Assembly (NCBI GenBank): GCA_019695185.1
Contig: JAIBAN010000037.1
Span: 1 to 64,000, forward strand
DNA length: 64,000 bases
Direction of reading: 5' to 3'
Source: Blastocatellia bacterium
GTDB taxonomy: Bacteria > Acidobacteriota > Blastocatellia > Chloracidobacteriales > Chloracidobacteriaceae
Part shown: one piece after another, positions 1 through 64,000 of the stretch
Position numbering within the stretch: the stretch's first letter is position 1
How the letters are laid out: each line of letters opens with the position of its first letter
The notes under the pieces: model-generated
What the model saw: only the letters and a program-made list of their open reading frames with translations
Told to the model about the DNA's origin: nothing
Databases searched by the model: none
Program-made: the position numbers and the translations under genes

Positions 1-1
1 T

Positions 2-262
2 ATGCCCGGTCCAGGCAATCTGGAAATGTATTTGGCCGAACAGATGCGGACTTTGATTCGGGCCCGGCAGGCGCAGGATCAGGCGTTGCGTGAAATTCGC
101 AGCCTGGGAGAGCAACTGACGGTTGGTGACGCACCGGTGCGCGTGCGTGAGCAATATAATCAGGCCTTGCGCAACTGGCAGGAATCACGCCGGGATGGCG
201 TGAATGCCCGCCAAAAGTTACTGGTGGCCATGACTGACCGGAGTGCTTTGGATCGCCACTAG
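2..262 (+). CDS. Hypothetical helical protein, possibly cut by the left edge
   Basis: An open frame of 86 codons begins with an ATG at the second base of the window, so the true start may lie outside. The product is charged and alpha-helical, rich in Arg, Gln and Glu, with no membrane segment, no signal peptide and no motif I recognise. Its stop codon overlaps the stop of the convergent gene at 259-492 by four bases, which leaves no room for a terminator between them. Function unknown. Confidence 0.45.
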   Translation: MPGPGNLEMYLAEQMRTLIRARQAQDQALREIRSLGEQLTVGDAPVRVREQYNQALRNWQESRRDGVNARQKLLVAMTDRSALDRH

Positions 263-492
263 TCGGCCTGCGGGTTGCCCTCCTGGGGCCGTACTTCCCG
301 CAATTTGTCATGTGCCTGGATCATCACACGAACCAATTCCAAAAAATCGTCGTGCAACAAATGGAGCGTGATACCCTGGGCGTAGCAGTCCAGATGGACT
401 AAGTCTGTCTCTGAATCGGTGAAAATATCAAATGAATCTGATTCGGCGAGCAAAATCATCTCGTCCGAGAGTTCGTTTTCACGTGGATCCAT
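259..492 (-). CDS. Small acidic hypothetical protein
   Basis: A 77-residue acidic protein. The ATG at 492 is preceded on the minus strand by a good ribosome binding site (CAGGAGGTTGCC spacing), which supports the start. The first 35 residues are rich in Asp, Glu and Ser. The rest looks like a small alpha/beta fold (a strand around DLVHLDC, then a long helix around DFLELVRVMIQAHDKL). No known family recognised. It is convergent with the upstream plus-strand gene and divergent from the gene at 630. Confidence 0.6.
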   Translation of the reverse strand: MDPRENELSDEMILLAESDSFDIFTDSETDLVHLDCYAQGITLHLLHDDFLELVRVMIQAHDKLREVRPQEGNPQAD

Positions 493-629
493 GGCAACCT
501 CCTGGGAGATTTGTGAAAGAAGAAGTATGAAAGCCTTCTTTCAGGTTTTTGAACCTGGACAGGGGCAATGTGTATCGTGGTAGACTGTCAATCGTCATTA
601 TCACTTCTTTTGAACTGCATACAAAAATT

Positions 630-992
630 ATGGACTCTTCACTTGCCGAAGATATTCGTTCCCTGGCCTCCGAACTGGGCGTCGAGAGTGATTCCTTTTT
701 GCATCACCCGACCAACACTGATGACCCACATTACGCGGAACAAATTGTAGACGGTCTGACCCTGGCGCTGGTGACCTTTTGTTACCACAAGCATCCGCGC
801 GGGGAAAACGTTTATGAATTGATGGACCAAATGGACCTGATTGATGAAAACTCCGAAGAAGCCCAACACCTCCAGATGCGGGCAGAGGAGGCAGCCGCGC
901 TGCAAATCCCTTTTATTGTCAACCTGAATCGGATGTTGGAAGACTACTACCAAATCCGTAAAAAACTGGAAGAAATGTCACCCCGAACGTGA
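630..992 (+). CDS. Hypothetical cytosolic protein
   Basis: A 120-residue acidic protein. The same frame stays open upstream to an ATG at 549, but the N-terminal extension that start would add looks like random coding. The ATG at 630 gives a protein that begins with a plausible amphipathic helix (SLAEDIRSLASELG), so I prefer it. No signal peptide or membrane segment. The C-terminal half is helical with a possible short coiled coil (EDYYQIRKKLEEM). Function unknown. Confidence 0.5.
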   Translation: MDSSLAEDIRSLASELGVESDSFLHHPTNTDDPHYAEQIVDGLTLALVTFCYHKHPRGENVYELMDQMDLIDENSEEAQHLQMRAEEAAALQIPFIVNLNRMLEDYYQIRKKLEEMSPRT

Positions 993-1137
993 CCGGGTGA
1001 CTTTTTCGTTTCCGGTTGTCATATCCCACACAACCAAAATAATTTATCAGCCAATTTGATGTAGTGGAGATGGTCACCCGGTTATCCCATCTCCCGCGTC
1101 AGCTTGCCTTTTTGCCTTCCTCTCTGACTGATTTGCA

Positions 1138-4100
1138 TCACTGTACAATCAAGGTAAAAGGAACCGGTGTTATTGAAGTTGCTGGCGTGCTGGTGCCGGT
1201 CAACTGTAACGAATAGGTGCCGGGCGGTGTATTGGAGGAAGTCGTGACCACCAATTGGGTCGAACCCGGAATGGGAAACGACGAAGGGTTAAAGGAAAAT
1301 GACGAGCCTGCCGGAATTGAACCTGAGATTCCAATTGAAAGGCTGCCGCTGAAATTGCTGGCGGCCACTGACACTGTGTAGCTGGTGCTTTGCCCTCTGA
1401 CTACGGTGCGACTGGTGGGACTCATCGAAAGTGTGACTGTGCCCGGACCGGAGGACTGCACAATCAAAGTGAACGGAACCGGGGTAATGGAAATTGCCGG
1501 AGAACTGGTTCCAGTCAATTGGAACTGATAGGTTCCCGCCGGGGTGCTGGCTGAAGTGGTCACCACCAATTGGGTCGAGCCCGGAATGGGGAACGAAGAC
1601 GGGTTGAAAGCAAAGCTGGTTCCTGCCGGAATTGATCCCGAAATCCCGATGGAAAGACTCCCACTGAAATTGCTGGCGGCCACTGACACCGTGTAACTGG
1701 TACTTTGCCCTTGGGTCACCGTGCGACTGGTGGGACTCATGGAAAGAGTGACGGAAGGTGGGGACGAGGGCTGAATGGTCAATGAAAAATCAGCCTGAGC
1801 CGCAAGGGAACCGTTGAGGAAGGCAACCAGCTTCATGTTGTATGTCCCCGCCGGGGTGGCGGTGGCGGGCTCGTTCACCAACGCGGCTGAGGTGCGGAAC
1901 GTGAGTGTGGAGGTACAGGGGAAGCTTGAACAGCCGGAAGGGCTGAAGCTGAAAGTGGTGGCTGGTGGAATGTCTCCCTGAACGTCAACCTGAAGATTGG
2001 CACCGGGTGCGTTTTTGACATCCAGGACCACCGTGTAACTGGCGCTTTGACCGGCCTGGATGGTGCGAGTTGAGGGAGTGACCGACAGGGTTACCACCGG
2101 TGGTGGTGGAGGGTCCGTCACAACCAATAAAAATTCGCTTGAATCAACCACCGTCGCTCCGGTTGCAATGCCACTGGCAATCAGCTTGTAAGTCCCAGGT
2201 GTCGTTTGGCTGGCGCTGGTAAACACCGAAAGGGTTGATTCATTCCCGGCGGTGACTGATGGCGCATAGGCAAAGGTGATTCCGGGTGCGGAAGCCGAAG
2301 TGGTTTTCAGTCTCAGCGTGACAAAGCCGGTGAAATTGGTCCGGGCCAAACTGACTACATAATTGGCGGTGTTGCCTGCTGGAACGGTGATTGAGGTTGG
2401 GCTGGCGGAAAGGGAAACGGAAGGATTCCCCCCATTGCCTCCGGCTTTCACCGTAATCACAAATTGGGTTGCCCGGACCAAAGCCCCCGGCAATGACCCG
2501 ATGAGGGTAATGGTAAAGGTTCCTTCCGGGGTTGAAGTTGTCGTGGCGATGGTCAATTGGGTCGAATTTCCGCTCACTGGATTGGTGGAAAATGTCGCCG
2601 TCGCGCCAGAGGGGAGCCCTGAAACCGAAATATTGACTGGTCCTGGCGCACTGGTCCGATTGAGATTGATGGTATAGGTCAGATTTTGTCCGGGAGCCAC
2701 GGTTTGCAGGTCGCTGGGGGAAGTTGACAAAATCACGATTCCGGGGGCAGTGACCGTTAAGGTCAAGGGAGTTGGGGTGACGGAAATGTTTGGGGCGCTT
2801 CCCGTCACAGTCAGGTTATAGTTCCCTGCAGGCGTGGTGTCTCCCACTGAGACGGTCAGGAGCGTGCCACTCAACAACGTCGGGTTGGGGGTAAACTGGG
2901 CTGTGGCACCAGTTGGCAGGCCGCTTACCGAGAGATTGACCGGGGCTTGATTGGCCTGACGGTCAATGCTGATTGTATATCGGGCGTCCTCACCTTGGGG
3001 AACCGTGCGGTTTGACGGGAAGGCGCTCAAGGCTATGCTTGGTGTCGCAGCCTGCCCGGTGACAGTCAGATTGGTGGTGGCCAACCCTCCTCTTGTAATT
3101 GCTGAAATGGTTAAAGTTCCGGCAAATTGCTGGGGGGGCAGGGTAAAGGTAATCAGACGGGAATTCACCACCCTGACATCCCGAATTTGATTCCGTCCCA
3201 CGAAAATCTGGGTGTTATCCAGAAAATTGGTTCCCATCAAAACAACTGGGGTTCCCGTGGAACCGGTGGCAACCTGGTTTGGTCCGATACTTGTGATGGT
3301 CGGGGAAGCAGTGCGGAATTGGAAAAACTGACCCGTGGCTCCATCCAGGACAAAAACAGAGTTATCCGTAACGGCAATCCCGACCGGGTTTTGAATGGTT
3401 CCCGGAGGGGTCAATTCAGTTGTGGTAATTTTGTCGCCATTGACAGTGACAATGAAAACAGTTCCGGCTGCTGCGATGTAAAGATTGCCTGCGCGGTCCT
3501 GGGCAATGGCGGATGGGCGGGCGTTTTGGAAAGGTTCTTCCTCGGTCTGGGGCTGGATTCCGCCAAATTTGACATTGACAGTTGGTTCAGCCACACCGCT
3601 GGATTGGGAAATTGATTTCACCGTCCCGCTGCCGACCGCAATTTGTCGTACAAAGGCACTGTTTTCCGTCACATTGAGAATCGTGTCTGAAAGTGTGATT
3701 TTTTGGGGTGTGTTAAATCGGGCGGTGGCGGCGGTTCCATCCTGGGTTCCGCTTTGTCCAAGCCCTCCAGCCAACAGGCGGACGGTAGTCGAGTTTTTAT
3801 TGACCGTGGCCTGCCAGATGACATGGTTGACAGCATCGGAAATATACAGGTCTTCGTTGGAGTCAATCGCCACGTCACGCGGCCCCCAACTGGTCACGCT
3901 GGCTGCCACTGCCTGAATGTCGCTCAGGCTCACGACGGTTCTGACATCGCCGGTTCCCGGATTGATACGGCGCACCGATTGGTTGTTGGTATCGGCCAAG
4001 TAAACCTGACCTCCGATTCCAACTCCCAAGGGGGCGTTGAAAAGGGCTGCAGTGGCTGTCCCATCGGAATTCCCGGAGGTGCCCGAACGACCCGAAAAAT

Positions 4101-4899
4101 CACTCATGGATTGCAGCGGACGGCGAATCCGCAAGACATGTTTTTGAAAATCGGAAGCAAAGAAATTGCCGGTGGCACCTTGGACCTCAAGGTCGCTGTT
4201 GCCAAAAATTCCTGAGGTTTCAGTTGTCACATCGTTGACGGCAAAGGTGGCCATGGCGGTGATGTTTTGACCGGCCGAAACTGTAATCGTGGCGGACCCA
4301 CGGGCTGTGCCAGTGACCACTCCGGCAGTGGAAACGTTGGCAATGGCGGTGTTGTCACTGGAAAATGTGACCGGGGCTCCCGGAATTGGTTGTCCGTTTT
4401 GGTCAAGGACTGAAACTTGCAGGGTTGTTGTCCCCCCGGTGTTGACCGTGAATGATTTAGGGCTGGTAATTGTGACCGAAGTGGGGGTTGCCTGGGGTGA
4501 CCCCGCTCCAACAATAAATTTGATGGTATTGGAAGTCTGGCCGCTTGGTGAAACGACGTTGATGTCATACGAGATGTCATTTTGAAACAGGGAGTCTGGT
4601 GCCCCTTTGATGACGATTTTCGTGTCGTTTTTAATTTTGGCCGTGACCGGGGTAGTGTTGAAGAAAACGGTTGAGTTGGCCTGGAACCCACTGCCTTTGA
4701 TCGTGATTTTAGCCGGGGTCTGGCCTCTGGGAGTGGTTCCTGGGGAAATCGAGTTGATGACAGGCGGTGATTGCAGGAAATTCAGAGAACTGCTGGCCGC
4801 CTGGACCGGATGCAAACGGGTTAATGAATGACTTAATCCAAATGCCAATGCAAGAGTAAGAATCCCCAATACGAATATCGAATAAACAGGCTTTTTCAT
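1138..4899 (-). CDS. Large secreted IPT/Big_2/NHL/Ig-repeat protein
   Basis: A 1253-residue exported protein, probably on the cell surface. Residues 1-35 are a Sec signal peptide (MKKP start, hydrophobic core, AQA-like cleavage region). In order follow an IPT/TIG domain (about 48-130), a bacterial Ig-like Big_2 domain (about 145-222), an NHL-type beta-propeller (about 225-530) with repeated 'AD..N..VRRI' and 'GPRDVAID' blocks, a second IPT/TIG domain (about 536-620) and a run of Ig-like repeats of about 90-100 residues to the end. The last two repeats are nearly identical (shared SMSPTSRTV and NFSGSLSIGISGSIPAG blocks), which suggests recent duplication. The architecture matches the larger protein at 9535-14097, so the two are paralogues. 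NHL propellers and Ig repeats usually bind proteins or glycans; no catalytic motif is visible. The start is the ATG at 4899, just before the lysine-rich signal. Confidence 0.85.
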   Translation of the reverse strand: MKKPVYSIFVLGILTLALAFGLSHSLTRLHPVQAASSSLNFLQSPPVINSISPGTTPRGQTPAKITIKGSGFQANSTVFFNTTPVTAKIKNDTKIVIKGAPDSLFQNDISYDINVVSPSGQTSNTIKFIVGAGSPQATPTSVTITSPKSFTVNTGGTTTLQVSVLDQNGQPIPGAPVTFSSDNTAIANVSTAGVVTGTARGSATITVSAGQNITAMATFAVNDVTTETSGIFGNSDLEVQGATGNFFASDFQKHVLRIRRPLQSMSDFSGRSGTSGNSDGTATAALFNAPLGVGIGGQVYLADTNNQSVRRINPGTGDVRTVVSLSDIQAVAASVTSWGPRDVAIDSNEDLYISDAVNHVIWQATVNKNSTTVRLLAGGLGQSGTQDGTAATARFNTPQKITLSDTILNVTENSAFVRQIAVGSGTVKSISQSSGVAEPTVNVKFGGIQPQTEEEPFQNARPSAIAQDRAGNLYIAAAGTVFIVTVNGDKITTTELTPPGTIQNPVGIAVTDNSVFVLDGATGQFFQFRTASPTITSIGPNQVATGSTGTPVVLMGTNFLDNTQIFVGRNQIRDVRVVNSRLITFTLPPQQFAGTLTISAITRGGLATTNLTVTGQAATPSIALSAFPSNRTVPQGEDARYTISIDRQANQAPVNLSVSGLPTGATAQFTPNPTLLSGTLLTVSVGDTTPAGNYNLTVTGSAPNISVTPTPLTLTVTAPGIVILSTSPSDLQTVAPGQNLTYTINLNRTSAPGPVNISVSGLPSGATATFSTNPVSGNSTQLTIATTTSTPEGTFTITLIGSLPGALVRATQFVITVKAGGNGGNPSVSLSASPTSITVPAGNTANYVVSLARTNFTGFVTLRLKTTSASAPGITFAYAPSVTAGNESTLSVFTSASQTTPGTYKLIASGIATGATVVDSSEFLLVVTDPPPPPVVTLSVTPSTRTIQAGQSASYTVVLDVKNAPGANLQVDVQGDIPPATTFSFSPSGCSSFPCTSTLTFRTSAALVNEPATATPAGTYNMKLVAFLNGSLAAQADFSLTIQPSSPPSVTLSMSPTSRTVTQGQSTSYTVSVAASNFSGSLSIGISGSIPAGTSFAFNPSSFPIPGSTQLVVTTSASTPAGTYQFQLTGTSSPAISITPVPFTLIVQSSGPGTVTLSMSPTSRTVVRGQSTSYTVSVAASNFSGSLSIGISGSIPAGSSFSFNPSSFPIPGSTQLVVTTSSNTPPGTYSLQLTGTSTPATSITPVPFTLIVQ

Positions 4900-5184
4900 A
4901 GGTTGTAACTCCTCAAGTTTGAGTGGAAAGCCGCATATATAATTTGAATTGTTTCACTAAAAACGTGCCTTGTACAGTCTGATGGAATACGGTTCCCAGA
5001 GGTTGATTGGGTTTCTTTGGAATATGGCCCTTTGGTGACTCTTTTCAGTTGTAAAACCTGGGGCAGGGCAACCAACCTGTCTTCCTCGCCACCTAAATTC
5101 ACCTTCCAGACTTGACGGGCTTTTTCCTTTTATGATGGATTGAGTTCGCAAATCGTTTTATTTCCAACTCATTTTGGAGGGTTC
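4900..5184. other. Divergent intergenic region
   Basis: About 285 bases between the starts of the divergent genes at 4899 and 5185. It must hold promoters for both, but I could not pick convincing -35/-10 pairs. A clear Shine-Dalgarno (GGAGG at 5176-5180) serves the plus-strand gene. No RNA structure or repeat was seen. Confidence 0.4.
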
Positions 5185-5631
5185 ATGAAAAAGATCATTG
5201 GAATTGGTGTTGTGTGTTCACTGCTGCTGGTTTTGACCGGAACCGGGGGCACCGCGTGGGCACAGGAAGGCAAGCACGAAAAAAAGCACGAGGTTCACAA
5301 TAAAATTCATTCCTGGAAACAGTTGGATGAATACCATGATGTAATGGCTGCCACGTTCCATCCGATGGAGGAAGGCAATCTCAAGCCGATTCGGTCCCGT
5401 GCCGATGAACTGGCCCTCAAGGCGACGAACTGGGCGAAATCAACCCCGCCTAAGGAATTTGACCGTCCCGAAATCAAGCAAAACCTGACTGCCCTCGAAA
5501 CGGAATCCAAGGCACTGGCCGCACTGGTCGGAAAGAAGGCCACGGATGAGGAAATCAAAAAATCCCTCACGGCTCTGCATGACCGGTTCCACCAAATCGT
5601 CGGGCAATGCCGGGATGCTGCCAAGAAATAA
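5185..5631 (+). CDS. Small exported helical protein
   Basis: A 148-residue exported protein. The chosen ATG at 5185 follows GGAGG by four bases and gives a clear Sec signal peptide (MKKIIGIG start, hydrophobic stretch, cleavage after AWA). The open frame extends further upstream but without a good start. The mature part is highly charged and alpha-helical, with a His/Lys-rich N terminus (HEKKHEVHNKIHSW) that could bind metal. It resembles four-helix-bundle periplasmic proteins of the cytochrome c-prime kind in general shape but has no CXXCH, so haem binding is not supported. It is followed by a hairpin and then the NosL-like lipoprotein gene, so a shared role in periplasmic metal handling is possible. 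Confidence 0.7.
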   Translation: MKKIIGIGVVCSLLLVLTGTGGTAWAQEGKHEKKHEVHNKIHSWKQLDEYHDVMAATFHPMEEGNLKPIRSRADELALKATNWAKSTPPKEFDRPEIKQNLTALETESKALAALVGKKATDEEIKKSLTALHDRFHQIVGQCRDAAKK

Positions 5632-5644
5632 CCTGTTATTGGCA

Positions 5645-5701
5645 CGGGTGGAGGAGGTTGGGTCGAAGGTTTTCCTGAGCTGACCCAAGCCACCCTCCAC
5701 C
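5645..5701 (+). terminator. Imperfect hairpin between two plus-strand genes
   Basis: The arms GGTGGAGG...TTGGGTC and GACCCAA...CCCTCCACC are complementary with small bulges. There is no strong T-run after it, so it may be a weak terminator or an RNA-stabilising hairpin rather than a full stop. Confidence 0.4.
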
Positions 5702-5738
5702 GGTCGCCATTTTTTCCTGTTTCAGGAAGGCCGACGCC

Positions 5739-6299
5739 ATGTCCGGATTTTTCCGTACCCCTCATTTCAAATCTGGTTTTCCCCCTTTTTCCGTTGGGTT
5801 GCTGTTGTTTTTTCTGGCGAGTCTGTTCGTTGGATGCCAGGCACCCGGTAATCAGCCACCAACCCTGAACCGGACCCCTCCCTCACCTGTGACACAAACA
5901 CCTCAACCCCCTTTACAGCAACAGGAAGCAAGCTGTGCCGTGTGTAGTATGCCGGCTGGCAATGACTGCGAAAACCGGTTTTTGACCGCTCTGCCTGAGC
6001 GAAAGTTTATTGCTTTGTGTTCCGCCATTTGTGCCACCTCGTTTGTGGCAAAAAATCCGGCTGCCCTGGATGAACTCGAAGTGCTTGATTTTCAGACCAG
6101 GAAACTGGTTCCGGCGAAAGCAGCCTTTTATCTGATTGATTCAAAGCTGGAGGTGCTTGGTGCCATGCCTCCGACGGTGGCCGCCTTTGGGGAAAAGACA
6201 AGTGCCGAAGCTGCCAAGAAGAAAAACGGAGGGATGGTTCTGGATTGGAACTCCCTGCTTGAAAAGCTCAAAAAAAGCCCGGAATTTCAAAACCATTGA
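5739..6299 (+). CDS. NosL-like lipoprotein
   Basis: A 186-residue lipoprotein. The N terminus is a signal peptide ending in a lipobox (LFVGC, Cys at about residue 32), followed by a Pro/Thr/Gln-rich linker. The folded part starts with CAVCSMPAG and continues with further Cys residues (NDCENRF, LCSAICATSF), then a domain with 'PAKAAFYLIDSKLEVLGAMPPTVAAFG' features and a GGMVLDW end. This order (CxxCxM, Cys-containing strand, A-x-Y-hydrophobic-DS, MG/MP-x-x-x-AFG, GG-hydrophobic) is that of the NosL family, whose founding member is an outer-membrane Cu(I)-binding lipoprotein that helps nitrous-oxide reductase maturation. No nos genes are nearby, so a more general copper or redox role is likely here. 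The extra Cys residues are unusual. Confidence 0.6.
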   Translation: MSGFFRTPHFKSGFPPFSVGLLLFFLASLFVGCQAPGNQPPTLNRTPPSPVTQTPQPPLQQQEASCAVCSMPAGNDCENRFLTALPERKFIALCSAICATSFVAKNPAALDELEVLDFQTRKLVPAKAAFYLIDSKLEVLGAMPPTVAAFGEKTSAEAAKKKNGGMVLDWNSLLEKLKKSPEFQNH

Positions 6300-6404
6300 C
6301 AGAAACATCTGCCAGTGCAGCCTGATCCGAAATTTTCAGGCAGAGCGGGAGGGTGAAAGCGGACCCCTTGGGTGCAGAATGCAAGATGAGTCGCTGCAAT
6401 ATCG

Positions 6405-8261
6405 TTACCGGTGGGAAAGCTCAATTACGCCAATCAATGGGTCCTGGGTGGATTTGAGGTACGTTTCGTAATCCAGGTTCTCCACTGATACTTGCGCCGG
6501 ATGAGTTTTCCTCCAGGATTGATAGGTGGCTTTTTCGCTGTCTGTCAAGACCACTGTTTCCTGTTCCGCGCGGGAACGAGGCAAGGCCTCAAAAAATTCC
6601 ACCGGACCCTTCGACTGAATCACCACAAACCGGTCTGAACCAACCACATTATCAAACTTGAACCACATTTTCGGCAGGGAAATTTCCTCCTGAGCCAAAA
6701 CCTTTGATGCTCCCCTGCGCAGATGCCTGGCTGGAAACAGCAGAATGACCTGTCCGTTGGGTGATTCATTCAGAATATACAGGTGCCCTTCAGTGGAAGG
6801 TTGGGCAAAAAATTTGAATTTGTTGCCAGAGCGATACACTTCCCGGCCTGAAGAATAGAACGGCTTGCCTTTTCCATCATCCACCCGCAACCGGTATCGC
6901 AAGGTCAACAGGACTGCCGGGGTGACCGGGGGAGGTGTCGGTGGATTCTGCACCACTGGATTGGAGAGCGGTGACTGGTTCAGGTACTGAAGTCCCCAGA
7001 GTCCGCCCACAACCAAAACCAGTATCAGGGCTGCACCAGCCAGCCAGCGCATGGGAGAAAAAGTGGCTGATGGTAAAACAACCTGCACCTGCAATTGCTC
7101 CGGATTGAGTACGATACGATTTGGGGCAGTCGTGGCGGATTCCAAAAGGGGCATGCCCGGTGGCCTTGGGGCTGCCTCTTTGGCGTTGACATTGGGTGGT
7201 TGCCCCGAAGGATCCAAGGTCATTTCCGGGTCTTCCGGAAGAACTGCCTGGGCACCTGAAAATTTAGCGGTTTCAGCCCGGTCCAGCCGGGCCGGTTTGG
7301 CTTCAGCCGAGGCCGGGGATTTTGCTTCAACCACAGCTACTGGTTGGGCCAAAACCACATTGGGTCTGACCGCCGGGTTTTTCCCTGAACTTGAAAACGC
7401 AAGGCTCAGGGCCGTACAAAAGGCCCTGGGAGTTTGGTACCGGTCCGAAGGTTCATAGCTCAGGGCTTTGGAAATAACGGTTTCGACTTTTTCAGGGAGG
7501 TCCGGACGCAATTTGCGCACAGGAGTTGCCCCGTTTCTTTGTTTGCGCTCAATGGCCAGAATGGTAGGTTCCCGAAACGGGGCCGCCCCGGCCAGCATTT
7601 GATAAGCAACCACGGCCAGTGCCCAGAGGTCCATCATGGGGGAAGGCTGGGCCCCCTGCAACTGCTCCGGTGAAGAATACCAAGGCGTTCCAATGCTGGA
7701 GCCGTCGGCGGTCAAGGCACTGTTGATGACCGAGTTCTCAATCCGGGCAATGCCAAAATCAATGATTTTAACCTGTCTCGTGCCACCTGAAAGGGTTTGC
7801 AGCATGATATTGGAAGGCTTCAAATCACGATGGATGATACCTTCGCTATGGATAGCCTCCAGCGCCGCCCCAATTTGGTTGACAATGGAAAGCACTTCTT
7901 GCAGGGGCAGGGTCTGTCGTTGTTTCAATACCTTGTCGAGCGGGTCGCCGGCTATGTATTCCTGGACCAGAAACAGGCTCCCATCCTCTGTCTCGCCGCT
8001 GTCAATGATTTGAACAATATTTGGATGGGTAATGCGCAGGTAGGCTTCCTTTTCCCGTTCCATCCTTTGTTTGGCTTTGGGGCCGAATTTCTCGATGAAT
8101 TTGGCATTGATGACCTTGATGGCCACCATGCGGTCCAGATTTCTTGAGTCAAAGGCACGAAAAACCGCCCCCATCCCGCCTTCACCAATTTTTGCGTCAA
8201 TACGGTAACGGGTGGCCAGCAATGAACCAATTTGAAATGGAAAGGGGTCAGGAGTGGACAT
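6405..8261 (-). CDS. PknB-type Ser/Thr protein kinase with DUF4384 tail
   Basis: A 618-residue membrane-anchored kinase. Residues about 13-285 hold the full Hanks-type kinase core: glycine loop GEGGMGAVF, VAIKVI lysine, catalytic HRDLKPSNIM, DFGIAR magnesium loop and an SxGTPWYSSPEQ activation segment. A Pro/Ala-rich linker follows. A single membrane helix lies near 404-425 (LAGAALILVLVVGGLWG). The part outside the membrane (about 455-560) looks like DUF4384, a beta-rich domain with 'LYILNESPNGQVILLFP' character that is common in acidobacterial kinases. A similar DUF4384 protein is encoded just downstream at 8401-9174. The kinase presumably phosphorylates cytosolic targets in response to an envelope signal sensed by DUF4384; the signal is unknown. 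All catalytic residues are present. Confidence 0.9.
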   Translation of the reverse strand: MSTPDPFPFQIGSLLATRYRIDAKIGEGGMGAVFRAFDSRNLDRMVAIKVINAKFIEKFGPKAKQRMEREKEAYLRITHPNIVQIIDSGETEDGSLFLVQEYIAGDPLDKVLKQRQTLPLQEVLSIVNQIGAALEAIHSEGIIHRDLKPSNIMLQTLSGGTRQVKIIDFGIARIENSVINSALTADGSSIGTPWYSSPEQLQGAQPSPMMDLWALAVVAYQMLAGAAPFREPTILAIERKQRNGATPVRKLRPDLPEKVETVISKALSYEPSDRYQTPRAFCTALSLAFSSSGKNPAVRPNVVLAQPVAVVEAKSPASAEAKPARLDRAETAKFSGAQAVLPEDPEMTLDPSGQPPNVNAKEAAPRPPGMPLLESATTAPNRIVLNPEQLQVQVVLPSATFSPMRWLAGAALILVLVVGGLWGLQYLNQSPLSNPVVQNPPTPPPVTPAVLLTLRYRLRVDDGKGKPFYSSGREVYRSGNKFKFFAQPSTEGHLYILNESPNGQVILLFPARHLRRGASKVLAQEEISLPKMWFKFDNVVGSDRFVVIQSKGPVEFFEALPRSRAEQETVVLTDSEKATYQSWRKTHPAQVSVENLDYETYLKSTQDPLIGVIELSHR

Positions 8262-8270
8262 TCAGGGAGT

Positions 8271-8400
8271 TTTGAGTTTTGAGTTTTGAGTTTTGAGTTT
8301 CAGGAAAACCTTAACATGAAGCAAAAAAGGTTTGGAAAAAGGGCTTCTGATGGGATGAGCCGATCCGGAGCCGAACTCAAAACTCAAAACTCAAAACTGT
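8271..8400. repeat. Inverted pair of heptamer tandem repeats
   Basis: A run of about four TTTTGAG-type heptamers (about 8271-8301) faces a run of the complementary heptamer CAAAACT (about 8373-8399), with roughly 70 bases between. The two runs can pair into a long A/T-rich hairpin between the DUF4384 gene and the kinase gene, both on the minus strand. Confidence 0.75.
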
Positions 8401-9174
8401 TTAACGGACATGCTTGATGTCAATTTCGGCTTTGAGTAAGTCGCCTCGGTTGGCAAAATACAAAGCCAGGGTTTCACGTGAAGGAAGATATACTTCTTCC
8501 TGGGAAATGGTCTTATATTGACGCCGGTTCAATTCAGCCGCCAGCACCTGGGTCAGGTTGGCGGTGGGGTCTTCAAAACCGGTGATTCGGTCGGGACTGA
8601 AAAGCACTGTCAGACGGTCCACACCCGGAGGCGGGTCAATCCGCAGGGCTCCAATCATAACCGGTGTTTCCGGAACCACCGCCGCACTTTGGCCAGGGTC
8701 CGGATAGATTAAAGTCCTGGTCTTATCATCCGACCCAAGATTGACGACATACAGGTAACCGGGTTTTGAAACCTCAAAGAGCAGATACAAAATATCGCCT
8801 TCCCGAAAATTCCCTTGCGGGTCGGTCAAGCCATAGGGTTTCCCGTCTTTGGGTTTTTCCAGTTTGGTCAGATTGCGACCAACATCATACCCAGCCGGTG
8901 TTTCCCGTCCCCGCGACATCACACAAAACCGGAGCGCCGTCACCTTTTCCCGTCCTGCCGGTTTGGCCAGGGGTTCGGCCGGAGCCGCTGGAATCGGCGG
9001 GCGTTGGGGAACTTTGGTCCGTTTCCGCGTCCGGGTGTTGGAGGATGCTTTTTGCTGGGTCTGGGTATCAAAAATTCCCCGTGGCGTATCATCCTCCGGA
9101 GCCTGAGCTGCTGCCGGAGCAACCCCGAACAGCACGATTGCCAATAGCCAAACCAATTTTCTCAGCCTGATCAT
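8401..9174 (-). CDS. Exported DUF4384-domain protein
   Basis: A 257-residue exported protein. The start is set at the ATG whose complement is at 9172-9174, because it gives a clean Sec signal peptide (MIRLRKLVWLLAIVLFG, cleavage after AAA). The frame remains open upstream to 9249, but that start adds 25 unlikely residues before the signal. After a Lys/Arg/Pro-rich linker, residues about 90-240 form a DUF4384-like domain with 'GDILYLLFEVSKPGYLYVVNLGSDDKTR' character, the same fold as the tail of the adjacent kinase. It ends with a short segment on 'SRETLALYFANRGDLLKAEI'. It likely works with the kinase in envelope sensing; this is inference from shared domain and adjacency. Confidence 0.75.
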   Translation of the reverse strand: MIRLRKLVWLLAIVLFGVAPAAAQAPEDDTPRGIFDTQTQQKASSNTRTRKRTKVPQRPPIPAAPAEPLAKPAGREKVTALRFCVMSRGRETPAGYDVGRNLTKLEKPKDGKPYGLTDPQGNFREGDILYLLFEVSKPGYLYVVNLGSDDKTRTLIYPDPGQSAAVVPETPVMIGALRIDPPPGVDRLTVLFSPDRITGFEDPTANLTQVLAAELNRRQYKTISQEEVYLPSRETLALYFANRGDLLKAEIDIKHVR

Positions 9175-9534
9175 CACTTTTAACCTCAATTCATGTGCAG
9201 AAAAAATGCACCGACAAAGGGGGTGCTTTGGGGGCTGGCTCCATTTCAAATGCGCCGTTTCAACTTCATTGGAAATGAAAACAGAAATGACGAATCACAC
9301 GGTCAGTTCATTACGGGTTTGGGTTGTGGGCCGGGAGCGCGTGAAAACGGACCATACTGTAACACGTTTTTTTGAAAATTTCGCCCCTGCCTGCCATTTT
9401 CCAACATCTTTGGTCCGGCTGGATTGTTTTATTCCGAGCGCAGAAAGTACGCCGCCAGTTAAACTGGCGGCTGTACAACCTCTCAGTTGAGCCCCGTCTT
9501 TTGCAACGAACAGGGTAAGTAATACCAGCGGTCT
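9175..9534. other. Intergenic region with one palindrome
   Basis: About 360 bases between two minus-strand genes. I see no gene. A palindrome at 9447-9476 (CCGCCAGTT pairing with AACTGGCGG, flanked by GTAC on both sides) lies about 60 bases after the stop of the gene at 9535 and could end its transcript, though it has no T-run on the minus strand. Similar palindromes recur elsewhere in the window. Confidence 0.5.
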
Positions 9535-12500
9535 TTAGAGAGCAATGGTCAGGGTGATGGTCGGAGCATTGATTTGGCTCACACCGTTTGCCGTTCCCCG
9601 AATTGTAATGACATAGACCCCGATGGGAGCCCCACTTCCCACCACCAGATTCATACCCACCGAGCCTCCGGTGGCCGGGTTTGGGTTAAAGACGGCGGTC
9701 ACGCCGGAGGGTAACCCTTCAGCGGCAAATTGGACGGCTGCCGTGGTCCCGGTTCGTTGCAACGTAATATTAAAGGATTTGGTTTCGCCGAGCCGCATGG
9801 TTTGAACCGTAGGGGATACCGCAATGACAACGCTCGAGCTGGGGGTGGATGCCGTTATAACCAATGTGACAGTCGTTGGGGTCACGGTGGCGTTAGTGGC
9901 TTGGCCGTTGATGGTCAGCGTATAGGTGCCAACCGGAGTTGAGGACCCGGTGGTCACCGTCATCGTTGCAGAAGTTCCCGTTGGTGTATCCGGGTTAAAT
10001 GTGGCATTGGCTCCGTTTGGCAGCCCTGAAGCCGACAATCTCACCCCGCTGGTGGTATTGGTCCGGTTGATTGAAACCTGAAACGTGGTTGACTGGCCGA
10101 CCTGAATGCTTTGGGACAAAGGAGATGCCGAAAGGGTGATGGTACCTGTGGTAATGGCTGTTACCACCAGGGTGACCGTAATAGGGGAAATGGAAATCCC
10201 GGTGGCTTGGCCGGCAAGTGTCAGGGTATAGGTGCCAGCCGGAGTTGAGGAACTGGTCGTCAGGGTCAGGGTTGAGGAGGTTCCCGTTGTCGAATTTGGA
10301 CTAAAAGCGGCATTCGCCCCGCTGGGCAGACTGGTAGCCCCCAACTGGACCGGTCCGGTGAAATTGGACCGGGTGAGGGAAATCTGATAGGTGGCGGAAC
10401 TGCCTGCCGTAACCGTTTGCGTCGGTGGGGTGGCAGCCAGAATGACGGTGCCAGCGGAAGTTGCCGAAGTCACGACCAGAGTCAGGGTCATGGGACTCAC
10501 TGTGGCATTGGTCGCCAGTCCTGAAACTGTAACCGTGTACGTACCTGCCGGAGTGGAGGAACTGGTGGCTATTGTCAGGGTCGAAGAGGTCCCTGTGGTT
10601 GTGGTTGGATTAAACGTGGCACTGGCCCCGCTGGGCAGGCCACTGGTCGCTCCGAGCTGAACCTGGCCGGTGAAATTGGACCGGGTGAGGGAAATTTGAT
10701 AGGTGGTTGAACTTCCTGCCGTGACGGTTTGGGAAGTCGGGGTGGCTCCCAGGGCAACCGAACCGCTGGTTGCGCCGCCACTCACCACCAACGTAACCGG
10801 AACCGAAGCGATGGTAATGCCTGTGGCTAGTCCGCCAATGGAAAGGGTATAGGTTCCCCCTGGTGTGGCTGCTCCGGTGGTTACGGTCAACGTTGCCGTA
10901 TTGCCTTTGGTATCATCCGGGTTGAAGGTGGCAGTTGCGCCACTGGGTAAGCCTGACACCCCAAAGCGAACCGAGTCGGTAAAATTGGTCCTGGTCAACG
11001 TTACCTGATAGGTGGTGGATTGTCCGGCCTGGACCGTTTGGGAAGCAGGAGTGGCTGTAATTCGAACCGAACCTCCGGCATTGCCTGAGCCTATGACCAG
11101 ATTCACGGTGACAGGTGAAACGGTGGCCCCGGTAGCCTGCCCGCCTATCGAAATCGTATAGGTTCCGGGTGGAGCCGAAGTGGTGGACCGCAGGGTCAGC
11201 CCACTGGTATTTCCGGTGGTTGACGGAGGATTGAACTCGGCAATCACACCTGTGGGGAACCCTGTTGCGGCAAACCGAACCTCGCCGGTGAAATTGCTGC
11301 GGGTCAGCGATAACGAAAAAAGGGCATCCTGTCCGGCGTTGATGGTGGCTGCTGGCGGCGTGGCGGAAACTTTGACTGAGGCTGTTCCGCTGGGCGCGGT
11401 TACCGTCAGGTTGACTGTGACCGGTGTGACATTGGCTCCGTTGGCCTGACCATTGATGGTGATATTAGCCGACCCTGCCGCAGTGGAATTCGTGCGGACG
11501 GTCAGGGTGGCTGAGGTTCCGGTTGTCGAATCGGGGCTGATTTCAGCTTCCAATCCGGGTGGAACTCCAGCCAGGGAAAGCCGAACCTCACCGGTAAAAT
11601 CACCTCGGAACAAGGTCACCGCATAAGTGGCGGTCTGGCCGGCGGTAATGGTTTGCGCCGGCGGATTAGCCGAAAGTCGAACGGTTCCTCCCTGCGGTTG
11701 GCTCAAACTCAGGCTGCCCGTGACCGATTGCACCGATGCACCATTGGCCTGTCCCATGACGGTAAACTGAATGGTTCCGGAGGGATTGGTGGGACTGCTG
11801 GTAATGGTCAGTCTGGCACTGTCGCCCTGGACCGTTTCGGGGTCAATGAGGGCGCGCATGCCTTGGGGTAGACCGGAAACCGCAAGTCGCACATCCCCGG
11901 AGAAGTTTGACCGTTTCAAACCAATCGTATAGAGCGCCGCCTGACCGGGCAGGATATTTTGGTTCTGGGGTGTCAGGGAGAGTGCCACCACCGCCGGTTC
12001 CGGTCGAATGACATTCAGGACCGCTTCGACGGAATTGGACAGGCCCGGAGTTTGACCCGCTGAAAAATTGCCCGTGATTTTCAGCGCATACCGACCGGAA
12101 GGTGTGTTGGTGGCGGTCAGAATCTGTAAGGTGGCATCCTGTCCGGTAACCGGATTGGGGGTGAATTTGGCTTGAACGCCGGAAGGCACTCCGGCCACCT
12201 GCAAGGAAACCGGACCGTCATAACCGGTGCGGGCAATCTGAATGCCGTACATGGTCCCCTGTCCGGCGGTGACGGTTTGTTCACGGTCTTTCAGGTTGAG
12301 AGTGAAATATCCGCCCTGAATCACGGTCAGATTGGCGGAGGCCGCACCGGCCCGATGCTGCAATCTGACTTCCACGGTGCCGGGTTGTGTCAAGGGCGGA
12401 GCTTTGAAGGAAAGCCGGGTGGAACTCTCCACCCGCACTTCCTGGGCTGGCAGGGAGCCAATGCGTACCTGGGTGTCGCGCAAAAAATTGGTTCCAAGCA

Positions 12501-14097
12501 CCGTGATAATGGGGCTTTCACCCGTGCGAACCTGAGTGGGGGAAAGACTGGTGATGGTCGGAGCAGTTCCCAAACCAACCCGAATCAGTTGTTGTTTGCC
12601 TGAATCCAGCACATAGGCCGAACCGTCGCCAATCGCAATTCCAACTGCTTTGGTGAAGGTTCCGCGTTGACACAGGTCCGCCACCGAAACCGTCGAATCC
12701 GTCAGAGAGAGCACTTTGACTGAACTACCATCCGAAACATACACGTTTCCCACCGGGTCAACGGCAACTCCCGCCGGGTCTTCAAAGGTGACATCACTCC
12801 CGGTTTGGTCATCGTGGGGAATAATTTGTCGTCCGGCCAGGCCGTTGTTCCCCAAAACGCCGATGGTGGTAACCTGACCGCTGGCGACATCCACCAACCG
12901 GATGACCTTGTTGCCCCGGTCACTCACCACCAGTTGGTTGGCTACGACCGCCGGAGCCAAATCCTGCGGATTGTTAAACCGGACATCACCGCCAACGCCA
13001 TCCACTTTCCCGGCCAGTCCCAGGCTGCCCGCCAGAACCGACAGCTTGACCCCATCGTTCAGATTGGCTTTCCACACAACATGATTTTCACCATCGGTGA
13101 TAAACAGCGTCCCGTCGCCCAACTGGACTACTCCTCGCGGGCCCCAGTTGGAAATGCCCGCCTGGGCTGCCACGTCTGTTTGATGAATGATGGTTTCAAC
13201 CGTACCGGTTTTAGGATTGAAGCGGCGAATGGAGCGGTTGGCCGTATCTGCCAGAAAAACAAACTGAGTGCCAATGCCTATTCCAAATGGACCGTTAAAG
13301 CGGGATTGAGTGAGCAGGCCGTCAATGTTGCCGGGTGTTCCCGACAGTCCGGCATAATCCTGGAGCGGCTGTCCAATCGGAGCACTTTTCACCACGTGGT
13401 TGCGCAGGTCGGAAGCATAAACCCGGTTGTTGGCATCAATTTTGACATCCCCATCCCCAATAATGCCGGAGGCCGCCGCCGCCACTTCGCTCACGGTGAA
13501 GGTTTCATCCAGCGTGGCCTCGCCAGAGGTCAGCCGAACGGTGGCGGCTCCGCCGGAAACTCCGCGCAAAAGCCCGGTTGCATCAACCGTCAACCGTTCG
13601 GGATTCAGACTCCGGAAGGTAATTGGTGCTCCGGTCACTGCCTGCCCATTGCGGTCCAGTACCGTGGCCCGGAGGGTGAGGGAATCACCGGCATTCACAT
13701 TGCGGTTTTGGGGCTCGGTGATTTGGATGGTGTTGGTGCTTCCCACGGCAAAATCAACCGCAACGGAAGCCTGTCCATCCGGTGTGACCACCCGGACAGC
13801 CAGAATTTTATTGGTTGAAAACAAGGTGGCAGGCGGGTTTTTGAGAACGATTTTGGTTTGCGAGCTTTTGACCTTGGCCGTTACCTGCGTGTCGTCAAAA
13901 AAGACCTGGGAATTGGCGACCAATCCCGTTCCTTTCAGCACGATTTTGGCGGGAGCCTGTCCCACGGTTGTTTGATTGGGCGAAAGCGAAGTAATGGTGG
14001 CCGATTGAGCGGAAACCAGAGCCGACCAGACCAGCAGGCACACGAACAGGCAAACACTTTCTGAACAAAAGCGTGTAAAAACAGACACGTAGCGCAT
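9535..14097 (-). CDS. Very large secreted IPT/Big_2/NHL/Ig-repeat protein
   Basis: A 1520-residue exported protein. I start it at the ATG complementary to 14095-14097, which begins a signal peptide (MRYVSVF..., hydrophobic LFVCLLVWSALVSA, cleavage after SAQ). An upstream ATG at 14250 is in frame but would bury the signal. Domains in order: IPT/TIG (about 34-118), Big_2 (about 124-205), NHL beta-propeller (about 210-510), second IPT/TIG (about 512-590) and roughly ten Ig-like repeats of about 95 residues to the end, each with 'TVTAGxxxTYxxxLxRxNFTGxV' and 'LPSGAxAxFxPxxxTG' blocks. Several neighbouring repeats are almost identical, which points to tandem expansion. It is the longer paralogue of the protein at 1138-4899. 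A surface adhesion or matrix role is plausible; no enzyme motif is visible. Confidence 0.85.
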   Translation of the reverse strand: MRYVSVFTRFCSESVCLFVCLLVWSALVSAQSATITSLSPNQTTVGQAPAKIVLKGTGLVANSQVFFDDTQVTAKVKSSQTKIVLKNPPATLFSTNKILAVRVVTPDGQASVAVDFAVGSTNTIQITEPQNRNVNAGDSLTLRATVLDRNGQAVTGAPITFRSLNPERLTVDATGLLRGVSGGAATVRLTSGEATLDETFTVSEVAAAASGIIGDGDVKIDANNRVYASDLRNHVVKSAPIGQPLQDYAGLSGTPGNIDGLLTQSRFNGPFGIGIGTQFVFLADTANRSIRRFNPKTGTVETIIHQTDVAAQAGISNWGPRGVVQLGDGTLFITDGENHVVWKANLNDGVKLSVLAGSLGLAGKVDGVGGDVRFNNPQDLAPAVVANQLVVSDRGNKVIRLVDVASGQVTTIGVLGNNGLAGRQIIPHDDQTGSDVTFEDPAGVAVDPVGNVYVSDGSSVKVLSLTDSTVSVADLCQRGTFTKAVGIAIGDGSAYVLDSGKQQLIRVGLGTAPTITSLSPTQVRTGESPIITVLGTNFLRDTQVRIGSLPAQEVRVESSTRLSFKAPPLTQPGTVEVRLQHRAGAASANLTVIQGGYFTLNLKDREQTVTAGQGTMYGIQIARTGYDGPVSLQVAGVPSGVQAKFTPNPVTGQDATLQILTATNTPSGRYALKITGNFSAGQTPGLSNSVEAVLNVIRPEPAVVALSLTPQNQNILPGQAALYTIGLKRSNFSGDVRLAVSGLPQGMRALIDPETVQGDSARLTITSSPTNPSGTIQFTVMGQANGASVQSVTGSLSLSQPQGGTVRLSANPPAQTITAGQTATYAVTLFRGDFTGEVRLSLAGVPPGLEAEISPDSTTGTSATLTVRTNSTAAGSANITINGQANGANVTPVTVNLTVTAPSGTASVKVSATPPAATINAGQDALFSLSLTRSNFTGEVRFAATGFPTGVIAEFNPPSTTGNTSGLTLRSTTSAPPGTYTISIGGQATGATVSPVTVNLVIGSGNAGGSVRITATPASQTVQAGQSTTYQVTLTRTNFTDSVRFGVSGLPSGATATFNPDDTKGNTATLTVTTGAATPGGTYTLSIGGLATGITIASVPVTLVVSGGATSGSVALGATPTSQTVTAGSSTTYQISLTRSNFTGQVQLGATSGLPSGASATFNPTTTTGTSSTLTIATSSSTPAGTYTVTVSGLATNATVSPMTLTLVVTSATSAGTVILAATPPTQTVTAGSSATYQISLTRSNFTGPVQLGATSLPSGANAAFSPNSTTGTSSTLTLTTSSSTPAGTYTLTLAGQATGISISPITVTLVVTAITTGTITLSASPLSQSIQVGQSTTFQVSINRTNTTSGVRLSASGLPNGANATFNPDTPTGTSATMTVTTGSSTPVGTYTLTINGQATNATVTPTTVTLVITASTPSSSVVIAVSPTVQTMRLGETKSFNITLQRTGTTAAVQFAAEGLPSGVTAVFNPNPATGGSVGMNLVVGSGAPIGVYVITIRGTANGVSQINAPTITLTIAL

Positions 14098-14430
14098 AAA
14101 CCACCATTGGAATAAACTCAACTTGGGCGGGTGGACGACGTTCGACGGAAGGAGATACCACGTCTCAGGGCTGATGGTTGGGGTAAGAATCGGTTTTCTT
14201 TCAGGGTTGGGCCGCAGAAATATTGTTTGTGTCAGTCCAAACAGGCACATTGGGTGCCGTTATCTGATTGTTGTGTCTGTGCCGAACCTGACCGCATCAG
14301 CCAAAGCCGAGTTGTAGAAAATAAGGTTATTGAATTGTAGAGGTGTGACGGTCTAATGGGGCAAAAGTCCCACGAAAGCATGGGTTTGTCAAGGAAAAAG
14401 ACAGCCTGGGAAGATTTCCCGACAGCGGGC
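14098..14430. other. Intergenic region without a recognised gene
   Basis: About 330 bases upstream of the minus-strand gene starting at 14097. It must hold that gene's promoter. I see no convincing ORF, RNA gene or repeat here. Confidence 0.4.
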
Positions 14431-14467
14431 GAAAAGGAGCGTGCCGAAAACCTGCACGCTCCTTTTC
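14431..14467. terminator. Bidirectional intrinsic terminator
   Basis: A perfect 14-bp inverted repeat (GAAAAGGAGCGTGC and its complement) around a nine-base loop. The arm ends give T4 runs on both strands. It lies directly after the stop of the minus-strand cytochrome gene at 14489, so its main job is to end that operon. Confidence 0.85.
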
Positions 14468-14488
14468 GGATATCTGTTCCAGCTTGGG

Positions 14489-15733
14489 TTACAGGGAGTT
14501 GAGAAACTCGTAGAGGTCGTTCTTCTGTTTTTTGGTCAGGGCTTTGAACTTTGTAGTCACAAAGTCTGCTTCACCTCCATGTCGTTTGATGGCTTCCTCA
14601 TACGTCAGCGAGGCTCCGTCATGCATGAGTTGATTCCTTGCCCGCAGGCCCCACAATGGTGCGGTCCGCATCTTGTTGCGGGTCCCCAGACCACCGTTTT
14701 GCACAATGCCGTCCCCAGTGCCGATGTCGTGGAGCAGAAAGTCGCCGAATGGGTGAAAGACTTTGTCGCCCAATGCCGGAGGAATGGTAAACATGCCGCC
14801 GTTAATCACAAAACCGGCGGGCAGGGTCTGCATGGTGGGAACATGACAAATGGCGCATCCGATGTCATTAAAAAGCTTCTCGCCGGAAACCCCTGCCGGG
14901 GAAGCAGCCAGTTCCGCATCACGGGAAGGGGCTTTGGTGGAACGGATAAAGCGGGTAAAGGCTTCGATATCGTCGTTGTCTCCTTCATCCGGGTCTGGAA
15001 CGGGGTCATATTTATCAATGGCGCGACCATTGGAAGTGTTTTCCACGGGAAAGAGCGGGGTGGTGATGCCCATTTCATTGACATAGGCATCACCTGAAAA
15101 CGAGAGCAGGCTGGCCTGCTGGCATTTCCAACCAAAACGCCCAATCCGCTTGATGCCGGGAGCCTCTTCAATCGGAACGTAGATGGCCTCTCCCTTGATG
15201 CGGCCTCCGGATTTGTTTGGCTGTTCCTTGGCAATGGTAAGCAGGGTATTGTCATCCACTGCCTCGACAAAACCATCTCCCAAAATGCTTAAAGAAAGTC
15301 GGAACGCGCGCACCTCGTAGCCGGCAAACACCCGTTCCTGGATTTTCGGATGGACCGCCCGGCTGTGAATGAGCGAGCCGCCGGGATGTTCTTCAAATTT
15401 CGTCCCGTCAAAGTGTCCGGCCCGTAAAACCGCCACCTGGCTTCCGCCCCCGGTGACCGGGTTGCCGTGACATTCACCGCAGGAAAGACCGTTATAAACC
15501 GGCCCAATGCCATCATCAATATCTTCGACGGCAAGAAAAGATTCCCGGTCTGCGTCGAAATCAACCTGTTCCAGCATGCCGTTGGTTTTGTTGTCAAATC
15601 CGGTGGGTGCTTCGGTGGCTGAGGTTTGGGCAAAGGGGTTGGATTGAGCAATGATTGGCTGTTTGCCCTGGCTGCATACCAGGAAAGCCAATGACAGACA
15701 AAACATCAGCGAAGCAAGTTTGATTCGTCGCAT
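14489..15733 (-). CDS. Di-haem c-type cytochrome (di-haem oxidoreductase family)
   Basis: A 414-residue exported cytochrome. A Sec signal peptide (about 1-28, hydrophobic LMFCLSLAFLVC) precedes two haem c sites: CGECHG near residue 82 and CAICHV near residue 291. The C-terminal part (RTAPLWGLRARNQLMHDG..., EAIKRHGGEA, KNDLYEFLNSL) matches the di-haem oxidoreductase family formerly called DUF1111, a periplasmic relative of the MauG/cytochrome c peroxidase group. It ends the minus-strand cluster that includes a porin, an FMN-binding protein, ApbE and a membrane protein, and is followed by a strong terminator. Electron transfer in the periplasm is the safe reading; the partner and substrate are unknown. 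Confidence 0.85.
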   Translation of the reverse strand: MRRIKLASLMFCLSLAFLVCSQGKQPIIAQSNPFAQTSATEAPTGFDNKTNGMLEQVDFDADRESFLAVEDIDDGIGPVYNGLSCGECHGNPVTGGGSQVAVLRAGHFDGTKFEEHPGGSLIHSRAVHPKIQERVFAGYEVRAFRLSLSILGDGFVEAVDDNTLLTIAKEQPNKSGGRIKGEAIYVPIEEAPGIKRIGRFGWKCQQASLLSFSGDAYVNEMGITTPLFPVENTSNGRAIDKYDPVPDPDEGDNDDIEAFTRFIRSTKAPSRDAELAASPAGVSGEKLFNDIGCAICHVPTMQTLPAGFVINGGMFTIPPALGDKVFHPFGDFLLHDIGTGDGIVQNGGLGTRNKMRTAPLWGLRARNQLMHDGASLTYEEAIKRHGGEADFVTTKFKALTKKQKNDLYEFLNSL

Positions 15734-15823
15734 ACAGGAGGTTCCTTGCCAACAGTTGAAAGGGTTTTTTGTGGTGTTTGGGGAAACCGAGCATGTGGTT
15801 ACAAAAACTTCAGCACGAAATTT

Positions 15824-16429
15824 CTAGGTTGTCGTCGCCTCAATAGCGTCCCCCGCTTTTTTTGCAGGTGATTTGAGCGGCAGTGTAGCCTTTTGGCCGG
15901 GTCGCCACATGTCCCAAATTGGGATAACGACCATGATCAGTGAAGTCGCGCCAATCGCCACGGCTCCGACGTAGAGCAAAAACCCCATTTTGACCGAAAC
16001 GTAGCGCACCAGCCAGGGGGTGGCAATAAACAGCAGCACACCGCCAAAGGCCGTAACATAGGTGGTGAGCTTGAGCCATTCCCGGACGCGGGTGCGCATC
16101 AGGAAATGAGCCAGCACAAACATAATCAAGGGCATTTCAAACAGATGCGGGTGCGTGATATCGAGCAGGGAACTGAAGGTGTTCATGCGGCTGACCAACA
16201 CGTCATTTTCAGACGGCAAGGCTTCGAGCGGCAATGTTTCAAGGGCTGCATCCGGTGGCGGGGCCGGTGGTTCCGGGCCGTAGCGCTGGACCACACCGTT
16301 TTTGATGCGGCCCACTTTGTCGTACACATTCAGTTCCGCCACGGAAATCGTGCCGATGATGGTGACCAAAAACAGCGTAATCAGGATTTTGGTGTTGGTA
16401 TCGCTTTTGGCTAAAGGGAATGGTGTCAT
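15824..16429 (-). CDS. Four-helix integral membrane protein of the redox cluster
   Basis: A 201-residue membrane protein. Predicted helices lie at about 13-33, 97-113, 119-142 and 147-172, with a Pro-rich exported loop between the first and second. The second helix is preceded by DITHPHLFEMP and ends in LAHFLMRT; the His residues could ligate haem b, but this is inference. Its ATG overlaps the TGA of apbE in an ATGA junction, so translation is coupled. The position between ApbE and the di-haem cytochrome suggests it passes electrons across the membrane for the neighbouring flavoprotein. No family name recognised. Confidence 0.75.
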   Translation of the reverse strand: MTPFPLAKSDTNTKILITLFLVTIIGTISVAELNVYDKVGRIKNGVVQRYGPEPPAPPPDAALETLPLEALPSENDVLVSRMNTFSSLLDITHPHLFEMPLIMFVLAHFLMRTRVREWLKLTTYVTAFGGVLLFIATPWLVRYVSVKMGFLLYVGAVAIGATSLIMVVIPIWDMWRPGQKATLPLKSPAKKAGDAIEATTT

Positions 16430-17442
16430 GGTGAGGGAAAGCCACTTTCAGGGAAAACTTCATTCGGCAGCCAGGGAAATCCTTCGCTGTACGCCAACTG
16501 CACCGCCGGCGGCTCCGGGTCGGGTACCAACAGGCAACCTTGGACCTCTGGAAAAAGGCGTTCCGCGCAGGCAAGTCCTTTTTCCAATCCATGAGCCAGG
16601 ATGAGTTTGGAGGCAACCTCTGCATCTGAGGCCCAAAAGGTGAGGGCCGTCGCGCTGCCCTGTCGGTCCAAAGGAAATCCGGTTTGGGAATCCAGCAAGT
16701 GGGAAAATCGGGTGCCGGCAATGTCAAAAGTTTTTTCCCCGGTACCGGAGGTTGAAAGCCCCATTCGTTCAAGGTGAAGTGCCCCCACCAGCAGGTCTTC
16801 TCTTTGATAATGGCGCATCCCAATCTGCCACGGATTCTGGGTGATTTGTTGCCCGCAGCCGGACAGACTGCTGGTGCCGGCATTGATAAGTCCCCTGGAA
16901 AAATCCGTCTCATCCATTTCCATTGTGGCCAAATCAACGGCTTTTCCTTTGGCAAAGCCGCCCAGGTCCAATCCCATTCCCGGATGCTCAAAAAAAACCG
17001 TTCTGTTTTGATGGTCAAGGTGAATCCGGCGAAAATCGGACAATTCCAGCGCTTTCCTTACTTCCTCCGGGCTTGGCAGGCACTGAATTGCCTGGGCTTT
17101 TTCCCACAGTCGCATCAGCGGCAACAGGCAGATGGAAAAAATCCCATTGGTCCGGTGCGTTAAGGTCAAGCCTGGTTGGATGATTTCAAACAGTTCCTCA
17201 CTGACCGAAACCGGACTGACGGCGGCGTTTTGATTCAGTCGGCTTACTTCGCTGGCAGGGTCAAACCGGTTGCAGAGCCGTTCAATTGTTTCAAAGGCAG
17301 CAAATCCATCATGGACAATCTGCCGCAAATCGGCTTCCGACTGGCGGTCATCCTCCGCCAGAATTTCGACCGTGGTTCCCATCAGGTAGCGGACTTCACG
17401 ATAGAGGTTTATCCGTTTTTGCTTTTTTGCCTTTTTGGTCAT
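16426..17442 (-). CDS. apbE: FAD:protein FMN transferase (ApbE family)
   Basis: A 338-residue flavin transferase that attaches FMN covalently to a Thr/Ser of target proteins, using FAD and Mg2+. Family landmarks are the MGTTVEI start of the fold, the LDLGGFAKGKAVD glycine motif (about 178-192), GLINAGTSSLSG (about 205-217) and the C-terminal SDAEVASKL segment. The first residues are Lys/Arg-rich and hydrophilic, with no signal peptide or lipobox, whereas many ApbE proteins are exported lipoproteins. This one is probably cytosolic. Its start follows the stop of the FMN-binding protein gene directly (TAAATG), and its end overlaps the next gene, so it sits in a tight operon with its likely substrate. 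Confidence 0.9.
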   Translation of the reverse strand: MTKKAKKQKRINLYREVRYLMGTTVEILAEDDRQSEADLRQIVHDGFAAFETIERLCNRFDPASEVSRLNQNAAVSPVSVSEELFEIIQPGLTLTHRTNGIFSICLLPLMRLWEKAQAIQCLPSPEEVRKALELSDFRRIHLDHQNRTVFFEHPGMGLDLGGFAKGKAVDLATMEMDETDFSRGLINAGTSSLSGCGQQITQNPWQIGMRHYQREDLLVGALHLERMGLSTSGTGEKTFDIAGTRFSHLLDSQTGFPLDRQGSATALTFWASDAEVASKLILAHGLEKGLACAERLFPEVQGCLLVPDPEPPAVQLAYSEGFPWLPNEVFPESGFPSP

Positions 17443-18006
17443 TTAGCTCCGATAACAGGCTTCACAGACGAGCAGGGCTTTTTTGGCTCCCCGGCAAAAG
17501 GCACGGGAGGAAAGTGTGGCACCAGTGATGCCAACAATATCGGAACCAACCAGCAGGCGGTCACGGCTCGATTTATTGCGGAACTGGTCGGTAAAGCGGG
17601 CGTCCTCAACTTCCCAGCCCCGCGTTTCCCGAAACACCATGAGCGCTACCCGACTGAGTTTGAATTCCCTGGAAATGCCGACAATAAAGGTAATGTACTG
17701 TTCCTTGCCGATTTCATTGGCAATCATGGCATAGCCGTCGGTTTGTCCGCCGGTCTCACCCCGGAAGAAGGTAAAGGAATGACTGCTCAGACGGAGTTGC
17801 AAAGCCCGTTCGACTGCCTGGGCCTGAGTCTCGCTTAAAACCTTGTCTTCGCGGTTGATTTTTTCCGACCGGGGAAAAATCAGTTTCAACGCCTGCTCAG
17901 CCGTGAGGTATTTGCGTTCCTGGGCAAAAACGGAAATACCGGACCCACCTGTCAGGACGGTTCCGGTTCCGATTGCAACCTGTTTGAGGAAAATTCGGCG
18001 GTTCAT
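17443..18006 (-). CDS. Tat-type FMN-binding domain protein
   Basis: A 187-residue flavoprotein. The start at the ATG complementary to 18004-18006 gives a twin-arginine signal (NRRIFLKQ, then a hydrophobic stretch, cleavage near FAQ). The longer open frame would translate the heptamer repeats and is rejected. The C-terminal half is an FMN_bind domain with the flavinylation motif GITGATLSS (about 160-168), where the Thr of GATL carries FMN in RnfG/NqrC relatives. The next gene encodes ApbE, the enzyme that would load it. It likely works as a periplasmic one- or two-electron carrier. The C terminus has two Cys residues (LLVCEACYRS), which could bind metal or form a disulphide. Confidence 0.88.
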   Translation of the reverse strand: MNRRIFLKQVAIGTGTVLTGGSGISVFAQERKYLTAEQALKLIFPRSEKINREDKVLSETQAQAVERALQLRLSSHSFTFFRGETGGQTDGYAMIANEIGKEQYITFIVGISREFKLSRVALMVFRETRGWEVEDARFTDQFRNKSSRDRLLVGSDIVGITGATLSSRAFCRGAKKALLVCEACYRS

Positions 18007-18148
18007 GTTCAATTGAGAATTGAGAATTGAGAATTGAGAATTGAGAATTGAGAAAGAAAATTGTTGATACCCCAAGGACCTTGGCCCAACCGCTGAAAAA
18101 TCCCCGGAGCGGATTTCCAATTCTCAATTCTCAATTCTCAATTCTCAA
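18004..18148. repeat. Inverted pair of GAGAATT heptamer repeats
   Basis: About six copies of GAGAATT (18010-18053) are faced by about four copies of the complementary heptamer (18119-18148), with about 65 bases between. They fill the gap between the porin gene and the FMN-binding gene and can fold into one long hairpin in the transcript. Confidence 0.8.
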
Positions 18149-20116
18149 TTAAAACGCATAGGCCATCCCGAAGCTGAAACCTTTAACCCCCAGGTTGGTA
18201 AAGTAGGGCGGAAAGGGGCGGCCGTCCGGCAAGCGCAGGAGCAGGCCCGGTTTCAGGTCGTGATGGTAGGTAAAGTTAAAGGTGGCGGCTTCCGTGGGTC
18301 GAATCGAAAGCCCATAACTGGCCCGCCGCATATTAAGCGGAAAGCGGAAATCAGGATAGGAGCGGTCCAGATTAACCTGGTCAAACCGAAAAACAGGGGC
18401 AATTGTGGCATCTTCGGTCGTGCGTGAAGTCAGCCACTTTGGATGAAACCGATAGCGCGCTTCCAGGTAAAAGCCGTCGGTGGAGCGGGCAGCTTTGTCA
18501 AAAACCGGTTCGTTGATGTTCGCATCAATGAAATCAAAGGTATTGACATAATCGCCTTTGGGCAGAGACAGCAAAAAACGTTTGGCCGCCAGTTCCTGTT
18601 CGGTTTCGGGCGCGCGCCCGATGGCGGCACGGGCATATTCACCCACGATTTGGAAATCCCGGAACGTATATTTCCCATCAAAAGCCCAAATCGAAAGGTC
18701 ATACTGGCCCCGGTTGTCATGTTTGCCCCGATAGCCGGAAACCCCGATTTCAGTGCCAATGAACGGACTGTAGGTCAGTCGGCCTACGGCTGATTTCTGC
18801 GGATTGTTGTCAAAAAACCGATTGTTGCCTTTGGTTTCAAAGAGACCGGCTTCGCGGGCAATTTCGCCACCTTCGTCACTGCGCAGCCCGTTGACGACAT
18901 ACCCTTCATAGGTGAACAGTCCTTTCCGGCCCACTTTGAACTGTCCGTTGGCTCCGATACCGGCATCCTTATAGGTCGAAGGAATCACAAACGTGCTGAC
19001 CAGCGGACGGGTGATGATGTCGCGCAGGTTCGAGTCGTGGAAGAGATTAAACCGGCCCAACGGCGGAATCACAATCCCACCCCGCAGGTTGAACTTTTTA
19101 TTGAACTGGTATTCCAGATACATCTGTTCGATTTCGACTTCCTTGCCGGCGAATTCGAACTCGATTTCGCTGTTGAAAACCAGTTTGTCGGTAATAGCGG
19201 CAGCCACGCCCAAAATCAGTTGGGGCGAAGAAAAAGTGTTTCGCTTGAAGTTGGTAACATCCGTCTGGCCGGGGTTTTCCTCGTCGGCGTTGGCCCGAAT
19301 TTCAAAACCGTCGTCAAGTCCGCGCGTCACATACCGAAAGTCGGCATAGCCGCCGATTTTGATGCGGTCGTTTTTGAACAGCCCTTCGGAACCGGAAAAT
19401 GTCCCGCCTTGAATTTTAGACTTCACCAGGGCGTCAATCGCTTTCGGGTCATCCTGGGCGGCTTTGGATTTTTTATCCTGTTCTGTGAGCGATTGAGGCA
19501 CGGCAGGCGAGGGGAGCGCCGTGGCAGCTACTTCCGTCGGGGTCCCGGTTCCAGGGAAGGATAAGGCTGGAGTGGCCTTGGCTTGCAGACCCTCAACCAG
19601 TGAAGCCAATTTATCAATTTTGGCATTGGCTTCGGCCAACTGCTTTTTGAGCTGGATGATTTCCTCATCGGTTTTGGAAGCGGAACGGGTTCCTGCCGGC
19701 TCCAGCGCCACTGAAACGGCAGTTGGTTGATTACCGGTCAAGGTGACGGGCTGCACAAATTGGGTAAAACCAAGGGCTGTCGCTTGGAGCAGATAGGTTC
19801 CTTCAGGCAGGGAATCCAGGCGGAACATTCCGGTGGCATCCGTCGAAACATTGAGAGTGGCCCCGGTGACTTGATGGCGAACCAGCACAATTGCACCGGA
19901 AATGGCTGAACCGTTTTGGTCCCGGACCAGTCCGGCCAGCGTTCCCTTGCCGGTTCCGGCCAAAGTTGAAAAGTTGCTTTCCACCAAAAGAAAACACATG
20001 AACAGCAGCAGGCTGACCAAAGGTTTGGCAAAGTTATTCAAGGAATACAACAAAATAACGGTGTTTTCCCGGCGATAAACCTGGGAATCTGCCTTTCCAG
20101 GGGGAGGATGGGTCAT
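18149..20116 (-). CDS. Outer-membrane porin with N-terminal CarboxypepD_reg domain
   Basis: About 655 residues. The chosen ATG (complement at 20114-20116) follows a purine-rich GAAAGGAAAG; an ATG at 20179 is a less likely alternative. A hydrophobic signal (VSLLLFMCFLLV) lies near residues 33-45. Next is a carboxypeptidase-regulatory-like Ig fold (about 60-140, 'GLVRDQNGSAISGAIVLVRHQ', 'LPEGTYLLQA'), a coiled coil (about 150-180, EEIIQLKKQLAEANAKIDKLASLVEGLQAK region), a Pro/Ala linker and a C-terminal beta-barrel of about 400 residues with alternating aromatic strands that ends in Phe (GMAYAF), as outer-membrane proteins do. The coiled coil plus barrel recalls Oar/OprO-like phosphate-selective porins. 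It heads the minus-strand redox cluster and may bring substrate or electron carriers through the outer membrane. Confidence 0.8.
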   Translation of the reverse strand: MTHPPPGKADSQVYRRENTVILLYSLNNFAKPLVSLLLFMCFLLVESNFSTLAGTGKGTLAGLVRDQNGSAISGAIVLVRHQVTGATLNVSTDATGMFRLDSLPEGTYLLQATALGFTQFVQPVTLTGNQPTAVSVALEPAGTRSASKTDEEIIQLKKQLAEANAKIDKLASLVEGLQAKATPALSFPGTGTPTEVAATALPSPAVPQSLTEQDKKSKAAQDDPKAIDALVKSKIQGGTFSGSEGLFKNDRIKIGGYADFRYVTRGLDDGFEIRANADEENPGQTDVTNFKRNTFSSPQLILGVAAAITDKLVFNSEIEFEFAGKEVEIEQMYLEYQFNKKFNLRGGIVIPPLGRFNLFHDSNLRDIITRPLVSTFVIPSTYKDAGIGANGQFKVGRKGLFTYEGYVVNGLRSDEGGEIAREAGLFETKGNNRFFDNNPQKSAVGRLTYSPFIGTEIGVSGYRGKHDNRGQYDLSIWAFDGKYTFRDFQIVGEYARAAIGRAPETEQELAAKRFLLSLPKGDYVNTFDFIDANINEPVFDKAARSTDGFYLEARYRFHPKWLTSRTTEDATIAPVFRFDQVNLDRSYPDFRFPLNMRRASYGLSIRPTEAATFNFTYHHDLKPGLLLRLPDGRPFPPYFTNLGVKGFSFGMAYAF

Positions 20117-20246
20117 GGTTCCGAGCTTTCCTTTCTCTTGCTGTCCAGCGGGGTCGAGGTGCAAAAGGCTTGAAAGCATGTTACATTCGGCTCGTACACC
20201 ACACTCGACAAATCATTTAGGCTGTTGGGGTTGGTGGCTTATCAGG

Positions 20247-20285
20247 ACCCCTTGGATTCGGCAAAATCCAAGGGGTTTTCATTTT
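20247..20285 (+). terminator. Strong plus-strand intrinsic terminator with no gene before it
   Basis: A perfect 12-bp inverted repeat (ACCCCTTGGATT and its complement) around a short loop, followed on the plus strand by TTTTCATTTT. On the minus strand there is no T-run. No plus-strand gene lies directly upstream, so it may end an antisense or short leader RNA. Confidence 0.7.
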
Positions 20286-20408
20286 GACTTTTGACGGCAA
20301 ATGAAAGTCGTTTTCAGTTAAAAGGATAAAAGTCTCTTCCGAGGAGTGTCAAGCAAAAAGCGTGAATGGTTTAATGGAAAAAGAATTGGCTGGGGAAAAA
20401 GCTTTCTT

Positions 20409-20603
20409 TCAAGCTTCGGGAATCAGCAGCAGCCGGATGGCATAATGAATACAAAAGAGCAGTCCTAAAATTGCCAGACTGCCAATCAGGCCCACGTTTG
20501 TGCCAAACAGTTTCAGAGCCACAACCACAACCCTCCAGAGAATCAATTTCACCACAAACAGGATGGCTTCGGTTTCATAACGGTCTTTCCAGTCCCGGCC
20601 CAT
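20409..20603 (-). CDS. Small two-helix membrane protein
   Basis: A 64-residue protein. I place the start at the ATG complementary to 20601-20603, which has AAGGG about eight bases upstream; an in-frame ATG at 20654 is possible. Residues about 12-32 and 38-60 are hydrophobic (LFVVKLILWRVVVVALKLF; LIGSLAILGLLFCIHYAIRLLL), so it spans the membrane twice. Function unknown. It is divergent from the WGR gene at 20737. Confidence 0.55.
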   Translation of the reverse strand: MGRDWKDRYETEAILFVVKLILWRVVVVALKLFGTNVGLIGSLAILGLLFCIHYAIRLLLIPEA

Positions 20604-20736
20604 ATCTTTGTCCCTTGAAAATTGCGCTGAAATTGATTTGTCCATTAGTATCACCGCGCTTTTCCGGTTTCAAATCCACGATACAGCACGTTTTCCCAAT
20701 CTATCTTGGTATCAAACCTTTCAAGGAGCAGAACCC

Positions 20737-22266
20737 ATGGCAGAAGAAAAAACCTACCTTGAGTTTTCCGAACCCGATGGCGGTTCCCACAAATTCTATG
20801 AAGTCACGATCAAAGACACTGAAGTAATCATTCGTTATGGACGCATCGGCGACCAGGGCCAGTCCTCGACCTCCAAGTATCCAACTCCTGAGAAAGCCAA
20901 GGCCGAGGCGCTAAAGAAAATCAACGAAAAACTCCGCAAAGGATATGAACAGGCCGTCATGGGGGTCCGGCAAAAACGCAAGATTACCCAACGGACTGCC
21001 CAAATGGACCCGACGGAACTCGCCCGGATTCAGGCCGAGCGGCAGCAGCGGCGACAGGCACAGGCACAGCCGCAAAGCGGTTCGACAGCCAGTCCGGCCC
21101 GCACTTCCAAGCCCAAGAAAGTGACGCTCACGGCTCCGGTGGTGTGGGAATTTGATTCGGGTTCCAGCGCGCTGGGGATTTTTATTGATGATGGTTTGTG
21201 CTGGGTCGGCAACCAGGCCGGAAAAGTCTATGCGCTCAAGCACACGGGGGAAATTTTCACCACCTTCAAATTGCCCGACGGCGTGAAGGCAATTGTGGCC
21301 GACGACGAATGGCTGTATGCCGGGTGTGATGACGGGAACGTCTATGACCTGAGCGGGAAAGCGCCGCGCCTGGCTTACCAAATCAGCGACGACGTGGATA
21401 TTTTCTGGATTGACATCAAGGATGGCATTCTGGCCATTTCCGATGCCGAAGGGACCATCTCCGTGGTGAATCACGAAGACGAATCCCAATGGACCAAGAA
21501 AAGCCAGGGAGATAAAGGCTGGATGGTCCGCTGTGACGAAATCGGGGTCTATCACGGCCACAGCAAAGGCGTAACGATGTATGACTGGGAAGACGGTTCG
21601 GAAATCTGGTCGCATCCCACCGATGGCTGGATTGGGTTTGGCTGGCAGGAAGAGACGGTGGTCTATGCTTGTACCAGCAACGGCAAGGTTCACTCCTTCA
21701 CGAAAAAAGGCGAGGTTTCTACCGTTTATCATTGCGATGCGTTCCTGTGTTCCTGCGCAGCGGCGGAAAAGGGGAAATATGTCTTTGCCGGCGATACCTA
21801 TGGGATGATTTACTGCTTTGACCAGGAAGGGAACCGGCTGTGGAAACTCAGTTCCGGTTGCGGGGCAGCCCAGTCCATGCAGTATTTCAAAGGCCATCTG
21901 TATATCGTGACAAACCTGGGAATTTTATCCTGTATTGATGTCAGCGAAGCCGCCATTGAAGCAGCCAAGACCGGGACCATCACTGCCGTCAAAGCGATTG
22001 AAGCTCCGCAAGTGGAACAGGTGGCCACGGTGGCCACCACGCTCGAAACCACCTCCGACACCAGTCAGGGCGTGATGGTGGAATGTTACCGGGAAGGCGG
22101 TACCCTGCGCGTGCGAGTGGTCAGCCCCGGCTACAATCAGTCCTGGCATTGCCAGTTTCCCAAAGACATTCGGGAAGCCGGTGCCCGCTTTATGGTGGAT
22201 GAGGTGCGCGAAGCGGCACGGGGAGGTTTCTACCGTGTGTTGGGCAATATCCGAAAGCTGGCTTGA
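20737..22266 (+). CDS. WGR domain fused to a PQQ-like beta-propeller
   Basis: A 509-residue cytosolic protein. The start follows AAGGAG by nine bases. Residues about 5-90 are a WGR domain (tyrosine-containing IIRYGRIGDQGQS, then KYPTPEKAKAEALKKINEKLRKGY), the nucleic-acid-associated fold found in PARPs and in some bacterial DNA-repair proteins. A charged Gln/Arg linker follows. From about 135 to 455 there are repeated strands of the kind 'VYALKHTGEIFTTFKLPDG' and 'GMIYCFDQEGNRLWKLSSG', typical of PQQ/WD-like propellers. The last about 60 residues form a separate alpha/beta tail. No enzyme motif is visible. It may read a DNA or protein signal through WGR and present it on the propeller; this is inference. 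It is followed by a heptamer repeat run. Confidence 0.8.
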   Translation: MAEEKTYLEFSEPDGGSHKFYEVTIKDTEVIIRYGRIGDQGQSSTSKYPTPEKAKAEALKKINEKLRKGYEQAVMGVRQKRKITQRTAQMDPTELARIQAERQQRRQAQAQPQSGSTASPARTSKPKKVTLTAPVVWEFDSGSSALGIFIDDGLCWVGNQAGKVYALKHTGEIFTTFKLPDGVKAIVADDEWLYAGCDDGNVYDLSGKAPRLAYQISDDVDIFWIDIKDGILAISDAEGTISVVNHEDESQWTKKSQGDKGWMVRCDEIGVYHGHSKGVTMYDWEDGSEIWSHPTDGWIGFGWQEETVVYACTSNGKVHSFTKKGEVSTVYHCDAFLCSCAAAEKGKYVFAGDTYGMIYCFDQEGNRLWKLSSGCGAAQSMQYFKGHLYIVTNLGILSCIDVSEAAIEAAKTGTITAVKAIEAPQVEQVATVATTLETTSDTSQGVMVECYREGGTLRVRVVSPGYNQSWHCQFPKDIREAGARFMVDEVREAARGGFYRVLGNIRKLA

Positions 22267-22371
22267 AAACAGGACTGAGGACTGAGGACTGAGGACTGAG
22301 AGCATGTGGAGTGCGGCGACAAGTCACCCCACTCCAAAAAAAGCAGCTTCCCAACCTACCCTGAAAAACCC
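22267..22371. repeat. GGACTGA heptamer run and a nearby palindrome
   Basis: Four tandem GGACTGA heptamers (22272-22300) follow the stop of the WGR gene. Next to them is an imperfect hairpin (GTGGAGTGCGGCGAC and CACCCCACTCC arms, about 22306-22337). No inverted partner of the heptamers lies nearby. Confidence 0.65.
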
Positions 22372-23946
22372 ATGCGCTTTTCTTTTGTTTATCGCTGCAC
22401 ACTAGTGGGGCTCTTGAGTGCTTTGGTGTTGGCTGGCTGTCGTTCGGCTGCCACCCGGAATGACTGGCAGGGACGACGGCTGCGCCATGAGCTGGTAACC
22501 GCCCTGCCGAGTGCGCCGGTGACGCTTGACCCGCGCGGGTTGACCACGCCGGACACCGCCCACATCCAGCAATTGATTTTCAGCACCCTGCTCAAAAAGG
22601 GACCGAATTATGACGTGGTTCCGGATTTGGCGGAAAGTTGGGAAATGGATGAACGGGCCATGCAGTTGACCGTTCGGATGCGCAAAAACGTCACGTTCCA
22701 TCATGGGAAACCTTGTACTGCGCGGGATGTCGCATTCACTTTTCAAAGCCTCAAAGCCGGACATTACGGCAAGGCTTCGGCTTTTTCCAAACTGGAAACG
22801 GTCACAGCACCGGACGATTTGACCGTGGTTTTTACCAACCGGGAACCCAATCCGGGATTGCCGGTGGATTTGGTGGCAGTGGGCATCATTCCGGAAAACA
22901 GCCCGGAAAAAATCGAAAACACGGTGGTTGGGACAGGCCCTTTTCGCGTGGTGGAATACAAATCGGACCGTTTTCTAAAACTTGAATCCTATCCAGGTTA
23001 TTTTGGCAAATCAGCAGACCAGCCGGATAAACCGGTGATATTGACGGTCCGTATTATTCCGGATGCTGCCACCAGGGAATTGGAGCTTTCCAGCGGAAGT
23101 CTCGATTTTTTGTTGGACGCAGAGCTTTCCTCCGGTGCGCTGGCCCGTTGGGAAAAAGAACCCGGCTGGGTGGTGCGGGATTTTTCCGGCGGCGGTTTGA
23201 TTTACCTCGCGGTCAATACCGAGCGGCCCGGACTCCAACAAAAGGAAATCCGAACGGCGCTGGCCAGCGCCATCAATCGGGAGGAACTGGTCAAAAATGT
23301 TCTAGGCGGAAGAGCCCGACTGGCCCGCTCGCCACTGCCGCCGGGGCATTGGGCGTTGAGTGATAAAGTTGCGGAAATCAAGTTCGCCCCGCAACAGGCA
23401 CAGGAACTGGTGCAGCACGCATTTCCCCAGGAAAAACCTCATTTGACCATGCTCGTCCTGCCGGATGCGACCCAGAAACGGATTGCGGAAATTCTCCAGG
23501 CTGATTGGCGGGCCGCAGGCATCGAAGTCATGATTCAAACTGCCGAAAACCAGTTGTTGTTGGATAAACTGCGCTATGGCGATTTTGATTTGGCACTCTG
23601 GCGGATGGCGGGTGGCAACCAGTTCACCACGATTTTCAAAGGTGCGTTCCATTCACGGGCGATTCATGTGCGCGGACCGCAGGACACGGGAGAACTCAAC
23701 TACTCGCGTTTTCACACTCCGGAAATTGACAGGCTGATTGATGCTGCCCAGGCTGCTCCTTTTTCCATGAATCCGGCGATTGAACGGGCCAAATATCAGG
23801 AAATTCAGGAGAAAATTGCCCTTGAAACGCCGTGGATAACCCTCTGGCACCCGAATCATGTCCTGATTGCCCGTAGCAACCTGGACGGTTTTTCCCAACT
23901 GCCCGGCGGCGGTGGCGAAGTCTACTTCAGCGTGCATTGGAAATGA
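22372..23946 (+). CDS. Peptide-type ABC substrate-binding lipoprotein
   Basis: A 524-residue lipoprotein of the SBP_bac_5 family (DppA/OppA-like). The chosen ATG at 22372 gives a signal peptide with lipobox LAGC (Cys at about residue 23). Family landmarks are 'TLDPRGLTTPDTAHIQQLIFSTL', 'YDVVPDLAESWEM', 'RKNVTFHHGKPCTARDVAFTFQSL', 'VGTGPFRVVEY' and the C-terminal 'ETPWITLWHPNHV'. It would bind a peptide or similar oligomer in the periplasm. No permease or ATPase gene lies next to it, so the transporter partner is elsewhere. Confidence 0.9.
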   Translation: MRFSFVYRCTLVGLLSALVLAGCRSAATRNDWQGRRLRHELVTALPSAPVTLDPRGLTTPDTAHIQQLIFSTLLKKGPNYDVVPDLAESWEMDERAMQLTVRMRKNVTFHHGKPCTARDVAFTFQSLKAGHYGKASAFSKLETVTAPDDLTVVFTNREPNPGLPVDLVAVGIIPENSPEKIENTVVGTGPFRVVEYKSDRFLKLESYPGYFGKSADQPDKPVILTVRIIPDAATRELELSSGSLDFLLDAELSSGALARWEKEPGWVVRDFSGGGLIYLAVNTERPGLQQKEIRTALASAINREELVKNVLGGRARLARSPLPPGHWALSDKVAEIKFAPQQAQELVQHAFPQEKPHLTMLVLPDATQKRIAEILQADWRAAGIEVMIQTAENQLLLDKLRYGDFDLALWRMAGGNQFTTIFKGAFHSRAIHVRGPQDTGELNYSRFHTPEIDRLIDAAQAAPFSMNPAIERAKYQEIQEKIALETPWITLWHPNHVLIARSNLDGFSQLPGGGGEVYFSVHWK

Positions 23947-24241
23947 GAGGTTTTGCGATTTGCAATTGGGAGACGTCTGTTTTTTCAATGGCAAATGGCA
24001 AATGGCAAATAGTTAATGGAAATTTGAGAGTTTCCTTTTTGCGCGGAAACACATATATTTCCGGCACACCAAGACGATAATCCAACCACAGTTGCCCATT
24101 GCCCTGTTTGGGGGCTTCGAGGGTCGAAGAAAAAACCGGTCGGGGCAAGGGCAACTGAATCTAGCGTACCGGAGACAGACCGCACGACTGTTGCCCCGCG
24201 CCCCACGGGAAATTCCTACGACTCGCCAGGAGAAGTGTGCG
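23947..24241. repeat. Gap with heptamer repeats and a gene leader
   Basis: About 300 bases. TTTGCGATTTGC near 23952-23966 is faced by GGCAAAT-type copies at 23990-24010, forming a short inverted set. After that, AGGAGAAG at 24228-24235 is the ribosome binding site for the gene at 24242. No other gene seen. Confidence 0.55.
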
Positions 24242-27200
24242 ATGGATGAAGCCTTACAATTGGCCATAATTGATTTCGAAGCCTTTCTTTCGGGACAAAA
24301 AGCCCCCGCCCTTGTTGGACATTCTCTCATGACGGTGATGCGAACCGACGTGCGAACTGTCAGTCATATCGTTCTCAGTTGGGCCATGCGGCAGCAGTCC
24401 AATCCGCTCCCTTATACAGTGCTCCAGGCCCGCAACAAGGTTTTTGACATTTTCTTTTACCGGATTGTGAAATTTGACGGGATTTATAAGTTTTTTCCCA
24501 GTTTTGAAGCGACCTTGATCCAATTCTGCCCACCCCAGTTCCAGCCCAATGTTTCAGCGCTTTTCAGTCAGAATCGGTGGGAAGACATCCGGCCCATTGG
24601 TGACATCAAACAGCAACCGGTGTTTGCTCTGGAAAAACGGACGGAGGCCGCCGTTACGGAAGCCGCCTTTAACGAGGACATTTATAAAAACGTCACCCAT
24701 AACATTCTGGCCCTGGAAAACCGCTATACCTTTGCCGATGAAAAAGTCGGCGCTGAAATGGCCGAACACACTGCCAGGGTTGCCAACCTGTTTAAGGATT
24801 TTGTTGGTTTCGTTAAGGACAAGCAGTCCCGGAAGGAAATTTTTGTCGCCAACGAAGCTGACAAGGATGCAGTTTACGAAAACAAAAAACGCTTTAACAT
24901 AGAGGATTATGTCGTCCAGTCGCTGGATGTGGCGGTCGCCTTTTTTAACGACGATTTTCTGTTGCAAAGCGTTCAGATGATTGACCTGATTATGGACCTG
25001 GCCCAGCAACGCGGGTTCAGCATTGAGGGCAGTCAGCGGTTTCAGTCCAAATATAACCTCTTCAGTACCCGCAAAATTGAGGAATACACCAACAACCGGA
25101 TCAACCGTTCACTGGTCGGGTCGGTTTTGGGAATTTTCAAAGGCTGGTATCCGTTGCCCTTGCTGGACCAGTTGCAAGTGGAGGAAAACCGCCGCACCCG
25201 GCGCATTATTCTGAATGTGTTGGAATGTTACGGTTCGGGGATTCATTCAACCTTGCTGGCTGAATTGATGAATTGCTCGGATCAAACTCCTTGGTATTAC
25301 ATTCGCAATTTGGTCTATTTGCTGGGGAAGATTGTCGTCAGTGATCCGCAGGCCAAGAATCAGGTGGCGGATTCGGTTGACCGGCACCTGCGCCCCACCA
25401 GTATGCGTCCGTTAAACCTCCAGTGTATTTCGACACTTGGTTTTCTTGCCAATGAGGCGGCGCAGGAAAAACTGATTGCGAAACTGGCCACCTTTCGCAA
25501 GTTTGAAGACGCCGCTTCAGTTGAAATGGCCAACAAAATTGCGCTCACGTTGATCGGGTTCGAAACCGAAAAAGCCATTGACGCCGCCCTCGATTTTGCC
25601 CTCAAGCATTGGTCCAACGAATATGTCGAACGGTTTTCCCAGGTCAACCTGCCGACCCGTGTGGTTTCCAATCTGGCCAATAAAATCAGAGCCGAAATCA
25701 AGAAAATGCGGATGACATTTTCCCTGCTGGGGAACGTGGAGACGGCAGCCAATCTGTTGCGCGCCATCGGTCAGAGCCGTTCGGAGGAAGTCCGCAGCTT
25801 GTGCCTGGAAATCCAGAAAACCTTACCTGCCACCAACGCGCTGCACATGCGGGCCAAAAATCTGATGGACCAGCCGACGGTCACGGTTCCGGAATTGGCC
25901 CCTGACAAACTGCTCAACCGGCTGGCGTTAGCCAAAAACGTTCCGGAAATGGTGCTGTATGCGTTTGAGGCAGGGATGTCAGGTAAATTACGGGTCAAAA
26001 CGATAGATGCGGTTGACTGTTCAATTGAGTTTGACCATGGCGAAGCCCAAAAGGCGGGCATCAGTTCCCATTATGTGGATCAGGAAAATGCCTTCTACTG
26101 GACCTTTCTGTTGGATCCGCGTGACATCAATCAAGTCACCTTTGGGGTTCCCTCCACCAATCTGAATGCCACTCTTTCGGGACTTCAGTTAAATGTTTCC
26201 ACCCACCAGTTGATTCACGAAGCGTTATTGCAAAAGGGCGAAGTGCAGCAGATTGCCAGTAATTCCATCATGCCCGATTCCCGTTTCAGCCAGCGCAAGG
26301 TGAGCAACTATTTCCTTCAGTTCAAGGGGGCAGAAGACCCGGCCAAGTGCAAAATTGTGTGGGATGCTTTGGCCCTGGGACCGGACATCAATACCTTGCA
26401 GCAGGTAACCCGCCTCAGCAAGTTTGATCTCTATAAGATTTTGTTTTACCTCAACAAACAGAATCTGGTGTTGATTGATGCCGACAAAAAGGTTTCCGAC
26501 GCCACGCAGGTGGGCGACGGGCTCAATATGCTGGAGTTGTACCTTCAGCGGATTGCCAAAAAGCCGGTTCTGTTCAATTCCTACAAGGCTTCAGCCGAGG
26601 TTTGCGAAGAGATTGCCACCGCTTCGACCGACGATGTGGTCAAGTTTGCCATGGGGGTTTTGCATCGGTATTACTGGAATGCCTTTGCCTCACGTCAGGT
26701 TTTTGTCGAGGCCAACCTGGCTGTCTGTGACCAGGTGATTGAACTGGTTGCGACCTATGTCAAGGCCAAGACTCCGGTCAATAAAGAAGCATTGCTCAGT
26801 TATATCAACTTCAGCTTTCAAGAGCAGGATGCCTCGCTGCTTCCGCCCCCACCGCCAGTGGTGGAAACCACTGTTCTGCAAAAGCTGGAAAACATTCAAC
26901 TCGGCAATGATGCCTTTGATGACGACATTGACAAACTGTTTGACGAATCAGCCGTGGACGACATGTTTGGGGCTCTTGATACGGCCATGGGGCAAACCGG
27001 GTCGGATATTCCCAGTTTTGGACAGGATTCCGGTCTGACCGAAACGGAAGAAATGATGTTGATGGACCTCTATGACAACATCGCGGTGGCTTATGTCAAA
27101 CCGCTCAAAGATTTTATTCGGGAAATCCAGTTGAACCAGAAAATAAAGCGAAAGACCTCGCTTGAGTGGATTGAAATGGTCGAACCTTCGGTGAATTTAT

Positions 27201-27919
27201 TGTACGGTTCAGCCGAAAAAATGGGGTATACCAGAATCTGCAATTTCCTGGGACAAATGAAGGAAATACTTGAGTCCCAAAAGGCAGTTCCCGATCAAAC
27301 ATATCTGTTGGATCCTTCGGCTGTTAAAGTCCTTGAATTGTATGAACAATTAGCGTTGGTTTTACCAAAAACATTTGCGCTTGAATTGTCAGAATCAGAT
27401 TTGAACAGCAAGAAAGAAGTTCTGATCGTTAAATTCATCTTGAAACAATTGCCGGAAATCAATGAAAAAATGATGAACCGGATCATCCTCGCCGGCCTCT
27501 CGACGTTTGACAAGTTTATGCACAGCAGTCCTGATGAAATCTCGGCTGTGACCGGGCTGAACAAAAAACAGGGAGAGGATGTGTTTATGAAGTTTTATCA
27601 ATACCGACACATCTATTACCGGCACAATGATGACGAGTACAAAGAAAAATTTATTGAGATGTATGAGGTCAAACTTAATATCCTGACTGAACTCCATCAG
27701 GAGATTGAGTCTTTGATTGCCGGAATGAAGAATGAAACGGACGAACTCAAGGCAAAAATAAACGGCCTTAAAATGGACCGACAAAGAACCCTGTGGTCAA
27801 TTTTTATTCTACTTTGTATCAAAGAAGAATATGACCTGATTGAAATGGTTCAGCAATCGGTTTTTGATGTCAGATTACAGCGTTTGGGTGAGTATTTGGA
27901 CAGGCTGGCAACCGTCTGA
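24242..27919 (+). CDS. Large cytosolic PATAN/winged-helix protein with helical-repeat core
   Basis: A 1225-residue protein without signal or membrane segment. The ATG at 24242 follows AGGAGAAG. The first about 600 residues are alpha-helical with HEAT-like pairs. Residues about 545-650 include a region resembling a PATAN/DUF4388 domain ('GMSGKLRVKTI...CSIEFDHGEAQKA', 'AFYWTFLLDP'), which mediates protein contacts in gliding and two-component systems. Around 690-760 there is a winged-helix segment ('INTLQQVTRLSKFDLYKILFYLNKQNLVLID'), as often follows PATAN. An acidic linker with Pro-rich PPPPPVVE and Asp-rich DDDIDKLFDE sits near 910-960. The last about 50 residues are a coiled coil. It looks like a signalling scaffold; no enzyme motif is visible. 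Confidence 0.7.
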   Translation: MDEALQLAIIDFEAFLSGQKAPALVGHSLMTVMRTDVRTVSHIVLSWAMRQQSNPLPYTVLQARNKVFDIFFYRIVKFDGIYKFFPSFEATLIQFCPPQFQPNVSALFSQNRWEDIRPIGDIKQQPVFALEKRTEAAVTEAAFNEDIYKNVTHNILALENRYTFADEKVGAEMAEHTARVANLFKDFVGFVKDKQSRKEIFVANEADKDAVYENKKRFNIEDYVVQSLDVAVAFFNDDFLLQSVQMIDLIMDLAQQRGFSIEGSQRFQSKYNLFSTRKIEEYTNNRINRSLVGSVLGIFKGWYPLPLLDQLQVEENRRTRRIILNVLECYGSGIHSTLLAELMNCSDQTPWYYIRNLVYLLGKIVVSDPQAKNQVADSVDRHLRPTSMRPLNLQCISTLGFLANEAAQEKLIAKLATFRKFEDAASVEMANKIALTLIGFETEKAIDAALDFALKHWSNEYVERFSQVNLPTRVVSNLANKIRAEIKKMRMTFSLLGNVETAANLLRAIGQSRSEEVRSLCLEIQKTLPATNALHMRAKNLMDQPTVTVPELAPDKLLNRLALAKNVPEMVLYAFEAGMSGKLRVKTIDAVDCSIEFDHGEAQKAGISSHYVDQENAFYWTFLLDPRDINQVTFGVPSTNLNATLSGLQLNVSTHQLIHEALLQKGEVQQIASNSIMPDSRFSQRKVSNYFLQFKGAEDPAKCKIVWDALALGPDINTLQQVTRLSKFDLYKILFYLNKQNLVLIDADKKVSDATQVGDGLNMLELYLQRIAKKPVLFNSYKASAEVCEEIATASTDDVVKFAMGVLHRYYWNAFASRQVFVEANLAVCDQVIELVATYVKAKTPVNKEALLSYINFSFQEQDASLLPPPPPVVETTVLQKLENIQLGNDAFDDDIDKLFDESAVDDMFGALDTAMGQTGSDIPSFGQDSGLTETEEMMLMDLYDNIAVAYVKPLKDFIREIQLNQKIKRKTSLEWIEMVEPSVNLLYGSAEKMGYTRICNFLGQMKEILESQKAVPDQTYLLDPSAVKVLELYEQLALVLPKTFALELSESDLNSKKEVLIVKFILKQLPEINEKMMNRIILAGLSTFDKFMHSSPDEISAVTGLNKKQGEDVFMKFYQYRHIYYRHNDDEYKEKFIEMYEVKLNILTELHQEIESLIAGMKNETDELKAKINGLKMDRQRTLWSIFILLCIKEEYDLIEMVQQSVFDVRLQRLGEYLDRLATV

Positions 27920-28095
27920 TAAGAGGCTGGAGCCTGAACATTAGGGCTTATTCTTCTTACTTAGAAAAGAAGTAGACCCTGAACCCTGAACCCTGAACTC
28001 TGAACCCTGAACTCTGAACCCTGAACTCTGAACTTGAATCTCTTCGGTTTAACGTTATTATCGGAAGTTCTTGATCAAAGGAAAATCAAACTGAC
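27920..28095. repeat. AACCCTG/AACTCTG heptamer array
   Basis: About eight tandem seven-base units alternating GAACCCT and GAACTCT run from about 27976 to 28035, just upstream of the metallo-hydrolase gene. There is no inverted partner nearby. Confidence 0.75.
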
Positions 28096-29496
28096 ATGGC
28101 CAAACTTCATTTTCTGGGGGCCGCCGGAACGGTCACTGGCTCAAAATTTGTGGTTGAAGCGGGCGGCAGCCGTTTGATGATTGATTGCGGGCTTTTTCAA
28201 GGGCTGAAAGAACTGCGGATGCGCAACTGGGACCCACTTCCGCTGACGGCCAAATCCATCAACTTTGTCGTCCTGACCCATGCCCATATTGACCACACAG
28301 GGTATTTGCCCCGTTTGATCCGGGATGGATTTGATGGACCGGTTTATGCCACCAAGGCGACCGCTGACCTGCTCCAGTTGATGTTACCCGATTCAGCCCG
28401 CATCCAGGAAGAAGACGCCGAGTATGCCAACCGCAAGCGCTATTCCAAGCATGCCCCCGCATTACCGCTCTACACGGAACGGGATGCACGGGCGGCACTC
28501 CGGCAGGTTACGGGGTTTGATTACAACGAAGAAGTGTCTTTGGGGCGCAAATTCCACATTCGTTTTTTACAGGCGGGGCACATTCTTGGTTCCAGTTTTG
28601 TCGAGGTCAACGTCACTCACAACGAACGCGAGCCTTTTACCATCCTCTTTTCCGGGGACATTGGCCGTTACAATGAACCAATTCTGAATGACCCGACGGC
28701 TGTTCCCGAAGCTGATTATTTGCTGGTTGAATCAACCTACGGAGACCGGTTGCACGACCACGCCAACCCTAAAGATCAATTGGCGGAAATCATCAACGCC
28801 ACGGCTGAACGGGATGGCAAAATCATCATCCCGGCTTTTGCCGTTGGCCGGACCCAGCTTTTGATTTATTACATTCGGGAACTGGAAAACGAAGGCCGGA
28901 TACCGGTGCTGCCGGTGCTGGTGGATTCACCCATGGGGGTTTCGGCCACGAAGATTTACAGCCGCCACACGGAAGAGCACGATTTGGACATGTTGACGCT
29001 CCAGCAGGAAAATGAAAATCCGTTGGCGACACGCCAGTTCAAGTTAATCCAAAACGTCAATCTGTCCAAATCCATCAATAACCTCAAAGGTGCCGCCATT
29101 ATTATTTCCGCTTCCGGAATGGCGACCGGCGGGCGGGTTTTGCATCATCTGGCGCAACACCTTCCACATGAACAGAATACGGTTGTCCTGGTGGGCTATC
29201 AGGCGGTGGGCACCAGAGGTCGGCGGCTGCAAAATGGAGAGAAGGAAATCAAGATTCACGGAGAGTGGATTCCTGTGCGGGCACGGGTGGAAAGCATCGG
29301 AAGCCTCTCAGCCCATGCCGATGCCAGTGAAATCCTGCGCTGGTTGGGGGAATTCAAACGGCCACCCCGGAAAACGTTTGTGGTTCACGGTGAACCTGAA
29401 TCCTCGGCTGCCCTGCGCGAAAGAATTGTTCGGGAATTGGGGTGGAATGTGGAAATTCCAGCCTATCTGGATGTTGCTTCCTTAGGGGAAGTGTAA
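28096..29496 (+). CDS. Beta-CASP RNA-processing metallo-beta-lactamase-fold protein
   Basis: A 466-residue hydrolase of the CPSF-73/YSH1-like group. The metal site is the motif HAHIDHTG (about 56-63), followed by the second His/Asp motifs (HILGSSF near 165, GDIGRYNEP near 195). The beta-CASP part has 'ISASGMATGGRVLHHL' (about 335-350) and the C-terminal RMMBL motifs 'SLSAHADASEI' and 'VHGEPESSAALRERI'. All zinc ligands appear present, so it is likely an active endo- or exoribonuclease. Length is normal for the family. It is followed by a strong terminator shared with the convergent giant gene. RNA targets are unknown, but it is 14 kb from the RNA-repair island. Confidence 0.92.
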   Translation: MAKLHFLGAAGTVTGSKFVVEAGGSRLMIDCGLFQGLKELRMRNWDPLPLTAKSINFVVLTHAHIDHTGYLPRLIRDGFDGPVYATKATADLLQLMLPDSARIQEEDAEYANRKRYSKHAPALPLYTERDARAALRQVTGFDYNEEVSLGRKFHIRFLQAGHILGSSFVEVNVTHNEREPFTILFSGDIGRYNEPILNDPTAVPEADYLLVESTYGDRLHDHANPKDQLAEIINATAERDGKIIIPAFAVGRTQLLIYYIRELENEGRIPVLPVLVDSPMGVSATKIYSRHTEEHDLDMLTLQQENENPLATRQFKLIQNVNLSKSINNLKGAAIIISASGMATGGRVLHHLAQHLPHEQNTVVLVGYQAVGTRGRRLQNGEKEIKIHGEWIPVRARVESIGSLSAHADASEILRWLGEFKRPPRKTFVVHGEPESSAALRERIVRELGWNVEIPAYLDVASLGEV

Positions 29497-29519
29497 GTGC
29501 AGATGAAAACCTGAGCCGG

Positions 29520-29579
29520 TTGGGAACGCGGAGACTGGTCGTAGCGAGTGACAACGCCGACCAGTTTCCGCGTTCCCAA
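29520..29579. terminator. Bidirectional terminator between convergent genes
   Basis: A 21-bp inverted repeat (arms of TTGGGAACGCGG... and CCGCGTTCCCAA type) with one mismatch and an 18-base loop, between the stop of the metallo-hydrolase gene and the stop of the giant gene. T-rich sequence follows on the plus strand (ATTTTAAAA). Confidence 0.8.
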
Positions 29580-29581
29580 TT

Positions 29582-32500
29582 TTAAAAAGAAATCTGCCTG
29601 AGCAATACTGCTCGCAAAACAGTCACATCAAAAGCATCCACAATCCCGTCCCCGTAGCTCCCATTGGCATTGAAGGGAGCCACATCCGCTGCCAGTCGTT
29701 GTCGGGGGGCGGCACCGATTTGCCCCAGGGCCACCGCCAACTGGGTGGTCAAATCAAGGGCGGTCAGGATGCCGTCGCCATCCACATCGCCAATCAGGAC
29801 AAAATCCGAAAAAGTCCCGTTCGGGTCTGCCGGATTGCCGATGTTGGTCGGCAAACTGCGGGAGGTAATATCCGATGCTCCGGGAACCCGAATGGTCAAA
29901 AATCCGTTGAGATTGGCCGTCCCGATGTCGGAAACCGGGACCACTGCTCGAATCATCCCAGGGTTGACCAGACTGAGCGAAGCCGCTGGAATCCGGCGGT
30001 CACCGCCAAAAAAGACCTGAGTTCCGGCGGCAAACCCGGTTCCCCGGATGGTGATGGTCTTACCCGGCGCGGTGGCCAGCGGATAAAACTGGGTAATGGT
30101 TACCTGACCGGCTTCAACCGTGGCTTCATTCGAAGGGTCTGAATCTCCCGCCTGTTTGAACGCCCGCACCCGATAGGTGTAACGCACCCCCGGTTCCGTG
30201 CTCTGGTCGGTAAACTGGGTTACATTGGGTGCCGTCACGGTCAGCAGGGCAAAGGTCCCGCCTTCGGTTCGGCGCTCAATTTTGAATCCGGCTTCATTGT
30301 CACTGTTATCGGCCCACCGCAACTGAACCTGGGAGGATTGGTCCCGCTGGGCCGTCAAACCGGTTGGCCCCGGCAGGCGGACAATCAACCGGAAGGAAGT
30401 CCGGGTGGTCTGCCCACAGGAATCCGTTGCTTGCACGGTAAAGGAATATTGTCCCAAGAGCAGCGCGTCGTCGGTCACTGCCAGGGTGACATTTCCGCTG
30501 GCCCGGTCAATCGTCACTATGCCGCCCGGAATCGTGGGCGGCTCCACCGTCAGATTAAAGGTTGTTTCATCATCTCTGGGCGGAGCACTGGCTGGAATCG
30601 TGGCGGTTCGGATGGAAGTCACCGACAGGTCCGCATAGGTTCCCAGGGTGGGAGGTTGATTGGTGATGACATCCACCAATATTGGTGTGCTGGCGGTGAG
30701 TTGGCCGTCGGAAACCTCCAATAGCACCGATACCAGATTGGCCGGGACCGAGCAACCAACGGTAACCTGAGCCGAAATCTCACCATTGACGTTGGTCAGG
30801 TTGGTGATTGAAATGCCGGAAGGCAGGTTCCTGAGACTGACCTGCAAATTCCCGGCAGGGGTTCCGGCATCCCGAACGGTTGCCAGCAAGGCTGACTGGA
30901 GCGTGGCTCCCTGACGCAATGCCACCGGGTCTCCAGCCCGTACCGTCGGGGCCAGATTGACCACCTCCAGCCGGAAACTTTGGGTCACCGTTCCGCCGCA
31001 GTTACCGGTCCCCGAAACGTTTACCACATAGGTTCCGGCGGGACCGGCTTTACCAATGGTCACCACTCCGGTGGGGGCGACCTGAACGGTTCCGGCAAAC
31101 GTGTTGGGTGTCACGGAAACAATCAGGCCATTGGTGCCCAAACCGTCCGGCGGAGCCGATGGGTTGACCTCCGTGGTTTGACCTTCATTGACAAAATTGT
31201 CAGTGTAGCGTCCCAGGGTGGGAATGCCTGATTGAACGTTGACCACAATATCGGCGGTGACGCCCTGTTGCCGGTCTGAGACCTGAATCGTGAAAATGTT
31301 GGGGCCCAGTGCGGCAGAACAGGTGGCTTCAATCGTTGCGGACACTGTGCCGTTGTTGTTGACCAGTCCGGAAATGACCAGTCCCGGTGCCGCATTCACC
31401 AAAGAAACACGCAATTCATTCGCCTGACTTCCTACATCCCGGATGGTGGCAAACGTGGAAAGCGAGCCCGGTTGCCCCTGGCGGCGGTTGATTGGTCCGG
31501 AAACCGTGACGGTTGGCGGGACATTTACCACCGTCAGGGTGAAGGTTTGCGTGACAAAACTGCCGCTGTTGTCCGTTGCCTTCACCGTTACGGTATAGAC
31601 GCCTTGCGGCTGGGCATTGGAAATCGAAAGCCGCCCCGTCGCCGGGTCACCAACGAACTGTCCCTGGAATCCGGGAGCGGAAGCCGTCAAACCAACCACC
31701 GAACCATCAGGGTCGGTTGGCGGCACCGTGGGAACCACCACCACCGACTGTCCTTCGTTGACCGTGGTCGGAGGATAGGAGCCCAGGGTGGGCGGCTGGT
31801 TGACCGGGGCATTGACTTGCAGGAAGAAACTCCGGGTGGTGGAGGCATTACAGTTTTCGGAAACCGTGACCGAAACCGTATAGGTGCCCGGCGGGTTGGC
31901 ATTGGAAATACTCACAACACCCGTGGCTGGGGCCACGGAAATGGTCCCACCAAACCCCGGAGCATTGACGGTGACACCGGTGATGGTTCCGTTGTCTGAT
32001 GGAGGTGCGCTGGGAGTCACCGTGGTTGAACCTCCAGCCGTAACGGTGGTGGTGGGATACGTCCCCAGCCCTGGGGCCGTGTTCGGTGTCACATTAATGG
32101 ATAAGTTCCCGGTGTTGACCAGCCCGCCGCCGTCGGTGACCTGTAAGATGGCAACTCCACTCACCGCAAAGCAACTGGCTGAAACCTGACCTGTCACCGT
32201 TCCATTTGAATTGGTGAGGTTGGTAAGTGTGACCCCGGTAGGAACGGAAAGAACATTCACCAACAGGTTCCCGGCAGGTGTTTCCGAATCCGAAACAGTA
32301 GCGATAGTCAATGTCTGGGCCGGGCTGCCTTGTTGGACTGTAATCGGCCCGGCTGGGGTAATGGTCGGCTGGGTGTTTCCGGCTAATACCTGGAGGGAAA
32401 ATGAAGTGCTCGACGTGGCCCCGCAATTATCCAGACTTGTCACCGTTACGGTATAGTTCCCCGGTGGATTGGCATTGGTGATGGTGACAATACCAGTTGC

Positions 32501-35500
32501 CGAATTAACGGAAATGGTTCCGGTAAATGAGGTGCCAGCAGAAGCTGAAAGTGAAAAGGTACCGTTATCGGTGGGAGGTAACGTTGGGTTCACGGTGGTC
32601 CCGCCCCCGGCTCCAACCGAGGTGGCGGAATAGGTTCCCAGCACTGCCGGTTGGTTGGCCGTCACGTTGATGACCAATGTTGCGTTGGCTGTGCCCAGTG
32701 AAGCATCCGTTACAGTCAGGGTCACCGGCCCCCCAGTCGCCACACAGGTGGCGGTGATGTCTGCGGTCACCGTTCCGCCCGTGTTGACAATGTTGTTGAT
32801 GGAAATACCCGGAGGGGGAGTTTGAGCTGTCACAATCAGGTTGCCTGCCGGTGTCTCAACATCTGAAACCGTGGCAATCATGAAATTGACTGGCAAACTG
32901 CCGGCTTGAACTGAAACAGGTGCTGCCGGAGTGATTGTGGGTGGCGTATTGCCCGCCAACACCTGCAAGGTAAAGCTGGTGGTTGAGAAATCAAGACAAT
33001 TATCCAGGCCGTCCACTGTTACCGTGTAAGTTCCCGGCGGGTTGGCATTGGAAATCGTCACAGCTCCGGTGGTTTGGTTGACGGAGGCCGTTCCGGAAAA
33101 GCTGCCGCTAACGGAAACAGCCAGTGAAAAGGTTCCATTGTCGGTTGGGGGCGCTGATGGAGTGACCACCATCGTGCCACCCTGCGAAATAGTGGTGGCG
33201 GAATAGGTGCCCAAGGTGACCGGTTGGTTGGGGGCCACGTTGATTGTCAAGGTTCCGGTGGCCATAGCTGATGAGGCATCGGTTACGGTCAGCGTGACCG
33301 CGCCACTGCCTGCCGCACAGCTTGTGCTGATGTCGGCAGTGATGGCACCGCCGGTATTGACGATATTGGCAATCGTGACTCCGGGTGGCGGAGCGCCAGC
33401 CGTGACAATCAGATTTCCCGGCGGAGTTTCGACATCGGAAACCGTGGCAATCGGGAAGGTGGCGGGCACGCTGCCTGCCTGAATGGTGACCGGAGCCGCC
33501 GGAGTAATCGTCGGCGGGGTATTGGACGCGTTGACATTCAACGTAAACGTTGCATTTGAAATGGCTCCGCAGTTGTCGAGACTTGAAACCGTCACCGTAT
33601 AGGTGCCTGGCGGGTTGGCATTGGAAATTGTTACATCTCCGGTTACAGAATTCACCGAAGCCGTACCCGTAAACCCACTGCTCACGGAAACGGACAGCGA
33701 AAACGTCCCGTTGTCCGTGGGGGCTGCCGACGAACTAACCACCATGGTCCCCCCCTGGGTGATGGTTGTGGTGGCATAGCTTCCCAGGACGACAGGTTGA
33801 TTGGGCGTCACGTTGATGGTGAGCATCCCGGTTGCCATGGCGGAACCGGCATCCGTTACAATGAGGGTAACCGGTCCACTGACAGCTCCACAGGTGGTGC
33901 TGATATCAGCGGTGATAGCTCCGGCAGTATTGACAATGTTGGCAATATTGACACCTGTTGGTCGGCTGCCGATGGTGACAACCAGGTTTCCTGCCGGGGT
34001 TTCAACGTCGGAAACCGTAGCAATTGGAAATGTGGTGGGAGAACTGCCCGCTTGAATCGTAACCGGGGCCGCCGGGGTAATGGTGGGCGGCGTGTTGGGA
34101 GCCCCCACCGGCACACAGGTGGAAAATTCAGAAGTATTTTGGGAGGCTCCGGTACTGGTGGCCGTGGCTGTGACAGCGAATGGTACTGAGGGAACCGTCT
34201 GGTTAAAATTGATGGTGGCATTGCCGCCGGTGTCGGTGGTGACCATCATGGTTCCGAGAAAGGACTCACCTTCACCGTTGCCCGACCCGTCACAGGCCGT
34301 GTTTCCGTAAAAATCAATGACAAAGAGCGTGTTGGCGGTGCTGTTGAAATTGCCCGTCACGGTCAGAGTTCCGGCTCCGCCGGTCACCGATGTCAGTACC
34401 GGGAAATTTTGCAGCGTATTGGGGCCGCTGTCGGCGTCTCCGGAGTCATTGGCTGTGACGCCGTTTGCACCCAGGTCAATTCCCAGTCCGCCATTTTGAA
34501 AAATGGAGTTGCTCCGGATGACGGTTCCGGTGGCAGTGCTTTCAATGGCCACCCCGGTGGAGCCATTGAAGGCGATGAGGTTGCCGTTGTTAATTCCTCC
34601 CACCACATTGTTGTTGGCATCCTTAATGGCGACACCTCTCCCAGTGTTGGGAATGCCGCCGGTGCCGGCCAAATCCGTCCCAATTTGATTCCTGGAAACC
34701 GTATTGCCGACTGACTGGGCAAACTCAATCCGCACACCATTCCCGGCATTTCCGGAAATCAGATTGCCGCTGCCGGCCACCGTGCCCCCGATGAGGTTGC
34801 CATTGCTTTGGACGACATAAACTCCATCCCCGCCGTTGCCCAAAGCGGCTGAGCCGGAGGCATTGGTGCCAATAAAATTGCCTTGCACCTGGTTGCCGGA
34901 GGGCGTCATGTGATTATCCAACAGAACTCCGTGAGAGAGGTTGCCGGAAATCACATTTCGTTCTGTCGGGCTGGTGCCTCCGACCATATTGTTTTGTGCT
35001 TCAAACCCAATGCGGACACCCATTTCACCATTGGGAATGGCGGTTGTTCCAGTGGCATTGGTACCGATGGCATTTCCCTGAACCACATTTCCGGTGGCCC
35101 CGGCACCGGTTATGGCAACTCCGGCAAAGCCGCCGGAAGGGCCGGTATTGTTGCCGGAAATGACATTTTTCGACCCGCCAATCATACCTCCAATCGCATT
35201 GTTGGGAGCATCGTTGATGAAGACCCCGCTCCGGACATTTCCCAGAGGAGCCGTTCCGCCCACGTTCGTCCCAATGAAATTTCCCTGGACGATATTGTTT
35301 TGGGCCTGATTTCCGGCAATTTCCAACCCATCGTCGGCATTCCCTGAAATCACATTCGCCAATGCTGCGTTGGTCCCCCCAATCTGGTTTCCGGCAGAAT
35401 TCCCCACCGCAATCCCATTGTCCCCGTTGGGAATGGCGGAAACCCCGGCCGGATTGGTCCCGATAAAATTTCCCTGAATGGCGGTGTTCATCGGGTTATT

Positions 35501-38500
35501 GACGGCACTGGTCGTCAAAATGAAAATACCGTTGTTCGTATTGCCGGAAATCACATTGCCAGACCCGGCGGCCTGACCACCGATGGTGGTCATTTGGGCA
35601 TCGTCCACTTCGATTCCGTAAATATTCGGCAGGGCGGCGGTTCCCGATGCGGTGATACCAATATAATTTCCTTGAATCTGGTTTCCCACACTTGTCGGGT
35701 TGACCACATAAATTCCGTATCCGGAATTCCCTGAAATGACATTTCGAGCAGTGGAGGTTGTTCCGCCAATCATATTATTGCTGCCGTCAATGCCTACTCC
35801 ATCCCCACCATTAGGCAAAGCCGTGGCACCTGTTTGCTCGGTCCCAATGTAATTCCCCTGGACGAAATTTCCATCGGAGCCGAGAAAGACCCCGTTCGCC
35901 AAGTTGCCGGATATCACATTCCGCATGCCACTGCCTGAACCACCAATCACATTGCCAGTGGCGTTGGTGGCGGTGGCCACTCCGTGCAGTGTATTTCCGA
36001 TAGCAGTGGTGCCGTTGGCTCCAATTCCGATGAAATTGCCTTCGATGTGATTATTGGTGGTGGGTGAGCCCTGGATCAAAATTCCATGCTGGCCGCTGGC
36101 GCAAATCACATTGCGAGCGCTGGCAGTGGTGCCGCCAATCAGGTTGTTGGATGAGGCCACCAGAATATTGGAATTGGAATTTCCCAAAGGGCTGTTTCCG
36201 GTATTGTCGGTTCCCAACAGATTCCCCTGAATGGTGTTGGTATTCGAGCTGGTTCCCAATGCAATGCCAAACCCCGTATTTCCTGAAATCAAATTGCCGG
36301 CATTGGCCACCGTGCCACCCACCTGGTTATTGCCGGATGCCCCGTCAATGATGATTCCACCTGCCAGGTTTCCCAGCGCGGCTGTTCCCGCCGCATTGGT
36401 GCCAATCAAATTTCCCTGGACTTGATTATTCTGGGCCGAATCTCCGTTGATATGAACACCGGAACCCTGGCCGCCGGCAATCACATTTCCCGCACCAATG
36501 GTCGTGCCGCCAATCGTGCAATTGGTACTGTTGACGATGAGAAGGCTGTCACCCACATTGCCCAAGCTTCCTGTGCCGTTCACGGTCACACCAATATAAT
36601 TGCCCTGAACGTTGATATTGGATGAAGCCCCAATCAGCCTCAGCCCACCCTGCAAGTTGCCTGAAATCACATTCCGGTCGGCGGCAGTCGTGCCCCCAAT
36701 TAAAACGTTTGAACCGCCGTTGATACTGATTCCGAAGTTCTCATTTGCAAGCGCTCCGTTGCCAGTGGAGTCAACCCCGATAAAATTGCTTTTAATAGTT
36801 CCGGAACCTGAAAGCAGTTCAATCCCAGCCTGTATGTTTCCGGAAATCTGATTGCCTTGGCCGGCCCCGGTCCCTCCGACGGTAATGGCCGCCGAGCTTT
36901 GCGCCAAGACACCGGACCCGCCATTGCCCAGAGCCACATTGTTTGTGGCATCAACCCCAATCCGGTTTCCAAACACCTGACCGTTGGCACCCGCCCCGTC
37001 AAAGAAAATCCCATGCCGGGTGTTCCCGCTAATCAGGTTGCCCAGGCCGGTTCCGCCTCCAATCGTCACATTTGAGGCCCCGCTTTCCACTGTGATTCCA
37101 TCAATGTCGTTGGGCAGCGCCACCATACCGGTGATGTCCGTGCCAATGTAGTTTCCTTCTATCAAAAGGCCGCTGGCCGTCGAACCGGAGGTAAAAACTC
37201 CGGAAAGCTGGTTGCCGGAAATAATATTGCGGACTTGAGGAACATTGCCGCCCACTTTGTTAAAGGCCGTGGCTTGGCTGTAAACCCCATGCGCCATATT
37301 TGGCAGGCTGGCGGTTCCTGCCGGGTCCGTTCCAATCAGGTTGCCAAAAACAAAATTGGAAGTTGCCCCGTCAAACAGTCCCACCCCGGACAGGAAATTT
37401 CCCGAAATCAGGTTTCCGGCTCCAGCCACCGCACCCCCAATGACATTGTTTTGCGGACTTCCGTTAAAAATGGAAACTCCATAAAACCCGTTTCCCAGGG
37501 GTTCGTCGGCCAGGGCCGTTGTGCCGATGTAATTTCCCTGGATCAGATTGCTGTTGGTAAGCGGATTGAAAATGCTGACCCCATCCCGGACATTCCCGGA
37601 AATAATGTTCCGGGCTGCCGCAGAGGTTCCACCAATCAGGTTGTTTTGGGTTCCACCAAACAGTTCCACACCAACCGCCGCATTGGGGGCATCAGTATTT
37701 CCTGCGGCCACCGTGCCGATGCGGTTTCCCTGAACCAGTACGCTCTGGGTAAGTGAGCCGGTAATTTCGATTCCGTCATCACCGTTTCCGGAAAGAACGT
37801 TGGTCGAACCAACCACCGTATCTCCGATTTTATTGTTGATGCCAACCGGCGTGCTGCCGGAAATCACCACGACGCCCGAACCCTGATTGGGCAATGGGTT
37901 ATTTCCGGAAATATCCACCCCGATGTAATTTCCAATGACTTTGTTATTGGCTCCAGCAGGGGTGCCATCGTCACTGCCAAAGAAAACCCCATGTGTGAGG
38001 TTGCCGGAAATCAGATTTCTCAGGATAGGAGTGGTGCCTCCGATGGTGTTGGAGGCTGCACCACCAAAAATCAGGATGCCATTTCCGTTGGGTGCTGCCG
38101 CTGTTCCAGCGATATTGGTTCCGAGCAGGTTTCCCTGAATGTTGATGTTGTTTCCCTTGAGGGCAATGGCTGCTCCGTCGCCGGACGAACCCTGCGGGGT
38201 ATTTTGAATGCACAGTCCTGAAATCGTCGAATTGCTGGCATTTACAGCCAGCAGGCCACCAAACCCTGCTGACAGGGCGGAACCGTCAATCACAATGGTC
38301 CCCACTGTGGCATTGATGATGACTGGGTCGTTGATCGGCGGCAACTGCGAGCTGAGTGAAATCGTCCCCGAAATACTGAAGGTGATGTTGTCCATGACCC
38401 CGATGCTTGCATTGGAATCCAGAATGGCTTGTCGCAATGACCCTGGTCCAGCGTCATTGGTGGTCGAGACATCAAGGTTGACCCGTGGTTCGGTTTGAAT

Positions 38501-39910
38501 GAAAGACGGGATGAAAGAGCCCTGGTTCAGCACCACTAAATCCTGTAAAGCATCCGAATTGAGTTGCAGCGGCAGAATTGCCACCGGTTGCTGCTCCGTC
38601 TGGATTGCGGCCAGTCGGGAAACCGCCTTGACCGAGTTCCCTTTGACCTCCGGGTTGGGGCTGTAGATTTCAAACCGCCCCGAATTGCCAAATGCAACCA
38701 CTTCGTCATTCAGGAGGGTGGATGTTTTGGTTTTCACCAGTCTGGTTGGCAGAAAATCAAATCCACCTGCCCTGCTTGCAACCGTCCAGGCCCGTGGGTG
38801 AAAGGATTTGGGTGCCTGCTGGCGCAAGGTTGGATTCCCAACCAGGTGCAGGCGTCCGTCCGTCGTCAAAACCGTGATTTCAGAGAAAAAATCTCCGCTA
38901 AAGTTTCCTGTCGCCAATGAGACGACCTGACCCGGAACGGCGATCTGTTCCATTGCAAGAGAAGGGGCAGTCGCTTGCAACTCTTTGGTGAGAGATAGCT
39001 TGCGGTCCCGGCCATGGACAATCAGCACTGCCGAGCCGGAGCCAACGGCCACATCTCCCCACGGGTCCGGGTCAAACAATCCGAAGCCGAGGTCAGTTAC
39101 CGGAGCCGGTACTTTGACCACTTCCGGAAGACTCCGGGCGGCACCGGTCGGGCTTTCAAAAATCAACAGGCGCGGACCTTTGCCGGTTAAAATGCCCACC
39201 ACGATTTCCGGCAGGCCATCAAAGCGGTTGCACTCTCCCACTGCCAGAGCGGTTAGCTTTCCCCCCAAAAAAATGTTTTCAGGAACTCCAAAATGCCCCT
39301 TTCCATCCCCCGGTAAAAAGCTCAGGGTGGTGGCATTCAGTGAGGTCAAAACGACATCCTGGTGCCCGTCGGCATTGAAATCTCCGGTCCCCACCAGTTC
39401 CGGAACAGTCGGTACCGATATCATTCCGGGTTCAGCAAAAAACGGCCCGTCCACTGAGGTTCCCGCTGCTTTTTTGGCCAATACGGACGGGTGCAATGGA
39501 TTGCGCCCAGCTCCATTCCCCCGATACAGCAGCAACATCCCGGTTTCAGGAGCCATCCCCGCCGTCAGCAGGTCCGGCACCCCATCCTCGTCAAAATCCG
39601 CTGTCGCCAAAGCCAGAGGACGAATGGCACCATTCGATAGGGATTGAACCAATCCGGCAGTTCCGGTCATGTGGGTTGGGAGGGAAGTGCCGGGAGCAAC
39701 ATGCACCCAGGGACCGTTTTCCTCCACTACGCGGGCTGTGACCCGCCCGGCCTGTTGTTCCCGGACCAGCTCCTGCCGGGCGGCAACCTTTTCCATTTTT
39801 CTTATCGCCAAAAAGGTCATGAGCAGCAGCAACAGACTGGAAACCACCCAACGTTTTTTGGCAGATGCGGTGAAATAACCGGGGCGGGAATGCAATCGGG
39901 GATTGAACAT
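29582..39910 (-). CDS. Giant exported FG-GAP/beta-helix/Ig-repeat/dockerin-like protein
   Basis: A 3442-residue exported protein. A hydrophobic segment at about 20-38 (WVVSSLLLLLMTFLAI) serves as signal or anchor. Residues about 80-420 carry FG-GAP/VCBS beta-propeller repeats ('LATADFDEDGVPDLLTAGM', 'GTGDFNADGHQDVVL'). About 485-1830 is a very long right-handed beta-helix of some 20 repeats, each with GNxIGTxxxG, PNgxxGV and NxISGN blocks. A bridging domain (about 1830-1935) leads to about a dozen Ig/cadherin-like repeats (about 1940-3180, PTITPAxPVTxQAGS and SDxETPAGNL blocks). An FN3 domain (about 3183-3270), IPT/TIG (about 3275-3370) and a dockerin-like end with two Asp-rich calcium loops (DVDGDGILTALDL, NGSYGDGIVDAFDV) close the protein. 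It may be a surface polysaccharide-binding or adhesin protein; no catalytic site recognised. Confidence 0.88.
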   Translation of the reverse strand: MFNPRLHSRPGYFTASAKKRWVVSSLLLLLMTFLAIRKMEKVAARQELVREQQAGRVTARVVEENGPWVHVAPGTSLPTHMTGTAGLVQSLSNGAIRPLALATADFDEDGVPDLLTAGMAPETGMLLLYRGNGAGRNPLHPSVLAKKAAGTSVDGPFFAEPGMISVPTVPELVGTGDFNADGHQDVVLTSLNATTLSFLPGDGKGHFGVPENIFLGGKLTALAVGECNRFDGLPEIVVGILTGKGPRLLIFESPTGAARSLPEVVKVPAPVTDLGFGLFDPDPWGDVAVGSGSAVLIVHGRDRKLSLTKELQATAPSLAMEQIAVPGQVVSLATGNFSGDFFSEITVLTTDGRLHLVGNPTLRQQAPKSFHPRAWTVASRAGGFDFLPTRLVKTKTSTLLNDEVVAFGNSGRFEIYSPNPEVKGNSVKAVSRLAAIQTEQQPVAILPLQLNSDALQDLVVLNQGSFIPSFIQTEPRVNLDVSTTNDAGPGSLRQAILDSNASIGVMDNITFSISGTISLSSQLPPINDPVIINATVGTIVIDGSALSAGFGGLLAVNASNSTISGLCIQNTPQGSSGDGAAIALKGNNINIQGNLLGTNIAGTAAAPNGNGILIFGGAASNTIGGTTPILRNLISGNLTHGVFFGSDDGTPAGANNKVIGNYIGVDISGNNPLPNQGSGVVVISGSTPVGINNKIGDTVVGSTNVLSGNGDDGIEITGSLTQSVLVQGNRIGTVAAGNTDAPNAAVGVELFGGTQNNLIGGTSAAARNIISGNVRDGVSIFNPLTNSNLIQGNYIGTTALADEPLGNGFYGVSIFNGSPQNNVIGGAVAGAGNLISGNFLSGVGLFDGATSNFVFGNLIGTDPAGTASLPNMAHGVYSQATAFNKVGGNVPQVRNIISGNQLSGVFTSGSTASGLLIEGNYIGTDITGMVALPNDIDGITVESGASNVTIGGGTGLGNLISGNTRHGIFFDGAGANGQVFGNRIGVDATNNVALGNGGSGVLAQSSAAITVGGTGAGQGNQISGNIQAGIELLSGSGTIKSNFIGVDSTGNGALANENFGISINGGSNVLIGGTTAADRNVISGNLQGGLRLIGASSNINVQGNYIGVTVNGTGSLGNVGDSLLIVNSTNCTIGGTTIGAGNVIAGGQGSGVHINGDSAQNNQVQGNLIGTNAAGTAALGNLAGGIIIDGASGNNQVGGTVANAGNLISGNTGFGIALGTSSNTNTIQGNLLGTDNTGNSPLGNSNSNILVASSNNLIGGTTASARNVICASGQHGILIQGSPTTNNHIEGNFIGIGANGTTAIGNTLHGVATATNATGNVIGGSGSGMRNVISGNLANGVFLGSDGNFVQGNYIGTEQTGATALPNGGDGVGIDGSNNMIGGTTSTARNVISGNSGYGIYVVNPTSVGNQIQGNYIGITASGTAALPNIYGIEVDDAQMTTIGGQAAGSGNVISGNTNNGIFILTTSAVNNPMNTAIQGNFIGTNPAGVSAIPNGDNGIAVGNSAGNQIGGTNAALANVISGNADDGLEIAGNQAQNNIVQGNFIGTNVGGTAPLGNVRSGVFINDAPNNAIGGMIGGSKNVISGNNTGPSGGFAGVAITGAGATGNVVQGNAIGTNATGTTAIPNGEMGVRIGFEAQNNMVGGTSPTERNVISGNLSHGVLLDNHMTPSGNQVQGNFIGTNASGSAALGNGGDGVYVVQSNGNLIGGTVAGSGNLISGNAGNGVRIEFAQSVGNTVSRNQIGTDLAGTGGIPNTGRGVAIKDANNNVVGGINNGNLIAFNGSTGVAIESTATGTVIRSNSIFQNGGLGIDLGANGVTANDSGDADSGPNTLQNFPVLTSVTGGAGTLTVTGNFNSTANTLFVIDFYGNTACDGSGNGEGESFLGTMMVTTDTGGNATINFNQTVPSVPFAVTATATSTGASQNTSEFSTCVPVGAPNTPPTITPAAPVTIQAGSSPTTFPIATVSDVETPAGNLVVTIGSRPTGVNIANIVNTAGAITADISTTCGAVSGPVTLIVTDAGSAMATGMLTINVTPNQPVVLGSYATTTITQGGTMVVSSSAAPTDNGTFSLSVSVSSGFTGTASVNSVTGDVTISNANPPGTYTVTVSSLDNCGAISNATFTLNVNASNTPPTITPAAPVTIQAGSVPATFPIATVSDVETPPGNLIVTAGAPPPGVTIANIVNTGGAITADISTSCAAGSGAVTLTVTDASSAMATGTLTINVAPNQPVTLGTYSATTISQGGTMVVTPSAPPTDNGTFSLAVSVSGSFSGTASVNQTTGAVTISNANPPGTYTVTVDGLDNCLDFSTTSFTLQVLAGNTPPTITPAAPVSVQAGSLPVNFMIATVSDVETPAGNLIVTAQTPPPGISINNIVNTGGTVTADITATCVATGGPVTLTVTDASLGTANATLVINVTANQPAVLGTYSATSVGAGGGTTVNPTLPPTDNGTFSLSASAGTSFTGTISVNSATGIVTITNANPPGNYTVTVTSLDNCGATSSTSFSLQVLAGNTQPTITPAGPITVQQGSPAQTLTIATVSDSETPAGNLLVNVLSVPTGVTLTNLTNSNGTVTGQVSASCFAVSGVAILQVTDGGGLVNTGNLSINVTPNTAPGLGTYPTTTVTAGGSTTVTPSAPPSDNGTITGVTVNAPGFGGTISVAPATGVVSISNANPPGTYTVSVTVSENCNASTTRSFFLQVNAPVNQPPTLGSYPPTTVNEGQSVVVVPTVPPTDPDGSVVGLTASAPGFQGQFVGDPATGRLSISNAQPQGVYTVTVKATDNSGSFVTQTFTLTVVNVPPTVTVSGPINRRQGQPGSLSTFATIRDVGSQANELRVSLVNAAPGLVISGLVNNNGTVSATIEATCSAALGPNIFTIQVSDRQQGVTADIVVNVQSGIPTLGRYTDNFVNEGQTTEVNPSAPPDGLGTNGLIVSVTPNTFAGTVQVAPTGVVTIGKAGPAGTYVVNVSGTGNCGGTVTQSFRLEVVNLAPTVRAGDPVALRQGATLQSALLATVRDAGTPAGNLQVSLRNLPSGISITNLTNVNGEISAQVTVGCSVPANLVSVLLEVSDGQLTASTPILVDVITNQPPTLGTYADLSVTSIRTATIPASAPPRDDETTFNLTVEPPTIPGGIVTIDRASGNVTLAVTDDALLLGQYSFTVQATDSCGQTTRTSFRLIVRLPGPTGLTAQRDQSSQVQLRWADNSDNEAGFKIERRTEGGTFALLTVTAPNVTQFTDQSTEPGVRYTYRVRAFKQAGDSDPSNEATVEAGQVTITQFYPLATAPGKTITIRGTGFAAGTQVFFGGDRRIPAASLSLVNPGMIRAVVPVSDIGTANLNGFLTIRVPGASDITSRSLPTNIGNPADPNGTFSDFVLIGDVDGDGILTALDLTTQLAVALGQIGAAPRQRLAADVAPFNANGSYGDGIVDAFDVTVLRAVLLRQISF

Positions 39911-40355
39911 AAGGCACCTATAGATTCATCTAATCCGTGACAATGCAAAAACCGTTTGGAATAAAGAACGTCAACGATAAAACGGCCCAGAGGGAAGGGC
40001 AGCCCGTTATCCCTTCCCCCTGAAAAAAGCGTAGCTGCAAAAAAATTCCAGGAACCTTGATAATTGAGCGGCAGACAGCACCGGTTGAGGTTCCTGAGCG
40101 ATGCTCAAGGTCAGGAAATCTTCAGAAAGATGCAGGGTAAGCGAGGGGAAAATCTAGCAGATTGACAGCCGCCGGACTAGTCCCGGCATTCTGAATTATC
40201 GGCAAAACCCATTGACCAAGGCAGATTCCCCAGCCTGTGGCCGACATCAGGCAAACCACCTTTGGTTCCTCACCTCAATTCCAAACGCATTCGGTACGAC
40301 TTCCTTCGGCAGGTAGGAACCTTTTCTGCCATGAGCTGATAGACCTGGGCGGGAA
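39911..40355. other. Intergenic region with small palindromes
   Basis: About 445 bases between two minus-strand genes. It must contain the promoter of the giant gene. Seen: a hairpin GGGAAGGG/CCCTTCCC at about 39990-40017 followed by A6 on the plus strand, a TGAGCGATGCTCA palindrome near 40096-40108, and GCCGGACTAGTCCCGGC at 40171-40187, which could end the TetR operon. I see no gene and no riboswitch I recognise. Confidence 0.4.
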
Positions 40356-41123
40356 TTAAGGGGTTGACACAGGGTTCACTGTTTTTGATTCGGTTTCATC
40401 GGAAGCGGTGGAGGTTTCCGCTGGAAGCGGCTCGATTTCCTTGCGCAAGTCTGCCAGCAGGCGCAGGGTCCGTGTCCGGACCGGCTTCATAATGGCCAAA
40501 CTGGCCAGAGTAATCAGTTTGGCCACAATATCCACGGTATGTTCAACCAGTCGGTGGGTCCGCCAGCGGCGGGGCGACTGGTCGTGAATCCAAAAGAGCA
40601 CGATTCCCATGTGATACATCCACAGCAGATTGGGCAGTTCCTGCTGGAGGTCCGGCGGCACCTTGACCCGCGAGTCCTTGAGCACCTGGGCAAAGAGTTC
40701 GGTGCTGGCCTGCCGGACGGGGCTTGATTCCGGACTGAACGGATTGAGCGGGCTGTTGGGGTCTGCCGCCGTCTTGAAGAGAATCCCGGCAAATTGGTGA
40801 TAAGGTTCGATGGATTCCAGCTTGGTTCGCATCACACCCAGCAAGCGGGCCTTGAGTGACCGTTCTTCCGTCAGGATACGGGCACTCAGCCGCTGATGGT
40901 CCTCGTGGGTGTTGCCATAAAATGCCTGAATCAAATGTTCTTTGGAGCGGAAGTAATAATAGGCATTGCCGAGCGAAACTCCTGCTTTTTCGGCAATCGC
41001 CCGCATGGTGGTTTCTTCGTAGCCCTTTTCCCGAAACAAATCCAGGGCGGTTTGCAGAATCAGCGCCCTGGTTTGTTCGGCTTTACTTTGTTTTCCACTT
41101 TCCTGCGGTTGTTCTTCGGCCAT
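40356..41123 (-). CDS. TetR-family transcriptional regulator
   Basis: A 255-residue repressor. The N-terminal helix-turn-helix is typical of TetR (TRALILQTALDLFREKGYEETTMRAIAEKAGVSLGNAYYYFRSKEHLIQAFY, split here by its helices). The remaining about 190 residues form the ligand-binding helical bundle. The start is the ATG at 41121-41123, which overlaps the stop of the upstream DCC gene as TAATG, so translation is coupled. Longer open frames upstream are rejected because they read through that gene. The operon promoter carries three palindromic GAAC-N2-GTTC sites, the likely targets of this protein, so it probably represses its own operon. The effector is unknown. Confidence 0.88.
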   Translation of the reverse strand: MAEEQPQESGKQSKAEQTRALILQTALDLFREKGYEETTMRAIAEKAGVSLGNAYYYFRSKEHLIQAFYGNTHEDHQRLSARILTEERSLKARLLGVMRTKLESIEPYHQFAGILFKTAADPNSPLNPFSPESSPVRQASTELFAQVLKDSRVKVPPDLQQELPNLLWMYHMGIVLFWIHDQSPRRWRTHRLVEHTVDIVAKLITLASLAIMKPVRTRTLRLLADLRKEIEPLPAETSTASDETESKTVNPVSTP

Positions 41124-41497
41124 TAAACGGGTTGCCTCGCGGTTTTGGTCAGATTTCCAATCCGATATCGGTTGTTTGAAATCCATACGATAAACCGCTT
41201 TGCCACCGGCATCAATTCCGGCGTTCCCAGCCGGAGGGCTGCGCCCCGATAGTTTTTGAGTGCCCACAGGCACATGACCCAGGCTTTGGCTCCCTGGTAA
41301 AAGACACCCTTGTCTGAAACCACCGTCAGTTCCTTCAGGGTTTCCTGATGATTGAGTTCCGGATATTTGAACCGCGCCCGCTCTGAGGCTGCCGCAACAA
41401 AGTATAAATCCACATACTTGGGTTGCTCTTGCAACCAGTTCCGAATACCGCAACACAAGATGCACTGCGCGTCATAGAGCACTATCAGGTGTCGCAT
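41123..41497 (-). CDS. DCC-family thiol-disulphide oxidoreductase-like protein
   Basis: A 124-residue protein of the DUF393/DCC family. The defining motif YDAQCILCCG lies at residues 8-17 (D-x-x-C-x-x-C), followed by a thioredoxin-like alpha/beta body and the second typical helix (GAKAWVMCLWALKNY). DCC proteins are predicted redox proteins. It is the middle gene of the operon membrane protein-DCC-TetR and overlaps the TetR start in a TAATG junction. Confidence 0.85.
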   Translation of the reverse strand: MRHLIVLYDAQCILCCGIRNWLQEQPKYVDLYFVAAASERARFKYPELNHQETLKELTVVSDKGVFYQGAKAWVMCLWALKNYRGAALRLGTPELMPVAKRFIVWISNNRYRIGNLTKTARQPV

Positions 41498-41501
41498 AGC
41501 C

Positions 41502-41903
41502 CTACACCTCCCGAATCATGGTGCAGCCGTCCGGATGCACCGGCGGCGGGGCAAAGGGCAGAACCGCCCGGCGGCGAATGCGGCTGAACACAAACAGGTT
41601 GAAGAAATGCATGCCACCCAGCACCAGCAAAACCCAGCCGATTTTCATTGACAGGGCCTCGATGCTTTCACGTGAGCTTTCCACCGCCGTACCAATTTTC
41701 AACGCCAGTGAAACATACCCCAGGTTGATGAGGTAAAACCCCACCACCAGCAGATGGTTGACCGAATCGGCCAGGGCTTCGTTGCCGTGGAAAACATCCA
41801 CCAGAAAGACCCTCCCGTTTTTGAAAAGGGTCTGCGCGACCCAAATCGTCAGCATGACGCTGAGGGCCAGATACACCAGATATGTGATGACAATGGGATT
41901 CAT
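41502..41903 (-). CDS. Integral membrane protein of the DCC operon
   Basis: A 133-residue membrane protein. Helices lie at about 5-24, 48-70 and 87-108. The start has a perfect Shine-Dalgarno on the minus strand (AGGAGGAACT before ATG). It begins the three-gene operon with a DCC-family protein and TetR and lies right behind the palindromic operators. Function unknown; the co-occurrence with DCC suggests a membrane redox or lipid-related role, but this is only context. Confidence 0.8.
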   Translation of the reverse strand: MNPIVITYLVYLALSVMLTIWVAQTLFKNGRVFLVDVFHGNEALADSVNHLLVVGFYLINLGYVSLALKIGTAVESSRESIEALSMKIGWVLLVLGGMHFFNLFVFSRIRRRAVLPFAPPPVHPDGCTMIREV

Positions 41904-41917
41904 AGTTCCTCCTGTTT

Positions 41918-41931
41918 TTGAACGTGTTCAA
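41918..41931. promoter_or_regulatory. Palindromic operator, site 1
   Basis: TTGAACGTGTTCAA, an inverted repeat with TTGAAC half-sites, about 15 bases upstream of the start of the membrane protein gene. It is the likely binding site of the TetR protein encoded by the same operon. Confidence 0.75.
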
Positions 41932-41978
41932 CTTCTGGGAAGACCCTACGCCTGTCCTGGAGTTCTGTCAATAAGTTT

Positions 41979-41992
41979 TTGAACGTGTTCAG
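41979..41992. promoter_or_regulatory. Palindromic operator, site 2
   Basis: TTGAACGTGTTCAG, the same core as site 1, about 61 bases further from the gene. The distance is near six helical turns, which fits dimers on the same face of the DNA. Confidence 0.72.
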
Positions 41993-41998
41993 AAAAAA

Positions 41999-42014
41999 AT
42001 TGAACATGTTCAAT
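41999..42014. promoter_or_regulatory. Palindromic operator, site 3 (perfect 16-bp palindrome)
   Basis: ATTGAACATGTTCAAT is a perfect palindrome with the same GAAC/GTTC half-sites. It lies 20 bases centre-to-centre from site 2, about two helical turns, so two dimers could bind side by side. Confidence 0.78.
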
Positions 42015-42190
42015 CAGATCGGTTGCAGGTCGGGTTCGGGAGTGTGCCAACCGGGGCAGGTGAGGCAAACGACGAGTCAGGGCAAGCAATTTTCAGTTAA
42101 AAAAATCGAACGGCTTGTGGTAAGCTGCGCCGCACTTCAAATTGCTTCCCAATACCAATTTGCAAAATTTTTTTATTGAGAGGAAGACCC

Positions 42191-42649
42191 ATGGAAGACA
42201 CGGTCATGGAAACCCCTGACGTTGAGGAATCGGAGTTTAGCCGGGAGGAACGGATTCAGTTTTGCCGGGTGGTGGCCAATATGGTGGCTGCCGACCATCA
42301 GGTAACCGAAGACGAGCGGCTGTATCTGGCGGCGTTGACTCGCCAAACCGGACTTTCTTTGCTGGATGAGGATGTCAAGCAGGCACTTGACGAAGAACTG
42401 GCCACCCCTTCGCAGTTGGAAGATTTGGTCAAAAATGTGACCAACCCGGATTTGCGGCGGACGCTCTATCGCACGTTGGTTGAAGTCGCTTTCTGTGACG
42501 AAGGACTGGCTCCGGAGGAAGAAGAACGACTGGTCGCCATGGCGGCACTGTTTGAACTGAATGCGGATGCAGCGAAAGACCTGATTCACTGGACCAAAGA
42601 AAGCATCGAACTGGAACACCGCGAAAGCGACATCATGGCCCGTCTGTAA
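42191..42649 (+). CDS. TerB-like protein
   Basis: A 152-residue acidic helical protein. The ATG at 42191 follows GAGGAAG. It has the TerB-family pattern: an early 'EERIQFCRVVANMVAADHQVTEDERLYLAAL' helix pair with acidic residues, and a repeat of the same kind near 'TLVEVAFCDEGLAPEEEERLVAMAALF'. TerB-like domains are acidic and bind metal or partners in the tellurite/stress response. No other ter gene is seen. It ends at a good terminator. Confidence 0.75.
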   Translation: MEDTVMETPDVEESEFSREERIQFCRVVANMVAADHQVTEDERLYLAALTRQTGLSLLDEDVKQALDEELATPSQLEDLVKNVTNPDLRRTLYRTLVEVAFCDEGLAPEEEERLVAMAALFELNADAAKDLIHWTKESIELEHRESDIMARL

Positions 42650-42651
42650 GT

Positions 42652-42690
42652 CCATTTGCGATTGCCCATTTGCCATTTGCGATTGAAGAA
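42652..42690. repeat. TTTGCGATTG-type repeat tract
   Basis: Short copies of CATTTGCGATTG and CCATTTGCC lie directly after the TerB gene; related GGCAAAT copies lie at 42772-42806 in the opposite sense, on the other side of the terminator. Confidence 0.55.
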
Positions 42691-42696
42691 AAACCA

Positions 42697-42731
42697 AACG
42701 GCGACGATCAAAAAATTGATTCGTCGCCGTT
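42697..42731 (+). terminator. Intrinsic terminator after the TerB-like gene
   Basis: Stem AACGGCGACGA pairing with TCGTCGCCGTT, extended by TCAA/TTGA with one bulge. T-rich sequence (GTTTCGTTCTTT) follows on the plus strand. Confidence 0.75.
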
Positions 42732-42805
42732 GTTTCGTTCTTTAGGGTAAGGTTAAAACCCGGATGGTTTCAAATGGCAAATCACAGATAGGCAATGGCC
42801 AATGG

Positions 42806-43135
42806 CTAGACTGTGAAGGAACTGCCGCAGCCGCAGCTTCCGGCGGCGTTGGGGTTCTTGAAGGTAAATCCGGAACCCATCACGCTGGTCACATAATCAA
42901 CTTCCACGCCTTCCAGATACTGTTCGCTAAAGGGGTCCACAAACACCCGCAATCCTTCGTGGAGAATGACGTTATCGCCATCGCGCGGCTCGTCTTCCAC
43001 GTCCAGCGCATACTGAAAACCGGAGCACCCTCCCGGCATCACGCGCACACGCAGGCCGCCTTCCGGGCCAATGCCTTCGCTTTCAATGAATTTCTTGACT
43101 TCGGTCACTGCCTTGGAGGTAAGCAACAGTTGCAT
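42806..43135 (-). CDS. erpA: A-type iron-sulphur carrier (ErpA/IscA family)
   Basis: A 109-residue protein that carries or inserts Fe-S clusters into target proteins. The three ligand cysteines are present: one in MPGGCSGFQY (about residue 36) and two in SCGCGSSF at the C terminus (about 100 and 102). The 'HEGLRVFVDPFS...LEGVEVDYV' core and the G-x-G-F-x-x-x-N-P-N-A motif are diagnostic. ErpA versus IscA cannot be told from sequence alone; no isc genes are adjacent. It is on the same strand as rtcA, 116 bases downstream of it, and could be the end of that transcript or a separate gene. Confidence 0.9.
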   Translation of the reverse strand: MQLLLTSKAVTEVKKFIESEGIGPEGGLRVRVMPGGCSGFQYALDVEDEPRDGDNVILHEGLRVFVDPFSEQYLEGVEVDYVTSVMGSGFTFKNPNAAGSCGCGSSFTV

Positions 43136-43251
43136 AACTTCTGAATCACTCGCTTTCGCTAAAATAATAGAATGTGCAGTCTATGTACTATGGGCTCTGG
43201 GCCTTGTCAACACGACTTGGAGGACGCAACTTAATCACTCCGGGCAGGTTG

Positions 43252-44271
43252 TTAAGAGGCAACCTCGATTTTCCAGGACCGTTTCCCCAACTCGGTGACG
43301 GTAATGTGAACCGCCAGAAACCGCCGGATGACCTCGATATTGGTGGTTGTATGTTCGGACAGCACCGAAGTCACAAAGGAGCCGCCGCCCGCAACCGCCA
43401 GCGGCAGGAGCAACTGGTCAGCCAGGTATTCACCCACCGGTGCTTCGGACCGAACGTACTGTTTGGCTTCCTTGAGGGCTTCTTCGGCCACCAGTTCGGC
43501 CCGTTTTCCTTTTTCGCCGAAGGCGGTAAAGACTTCGGTCAGGTGTTCGCTTTCGACTTCGATGAAAACCACATTTCCCGGACCACGCGACGTGGTCACG
43601 TTTTCCGTTTTGAGTACGGGATTTTTCCATTCCAGTCGCCGCGCAATGAGTGAGAGTTCACGGTCGGCAATATCGGTCGGAAGCATTGCCACCAGTGCCG
43701 TGGCCCGTTGTTCGTGTATGGTGCCCCGTTCGCACAAATCCAGCCGATTGAGCATTCCGGTCGGTTCAATCACGGCTGTGAACTTCCCTCCGCCCACGGG
43801 AAAAAAGCCCGGACGTTCAAGTTCCACCGTGACATTGGCACCCATCCGCCGCAAAAGCGGCAGAAAGGATTTTTCCAAAAACGGAAAGGGCGGAGCTGCC
43901 GGGTTGTGCGTGCCACCTTCCAGGGTCAGTTCCGTTTTTTCGGTGGTCGTCAGCAATGCGGGCAACACCGTCTGCAAAACCAGTGTGGCACTGCCGGCCG
44001 TCCCGATGGCAAACGAATAAGAGCCGCTTTGCATTTTTCCCGGACGAAACACCAGTTCCTTGGAACCAAGCGTGTCACCCGACACTTCGGCCTGCCCGAT
44101 TTCCGTTGCCGCTTTGACTGCCGTCAAATGCTGCCGGAGGAGTCCCGGTTTTTGCCGTCCGGCCCGGATTTTCTCAATTTTGAACGGTTTCCCGGTCATC
44201 ATCGAAAGCGCCAGGGACGAGCGCAAAATCTGCCCGCCGCCTTCGCCAAATGAGCCGTCAATGGTAATCAT
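43252..44271 (-). CDS. rtcA: RNA 3'-terminal phosphate cyclase
   Basis: A 339-residue enzyme, normal length for RtcA. It uses ATP to turn an RNA 3'-phosphate into a 2',3'-cyclic phosphate and works in RNA-end repair. Landmarks: GEGGGQILRSSLALS (residues 7-21), the ELTLEGGTHNPAAPP segment (about 112-126) and the C-terminal ...SEHTTTNIEVIRRFL, whose His is the adenylated residue in characterised RtcA. It is the last clear RNA-repair gene of the minus-strand train, after slipin, with palindromic repeats (44290-44467) between. Expression is likely under RtcR/sigma-54 control from the promoter at 52370, unless internal promoters exist. Confidence 0.95.
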   Translation of the reverse strand: MITIDGSFGEGGGQILRSSLALSMMTGKPFKIEKIRAGRQKPGLLRQHLTAVKAATEIGQAEVSGDTLGSKELVFRPGKMQSGSYSFAIGTAGSATLVLQTVLPALLTTTEKTELTLEGGTHNPAAPPFPFLEKSFLPLLRRMGANVTVELERPGFFPVGGGKFTAVIEPTGMLNRLDLCERGTIHEQRATALVAMLPTDIADRELSLIARRLEWKNPVLKTENVTTSRGPGNVVFIEVESEHLTEVFTAFGEKGKRAELVAEEALKEAKQYVRSEAPVGEYLADQLLLPLAVAGGGSFVTSVLSEHTTTNIEVIRRFLAVHITVTELGKRSWKIEVAS

Positions 44272-44281
44272 AGGTACCTGT

Positions 44282-44467
44282 TCCTGGTTCAGAGTTCCGC
44301 CTTCAGGCGGCAGTTTTGAGTTCCGCCTTCAGGCGGCGGTTTCGAGTTCCGCGTTTACGCGGCTTGTTTTTTTCTACTTTCTCTGAATGGACAACCTGAA
44401 GGCTGTCCTTCCAACAGCCGCCTGAAGGCGGAACTCGAAACCGCCGCGTAAACGCGGAACTCTGAAC
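44282..44467. repeat. GCCTTCAGGCGG palindromic repeats
   Basis: Three GTTCCGCCTTCAGGCGG or GTTCCGCGTTTACGCGG units (44293-44362) are faced by two complementary units (44416-44463). Each unit is itself a small hairpin (CCGCCTTCAGGCGG), so the transcript between slipin and rtcA has strong nested structure. The same unit recurs at 46012-46066. Confidence 0.8.
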
Positions 44468-44469
44468 AT

Positions 44470-45288
44470 TTATTCGTTTTCGCTGACGCGCTGGTGTTTG
44501 TCGAAACCGATGTAAATGCGGGCATTCGCCGTGCGGGAAAGTTCGCGCATGGTTTCGAGTTCTTCCAGGCGCATGAGCGCCGGATGTGTGCTGTAGGCAT
44601 TTGCGGCCTGTTCGCGTTCGCGCAGGGCCAAGACTTCCGCTTCGGTCTTGACGCGCTGGGCTTCGGCAAAGGCTTCGGCTTCCATTTGCTGGATTTCGGC
44701 TCTGGTCTGGGCATCAATGCGCTGCACTTCAGCTTTGGTCCGGGCGTCAACCAGTTGCGCCTGACTCATGCGTTCAGCCGCCAGAACGCGGTTCATGATT
44801 TCCTGCAAATTGCCGGGGAAAATCAAGTCCTTCACGTCGGCGCGGTAAATTGCCACGCCGTAGGAGGCAGCGGTTTGCTTGACATCGCGCAGAATGTCTT
44901 CGTTCAGCCGGTTGCGGTTGGTCAGAATGTCTTCGAGCGTCATCGAAGCCAGTGACCGGCGCGCCGCCAGTTGAATGTCGCTGTAAAGGCGGTCTTCGTA
45001 GCTGGTCACTTCATGGAGCGCGGCTTTCGGGTCCGTCACACGGAACTGGACGACGATGCTCACACGGAGCGCCACCTTGTCTGCCGTCAGAATTTCCTGT
45101 CCCTTGATGGTCAAATCGCGTTCGCGGACATCCACCAGAATGACTTCCACTTTCGGGCGACGCAAAAAGCCCCACTGAATTGGCTTCGGAATCTGATAGC
45201 GTCCGGCCTCGAGGACTTTGGTCAGCACGCCGTCCTGATACCAGAGGCCGCGATGAGTGTCTTTGATAATCAATTCATGCTTGTTCAT
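44470..45288 (-). CDS. Slipin-family SPFH/band-7 protein
   Basis: A 272-residue protein. The chosen ATG (complement 45286-45288) starts with MNKHELIIKD. The SPFH/band-7 domain spans about 20-190 (DGVLTKVLEAGRYQIP, ILTADKVALRVSIVVQFRV, SMTLEDILTNR, GVAIYRADVKDLIFPGNLQEIMNRVLAAE), followed by a coiled coil of Ala/Glu/Gln heptads (about 185-245). There is no clear membrane segment at the N terminus, unlike stomatins. Slipins of this type are found in rtcBA operons with RtcR in other bacteria, so its place between rtcB and rtcA fits. Its exact role in RNA repair is not known. Confidence 0.9.
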   Translation of the reverse strand: MNKHELIIKDTHRGLWYQDGVLTKVLEAGRYQIPKPIQWGFLRRPKVEVILVDVRERDLTIKGQEILTADKVALRVSIVVQFRVTDPKAALHEVTSYEDRLYSDIQLAARRSLASMTLEDILTNRNRLNEDILRDVKQTAASYGVAIYRADVKDLIFPGNLQEIMNRVLAAERMSQAQLVDARTKAEVQRIDAQTRAEIQQMEAEAFAEAQRVKTEAEVLALREREQAANAYSTHPALMRLEELETMRELSRTANARIYIGFDKHQRVSENE

Positions 45289-45333
45289 AACGTTACTTCT
45301 TTCAACCAAGGCAGTTTTCCACCGTTTGAGCAA

Positions 45334-45364
45334 CTCAGTCCTCAGTCCTCAGTCCTCAGTCCTG
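45334..45364. repeat. CAGTCCT heptamer run
   Basis: Four tandem CAGTCCT heptamers upstream of the slipin gene. They are the reverse complement of the AGGACTG runs elsewhere in the window. Confidence 0.75.
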
Positions 45365-45374
45365 AAAATTGGTC

Positions 45375-45490
45375 GGGCCTGGAGCTTCGCTGATTCGGAG
45401 AACGAATGCTCAGATGGGTGTCTGCGAAACACTCTCGCACTGGGTGAGGGCAAAACGACATGAACGGTCGCTCCTAGCTCTGCCAGGCCC
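45375..45490. other. Structured intergenic element, possible non-coding RNA
   Basis: A 116-base element closed by an 8-bp stem (GGGCCTGG with CCAGGCCC), extended by AGCT/AGCT across a three-base bulge and by GGAG/CTCC. Inside, on the plus strand, are CGA-ATGC near the left arm and G-TCG near the right arm, which recall the Ro-binding bulge of the Y RNAs in this island, and two hairpins (GTGT/ACAC and CTCGCAC/GTGAGGG with one mismatch). The Y RNAs are on the minus strand, so a Y RNA here would be antisense to the operon. It could also be a mobile palindromic repeat. The length and closing helix recall 5S rRNA, but the conserved 5S loops are absent. Confidence 0.4.
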
Positions 45491-45530
45491 ATAAATTGGA
45501 TAATTGAGAATTCAGAACCTTGCCTGGGGC

Positions 45531-45986
45531 TTAACCTACCACCGCTCCGGCAAGTGCTGTCACATAATCACTTCGACGGAACCGAAAAGGACCGACTCCT
45601 TCGTAAACAGTGGCTTCCTGGCTGCGTGAACCATCCTCCAGGTAAAACGAATGCCAGATAATGGCCTCCTGCTCTTTTTCAAGATGGACTGTCACTGCAC
45701 CACAGCCAAGGTCGGCACATTCGGCACAAACATAGAGCACATAACGGTTGGAGCGCAGTTCAGACGGCTTTCTGAGCAAAAGTTCCTGGGCATACCGACG
45801 GTTCACTTTGGGCAGCAGCCAACCCAGGCAGCCAGCCCGGCTTGTGGTTCCCAGCAGGTTCCGCAAAGACCGGCCATCCACTACAAATTCCAGAAAATCA
45901 AAGGAAGGTCTGGTTTTGTTTCCAGGCATGGTCTGCCATTTCAATTCGAGTTGAGAAAAATCTTCGTTCACGGCCAAACCACGCAT
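45531..45986 (-). CDS. Hypothetical Cys-containing protein in the RNA-repair train
   Basis: A 151-residue cytosolic protein of unknown function. It begins with charged, beta-type segments (FDFLEFVVDGRSLRNLLG) and contains a Cys cluster in VLYVCAECADLGCGAVTV (about 93-110), which could bind zinc. Near the C terminus is a GPFRFRRSDYV block that looks conserved-type. It lies between rtcB and slipin on the same strand, with a hairpin (45991-46042) before it, so it is likely co-transcribed. The ATG at 45986 has no strong Shine-Dalgarno, so the start is uncertain. Confidence 0.65.
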   Translation of the reverse strand: MRGLAVNEDFSQLELKWQTMPGNKTRPSFDFLEFVVDGRSLRNLLGTTSRAGCLGWLLPKVNRRYAQELLLRKPSELRSNRYVLYVCAECADLGCGAVTVHLEKEQEAIIWHSFYLEDGSRSQEATVYEGVGPFRFRRSDYVTALAGAVVG

Positions 45987-45990
45987 TCCC

Positions 45991-46069
45991 GGAGTACCGT
46001 CTTCAGGCTAAATTTTTGCAGGCAGCCTGAAGGCTGTACTCCAAACAGCCGCCTGAAGGCGGAACTCAG
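45991..46069. repeat. Palindromic repeats between rtcB and the Cys-containing gene
   Basis: GGAGTAC...CTTCAGGCT pairs with AGCCTGAAG...GTACTCC (45991-46042) to form a hairpin, followed by one GCCGCCTGAAGGCGG unit (46048-46062) of the type seen at 44282-44467. Confidence 0.7.
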
Positions 46070-46073
46070 AACT

Positions 46074-47498
46074 TTACCCCTTCACGCACACGACCTGCCG
46101 CAAGGTATGCACAATCTCCACGAGGTCCGACTGCGCGTTCATGACCGCATCAATGTCCTTGTAAGCGGCTGGAGTTTCGTCAATTACGTCCTTGTCTTTC
46201 CGGCATTCAATTCCAGCGGTGGCTCGTTCGTGGTCTTCGACCGTGAAACGCCGTTTGGCTTCGCCGCGAGACATCTTGCGGCCCGCGCCGTGCGAGCAGG
46301 AATTAAAGCTCTCCGGATTGCCCTTGCCGCGCACAATGAAGGACCGCGCTCCCATGCTGCCGGGAATGATGCCCATATCGCCTTCACCCGCACGAACTGC
46401 GCCTTTGCGGGTGACAAACACGTGCTCGCCGTAATGGAGTTCACGCTGGACGTAGTTGTGGTGGCAATTCACCACCTCAATCGAAGCCGAGAACGGAGGC
46501 AGTTCACCGGTTTCCGCCACAGACTGCTTGACGGCTTCCATCATCAGTTCGCGGTTCGTGCGGGCGAAGTTTTGCGCCCACGAAACGGCTTCAAAGTAGT
46601 CGTTGAAATGCTCGGTTCCTTCGTTGAAATAGGCCAAATCCTTATCCGGCAGATTTCCCAGAACCCGCTGCATGTCCTTTTTCGCCAGCTCAATGAAATA
46701 GGTGCCGATGCGGTTTCCAACGCCGCGCGAACCGCTATGGAGCATAAACCACACGTCGTCCGATTCATCGAGGCAGACTTCAATAAAGTGGTTGCCGGTT
46801 CCCAGCGTGCCGAGATGGTTTAAATCATTGCCCCGCCGCAATTTCGGGTGTTTATCCAAAATCCGGTCGTAGCCCGGCTGGAGTGTTTCCCAAACCTCCA
46901 TTTGGCGCGCTGGAATATTGGCCCAGGCTCCCCGGTCGTTGCGCCCGCCGTTGTCCGTCCGTCCGTGTGGCACTGCTTTTTCAATTGCCGTGCGGATGTT
47001 TTTCAGGTTGTCGGGCAGGTCTGTTGCCTTCAACGTGGTGCGAACGGCGGCCATTCCGCAACCAATATCCACACCGACAGCCGCCGGAATGATGGCTCCC
47101 TTGGTTGGAATCACGCTCCCGACCGTCGCGCCGATGCCCCAATGGACATCCGGCATGGCGGCAACCCACTTGTGGATGAACGGCAATTGAGCCACGTTGA
47201 GTAACTGTTTGCGGGCCGGGTCTTCGATGGCCACGCCTTTGACCCACGCTTTGATGGGCACACCATGTTCCGGCGTAATCAGCTCGTAGCGCGATTTTCC
47301 GGACTCAACTTCTTCCGTTGCAACGGTTACTGTCGCTTTTTCGGCCCGATTCGGCTTTTTCGGCGCAGGTGCAATCAGTTCTTCTTGGTTATCAAGTTCC
47401 AATTCGTCAGCCAGTAAATCAGCCATTTCCGCAGGGGAAAGGCGATGGTTGTCGGTAATCGTTCCAAAATGTTTTTTGTTCTTTGACGTGTTTTTCAT
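46074..47498 (-). CDS. rtcB: RNA-splicing ligase RtcB with N-terminal extension
   Basis: A 474-residue GTP- and Mn2+-dependent ligase that joins RNA 3'-phosphate or 2',3'-cyclic phosphate ends to 5'-OH ends. The core starts near residue 71 (YELITPEHGVPIKAW) and keeps all landmarks: PDVHWGIGATVGSV, GVDIGCGM with the metal-binding Cys, GNHFIEV, HSGSRGVGN, and the C-terminal NSCSHGAGRKMSR with the guanylated His. The first about 70 residues are an extra Lys/Glu/Pro-rich tail that E. coli-type RtcB (about 408 residues) lacks. The start is the ATG complementary to 47496-47498; a longer open frame to 47732 is rejected because it reads through a Y RNA. It lies 63 bases downstream of that RNA. Confidence 0.95.
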   Translation of the reverse strand: MKNTSKNKKHFGTITDNHRLSPAEMADLLADELELDNQEELIAPAPKKPNRAEKATVTVATEEVESGKSRYELITPEHGVPIKAWVKGVAIEDPARKQLLNVAQLPFIHKWVAAMPDVHWGIGATVGSVIPTKGAIIPAAVGVDIGCGMAAVRTTLKATDLPDNLKNIRTAIEKAVPHGRTDNGGRNDRGAWANIPARQMEVWETLQPGYDRILDKHPKLRRGNDLNHLGTLGTGNHFIEVCLDESDDVWFMLHSGSRGVGNRIGTYFIELAKKDMQRVLGNLPDKDLAYFNEGTEHFNDYFEAVSWAQNFARTNRELMMEAVKQSVAETGELPPFSASIEVVNCHHNYVQRELHYGEHVFVTRKGAVRAGEGDMGIIPGSMGARSFIVRGKGNPESFNSCSHGAGRKMSRGEAKRRFTVEDHERATAGIECRKDKDVIDETPAAYKDIDAVMNAQSDLVEIVHTLRQVVCVKG

Positions 47499-47561
47499 AG
47501 TGTGTGATTCCTGAATCCGTAATTTCCAACCTGGATAAGCAAAAAAACCGAAATGTAATCG

Positions 47562-47715
47562 AGAGCGACGACAAGGGGGCGAAGAAACGCCAGTGCTTGC
47601 GCACGTCTGTTGCTCTACTGCCTGAGCTACTCTCCCACAAATGAAACGGGAGAGGCTGGACTTGCACCAGCGACCCACAGATTGAAATGTAGTTCCTTCT
47701 GGCATTCGTCGCTCT
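47562..47715 (-). ncRNA. Y RNA 1 (YrlA-like) with permuted tRNA-like module
   Basis: A 154-nt RNA read 5' to 3' from 47715. Basal stem: 10 bp, AGAGCGACGA with TCGTCGCTCT. Then an internal loop (5' ATGCCA; 3' GCCCCCTTG), a second helix GAAGGAAC with GTTTCTTC (one G-U) at 47692-47699 and 47581-47588, and an unpaired CTACAT. The module follows in permuted tRNA order: CTGT half-stem, T-arm GCTGG-TGCAAGT-CCAGC (47655-47671), acceptor CTCTCCC, cap of 11 bases, acceptor GGGAGAG, TA, D-arm GCTC-AGGCAGTA-GAGC (47612-47627), ACAG half-stem. A GNRA hairpin GTGC-GCAA-GCAC (47593-47604) sits before the second helix closes. This is the pattern of Ro60-bound bacterial Y RNAs. A T7 run lies about 15 bases past the 3' end. 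Confidence 0.85.
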
Positions 47716-47777
47716 TTCAAGCGTTGAGCCAAATTGAATCCGGGTGGTCAAGTACCCGGAATGTGAATTCCAAATCG

Positions 47778-47933
47778 AGAGCGACGACAAGGAGGCGAAG
47801 AAACAACAGCGCTTGCGCGCTCCTGCTGCTCTACTGACTGAGCTACACGCCTCATATTATTGGGAGGCGCGGCTGGAATTGCACCAGCGACACGCAGATT
47901 TACAATGTAGTTCCTTCAGGCATTCGTCGCTCT
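47778..47933 (-). ncRNA. Y RNA 2 (YrlA-like) with permuted tRNA-like module
   Basis: A 156-nt RNA read from 47933, in tandem with Y RNA 1 and clearly its duplicate. The same 10-bp basal stem and same second helix (GAAGGAAC at 47910-47917 with GTTTCTTC at 47797-47804) are kept. Module: CTGC half-stem, T-arm GCTGG-TGCAATT-CCAGC (47872-47888), acceptor of about 7-8 bp (CGCGCCTC with GAGGCGTG), cap of about 10 bases, TA, D-arm GCTC-AGTCAGTA-GAGC (47828-47843), GCAG half-stem, then hairpin AGCGC-GCAA-GCGCT. Acceptor and anticodon-like stems differ from Y RNA 1 by paired changes that keep the pairing, which supports a selected RNA structure. It starts 13 bases after the stop of the gene at 47947. 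Confidence 0.85.
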
Positions 47934-47946
47934 TTCAATCTATCAG

Positions 47947-48429
47947 CTATTTGGCCGTATCAAAATCAACCAGCACCAGGAAATCTTCAGCGGGTGTCCG
48001 GTGCAGAACGCCGAGCAGTCGCATGTGGTGAGAAACCACGCGCACGGCCAGCAACTGGTGTATTTCCGTTTCAAGCGCTTGAGCGATTTCCGCCGCACCA
48101 CTTCCGGGTTTATCCAAAAATCGGTCGAAGATTTTCCGCATCATTTCATTTTCCGGCTTAAACGAACGGTCCAGTAAAAAGACGCCATCCGCACCGCCAA
48201 GGCTTCGGGATTGTTGTTCATCAAAACCGTAGGCCGCATTTTTCAAAGCCGTCAGAAAAGCCGGGGACTTCCAGACACGTCCTTTTGTGGCTGCTTTCCG
48301 AAATCGTTCCGTCAAAGCCAGTTGCAGATTGCGTTCGTTCCGACAAAAGGTGTGCGCCACTACAAACGGCACGCCCAAAAGTTTGGGGCTGATGGCTTCA
48401 ATCTTTTCTTTGACTTCTTCCAACTTCAC
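47947..48429 (-). CDS. Hypothetical protein coupled to the HNH gene
   Basis: A 160-residue helical protein of unknown function. I place the start at the GTG of a GTGA junction with the HNH gene's TGA (48426-48429), a typical coupled start; the frame also has an ATG at 48492 inside the HNH gene. Features: a Lys/Glu-rich first helix, 'GVPFVVAHTFCRNERNLQLALTERFRKAA', a 'LKNAAYGFDEQQSRSLGGADGVFLLDR' segment and a long C-terminal helix pair. No signal or membrane part and no known family. It lies between HNH and the two tandem Y RNAs, so it is a candidate partner of the RNA-repair system. Confidence 0.6.
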   Translation of the reverse strand: MKLEEVKEKIEAISPKLLGVPFVVAHTFCRNERNLQLALTERFRKAATKGRVWKSPAFLTALKNAAYGFDEQQSRSLGGADGVFLLDRSFKPENEMMRKIFDRFLDKPGSGAAEIAQALETEIHQLLAVRVVSHHMRLLGVLHRTPAEDFLVLVDFDTAK

Positions 48430-48791
48430 TTGACACCTTTTGCATTCGATTTCCGGACCCGCAGATGCATATCCGGGCGTTTGCTGACCCATTCGGTGAA
48501 TTTCCTGACTTCCGGATTGGCCAGCAGCAATTCCACCGTGTAGTAGCTTTCTGCCAGTTCCTTTTCGGTAAACAGCGCATGCACATTCTTATGGCACGGT
48601 CTGCACACGGAGATGGTCCGGTGGAGCACCGCCGTATCGAAATCCTTCTTCCGCTTATAGACCTTGTGCCGCGCCCTGGGAATCAAATGATGTTCCGTGG
48701 TTTCTTTGACTTCGCGGCGACACAGTTCGCATTGTTGCATGTTCGGCATACGGAAAATGTGCTTCAACTCAAGACATTTTTCAATGCTCAT
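48426..48791 (-). CDS. Small HNH-type nuclease-like protein
   Basis: A 121-residue protein. A zinc-binding pair CELC (about 21-24) and a second pair CRPC (about 63-66) flank the motif EHHLIPRARHK (about 33-43), and CHKNVHALF closes the ββα-metal site. This is the order of small HNH endonucleases. The His of the catalytic motif is present. The C-terminal half is a helical tail (ELAESYYTVELLLANPEVRKF). The ATG at 48791 lacks a clear Shine-Dalgarno; starts at 48749 or 48740 are possible. Its placement inside the Ro60-Y RNA-rtcB train suggests it cuts or modifies nucleic acid in this pathway; whether RNA or DNA is unknown. Confidence 0.75.
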   Translation of the reverse strand: MSIEKCLELKHIFRMPNMQQCELCRREVKETTEHHLIPRARHKVYKRKKDFDTAVLHRTISVCRPCHKNVHALFTEKELAESYYTVELLLANPEVRKFTEWVSKRPDMHLRVRKSNAKGVK

Positions 48792-48828
48792 ACATTTTGT
48801 TTCGGCTGAGAAACAAACCTGCCGAAAC

Positions 48829-48867
48829 TCAGTCCTCAGTCCTCAGTCCTCAGTCCTCAATCCTGAA
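48829..48867. repeat. CAGTCCT heptamer run
   Basis: About five tandem CAGTCCT heptamers just upstream of the HNH gene. Confidence 0.75.
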
Positions 48868-48911
48868 ATTGTCCCCATCCCCACCCTCACCACACGACGG
48901 ACCAGTGCGTT

Positions 48912-49008
48912 GGTAATAACAATTCACTTTGATTGGTACGCTTGTCACAGTGCTGGGCCGAATTTGTAAAATGGGATTCGAACCCATACTGCCGCCCCTG
49001 GCATTACC
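48912..49008 (-). ncRNA. Element with a tRNA T-arm, possible fifth Y-type RNA
   Basis: On the minus strand, ATGGG-TTCGAAT-CCCAT (48971-48987) is a perfect consensus tRNA T-arm. It is enclosed by GGTAAT/ATTACC (49003-49008 with 48912-48917). The 5' side reads GGTA-ATGCC and the 3' side ATTG-T..., which matches the ATGCC and TTGT of the Y RNAs. I could not find a clear D-arm or a good second helix, and CTACAT is absent. It may be a decayed Y RNA, a divergent one, or a tRNA fragment. A hairpin CGAGAA-TCTGC-TTCTCG lies just outside (49013-49029). Confidence 0.4.
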
Positions 49009-49188
49009 GAAACGAGAATCTGCTTCTCGGGGTGGTTGGTTTGCACTCGCTTCCGTTTGTGTGTGGTTACCGACAATTCATTTGCCAATTTCCATTTGCG
49101 ATTTGCGATTTGTCAATTCCGTAAATTACCGGCCCAAATGACAAGTGGCTTTCAATGACAAATCGCAAATCGCAAATCGCAAATGTAT
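49009..49188. repeat. CGAGAA hairpin and inverted GATTTGC heptamer pair
   Basis: Besides the short hairpin, GATTTGC-type units at 49094-49112 are faced by AAATCGC units at 49158-49185 across about 45 bases, in the intergenic region before the DIP1984 gene. No gene seen. Confidence 0.65.
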
Positions 49189-49647
49189 TTATTCCTTCAA
49201 ATCCGTCAGCCAGTTGAGTGCCTGAATACGGGAATCCAGTTCGCGGTATTCCTGAGCCAGCGCGTCTGCCGTTTTTTGAATTTCGGCCACATTGACCGCA
49301 CTCACAAACTTGACTTCGGAGCGCATGTACACGTTGTGCATGACGGCTGCCGCTGCGGCCAGCTCGCGGTAAACACCCTGCCGCTTCAACAATCCGTCAC
49401 GGCGGGCAATCGCATCGGCCAGGGTTTCGTTGGCCTCGAATTCGGTCAAACTGTTGGTCTGGTTGATTTTCCGGACCAATGCAACCACTCGTGTGCCAAT
49501 TTCCTCGACTTCGGCCAGCAACTGACTGGGATTTTCCGCTGGAGCGTCGCCCTGCTGGACCTTGGCGTTTTGCAGGATGCGCTGCTTGATTTGTTCAAAT
49601 CGCTTTTGCGCGTCGGCGCGCTGGATGAGTGCTTCTGCGAGTTTCAT
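49189..49647 (-). CDS. DIP1984-family protein
   Basis: A 152-residue helical protein. The start MKLAEALIQRADAQKRFEQIKQRI, the 'LVRKINQTNSL' block (about 58-68), 'LADAIARRDGLLKRQGVYREL' and the 'EVKFVSAVNV' strand are typical of the DIP1984 family (sometimes called septicolysin). Function is unknown in general. Its ATG overlaps the TGA of the upstream gene (ATGA), so the two are translated together. Being in this operon links it to RNA repair; I have no direct evidence of a reaction. The long coiled regions fit an oligomeric or scaffold protein. Confidence 0.8.
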   Translation of the reverse strand: MKLAEALIQRADAQKRFEQIKQRILQNAKVQQGDAPAENPSQLLAEVEEIGTRVVALVRKINQTNSLTEFEANETLADAIARRDGLLKRQGVYRELAAAAAVMHNVYMRSEVKFVSAVNVAEIQKTADALAQEYRELDSRIQALNWLTDLKE

Positions 49648-50276
49648 AGTTCACCTTTCGCTTCCTCAAGTGTCTCTGCCGGGATGGTCACTTCGCACGC
49701 ATAGTCGAGCGGAAGCGCCTGCGGCGTATCGTAAACTTCCCAATATTTTTTCCAGTATTCCCACCACGCTGCGTGCTTTGCTGAAATTTCGTTCAAAAGA
49801 ACCGGGCCATGCACGTTTAGAATGTCCATCCGGTCAGCCATCACGCAAACGCCCATTTCACCAGCCCAAAAAGCCAACAGAGCCGGACTTTGCTGCACAT
49901 CAATCTGGGCCGGGTTCAGTCCGAAAACCACATCGAACCGTTCGGCTGCTTCCAGAATTTCCCCCAGGCGGTCAGGTTCAAAGGTAAATTCACCAAATGA
50001 AACCGACGGTGACTGCTCAAATTCGTCGTTTTTGAGCCTGTCCGCCCAGTCTTCGGGTGTTTCATCCGCGTTCCTGGTCAGGAAACAGACACTTTTCAAA
50101 CCCGAAAAGCGCAGGGCCAGGATTCCACTGGGAGGTTCTGCCGGGTTGCGGGGTTCATTCCACAATTGGACACCGCTAAACTCGACCTGGAAACAGTCGG
50201 GAAAGTGTTCCGTCCACCAGTTCCAGCACCCTACGTCGGTGATTGCTTCAGTCAGGATTGCAAGTGCTTCGTTCAT
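49644..50276 (-). CDS. Hypothetical protein coupled to DIP1984
   Basis: A 210-residue acidic protein of unknown family. The ATG complementary to 50274-50276 is preferred; a frame from 50321 would run into the Y RNA. It is rich in Trp, Glu and Asp (VGCWNWWTEHFPDCF near the start; AAWWEYWKKYWEVYD near residue 175), with a mixed alpha/beta middle and no membrane segment. It overlaps DIP1984 by four bases. It starts 35 bases after the 3' end of Y RNA 3, so it is the first protein gene after TROVE and the two Y RNAs. A role with damaged RNA is inferred only from place. Confidence 0.65.
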   Translation of the reverse strand: MNEALAILTEAITDVGCWNWWTEHFPDCFQVEFSGVQLWNEPRNPAEPPSGILALRFSGLKSVCFLTRNADETPEDWADRLKNDEFEQSPSVSFGEFTFEPDRLGEILEAAERFDVVFGLNPAQIDVQQSPALLAFWAGEMGVCVMADRMDILNVHGPVLLNEISAKHAAWWEYWKKYWEVYDTPQALPLDYACEVTIPAETLEEAKGEL

Positions 50277-50311
50277 AGTGTTCCCGTTCGATTCAAACCC
50301 GTTTTTTGATA

Positions 50312-50443
50312 GCGACGACAAGTGAGTGAAGAAACATTTTTACCGTGCGCTCTGCCGGATTGAGCCACTTCCCGAACTTCGGGAAGCCCGGATTTGAACC
50401 GGGAATCTCACGGCCCCATGTAGTTCCTTCTGGCATTCGTCGC
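50312..50443 (-). ncRNA. Y RNA 3 (YrlA-like), with the clearest tRNA-like module
   Basis: A 132-nt RNA read from 50443. Basal stem GCGACGA/TCGTCGC, internal loop ATGCCA, second helix GAAGGAAC (50423-50430) with GTTTCTTC (50328-50335), then CTACAT. The module is CCGTG half-stem, AGATT, T-arm CCCGG-TTCAAAT-CCGGG (50387-50403, canonical T-loop), 7-bp acceptor CTTCCCG/CGGGAAG closed by five bases, TG, D-arm GCTC-AATCCGGCA-GAGC (50349-50365), CACGG half-stem. Thus a tRNA is opened at the anticodon loop and closed at the acceptor end. No GNRA hairpin is inserted here. It lies upstream of the hypothetical/DIP1984 pair and downstream of Y RNA 4. Confidence 0.88.
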
Positions 50444-50450
50444 CTTTCTT

Positions 50451-50569
50451 GAGGACTGAGGACTGAGGACTGAGGACTGAGTGAAGAAAAAGCCGCTTGG
50501 TTGACGGTTTCATCATCCAGCTCTGGAAAAAACTCAGTCCTCAGTCCTCAGTCCTCATCACTTTTAGAA
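50451..50569. repeat. Inverted pair of AGGACTG heptamers between Y RNAs 3 and 4
   Basis: AGGACTG runs (50452-50481) face CAGTCCT runs (50534-50557), about 50 bases apart. They bound the spacer between the two RNAs and can form a long hairpin. Confidence 0.8.
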
Positions 50570-50628
50570 GGGCCGACAAGAATTGTTGAGACGTGATTGG
50601 AAAATGTAGTCACAACAGCATTCGGCCC
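50570..50628 (-). ncRNA. Y RNA 4, minimal form without tRNA-like module
   Basis: A 59-nt RNA read from 50628. The 7-bp basal stem GGGCCGA/TCGGCCC is followed by ATGC and faced by TTG, the same bulge pattern as the longer Y RNAs. The second helix is TGTT-GTGA with TCAC and AACA, with a 3' bulge. The loop carries CTACATTTT, the same CTACAT as in Y RNAs 1-3. The whole tRNA-like part is missing. It would bind Ro60 through the stem-bulge but have no gate module. It is the first RNA after the TROVE gene. Confidence 0.75.
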
Positions 50629-50636
50629 AATTTTTT

Positions 50637-50756
50637 AGGACTGAGGACTGAGGACTGAGGACTGAGGACTGAGTTTTTCCCAAACTGAAGTTAAAATTGT
50701 CATCCCAAATACAGTTTTTCTTAACTCAGTCCTCAGTCCTCAGTCCTCAGTCCTTT
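50637..50756. repeat. Inverted pair of AGGACTG heptamers after the TROVE gene
   Basis: AGGACTG runs (50637-50673) face CAGTCCT runs (50726-50754), about 50 bases apart, between TROVE and Y RNA 4. Together with 50451-50569 they frame Y RNA 4 on both sides. Confidence 0.8.
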
Positions 50757-52313
50757 TCAGATGGTTCCTGCCTCGATGACACCGACCCAGTGGTCTGCAC
50801 CAAGGGTTCCGGCGGCAAACTTGGCAATCACATCAAACACCTGGTCGGAGAATCCTCCGACGTTAAGAATGTCGTCGCGTTCGTAAGCCTGCGTCGTTCC
50901 GTACGGCTGGATGTCAATACAGACCATCCGGGCCTGTGGGTTGCGCTGCTTGAACACGTTCCATTCCTGCATCGTTGCCGTTCCCCGTCCGCGTCCGTTT
51001 GCATCCACCCACGATTCGTTGTCCGAAACGTAGATGATGAGGTCGCCCGCAGCCTTCCGTTCGTTCAGCTTGCGGAGCGGGGCGCTACAGTTGGTTCCAC
51101 CGCCGCCGATGGAGGCCAGCTTCTGGGCGTTGGTCATCACGGTGTCAAACGGGTTGAGCGTGAGGTTGACCACACTGTGTTCAAACGGAAGCACCTGGGC
51201 GCTCGTGTTCTTGCGCACCACGGCTGCCGCCACCAGCGCCGCCACGTCAATACACCGGACCGTCGAGGTCGCTCCCGGACGGTATCCCGTCGCCGGACAC
51301 GACATCGAACCCGAAACGTCCGGCAGCACATAAACCTGGCCGCTCAATTCCGGCACGTTGGCCAGAGCGATTTCCATCGCTTCCTGCAAGGCCAGCCGGA
51401 CGACCTGCGGCACATCGTTGCCAGCCATCAGAAACGCCGTCATCAACTGGTACGGAAACACCCGCGCCTTGGCAATTTCCTGCGGATTGCGCAGGCGGGT
51501 CGCAATCAGTTCCGGAAGACCCGCTTCGTTGAACACACCATGCCGCGCAAAGGTGTTGAGGTTCATGCGGGTCATCTGCCACGAGGCATTGCGGGCGATT
51601 TCAGTCCATTCCGCCGTTCCCAGGTTCAGCGCCGTCAGCATCTGGAACGGAACATTCGGGATTTCCACCCGATTTCCGGCCTTGAACGCTTCGTATTGCT
51701 GCACCAACTGCGGTAACGCTGCGGCGTTATGGTCGCGTCCGATGAAGTAGCCGAACAACGCTTCGCGGCTGGCTTCCTTTGGCTTCGGATGAACCATCTT
51801 GATGATGTCCGCAAACGACGGGCTCTGGCCCACGGAATCGCGGAAAATCATGTCGTCGTTGCGGGTTTCAAACCACTGCCGCACCAGCCGCTTCGGAGCG
51901 GTTCCCAGCGACTTGCGGCCCACCTGTCCCGACCGAATGATTTGGACAAAGTTGCGGAGCATCTTTCCGTTATCAATCACCCGAGGGAAAATAGCGGCCA
52001 GCAGGTCACGGTCCTTGACAGCGAGCACCGCGCACAGCAACGCAGGCATGTCCTTCATAAAGCCCTGCTTGCGGGTATAGATGGCGAGCTTCGCAATAAA
52101 TTCCGGTTCAATCTGGCGGGCGAGGTCCAAAACCACCGCCAACTGGTCCTGTGCCGTTGCGTAGAAGGTCGAGTTCAGACAACCGGTCATCGCGTATTGC
52201 GCCAGCTTGTGCTTCGGTGAAAATTCGTAGGCCGGAGCGCCAGCCTGATTCAACGTGTTCGGAGCCTGGATTTGCTGGCCAATCAGGGACTGGAATAAAT
52301 TCTTGTTCGCCAT
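50757..52313 (-). CDS. rsr: TROVE-domain protein (Ro60/Rsr orthologue)
   Basis: A 518-residue ring-shaped RNA-binding protein, close to the length of vertebrate Ro60. Residues about 1-350 are the helical TROVE domain (start NLFQSLIGQQIQAPNTLNQAGAPA split by helices; 'MPALLCAVLAVKDRDLLAAIFPRVIDNGKMLRNFVQIIRSG' region near 100-140). The C-terminal part is a von Willebrand A domain with an intact MIDAS start, VLPDVSGSMS (about 330-340), and DNESW near 430. Ro60 proteins bind the ends of misfolded RNAs in the central hole and Y RNAs on the outside. It is the first gene of the minus-strand train, with AAGGAG 14 bases before the ATG and a sigma-54 promoter about 57 bases upstream, divergent from rtcR. 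Confidence 0.95.
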   Translation of the reverse strand: MANKNLFQSLIGQQIQAPNTLNQAGAPAYEFSPKHKLAQYAMTGCLNSTFYATAQDQLAVVLDLARQIEPEFIAKLAIYTRKQGFMKDMPALLCAVLAVKDRDLLAAIFPRVIDNGKMLRNFVQIIRSGQVGRKSLGTAPKRLVRQWFETRNDDMIFRDSVGQSPSFADIIKMVHPKPKEASREALFGYFIGRDHNAAALPQLVQQYEAFKAGNRVEIPNVPFQMLTALNLGTAEWTEIARNASWQMTRMNLNTFARHGVFNEAGLPELIATRLRNPQEIAKARVFPYQLMTAFLMAGNDVPQVVRLALQEAMEIALANVPELSGQVYVLPDVSGSMSCPATGYRPGATSTVRCIDVAALVAAAVVRKNTSAQVLPFEHSVVNLTLNPFDTVMTNAQKLASIGGGGTNCSAPLRKLNERKAAGDLIIYVSDNESWVDANGRGRGTATMQEWNVFKQRNPQARMVCIDIQPYGTTQAYERDDILNVGGFSDQVFDVIAKFAAGTLGADHWVGVIEAGTI

Positions 52314-52369
52314 ACTCGTTTATTATCTCCTTCGGACAAAGTGTTGTTCATTCCGATGGTTTCCCTTAG

Positions 52370-52385
52370 TGCATCCTGCGTGCCA
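52370..52385 (-). promoter_or_regulatory. Sigma-54 (-24/-12) promoter of the RNA-repair train
   Basis: On the minus strand TGGCACG-CAGG-ATGCA matches the consensus TGGCACR-N4-TTGCW at nearly every position, with the invariant GG and GC exactly ten bases apart. The expected start of transcription is near 52359, giving a leader of about 45 bases before the TROVE ATG. The divergent gene encodes RtcR, a sigma-54 activator of rtc operons. Confidence 0.88.
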
Positions 52386-52543
52386 AAGATTTCTGATTGC
52401 TCTGAAATATTTTTTATTCTATTGAAAATAAATGATTTACATTGTTATTTCGGTTTGTCGCAGAGTTTAAGGGTGATTTTGAATTGATTTTGTGATTTAG
52501 ATTAAAAGCGAAATTTGTAGAATATTTTCTAAATCCCTAAAGA
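52386..52543. other. A/T-rich divergent spacer, probable RtcR binding region
   Basis: About 160 bases between the sigma-54 promoter and the rtcR leader repeat. It is strikingly A/T-rich compared with its surroundings, fitting upstream activator sites and DNA bending. I could not define an inverted-repeat operator. It should also hold a housekeeping promoter for rtcR. Confidence 0.5.
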
Positions 52544-52642
52544 TTCACCGCAGAGGCTCAGAGGTTACGCAGAGTTTGCGCAGAGTTTCTCTTTGGTTTT
52601 CTCTGCGAATCCTCTGCGTAACCTCTGCGGCTCTGCGGTGAA
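52544..52642. repeat. Long inverted repeat in the rtcR leader
   Basis: Arms of about 41 bases made of CACCGCAGAG, CAGAGGTTACGCAGAG and similar units, complementary to CTCTGCG...TAACCTCTGCGG-type units. It ends ten bases before the rtcR ATG. If transcribed it makes a long hairpin that could hide or slow ribosome access. CGCAGAG-type inverted repeats are a common class of dispersed element. Confidence 0.8.
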
Positions 52643-52651
52643 AAGAAACGC

Positions 52652-54253
52652 ATGAATCAAAAAAAACTGGTTGTGATTGGATTTCTGGGAGCCACGCTGG
52701 ACGCCGGCAAGGGGCCGGGCCGCTGGGAAAAATGGCGTCCGTCGGTGGCGTTGTGCCAGCACGACAACCTGCTGGTGGACCGGTTCGAACTGCTTTATCA
52801 GGAAAAGTTTACCGAGTTGGGGCAGGTGGTACTGGAAGACATCGCCACGGTTTCACCCGAAACCCAGGTTGAATTGAAGTTGGTGAATTTCCAGGACCCG
52901 TGGGATTTTGAAGAGGTTTATGCGGTGCTGTTTGAGTGGGTCCGGGGCTACGAGTTTGACGTTGACCACGAGGAATATCTGATTCACATCACGACCGGCA
53001 CCCACGTGGCTCAGATTTGTCTTTTTCTGCTCACGGAATCGCACCATTTTCCCGGAAAGCTGCTGCAAACCGCTCCACCTAAACGGTATCGGGGTGACGA
53101 CCCCGGCACCTTCACCATCATTGACCTGGATTTGTCGAAATATGGGCGGATTGCTTCACGGTTTGCCCAGGAGCAACAGGAAAGTCTCACGTTTTTGAAA
53201 TCGGGCATTGAAACCCGCGACCCGGCGTTCAACAAACTGATTGAACAGATTGAAAAAGTGGCGATTGCCTCGAAAGCGCCCATGCTCCTGATGGGGCCGA
53301 CCGGAGCCGGAAAATCCCGGCTGGCCAAGCGGATTTATGAACTCAAACGAGCCCGTCATGTGCTGGAAGGCCGCTTTGTCGAGGTGAACTGCGCCACTTT
53401 GCGCGGAGATACGGCCATGTCCACCTTGTTTGGTCATGTCAAAGGGGCGTTTACCGGAGCCGTCAACAATCGTCCGGGACTCCTCCGGCAGGCGAATCAC
53501 GGGCTGCTGTTTTTGGATGAAATCGGTGAACTCGGCCTGGATGAACAAGCCATGCTGCTGCGGGCGCTGGAGGATAAGACCTTTCTGCCGATGGGGGCCG
53601 ACCACGAAACGGACAGCGATTTTCAGTTGATTGCCGGAACCAACCGGGATTTGCACCGGAGTGTGGCGGAAGGCAAGTTCCGCGAGGATTTGCTGGCCCG
53701 TATCAATTTATGGACCTTTCACCTGCCGGGGCTGAAAGACCGCCGGGCCGATATTGAACCGAACATTGCCTATGAACTGGACGAATTTGCCCGCCGCAAC
53801 GGTTCGCAGATTGTTTTTACCAACGAAGCCCGCCGCCAGTTTCTGAAATTCGCTTTGTCGGCGGAGGCCGTCTGGAGCGGCAATTTTCGGGATTTGAACG
53901 CGGCTGTCACCCGCATGGCGACCCTGGCCGAGGGAGGGCGGGTGACTCCGGAAGATGTGGCCGATGAAATCAAACGGCTGACCCGCAGTTGGCAGGGAAG
54001 CGGGGAACCGGTTCAGCGTGGTGGCCTGGAGCAGGTGCTGGAACCGGAACAACTGGCCGCCCTCGACCGGTTTGACCGGGTGCAACTGGCGGATGTGGTA
54101 GCGGTCTGCCGGACTGCCGCCACGCTTTCCGAAGCCGGGCGGCTCCTGTTTTCCACTTCGCGCGAACGCAAGAAAAACACCAACGATGCCGACCGGCTGC
54201 GGAAATATCTGGCGCGGTTTGGGCTTTCATGGAATGCCCTGAAAGGCATCTAA
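52652..54253 (+). CDS. rtcR: RtcR, sigma-54 activator of the RNA-repair operon
   Basis: A 533-residue regulator, the same length as E. coli RtcR. The N-terminal about 180 residues are the RtcR/CARF sensor domain (VVIGFLGATLDAG start, HITTGTHVAQICLFLL near 130), which is thought to bind RNA ends and release the AAA+ domain. Walker A is GPTGAGKSRLAKR (about 215-227), the sigma-54 contact loop is GAFTGA (about 268-273), and Walker B is LFLDEIGEL (about 288-296). An arginine-finger region and a C-terminal helix-turn-helix (LADVVAVCRTAATLSEAGRLLF) complete it. Divergent from the TROVE gene, it should activate the -24/-12 promoter at 52370. Confidence 0.95.
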   Translation: MNQKKLVVIGFLGATLDAGKGPGRWEKWRPSVALCQHDNLLVDRFELLYQEKFTELGQVVLEDIATVSPETQVELKLVNFQDPWDFEEVYAVLFEWVRGYEFDVDHEEYLIHITTGTHVAQICLFLLTESHHFPGKLLQTAPPKRYRGDDPGTFTIIDLDLSKYGRIASRFAQEQQESLTFLKSGIETRDPAFNKLIEQIEKVAIASKAPMLLMGPTGAGKSRLAKRIYELKRARHVLEGRFVEVNCATLRGDTAMSTLFGHVKGAFTGAVNNRPGLLRQANHGLLFLDEIGELGLDEQAMLLRALEDKTFLPMGADHETDSDFQLIAGTNRDLHRSVAEGKFREDLLARINLWTFHLPGLKDRRADIEPNIAYELDEFARRNGSQIVFTNEARRQFLKFALSAEAVWSGNFRDLNAAVTRMATLAEGGRVTPEDVADEIKRLTRSWQGSGEPVQRGGLEQVLEPEQLAALDRFDRVQLADVVAVCRTAATLSEAGRLLFSTSRERKKNTNDADRLRKYLARFGLSWNALKGI

Positions 54254-54268
54254 TCCAGCCGTACAGTT

Positions 54269-54817
54269 TTATTTGCCCTTGGTAAAACGGGCGATGTAGT
54301 TGGTGCTCCAGGTTTTGCCTTCATCGGTGGATTGTTCAAAATGCTGGATGAATTCGGATTTGGTGATGTTCCGAAAGGTCAGTCTAGCCAGTTTGACCCG
54401 ATTGTCCTGCGGGTCGGTAAAATGTCCGGTCAAAATAAACTGGTCCCCGACTTTGCTACCGGTCAATTGAAAAGTGAACCCACCGTTGTCAAGCCAGGTC
54501 TGAGTCCAGGTTTTGTCCGTCACATTAAAAGTGGTGACGCTGGAGCCTGTGTAGGTGCCTGACTTGTAGGATTCGAGAATGGCCAGTCCATTGCCGAAAC
54601 TTTTGATGGTGTCGGAGCCAGGAATGCCACCACCGCCATTGGCGTCAACCACCGTCCATTTTCCTATCCAAAAGTCGAATTGGTGACTTTCTTCCGGCAG
54701 ACTGGCAAAGACCGGTGTTGGTGCCGGTTGAGATGTTTCCTGAGCCTGAATAGAAAGAGGCAGCAACAACAGGAAACAGACAATAAACAAAAAGCGAATA
54801 GATCGTTGTTTTTCCAT
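54269..54817 (-). CDS. Exported DUF1579-like beta-barrel protein
   Basis: A 182-residue exported protein. A Sec signal (about 1-25, FLFIVCFLLLLPLSI) precedes a beta-rich domain that starts with SHQFDFWIGKWTV (about 44-56), the hallmark of DUF1579 and related lipocalin-like proteins. Conserved-type 'ILESYKSGTYTGSSVTTFNV' and 'QTWLDNGGFTFQLTGS' strands follow. It probably binds a small hydrophobic ligand; no catalytic motif. It is convergent with rtcR (stop codons 16 bases apart). Confidence 0.75.
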   Translation of the reverse strand: MEKQRSIRFLFIVCFLLLLPLSIQAQETSQPAPTPVFASLPEESHQFDFWIGKWTVVDANGGGGIPGSDTIKSFGNGLAILESYKSGTYTGSSVTTFNVTDKTWTQTWLDNGGFTFQLTGSKVGDQFILTGHFTDPQDNRVKLARLTFRNITKSEFIQHFEQSTDEGKTWSTNYIARFTKGK

Positions 54818-55108
54818 ACCAGAAGGTTCCTCGGTTTTGTCAAAATGAAAAAACGGTGAAAATCCCGTTTGAAATTGTTAGAACCGTTCAGGTCAGTGTC
54901 ACGTTTGAACCAATACACCACTTACAATTGAAGACAACCTGTGCGATGGTTGGCGCAGAAAGAACCGAAACACAGATTTCCGGATGGCTTTGAGGGCATG
55001 CCTCCAAATGGACAATTGCCCTGGCCGCTCTGGTTGAAAACCTTGCCAAAAACACCATTGGATTGTCCTAAAATCATCGCCAAATTTTTCTAAATTTTTC
55101 CAAAAGCT
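54818..55108. other. Divergent intergenic region
   Basis: About 290 bases between divergent genes. It must hold two promoters. Two AAATTTTTC units lie next to each other at about 55081-55100, just before the gene at 55109. I see no gene, RNA or operator that I can define. Confidence 0.4.
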
Positions 55109-56605
55109 ATGAAAACAGAGGGTTTATTGCCAATTGGCTACCGCTTTGAGGAGTTTCGGATTGATCTTGAACGAAGAATTTTATTTCGTGCTGAGGAGCC
55201 GGTCGCCCTTTCAGCAAAGGCGTTTGATGTAATGGTCTGTCTGGTAGCGCAACCCGGAACGGTGTTGGAAAAGGAAACACTGCTGAAACTGGTTTGGCCG
55301 GACACCTTTGTTGAAGAGGCAAATCTGACGGTTCATATTTCGACCCTGCGGAAAGTTTTGGGTGAAGTGCCGGGCCAGCATCGCTTCATTGTGACAGTAC
55401 CCAAGCGGGGCTATCGGTTTGTGGCTGACGTAACCCAGGTTGTTCCGGCTCAAACTGGCGAAACGGTTCCTGCGGTACAAGCCCCAATAAAACCCAGCCA
55501 AAAACCGGGCGGTCTGTCTTTGGCGGCACTCGTTCTTGGTTTGGCTGCTGTCATTGCCGTCACCGGGTTCGGTTTGGTCCGGCAGGGTCTGGTGAACTGG
55601 CCTGACAGGAAGAGCCTGCCAAAAAATGAAACCAGCGAGTCCGTGGAAGCCCAAATTGCCTGTGAAAAAGGTTGGTATCTTTTTCACAAGGGCGTACTTG
55701 AAAGCCCACGTCGAGGACTCTTTTTCTTTCAGCAGGCGCTGGCGCAAAATCCAAATTCGGCCAATGCACTGGCCGGTTTAGCCAACACGTATTGTCGGAT
55801 GGCGATTGACACCGGCGATGCTGCTGAACGGCGTGCCTTTTTGAAACAGGCGCACAGCGCTGCGGCCACGGCGTGCAGTCTGGACCCGGACAACGCAGAA
55901 GCCCATTCTGCTCAGGCTCTGCTCGCCATGATGGACCAGCAAAACCCCCTTGAGGCAGAGCGGGAGCATGTCCGGGCCTTAACCCTGAACCCCAACAGTG
56001 CCTTGGCGCATGTCCGCTACAGTTGGTTTTTGTTCAACCGGAAAAATTTTGCCAAAGCTGAAGAGGAGGCACAGATTGCCGCCCGGCTGAAACCCGTTTC
56101 CCTGGTTTGCCAAAACTCTTTGGCCCGGTTGCTGTTTGAGTTGGGGAAATTTCCGGAGGCCGCAGGGCAATGCCAACGGATGCTTGATTTCGAGCCTGGT
56201 TACGAACCTGCCTTGATTCTGCGAGGCCGAATTTTGGTGGAGCAAAAACGCTTTGCCGAAGCCATCGAAGTGCTAGAACCGCTGGTTGACTTTGACCACC
56301 CGGATGGAATTGCGCTGGAGGCGGTTTCAACGTTGGCCATTGCCTGGGTCAGGGCCGGGAGGCCAGCCGAGGCATATCGGGCACTGGATTTTTTTGCGAC
56401 CTACCCGACCATCTACTCTGGATTTCACCGGCTCCTGATTTTACAGGAGCTGGGTGAAACCACCGCTGTCTGTCAAGAACTGACCCAAATCTCACAAACG
56501 GGCGGGCCGTCCCTGATGCTTGCCAACCAGAGCCCCCGCCTGACAGGCTTGCGGGCCAATCCGCAGGTGCAGAAGTTTTTTCAAAACCAATTTCCCTCAA
56601 ATTGA
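55109..56605 (+). CDS. Winged-helix/TPR membrane regulator (CadC-like)
   Basis: A 498-residue transcription regulator. Residues about 8-110 are an OmpR-type winged helix (FRIDLERRILFR, LSAKAFDVMVCLVAQPGTVLEKETLLKLVWPD, VEEANLTVHISTLRKVLGE, FIVTVPKRGYRFVAD segments). One membrane helix lies at about 130-153 (SLAALVLGLAAVIAVTGFGL). The rest consists of TPR units (e.g. FFQQALAQNPNSANALAGLANTY, FNRKNFAKAEEEAQIAARL), outside the membrane. Such one-component regulators are very abundant in Acidobacteriota. It would sense an envelope signal through the TPRs. It precedes the sigma factor/TonB genes on the same strand. Confidence 0.88.
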   Translation: MKTEGLLPIGYRFEEFRIDLERRILFRAEEPVALSAKAFDVMVCLVAQPGTVLEKETLLKLVWPDTFVEEANLTVHISTLRKVLGEVPGQHRFIVTVPKRGYRFVADVTQVVPAQTGETVPAVQAPIKPSQKPGGLSLAALVLGLAAVIAVTGFGLVRQGLVNWPDRKSLPKNETSESVEAQIACEKGWYLFHKGVLESPRRGLFFFQQALAQNPNSANALAGLANTYCRMAIDTGDAAERRAFLKQAHSAAATACSLDPDNAEAHSAQALLAMMDQQNPLEAEREHVRALTLNPNSALAHVRYSWFLFNRKNFAKAEEEAQIAARLKPVSLVCQNSLARLLFELGKFPEAAGQCQRMLDFEPGYEPALILRGRILVEQKRFAEAIEVLEPLVDFDHPDGIALEAVSTLAIAWVRAGRPAEAYRALDFFATYPTIYSGFHRLLILQELGETTAVCQELTQISQTGGPSLMLANQSPRLTGLRANPQVQKFFQNQFPSN

Positions 56606-56767
56606 AATCCGGTGCGGTGAAGGAGTGGAAATCGTTTATTCCAAGGGGCAAAAAAAATAAGCCAATCTGAAAAAAATTGTTCCGTTTGCTAACACTTTTT
56701 CCATTTCACCCGTCTTTAGGAGTGAAATGGTACCGGAATCTCTGAAAACAGGTTTCCTTCATTCCTG

Positions 56768-57361
56768 ATGGAACAAATCGAAACGGCTGGCGAAGAGCTT
56801 TTGCTGGCCGAGTCCCCGACAACCGATGATTCCGTCATCGTGGGATTACAGCACCGCCAAAGTTTGTTGGTGGATGCACTCCGGCGCGGGGAAACCCGTG
56901 TCTTTGAGGAACTGTACCGCCTGTTTTGGCCGATGGTGCATGGGATGTTGCTGGCCCGCGTGCCCCGTTCGGAGGTGGATGATGTGGGACAGGAGGTGTT
57001 TTTGCAGGTGTTGCAAAAAATTCACCTGCTGCGTGACAGTGCTGCCTTTGGCGGCTGGCTGGCGACCATGACTCGGAACGCAGCCCATGATTTTCATCGC
57101 TCGAAGTTCCGGCAGGAAACTCCGGCTTCGGCGGTTCCGGAAGCGGTTCAAAAAGCTGATATGGATGGGGAATTTGTACTGGAGGTGATGTGCTCGCTCC
57201 CCGAAGCCTACCGGGAAACGCTGATTTTGCGCTTGGTGGAAGGCATGACCGGGCCGGAAATTGCCGTCCGGACCGGACTGACACCGGCTTCAGTGCGGGT
57301 CAATCTGCATCGCGGCATGAAGCTGTTGCGTGAAAAGCTGCAAGGGAAGGAGGGGCCATGA
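56768..57361 (+). CDS. ECF-type RNA polymerase sigma factor
   Basis: A 197-residue sigma-70-family factor of the extracytoplasmic-function type. Region 2 spans about 35-110 (FEELYRLFWPMVHGMLLARV, EVDDVGQEVFLQVLQKIHLL, FGGWLATMTRNAAHDFHRSK). Region 4 spans about 130-195 (LPEAYRETLILRLVEGMTGPEIA, GLTPASVRVNLHRGMKLLREKL). Its stop overlaps the start of the next gene in an ATGA junction, the usual layout for a sigma/anti-sigma pair. Confidence 0.9.
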   Translation: MEQIETAGEELLLAESPTTDDSVIVGLQHRQSLLVDALRRGETRVFEELYRLFWPMVHGMLLARVPRSEVDDVGQEVFLQVLQKIHLLRDSAAFGGWLATMTRNAAHDFHRSKFRQETPASAVPEAVQKADMDGEFVLEVMCSLPEAYRETLILRLVEGMTGPEIAVRTGLTPASVRVNLHRGMKLLREKLQGKEGP

Positions 57362-58476
57362 GCGAGCCATATCTCTGGGACAAATCCGGGACTCCTGACC
57401 CTGAAATCGTCAAGCTCGAACGGTTGCTCGGCAATTTCAGCCACCGCCCGCAGGAAAGCGCGTTGCCCGCTGTCCTGCAACGGGAAATCGCCCGGTATGA
57501 AACGCCGTTCCAACTGACGCAACTGGCGCAGGACCCGCTCCCCACCCGGTTGGCGGTCATGGTGCGGGCCAACTGGCAGGCGTTTTGGAGCAATCCACGG
57601 GCGTATGTCCAGGCATTGACCGAGCAGACAGGCCCAGAACAATTGCGGTCGGCGGCCCTGCGCTGGTGCTTTTTTTCAACCTTTGCCGTGCATATCGTGG
57701 CCTATGGGGTTCTATTTTTGATGCCAGCCAAAGCGGTGCCGGAAGGTGGTCAGGCTGCTTCTGAAAAGCAGGATTTACAGTTGATTGGCATGGTGGAACC
57801 GCCGCCTCAAGTTCAGGGGAAAGGTACCGGAACCAACGGGAAACAGGCCGGCGGTGGCGGCGGCGGTGGAAATCACGAACCAACCCCGGCATCCAAGGGA
57901 CGCCTGCCACAGGCATCTTTGATGGCACCGCACATTGTTGCACCATCCACCCACCAGCATATCGAGCAACCCAGCCTGCCGGTGGTTCCGACCATTCAGG
58001 CGGACCCGAATCTGGTGGCGAAACAGGATATGAATCTGCCCTTGGGCGACCCCAAAGGCGTTTTGGGCGAACCTTCCGATGGTTTTGGTTCCGGCGGTGG
58101 CATTGGAACAGGCCGGGGCGGCGGGATTGGCTCCGGTGTGGGGTCTGGGGCTGGTCCAGGTCACGGCGATGGTATTGGGGAAGCCGGGGGGGCAGGGAGT
58201 GGCAATGCCAATCTCAGACCTTCCATTCTGTCGCAGGTCAAACCGAAATATTCGGAAGAAGCCCGGCAAAACAAAGTTCAAGGGAAAGTGGTTCTTTCAG
58301 TTGAGTTCCGGGCCGATGGCACGATTGGCGAGGTCCGCATCGTGCGGGGCCTGGGATACGGCCTGGATGAAAGAGCCATTGAAGCGGCGCGGCAAATCCG
58401 GTTCCGTCCGGCAGTGCAAAACGGGGTGCCCGTTACCACCCGCGCCAAAGTCGAATTCACCTTCAATTTGATTTGA
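57358..58476 (+). CDS. TonB-family protein with anti-sigma-like N terminus
   Basis: A 372-residue inner-membrane protein. The start YLWDKSGTPDPEIVKLERLLG (shown here as a motif of charged and Pro residues around D-x-S-G-x-P-D-P-E) resembles the N terminus of anti-sigma factors in this phylum, and the gene overlaps the ECF sigma gene. One membrane helix lies near 100-122 (WCFFSTFAVHIVAYGVLFLM). A Gly/Pro-rich periplasmic spacer (about 125-285) leads to a TonB C-terminal domain (about 285-372: SQVKPKYSEEAR, VVLSVEFRADGTIGEV, ATTRAKVEFTFNL-type end). TonB would pass energy to outer-membrane receptors. The combination suggests one protein holds a sigma factor and contacts the outer membrane. Confidence 0.8.
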   Translation: MSEPYLWDKSGTPDPEIVKLERLLGNFSHRPQESALPAVLQREIARYETPFQLTQLAQDPLPTRLAVMVRANWQAFWSNPRAYVQALTEQTGPEQLRSAALRWCFFSTFAVHIVAYGVLFLMPAKAVPEGGQAASEKQDLQLIGMVEPPPQVQGKGTGTNGKQAGGGGGGGNHEPTPASKGRLPQASLMAPHIVAPSTHQHIEQPSLPVVPTIQADPNLVAKQDMNLPLGDPKGVLGEPSDGFGSGGGIGTGRGGGIGSGVGSGAGPGHGDGIGEAGGAGSGNANLRPSILSQVKPKYSEEARQNKVQGKVVLSVEFRADGTIGEVRIVRGLGYGLDERAIEAARQIRFRPAVQNGVPVTTRAKVEFTFNLI

Positions 58477-58588
58477 TTCATTTACGATTTGCGATTTGCG
58501 ATTGCCCATTTGCCATATAAGTGGTCATTTGGCTTATTTCCTGACCAAATAGTCGCAAATCGTAAATCGCAAATGCCCTGGGGGAACT
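58477..58588. repeat. Inverted ATTTGCG heptamer pair between the two TonB genes
   Basis: GATTTGC-type units at 58479-58502 face AAATCGC/AAATCGT units at 58553-58574 across about 50 bases, forming a potential long hairpin. Confidence 0.75.
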
Positions 58589-59626
58589 ATGTCTGGTGAA
58601 CGTTCCATAGTCTTTGTCCCGACGTTTGGCCAAATTAACTCAATTCCTTTTTGGACCCGGCTGCGGATTGAAACCACCGCTTTCAGCCAGGAACTGCGCC
58701 GCAATCCGCGCGGAATCTGGCAGGCGTTAACGGCTTCCACCGCGATGGAACAGCGGCGGATGCGGGTTTTGGGCTGGTGCCTCATGACGGCGGCCTGTCT
58801 GTTTTCGACCACATTGGGAATCATCCTGGTTTTGTCGGGCAGCGCACGGAGTCAGGCCCAGGTAGAACTGGCGGCAGTCAAACCGTTGTTTTTTCAGACC
58901 TGGCTGCCTCCGACCATGCCGGACCCGCGAACCCAAGGTGGGAGTGGACTCAAGGAATTTTTGAAACAGCCTTCCGGAAAGGGTGGTGGCGGAGCCGGCA
59001 GCGAGCAGCCCCTCCCGGCTTCGCACGGAAAATATGCACAGGCTTCGCTGGATGCACCCCAGGTGGTGGCTCCATCCGTTCAGCAACGGGTTGAACAGCC
59101 CAGCCTGCCGGTGGTTCCGATTGTGCGGGCTGACCCGCAGGCCATGCCCAAATTGGACCAGAATCTGCCTTTGGGGGACCCGAAAAGCCTCTTGACAAGC
59201 CCTTCGGATGGAACCGGCAAAAACGGCGGAATTGGGAATGGCAAGGGACCCGGACAGGGAAACGGTGAGGGACCCGGTGCCGGTCCAGGTCGTGATGGAG
59301 GGGTGGGTGGAGGTTCTCCTGGTGGTCCTCCAGGTCCGGGAAATGGTGGAAACGGTGGTTCGGCCCGCCCAACCATCCTGAACACGGTCAAACCTAAATA
59401 TACCGAGGAAGCCCGCAACTCCAAAATTGTCGGAAAAGTTACGCTTTCGGTGGAATTTCGGGCTGATGGCCGCATTGGTGACATCCGTATCATTCATGGT
59501 TTGGGGTACGGACTGGACGAAAATGCCATTTCCGCCGCTCGGCAACTGGCTTTTCGTCCGGCATTGGAAAACGGTACGCCCGTCTCAACCCGCGCCAGAG
59601 TTGAATTCACGTTTAATCTGATTTGA
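58589..59626 (+). CDS. TonB-family protein, second copy
   Basis: A 345-residue inner-membrane protein and a paralogue of the previous gene. The shared parts are the 'ELRRNPRGIWQAL' juxtamembrane type, the membrane helix (about 70-92, LMTAACLFSTTLGIILVL), the Gly/Pro/Asn-rich spacer (with SLPVVPIVRADPQ and NLPLGDPKSLL blocks nearly identical to its neighbour) and the TonB C-terminal domain (about 258-345). The anti-sigma-like N terminus is missing. A tandem duplication with loss of that domain explains the pair. The ATG at 58589 lies just after GGGGGAACT. Confidence 0.88.
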   Translation: MSGERSIVFVPTFGQINSIPFWTRLRIETTAFSQELRRNPRGIWQALTASTAMEQRRMRVLGWCLMTAACLFSTTLGIILVLSGSARSQAQVELAAVKPLFFQTWLPPTMPDPRTQGGSGLKEFLKQPSGKGGGGAGSEQPLPASHGKYAQASLDAPQVVAPSVQQRVEQPSLPVVPIVRADPQAMPKLDQNLPLGDPKSLLTSPSDGTGKNGGIGNGKGPGQGNGEGPGAGPGRDGGVGGGSPGGPPGPGNGGNGGSARPTILNTVKPKYTEEARNSKIVGKVTLSVEFRADGRIGDIRIIHGLGYGLDENAISAARQLAFRPALENGTPVSTRARVEFTFNLI

Positions 59627-60143
59627 AGTGTGCCGCAAAACACTCAATCGAACCACAGAACGCGAGTTTACAAGAAGTCTTCCGGAGGAAGACATCATGG
59701 TAGCCAGGGTGTGGAACGCAGTGGAACCCCTGGGGAACGGTTCCAAAATGATTCCGCGCTCCGGCAGGAGCTTATTCCCAAAGGAGATAAAGCACTCCTG
59801 CCGGAGTGCGATTGTCTCTCAAACGCTGACCAGGGGTTTCGCTGCGCTTCACACCCTGGCTCCCATAACCATGCTCCTGCCGGAGCATTTGGGCATTCCT
59901 CCGAAATGAGCAGAAAAGTTGATTCCCCATAAACTGACTTCTTATAGCTAAAGATAACGTGTCAGCGGGTGGTTTTTTCATTTCAGGTGGATTTCAGTCG
60001 GCTTCTTTCTGTTCTGACAGTCCAAATTCTCCCACAGTTCCGTATTCCTCCCACACACGCGCAGCCGATGTCACCAGACAAATAAAAAAGTGTTCCAAAG
60101 GGCTTGTCTGTCATTTGAAAAACCGACAAGTCAAGGGAGGTGT
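59627..60143. repeat. Nested inverted repeats, mobile-type palindromic element
   Basis: About 517 bases without a gene I trust. The outer inverted repeat is 32 bp with four mismatches (59702-59733 with 59830-59861, AGCCAGGGTGTG...CCCCTGG type). Inside it is a 12-bp perfect inverted repeat (CTCCGGCAGGAG at 59759-59770 with CTCCTGCCGGAG at 59795-59806). A further palindrome GCTCCTGCCGGAGC lies at 59873-59886. The layout, about 160 bp with long ends, is that of a miniature element or a REP-like unit. The last 150 bases hold the leader of the cytochrome gene. Confidence 0.75.
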
Positions 60144-61691
60144 ATGAGTCGAATTGTTCGATTCTGTTTTCTATTTCTCTGGGCGGGAATCGTAACCTGG
60201 ATAGGAATCAGCGCGCCGGTTTCCCAGACCCCCAACCATCAATCTTTCATAACCAGGGCCAAACCTGCTCCAAGGTTGTGGAATTCCAAAGCCCTCGCCA
60301 GTTGGCCGGTTCCGATTGCGGGCGTCAATGCAACGCCAAACTATTATGCGGAAGCAGAATATTACGCCGCGCCGGTGGACAATCTGCGAACCTACCCGGT
60401 TTATCATCCGGATTTTGAGCCGAAAGGCTATCGGGAGCACCTCAAGCAACTCGGTGCCCAACCATTGATTGAACCCGAAAAAATCAAAACCGAAAAGGAT
60501 TGGATTGCAGCCGGTCAGCGGGTATTTGACGAATTGGATGTGCCGATTTCACGAACTGAGGACGCCCAAGTGCTGGCCTTCCTTCAGGACCGGGAAGCCC
60601 TCAAAAAAAACCATGCCGATGTAACCAGGGATGGAATTTTACCCGGTTTCCGGTGGGTCGTGACGAAAGAAGGAAAGCTGCAAGTATCCCTGGCGGAATG
60701 TTCCGCCTGTCATGTTCGGCTGATGCCGGATGGAAAACTGTTGCGCGGGGCTCCGGGAAACCAAAATCTGGGAATGCCGGTTGTCAATCTCTTTCTGGGG
60801 GAGTTTGCCTCCCGACTGGAAAAGGAAGGGATGGGGGCCACGTTGCAGGAAACGGAATACGCCTCATACGGGGTGCCCTGGCTGCCCCATGACATCCATC
60901 AAAAGCTCCGAACCATGAAGGAAGAGGAGATTGCCCAAGTGGATGGAGCCCCCATGCCGGGAACCTTTGCCCGTTTCAACGGCAGCCCATATTACATCAC
61001 AAAAATTCCTGATTTAATCGGAATCAAAGACCAGCGTTACCTGGACCATACCGGAACGCACCGCAACCGGGGACCGGAAGACATTGCCCGCTATGGAATT
61101 CTGGTAACGACTGCGGATGATGGTTCCATTGGGCCTTACCAATTCAAGACCGAAGCCCAAAGAAAACTGCTTTTCCGGTTCAGTGATGAAGCCATGTTTG
61201 CCTTGGGGAAATATATTTACTCACTTGAATATCCAGTAAATCCAAACAAACCGAACGACCTGACCGCCAAAGGAAAGAAAGTTTTTGACAGTCAGGGATG
61301 CATGGTTTGCCATACGCCGCCGCTCTATACCAACAATGCCCTCACACCCGTGAAAGGGTTTACTCCGTCCGCAGACCTCCGGGAAACCCTGAACATCAAA
61401 CCCGTGTCAGTCGGAACCGACCCCGGTTTGGCGTTGTTGACCCGCAAAGGGACCGGATATTACAAAGTGCCTTCCCTGCGTGGGTTGTGGTATCGTGGGC
61501 TGGTTGAGCATTCCGGCTCGATTGCCTCGCTGGAGGACTGGTTTGACCCCAAACGGTTACGGGATGACTACGTTCCCAGCGGCTGGAAAGGACCCGGAGT
61601 CACAACCCGCGCCGTCAAGGGACACGAATTTGGCCTTGACCTTTCACCCGCAGATAAAAAAGCATTGATTGCGTTTCTGAAAACCCTGTGA
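60144..61691 (+). CDS. Exported c-type cytochrome, two haem sites
   Basis: A 515-residue exported protein. The ATG at 60144 has AGGGAGGTGT directly before it. A signal peptide covers about 1-27 (FCFLFLWAGIVTWIGIS). Two haem c sites are CSACHV (about 190) and CMVCHT (about 386). Other visible blocks are GAPGNQNLGMPVVNLF, YGVPWLPHDIH, 'IPDLIGIKDQRYLDHTGTHRNRGPEDIARYG' (long) and 'TGYYKVPSLRGLWYRGLVEHSGSIASLEDWFDPKRLRDDY' (long), with the last resembling the C-terminal haem domain of di-haem peroxidase-like proteins. It may be a periplasmic peroxidase or electron carrier; the reaction is not clear. It has no apparent operon partner. Confidence 0.85.
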   Translation: MSRIVRFCFLFLWAGIVTWIGISAPVSQTPNHQSFITRAKPAPRLWNSKALASWPVPIAGVNATPNYYAEAEYYAAPVDNLRTYPVYHPDFEPKGYREHLKQLGAQPLIEPEKIKTEKDWIAAGQRVFDELDVPISRTEDAQVLAFLQDREALKKNHADVTRDGILPGFRWVVTKEGKLQVSLAECSACHVRLMPDGKLLRGAPGNQNLGMPVVNLFLGEFASRLEKEGMGATLQETEYASYGVPWLPHDIHQKLRTMKEEEIAQVDGAPMPGTFARFNGSPYYITKIPDLIGIKDQRYLDHTGTHRNRGPEDIARYGILVTTADDGSIGPYQFKTEAQRKLLFRFSDEAMFALGKYIYSLEYPVNPNKPNDLTAKGKKVFDSQGCMVCHTPPLYTNNALTPVKGFTPSADLRETLNIKPVSVGTDPGLALLTRKGTGYYKVPSLRGLWYRGLVEHSGSIASLEDWFDPKRLRDDYVPSGWKGPGVTTRAVKGHEFGLDLSPADKKALIAFLKTL

Positions 61692-61882
61692 CAAAAAACA
61701 GGACTGAGGACTGAGGACTGAGGACTGAGGACTGAGTTTCCAATTGGCTTGTTTGGAGGTGTTTGGAACGAGTTTCAACCCACAAGAAAGAGTGAGGTTA
61801 AATTCTCAGTCCTCAGTCCTCAGTCCTCAGTCCTCAGTCCTGGTTCCCCAAAAAATTCCAACTTCCCAGAGGACTTGTTGCC
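61692..61882. repeat. Inverted pair of AGGACTG heptamers
   Basis: Five AGGACTG copies (61700-61736) face five CAGTCCT copies (61806-61842), about 70 bases apart, between the cytochrome gene and the deoxyhypusine-synthase-like gene. Confidence 0.8.
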
Positions 61883-62980
61883 ATGGCATCCAAGAGTCGC
61901 TTTTTGCAAGGGCGTCGCATTGACCCCAAACCAATTACCAAAGACACCACGCTGATTGAGCTGGTGGAAAACAATTTTTTGGCTTACAACGCTGCCCGTT
62001 TGCGCGAAGCCTGCCAGTTGTTCACCCAGAAAATGCTGGAGCCGGATGTCACCATCGGCGTTTCCGTGACGGGAGCGTTGACACCCGCCGGGTTGGGGAT
62101 TTCCGCTTTGATTCCGCTGATGGAAGCCGGTTTTATTGACTGGATTATCAGCACGGGAGCCAATCTCTATCACGACACCCATTTCGGAATTGGACTGGCG
62201 CTTCATCGGGGACGCCACGACATCAGCGACGTGGTGCTGCGCGAAGAAGGCGTGGTCCGGATTTATGACATTTTCTTTGATTATGACGTGCTGCTTTCGA
62301 CCGATGCCTTTTTCCGCGAAGTCATCAGCGGGCCGGAGTTCCAGCGTTCGATGAGCACGGCGGAATTTCACTACCTGTGCGGGAAATACGTTGCCGAACG
62401 GGAGCGGGTGTTGGGCATCGAACGGCAGTCGTTTCTATCGGCGGCCTATCATTTGGGCGTGCCGATTTACACGTCCTCACCGGGTGACAGTTCGATTGGC
62501 ATGAACGTCGCCGCCAAACGGCTCCAGGGCAACAAGCTGGAATTTGACGTGTCGCTGGATGTCAACGAAACGGCCTCTATCGTGCTGGGAGCCAAGCGTT
62601 CGGGCGGCAAGAGTGCGGCATGGATTTTGGGCGGCGGCAGTCCGAAAAACTTTCTGCTCCAGACCGAACCGCAGATTCAGGAGGTTTTGGGCATTGATGA
62701 ACGGGGACACGATTATTTCCTGCAAGTCACAGACGCCCGGCCCGACACCGGCGGACTTTCCGGAGCCACCCCTGGCGAAGCGGTCAGTTGGGGCAAGGTT
62801 GACCCCGAACGCCTGCCCGACGCCGTGGTCTGTTATGTGGATTCAACCGTGGCACTTCCGATTTTGACTGCCTACGCCTTGGGTTCCCACGCGCCCCGCA
62901 CGCCCAAACGGCTGTATGACCGGCGGGGTGAATTGATGGAAAATCTACAAAGGGAATACGAACAATCGGAGCGAAAATAA
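61883..62980 (+). CDS. Deoxyhypusine-synthase-family protein
   Basis: A 365-residue NAD-dependent enzyme of the deoxyhypusine synthase family. The active-site lysine motif SWGKVDP (about 302-308) is present. Other family blocks are [49 protein letters not shown] and [10 protein letters not shown]. Bacterial members lack an eIF5A substrate and are thought to transfer aminobutyl groups to polyamines (homospermidine-type products) or to another acceptor. The length is normal. It stands alone between heptamer repeats, so no pathway partner is visible. Confidence 0.9.
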
Positions 62981-63156
62981 CAAAAACAGGACTGAGGACC
63001 ATTTCCCAGGACTGAGGACTGAGGACTGAGGACTGAGGACTGAGGACTGAGTGACAACACCCTCAAGCAGGATAGTTTGTGAAATCTGTTTTTCGATAGA
63101 AAAATCAGTTAAAACCAGTCAAAAGGCTCCCATTTCCCTCAGTCCTCAGTCCTGTT
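62981..63156. repeat. Inverted AGGACTG heptamers
   Basis: About eight AGGACTG-type copies (62990-63050, with a short break) face two CAGTCCT copies (63139-63153), between convergent genes. Confidence 0.75.
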
Positions 63157-63732
63157 TTACTCAAACGTCACGTCCTCATAAACATCCGCCAGGGCCAGGG
63201 AGCAGTCAATTGTTTCCAGTTTGAGCGTTCCATTCAGGTCAGCCGTGTCAAACCGCTTCCACTCGCCGTTTTCCTGCTTGATGAAATGAGTCAGGTGCGG
63301 TTCATTTTGGGCCACCAGCATATATTCGCGGAAAGATTCCAGGGTCTTGTACGCCTCAAACTTCACGCCCCGGTCGGCTTTTTCCGTGTGCTCAGAGAGG
63401 ATTTCCACAATCAGGACCGGGTTGGTCAGAACCCCTATACCTTCCATTTTTTCAAAGACGGCCTTGCCACAGGCGACACTTGCATCCGGATAGCGATATG
63501 GCGGGAGTTTGGGAGTTTTAATCGGAATTTCACTCGTGAAAGCCGTACAGGAACGGCCTTTCAGTTGAGAGTACAGCGAGCCAAAGACATTTCCGGAAAT
63601 CCTTCCATGAGCTTCGCTGCCGCCATTCATGCAGACGATTTCCCCGTTCCAGTATTCGTAGCGGGCATCCCCCACTTTTTCCAAAGCAAAATATTCAGCC
63701 AAAGTATGGAAGTGCTTACGTTGGATTGACAT
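63157..63732 (-). CDS. Uma2/DUF820-family endonuclease-like protein
   Basis: A 191-residue protein of the Uma2 (DUF820) family, which has a restriction-endonuclease fold. Landmarks are YEYWNGEIVCMNGGSEAHG (about 26-44), YRYPDASVACG (about 76-86, with the Asp of the metal site), 'LIVEILSEHTEKADRG' (about 108-123, E-x-hydrophobic-S) and 'KFEAYKTLESFREYMLV'. The likely catalytic Asp/Glu residues appear present. The start is the ATG complementary to 63730-63732; the frame extends further but without need. Function is unknown; the family expands in cyanobacteria and acidobacteria. Confidence 0.85.
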   Translation of the reverse strand: MSIQRKHFHTLAEYFALEKVGDARYEYWNGEIVCMNGGSEAHGRISGNVFGSLYSQLKGRSCTAFTSEIPIKTPKLPPYRYPDASVACGKAVFEKMEGIGVLTNPVLIVEILSEHTEKADRGVKFEAYKTLESFREYMLVAQNEPHLTHFIKQENGEWKRFDTADLNGTLKLETIDCSLALADVYEDVTFE

Positions 63733-63753
63733 ACCCTTTGCCTTTTGAAAATA

Positions 63754-63836
63754 AACCGCGAAATACGCGAAAAACACGAAAAGAAAAGGAAGAATTTGAT
63801 TTGAAAATTTTCGCGTGTTTTGCGTATTTCGCGGTT
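63754..63836. repeat. Inverted repeat of CGCGAAATACGCGAAA type
   Basis: AACCGCGAAATACGCG...CACGAAAA faces TTTTCGCGTG...GCGTATTTCGCGGTT, about 83 bases in all, between the Uma2 gene and the partial gene at the right edge. It is another of the dispersed inverted repeats. Confidence 0.75.
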
Positions 63837-63864
63837 AAAAATCAATCCTGAAGCAAGGTTCAAT

Positions 63865-64000
63865 TCAGGAACCTACGGCCTCAAACATCTCCGCCACCAC
63901 GTCCGCCTCGTAACTTAAATTGGGAGCCAGCCAGCGTTCGACGGTTTCGACCGAAAGGTTTTTCCGCTCGGCGTAATCCGTGATTTGGTCGCGTTGGATG
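63865..64000 (-). CDS. C-terminal end of probable cobalamin-dependent methionine synthase
   Basis: An open minus-strand frame enters at the right edge and ends at the TGA complementary to 63865-63867, giving 44 residues. The end ([27 protein letters not shown]) resembles the C terminus of the activation domain of MetH-type methionine synthases, which typically end in an ERWL-A/G-P motif. The rest of the gene lies outside the window, so this is a partial call. Confidence 0.55.

Follow-up and report, generated by a model that had tools for sequence, protein, structure and literature searches.

The best-described relatives of the locus analyzed here come from two separate lines of work. One is the RtcR-controlled rsr–Y RNA–rtcBA operon of Salmonella, in which a divergent rtcR gene accompanies rsr, tRNA-like Y RNAs, rtcB, and rtcA under sigma54-type control. 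This operon is induced by mitomycin C together with tRNA cleavage, the sensor domain of RtcR binds tRNA fragments, and the authors raised possible DNA-repair roles for RtcB, Rsr, and the Y RNAs (PMC7790460). The other is HlpB (YisB) of Bacillus subtilis, the namesake of NCBIfam family NF058586, a stand-alone HNH-like protein of about 100 amino acids whose gene sits among repair enzymes in an operon. HlpB binds double- and single-stranded DNA, cleavage was not detected, and its gene is dispensable only when addA or addAB has been deleted (PMC3765158).

Two looser parallels connect HNH proteins with RNA ligation. HNH domains are joined to the Rnl2 RNA ligases of jumbo phages (PMC7824862), although this is a fusion with an unrelated ligase type found in phages, and its HNH domain is at most a possible member of the HlpB group. 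In Anabaena PCC 7120, loss of TrcR raises the expression of two HNH genes (all8564 and alr0856) along with rtcB and a slipin gene (PMC10272220, Table 1), but these genes are unlinked and answer to another regulator. Their HNH products may or may not belong to the present family, and the regulon is a lead only. No description of an HNH gene in rsr/rtcB operons was found in the literature searched, a 2016 NAR review of RNA-repair neighborhoods (gkw722) lying outside that search.

The window, meaning the whole 64,000-nucleotide stretch of DNA that was analyzed, holds such an operon (Table 1). As in the RtcR-type RNA-repair operons, rtcR, a sigma54 site, rtcB, and rtcA are at one locus together with rsr and Y RNAs. 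The minus-strand genes run from 52313 to 43252 in the order rsr, a gene for a 225-amino-acid protein, a DIP1984/DUF6847 family gene, the HNH gene, its overlapping partner gene, rtcB, a gene for a 151-amino-acid protein, a slipin-like gene, and rtcA, with rtcR divergent from rsr. Compared with the Salmonella operon, the window adds the slipin, HNH, and DIP1984-family genes and three unknown genes, the partner among them, and its Y RNAs are scattered among the genes. The end of the sigma54-type promoter, TGGCACGCAGGATGCA, is separated from rsr by 57 bases. The most similar operon in a relative belongs to another genus of the same family (genome G003) and reads rtcR, rsr, two Y RNAs, HNH, one Y RNA, rtcB, slipin, rtcA, without the partner, 225-amino-acid, and 151-amino-acid genes. 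It also has a similar sigma54-type site, TGGCACGCCCTGTGCA, upstream of rsr, so that RtcR and the site are retained in both rsr operons that contain the HNH gene.

Table 1. Features of the RNA-repair locus in the window
Feature	Coordinates	Strand	Basis
RtcR, sigma54 activator with RtcR sensor domain	52652..54253	+	Pfam RtcR 7.7e-83, Sigma54_activat 4.8e-50
Sigma54-type promoter TGGCACGCAGGATGCA, upstream of rsr	52370..52385	-	One mismatch versus TGGCAC-N5-TTGCW
Rsr (Ro60/TROVE protein)	50757..52313	-	Pfam TROVE and vWA_Ro60 above cut-off
Y RNA, upstream of HNH	50312..50443	-	Outer stem motif, permuted tRNA-like module, fold z -3.4
Unknown 225-aa protein, operon cargo	49644..50321	-	ORF listing, Pfam search
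DIP1984/DUF6847 family protein, operon cargo	49189..49647	-	Pfam and NCBIfam searches
Possible decayed Y RNA, doubtful, directly 5' of HNH	48905..49012	-	T-arm-like GGGTTCGAATCCC, GGTAAT/ATTACC ends, fold z -0.7
HNH-type protein, HlpB-like, 121 aa from first ATG	48426..48791	-	NF058586 match, AlphaFold2 model
Partner gene, 160 aa, orphan family	47947..48429	-	GTG start overlapping HNH stop
Y RNA, downstream of partner, outer Ro-binding-type stem and permuted tRNA-like module	47781..47930	-	Fold z -2.9
Y RNA, second downstream of partner	47565..47712	-	Motif and fold z -2.5
RtcB RNA ligase	46074..47498	-	Pfam RtcB 3.4e-134
Unknown 151-aa protein	45531..45986	-	ORF listing; Pfam, NCBIfam, and PADLOC searches
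Slipin-like SPFH/Band 7 protein	44470..45333	-	Pfam Band_7 3.1e-30
RtcA RNA 3'-phosphate cyclase	43252..44271	-	Pfam and NCBIfam searches
7-base unit arrays	45334-45363, 48828-48864, 50450-50481, 50533-50557, 50637-50673, 50725-50754		

The three good Y RNAs lie on the same strand as the genes, and each has the outer stem GCGACGAATGCC...TTGTCGTCGC around an inner T-arm, acceptor-like stem, and D-arm in permuted tRNA order. Neither ARAGORN nor Rfam at the gathering threshold called an RNA in the window; the assignment comes from the stem motif and the permuted tRNA-like module, together with the copies found in G003. The initial annotation placed the HNH and partner genes between two groups of Y RNAs, which is right, yet the upstream group amounts to one certain copy and the decayed candidate, against two copies downstream.

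Several features of the locus are recorded here in their own right. The start of RtcB was set at MKNTSKNKK by alignment with G003, and the listed reading frame extends into a Y RNA. Ahead of the RtcB domain is an N-terminal extension of ~95 amino acids with many charged residues (47210-47498), also present in G003. A 7-base unit (CTCAGTC / GGACTGA) recurs in short arrays between operon genes and Y RNAs. Across six rsr loci of the class (L107, L110, L112, L113, L118, L122), the number of Y RNA motifs downstream of rsr varies, and so do the small genes that separate rsr from the next conserved gene. The DIP1984/DUF6847 gene is a second recurring cargo of such loci: it comes after rsr and Y RNAs in the window and also in G415 (L110 4515-4973), with 58% identity between the two. 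Elsewhere in the window (29582-39910) is a 3442-amino-acid protein in which numerous GNLISGN/GNYIGT-type repeats, by eye resembling a beta-helix, precede a series of repeated Ig-like segments.

The HNH protein has 121 amino acids from its first ATG, although translation may actually begin at Met15 or Met18. Among NCBIfam families, only HlpB gives a weighty match (NF058586, E 5.5e-21); the window protein scores 74.8 bits and its relatives in the phylum 57.7-69, below the equivalog cut-off of 130 bits, while a Clostridium family member (L050) reaches 140 bits. The Pfam HNH score, 16.8 bits, is also below cut-off. The window protein does have the CxxC, HH, CxxCH, H core of the broad HlpB-like family, sharing the CxxC...HHLIP...CxxCHxxxH arrangement with HlpB family members. 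C21, C24, H35, C63, C66, H67, and H71 are invariant across 70 sequences and H34 is present in 69, a set that fits a zinc-bound HNH core. It differs from HlpB in a longer basic loop, seen around residues 39-50 in the clade described below, and in its neighborhood, where rsr, Y RNAs, and rtcB stand in place of the addAB/sbcDC genes that neighbor HlpB; in Halobacillus (L053), a family member is directly 3' of an AddA-like gene.

The AlphaFold2 model is good (pLDDT 84). It was checked for the beta-beta-alpha metal fold, and its top three matches among solved structures are HNH nucleases, the best being SciA (Z 5.2) and Gme HNH 4h9d (Z 4.0), although Z scores of only 4.0-5.2 are weak alone. No solved structure related in sequence to the HNH family was found. 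An HNH fold is likely. The canonical middle Asn would precede the second CxxC by five residues, N68 of Gmet_0936 being the example (PMC3765158), and it is missing at that spacing; the window protein has Arg there (position 58), and most of the family has Arg, Ala, or Glu. A substitute residue may sit in the inserted loop. The initial description as an HNH nuclease is not supported: the four zinc cysteines and H35, H67, and H71 are invariant, but the middle Asn is missing from its usual spacing, and no DNA cleavage was detected for the relative HlpB (PMC3765158).

The stop codon of the HNH gene (TGA) and the GTG start of the partner share the sequence GTGA. Both reading frames are real and look coding from the identities and dN/dS values given below, and the gene overlap within an RNA-repair operon stands as first annotated. 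A listed partner start at 48492 is too long and was rejected from the alignment of two homologues of exactly 160 amino acids, which align from the GTG with 61% (G001) and 57% (G358) identity and a dN/dS of about 0.10. The partner has no Pfam, NCBIfam, or PADLOC family above cut-off and no match among solved-structure sequences, plasmids, or viral contigs; its single-sequence fold (pLDDT 39) is unusable for function. It is present in 3 of the 162 genomes of the class and beside the HNH gene only in the window genome (G000). Its neighbors in G358 are a cyclophilin-type gene on one side and, on the other, a gene that has AIR-synthase domains and looks HypE-like by eye; in G001 (L089 139-1263) it adjoins a gene of the SUKH (SMI1/KNR4) family, whose members often act as immunity proteins. 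All other HNH carriers in the class (G003, G014, G025, G033) lack it. The idea of a functionally coupled, conserved pair was therefore abandoned, since the G003 operon does without the partner and the partner is found elsewhere without HNH. The partner is an independent, rare cargo gene that the operon does not require.

The HNH gene occurs in 5 of the 162 class genomes, the window genome and the four named above, and the five proteins form one clade (support 100/98) against 65 other sequences. Four of the five are beside an rtcB. In the window and in G003, the gene is inside rsr–rtcB–slipin–rtcA operons and between Y RNAs, with 64% identity and a dN/dS of about 0.24. In G014 and G025, it is directly upstream of rtcB, through an ATGA overlap in the former and across a 22-nt gap in the latter, and this rtcB is of a different subtype, ~31% identical to the window RtcB. 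G033 carries the gene away from rtcB. With one or two rtcB genes per 7-8 Mb genome, the chance of at least four of five lying within 2 kb of rtcB is 3e-12 if the cases are independent and 3e-6 counting three lineages. The HNH gene in an RNA-repair operon is thus no accident of one genome, and it appears in two operon types. Separately, several rtcB genes of the class, in both subtypes, have a long in-frame insertion, possibly an intein (L087 7900-9930, L119 3938-6121, L123 6013-8202).

Among the loci scanned outside this clade, the association is not seen. None of 65 HNH-family loci across phyla is close to rtcB within the flanking DNA examined, which was partly short, and these include L018, apparently the G033 locus. 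The same is true of three further carriers in the phylum (G112, G460, G503), of the seven plasmid records viewed, and of five loci on viral contigs. The initial annotation took occurrence mostly far from RNA-repair genes as what would count against it; this describes the broad family and not the closest clade. The broad family is not an RNA-repair family, and one clade of it came to lie beside rtcB, arriving either twice or once with a later change of rtcB type. Of the 39 class genomes that have rsr, 37 lack the gene, as do about 26 of the 28 that have the second rtcB subtype; RNA repair therefore does not require it. It is an occasional accessory of RtcB modules.

Tentatively, and with perhaps slightly less than an even chance of being right, we favor an HlpB-like HNH accessory of RtcB modules whose role, when damage occurs, would be to bind or process broken nucleic acid. 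The sequence data themselves establish the gene and its operon, the association of its clade with two types of rtcB, kinship with HlpB, and a likely HNH fold. The gene product would be a zinc-bound, HNH-fold nucleic-acid-binding protein that in this bacterial class has come to accompany some RtcB repair modules as an occasional accessory. It would be made together with Rsr, the Y RNAs, RtcB, and RtcA once RtcR detects cleaved RNA ends, a condition brought on by DNA damage in Salmonella, cotranscription here being inferred. It would most likely bind, and perhaps trim or nick, broken or branched nucleic acid, as proposed for HlpB on DNA-repair intermediates; this substrate and any catalysis are likewise inferred. 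A protein of the HlpB kind fits the operon as a DNA-side helper because the Salmonella operon is mitomycin C-induced and DNA-repair roles have been raised for it (PMC7790460). Against this reading are the match below the HlpB cut-off, the lack of addAB context, the G033 gene away from rtcB, and the many rsr and second-subtype rtcB genomes without the gene, and the proximity to RtcB may equally mean an RNA substrate.

That last point leads to the main rival, in itself a doubtful possibility, where the HNH protein acts directly on RNA, cutting or trimming damaged tRNA or the Y RNA–mRNA transcript and passing the ends to RtcB and RtcA. The tight coupling to rtcB in G014 and G025, the place between Y RNAs in two genera, and the basic loop all point this way, as does the precedent of HNH domains fused to Rnl2, although the authors of that work suggest DNA as the HNH target (PMC7824862). 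On the other side, the two characterized HNH relatives considered here, HlpB and Gme HNH, bind DNA, and the canonical middle Asn is missing from its customary position. The G014 and G025 stretches examined contain no Y RNA motif, which makes Y RNA unlikely as a general substrate of the HNH protein. Cutting of tRNA or Y RNA, suggested from the outset, is possible and gained no support from this analysis. The specific form in which an RNA-directed HNH-fold enzyme prepares broken tRNA or Y RNA ends as the processing partner of the RtcB ligase seems distinctly improbable.

It is unlikely that the gene is a mere passenger in an rsr–rtcB interval that holds changing cargo. The genes neighboring rsr do vary widely among class genomes, the HNH gene is in only 2 of the 39 with rsr, and three other cargo genes are missing from the G003 operon. 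However, the HNH gene keeps the same place in two genera with the identity and dN/dS given above, and it recurs next to another kind of rtcB in a sister group, which would be unexpected for random cargo in two such unlike settings. An effector or defense role, in which the HNH protein damages phage or host nucleic acid, the partner serves as regulator or antidote, and the operon repairs the damage, is very improbable despite the overlapping genes and the SUKH-family neighbor in G001, as no credible PADLOC match was found for HNH, partner, or other cargo, no known defense gene is among the annotated operon proteins, the partner cannot be an obligate antidote when four genomes keep HNH without it, and HlpB, the relative named above, promotes growth and not killing (PMC3765158).

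Under the preferred reading of an HlpB-like accessory, a single operon would serve both RNA sealing and recovery from DNA damage, with the HNH protein as the DNA-side helper. The finding bears on what bacterial RtcB operons act on and on how DNA damage connects with RNA repair. A protein resembling HlpB, found repeatedly beside rtcB, ties a protein of the DNA-repair type to RNA sealing, and it provides a concrete gene with which this link can be tested.

Follow-up and report, generated by a model that had tools for sequence, protein, structure and literature searches.

The function of Y RNAs apart from holding Ro60 is a long-standing question. In vertebrate Y RNAs, a lower helix with a conserved internal loop is bound by Ro60, and the apex is modular. 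The window analysed here (the whole 64,000-nt stretch of DNA) encodes an RNA that resembles them in build and that consists of little more than the Ro-binding hairpin. Full tRNA mimics are encoded in the same operon, which provides a natural comparison of one protein with and without the effector module. What is this bare hairpin, and what could it do for its protein partner?

The minus strand at 50628-50570 (5'-GGGCCGAAUGCUGUUGUGACUACAUUUUCCAAUCACGUCUCAACAAUUCUUGUCGGCCC-3') forms a 59-nt hairpin of two helices, in which a 7-bp lower helix is followed by an asymmetric internal loop (AUG.. / ..UUG), an 8-position upper helix and a 16-nt apex (Table 1). The folding energy is -20.7 kcal/mol (z -4.6, calculated on a 60-nt stretch), and none of 200 shuffles was equally stable. 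Stability alone leaves the strand unfixed because the plus strand of 50570-50628 folds about as well; the strand was assigned from homology and context. The CGA/UCG lower helix and the AUG/UUG internal loop are those of bacterial Y RNAs, and the hairpin lies 129 nt behind rsr, the gene for the Ro60 orthologue, on the same strand. The arms CGAAUGC, ACUACAU and CUUGUCG are common to the short RNA and the three long Y RNAs of the window, as the initial annotation had noted. Since only the apical segment separates the two strands of the upper helix, there is no room for a tRNA-like module, and this single hairpin has the build of the YrlB type. UACA of the apical segment is present in 19 of the 19 short (stem-only) RNAs of our alignment A1, although the motif scan never required it. 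The apex of the window copy is shorter than that of many relatives and lacks most of their ACAU/AUGU pairing. Sequence, fold, apex and a covariance model match of 65.7 bits confirmed the earlier proposal of a 59-nt Y RNA without the tRNA-like module, and we are nearly certain of its identity as a stem-only Y RNA.

Table 1. Features of the rsr-rtcB-rtcA locus, in coordinates of the window. R2 is the covariance model described in the text.
Feature	Position	Strand	Evidence or remark
rtcR, sigma-54 activator of RNA repair operons	52652..54253	+	Pfam RtcR, E 8e-83
sigma-54 promoter TGGCACGCAGGATGCA before rsr	52370..52385	-	sole exact TGGCAC-N5-WTGCW match in 64 kb
rsr, Ro60 orthologue (TROVE and Ro60 vWA)	50757..52313	-	Pfam; D. 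radiodurans Rsr 2NVO, E 1e-25
second heptamer hairpin unit	50638..50757		between rsr and short Y RNA
stem-only Y RNA, YrlB type	50570..50628	-	59 nt; fold, motif scan, alignment, model match
lower helix, 5' strand GGGCCGA	50622..50628	-	pairs with 50570-50576; 7/7 pairs
internal loop, 5' side AUGCU	50617..50621	-	AUG invariant in alignment A1
upper helix, 5' strand GUUGUGAC	50609..50616	-	pairs with 50585-50592, one U-U mismatch
apical segment UACAUUUUCCAAUCAC	50593..50608	-	stands where long forms carry tRNA-like module
upper helix, 3' strand GUCUCAAC	50585..50592	-	pairs with 50609-50616, one U-U mismatch
internal loop, 3' side AAUUCUUG	50577..50584	-	UUG invariant in alignment A1
lower helix, 3' strand UCGGCCC	50570..50576	-	pairs with 50622-50628; 7/7 pairs
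heptamer hairpin unit (GGACTGA)n - spacer - (TCAGTCC)n	50437..50556		downstream of short Y RNA
long Y RNA, T-arm and D-arm, YrlA-like	50312..50443	-	Rfam YrlA 45.8 bits; R2 41.6 bits
long Y RNA, YrlA-like	47781..47930	-	Rfam YrlA 38.2 bits; R2 42.5 bits
long Y RNA, YrlA-like	47565..47712	-	Rfam YrlA 37.3 bits at 47578-47699; R2 42.4 bits
rtcB, RNA ligase	46074..47498	-	Pfam RtcB, E 3e-134; start inferred within ORF 46074-47732
rtcA, RNA 3'-phosphate cyclase	43252..44271	-	Pfam RTC, E 4e-78

A chance origin of this likeness to Y RNAs is excluded. A strict scan for paired Y arms returned 147 matches in 966 kb of rsr loci compared to 0-4 in shuffled sequence, and 23 versus 0-1 when matches of at most 80 nt were considered. 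A loose regex scan over-called in GC-rich loci, and a covariance model was used instead. The model R2, built without the window and without its two nearest relatives (L064 and L068), placed its best match in the 64 kb at the short RNA (E 7.1e-16); the three long Y RNAs scored lower, at about 42 bits. When the 8.3-Mb genome was searched with R2 (150 of 1101 first-look candidates scored), the short RNA was the only site among the matches listed, in a search that was not exhaustive and from whose list the long forms were missing too. Furthermore, compensatory changes were found in 12 of the 15 pairs of alignment A1, and 95.8% of its paired cells were indeed paired compared to 74% in column shuffles, while slid versions of the alignment collapsed. 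Both sides change among relatives in 5/7 columns of the lower helix, a covariation that is partly built in because this helix belonged to the selection. The upper helix, which stood outside the selection, has both-sided changes in 7/8 columns and 92% of its cells paired.

The hairpin belongs to an RtcR-controlled RNA repair operon. Its rtcR gene lies on the plus strand and diverges from rsr, with the sigma-54 promoter site in between. On the minus strand, rsr is followed by the short RNA and one long Y RNA; after several small genes come the other two long Y RNAs, then rtcB, a gene for an SPFH protein and rtcA. The protein encoded by rsr also matches 1YVP, and a profile of 16 relatives aligns almost end to end with human and Xenopus Ro60. 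In this alignment, H175 stands opposite H187 of Ro60, which we take to be a residue important for Y RNA binding, and no clear counterpart of vertebrate K170 and R174 was found in Rsr of the window. RtcR turns the operon on upon tRNA damage (PMC7790460). We found neither a promoter nor a terminator belonging to the short RNA itself, and no terminator-like site in 50250-52700; release of the short RNA would therefore depend on processing. The transcript from the end of rsr to the first long Y RNA is predicted to fold into a single very large hairpin, whose tip is the intact Y hairpin. The flanking heptamer arrays were rejected as Y-specific processing sites, given that a 21-mer of the array matches 1169 times in the genome, often as inverted pairs about 80-130 bp apart. 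The operon also encodes a DUF6847 protein (PF20935, E 1e-51) at 49189-49647 on the minus strand. An element at 48905-49110 (minus strand), which has a T-arm (GTATGGGTTCGAATCCCAT) and GGTAATGCCAGG and is situated between the Y RNAs and rtcB, was recognised neither as a tRNA nor as a Y RNA; a similar stretch precedes rtcB in locus L010 (2280-2440).

By build, slot and homology, we place the window RNA with YrlB, so that stem-only Y RNAs are a kind already known. Like the window RNA, YrlB (RF02565) is a bare hairpin with a CGAAUGC/UUGUCG lower helix, an internal loop, an upper helix and A(C/U)UACAU. The Salmonella rsr-yrlB-yrlA-rtcBA operon, which is likewise controlled by RtcR, has its short RNA first behind rsr and before YrlA. 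The window RNA differs from YrlB by its length (59 nt versus 78 nt in the Rfam model and 68 nt in the match to the model built here), by lacking the outer helix extension and by having almost no apical mini-hairpin. Two Salmonella-like records, labelled phage sequence and evidently host DNA (L078 and L079), carry rsr followed by YrlB (RF02565, 105.5 bits), YrlA (70.9 bits) and rtcB. Recognition was reciprocal: model R1, which contains no enteric sequence, found YrlB of L078 (41.4 bits, E 2.3e-9), and RF02565 matched one acidobacterial stem-only RNA of our set, in L006 (E 4e-4). Between yrlA and rtcB of L078, we also observed a third Y RNA (924-1037) with a T-arm and no evident D-arm (Rfam YrlA, 31.7 bits); the Salmonella operon literature consulted for comparison names yrlB and yrlA only. 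No near relative of the rsr-yrlB-yrlA stretch of L079 was found in complete genomes of E. coli.

At gathering score, Rfam returned no match in the whole window. RF02565, whose gathering score is 97 bits, did not match the short RNA even at E 5, and we file this RNA under the YrlB kind and not as a member of the Rfam family. YrlA (RF02553) did not match it either, the T-arm and D-arm being absent there. The three long Y RNAs scored 37-46 bits against YrlA, under its gathering score of 69, and in E-value mode Rfam reported these long forms and weak matches, mostly of microRNA models on the heptamer repeats. YrlA and the window RNA share the Ro-binding arms, and three RNAs of the YrlA sort stand in the window operon; YrlA is a tRNA mimic with T-arm and D-arm, whereas the window RNA has neither. 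The survey indicates that stem-only RNAs outside enterics escape the public YrlB model, which leaves the annotation of these repair operons incomplete.

How common are such RNAs? In 70 sources (955 kb), our first model gave 192 matches at E up to 1, nearly all of them near rsr and in its orientation. Merging and classification, with one antisense match set aside, left 221 Y RNAs in 64 loci: 68 stem-only, 84 with T-arm and D-arm, 47 with a T-arm only and 22 others. This grouping by simple arm patterns is approximate for the last two classes. The stem-only group, defined by length and absence of a T-arm, measures 58-83 nt (median 66, n = 68) and is represented in 50 of the 64 rsr loci. According to record titles, its hosts are Acidobacteriota, Planctomycetota, Verrucomicrobiota, Calditrichia, KSB1, SAR324, Polyangia, Gammaproteobacteria and Rhodobacteraceae. 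Zooshikella and Luteolibacter are among the carriers. The initial annotation was therefore right about a module-less Y RNA and needs correction in that this RNA is no isolated curiosity, since such RNAs span several phyla and the YrlB kind is known from Salmonella. The breadth of the stem-only forms and their frequent slot behind rsr are new as far as the literature covered goes, which is not a claim that they are unpublished. One locus (L029, 9542-9752) contains a complete operon in which a single 63-nt stem-only Y RNA stands between rsr and rtcB-rtcA, with no long Y RNA nearby; no YrlA match was found at E 1e-3 in this possibly incomplete assembly. This operon suggests that a stem-only RNA can serve alone.

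Mid-length Y RNAs of about 87-114 nt, with a T-arm and apparently no D-arm, were also seen (L019 5589-5675, L020 9736-9837, L027 9766-9867, L067 3220-3322, L074 3176-3289 and L075 3213-3323), often with AGUACAUGG instead of ACUACAU. They look like a separate tier between the stem-only and the full forms.

What, then, could the short RNA do? Rsr binds bacterial Y RNA at the lower stem, and in D. radiodurans access to Rsr is under the control of the Y RNA, which also recruits exonucleases (PMC4726728). In Salmonella, Rsr-YrlA associates with PNPase (PMC4987338); according to a review, it is the tRNA-like domain that binds PNPase (PMC8394870). The D. radiodurans Y RNA, Yrn1, is an Rsr partner bound at its lower stem (PMC4726728), as proposed for the window RNA, but is longer and tethers PNPase (PMC4726728). 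The short RNA would be transcribed as part of the RtcR/sigma-54-controlled operon and presumably cut out of the operon transcript. Binding of Rsr to its lower helix and internal loop, which we predict with high confidence, would make it stable. Lacking the tRNA-like module, it would occupy Rsr but neither imitate a tRNA nor tether PNPase, and would form a second kind of Rsr particle beside Rsr-YrlA-PNPase, setting the share of Rsr that is free of PNPase. PNPase-free particles are the best reading because the short RNA keeps the Rsr-binding part and has no module. That its role depends on not tethering PNPase seems on balance probable, if less so than the binding itself. Identity, structure, conservation and operon context are well supported, and we consider it likely, taking the reading as a whole, that this is a YrlB-type Y RNA forming PNPase-free Rsr particles when the operon is on.

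The initial annotation had suggested a competitor or blocker, or a free-Ro60 mode, either of which is plausible by analogy with gating and tethering by Y RNAs; we favour an Rsr partner unable to recruit PNPase. As a gate or decoy, the short RNA would cover the outer surface of Rsr or titrate it, keeping substrates or long Y RNAs off. Such a role would fit an RNA made of the Rsr-binding arms and little else, and Y RNAs of D. radiodurans do regulate the access of RNA substrates to Rsr (PMC4726728). However, a small Y RNA may block less: human Y5, which has a smaller internal loop, lets Ro60 bind 5S rRNA simultaneously, while larger loops hinder this (PMC11277228). The Y5 case speaks mildly for an open Rsr particle, and not a blocked cavity, with the short RNA as well. 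Moreover, the stem-only Y RNA of L029 has no local long Y RNA to compete with. We regard the gate or decoy as possible and rather doubtful.

The hairpin could also be an element of the rsr mRNA, bound by Rsr in the 3' UTR and controlling or protecting its own message. A stem-only RNA comes directly behind rsr in 30 of the 64 loci, and the short RNA has no promoter of its own, as expected from such an element. Conversely, many loci have stem-only RNAs far down the row, upstream of rsr (L024 and L050) or several together (L006 and L045), and YrlB is entered in Rfam as a separate sRNA. These observations make the mRNA element improbable, and the PNPase-free Rsr partner remains our preferred reading.

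The arm motif shared with the long forms and the nearly empty apex might instead betray a degenerate, functionless remnant that arose by deletion from one of the long Y RNAs next to it. Arms were compared with UACA as anchor and with most of the outer helix left out. Of the stem-only RNAs, 75% had another stem-only RNA as their nearest neighbour in a different locus, compared to a mean of 37% and a maximum of 58% in 2000 within-locus label shuffles. The window RNA is nearest to the stem-only RNA of L068, which comes from another genus, with 30/34 arm positions in common versus 14-17/34 with its own long neighbours. A recent deletion is thus unlikely on sequence grounds, because it is other stem-only RNAs that the arms resemble most. 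Together with the compensatory changes in the helices, this kinship largely refutes the deletion product, to which we give very little credence. An apical mini-hairpin of at least 4 pairs was found in 55% of stem-only RNAs versus 17% of shuffles, with little of it in the window copy. Tentatively, and with more doubt than confidence, stem-only Y RNAs could be a distinct class of Rsr partners, old and with a task of its own, present in most RtcR/Rsr operons, which would form graded sets with the T-arm-only and full tRNA-mimic forms that divide Rsr between partners, and would be the sole Y RNA in some bacteria (L029).

A plus-strand transcription terminator with a chance likeness to Y RNAs, for which the T run behind the hairpin (AATTTTTT) could be taken, is refuted by a covariance model score far beyond chance and has virtually no probability left, as no plausible plus-strand gene ends at the hairpin and the terminator scan of 50250-52700 was negative.

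Several other Y RNA-related elements were observed in the course of the survey. In the genome of the window itself (L003), YrlA-like or permuted tRNA-like elements lie away from rsr, on contig C15 at about 11659-11769, where they adjoin a purine nucleoside phosphorylase-like gene and an uncharacterised gene. Right behind rsr of L010 (SAR324), positions 2028-2149 carry an inside-out Y RNA: a tRNA whose parts follow the normal order (Rfam tRNA, 45 bits) and which has a Y stem with a short closing loop in place of the anticodon arm, which amounts to a circular permutation of YrlA. In L006 (10297-10498), the module of a Y RNA matches 23S rRNA around CGTAACTATAACGGTCCTAAGGTAGC with 26 identities over 29 nt, scoring 43 compared to at most 32 in shuffles; a weaker 23S rRNA likeness (15/16; score 27 versus 26) was seen in L071 at 3233-3366 on the minus strand. 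Finally, about five Y RNAs stand in a row behind a plasmid-borne rsr of Rhizobium etli (plasmid pA; L082, 5610-6281).
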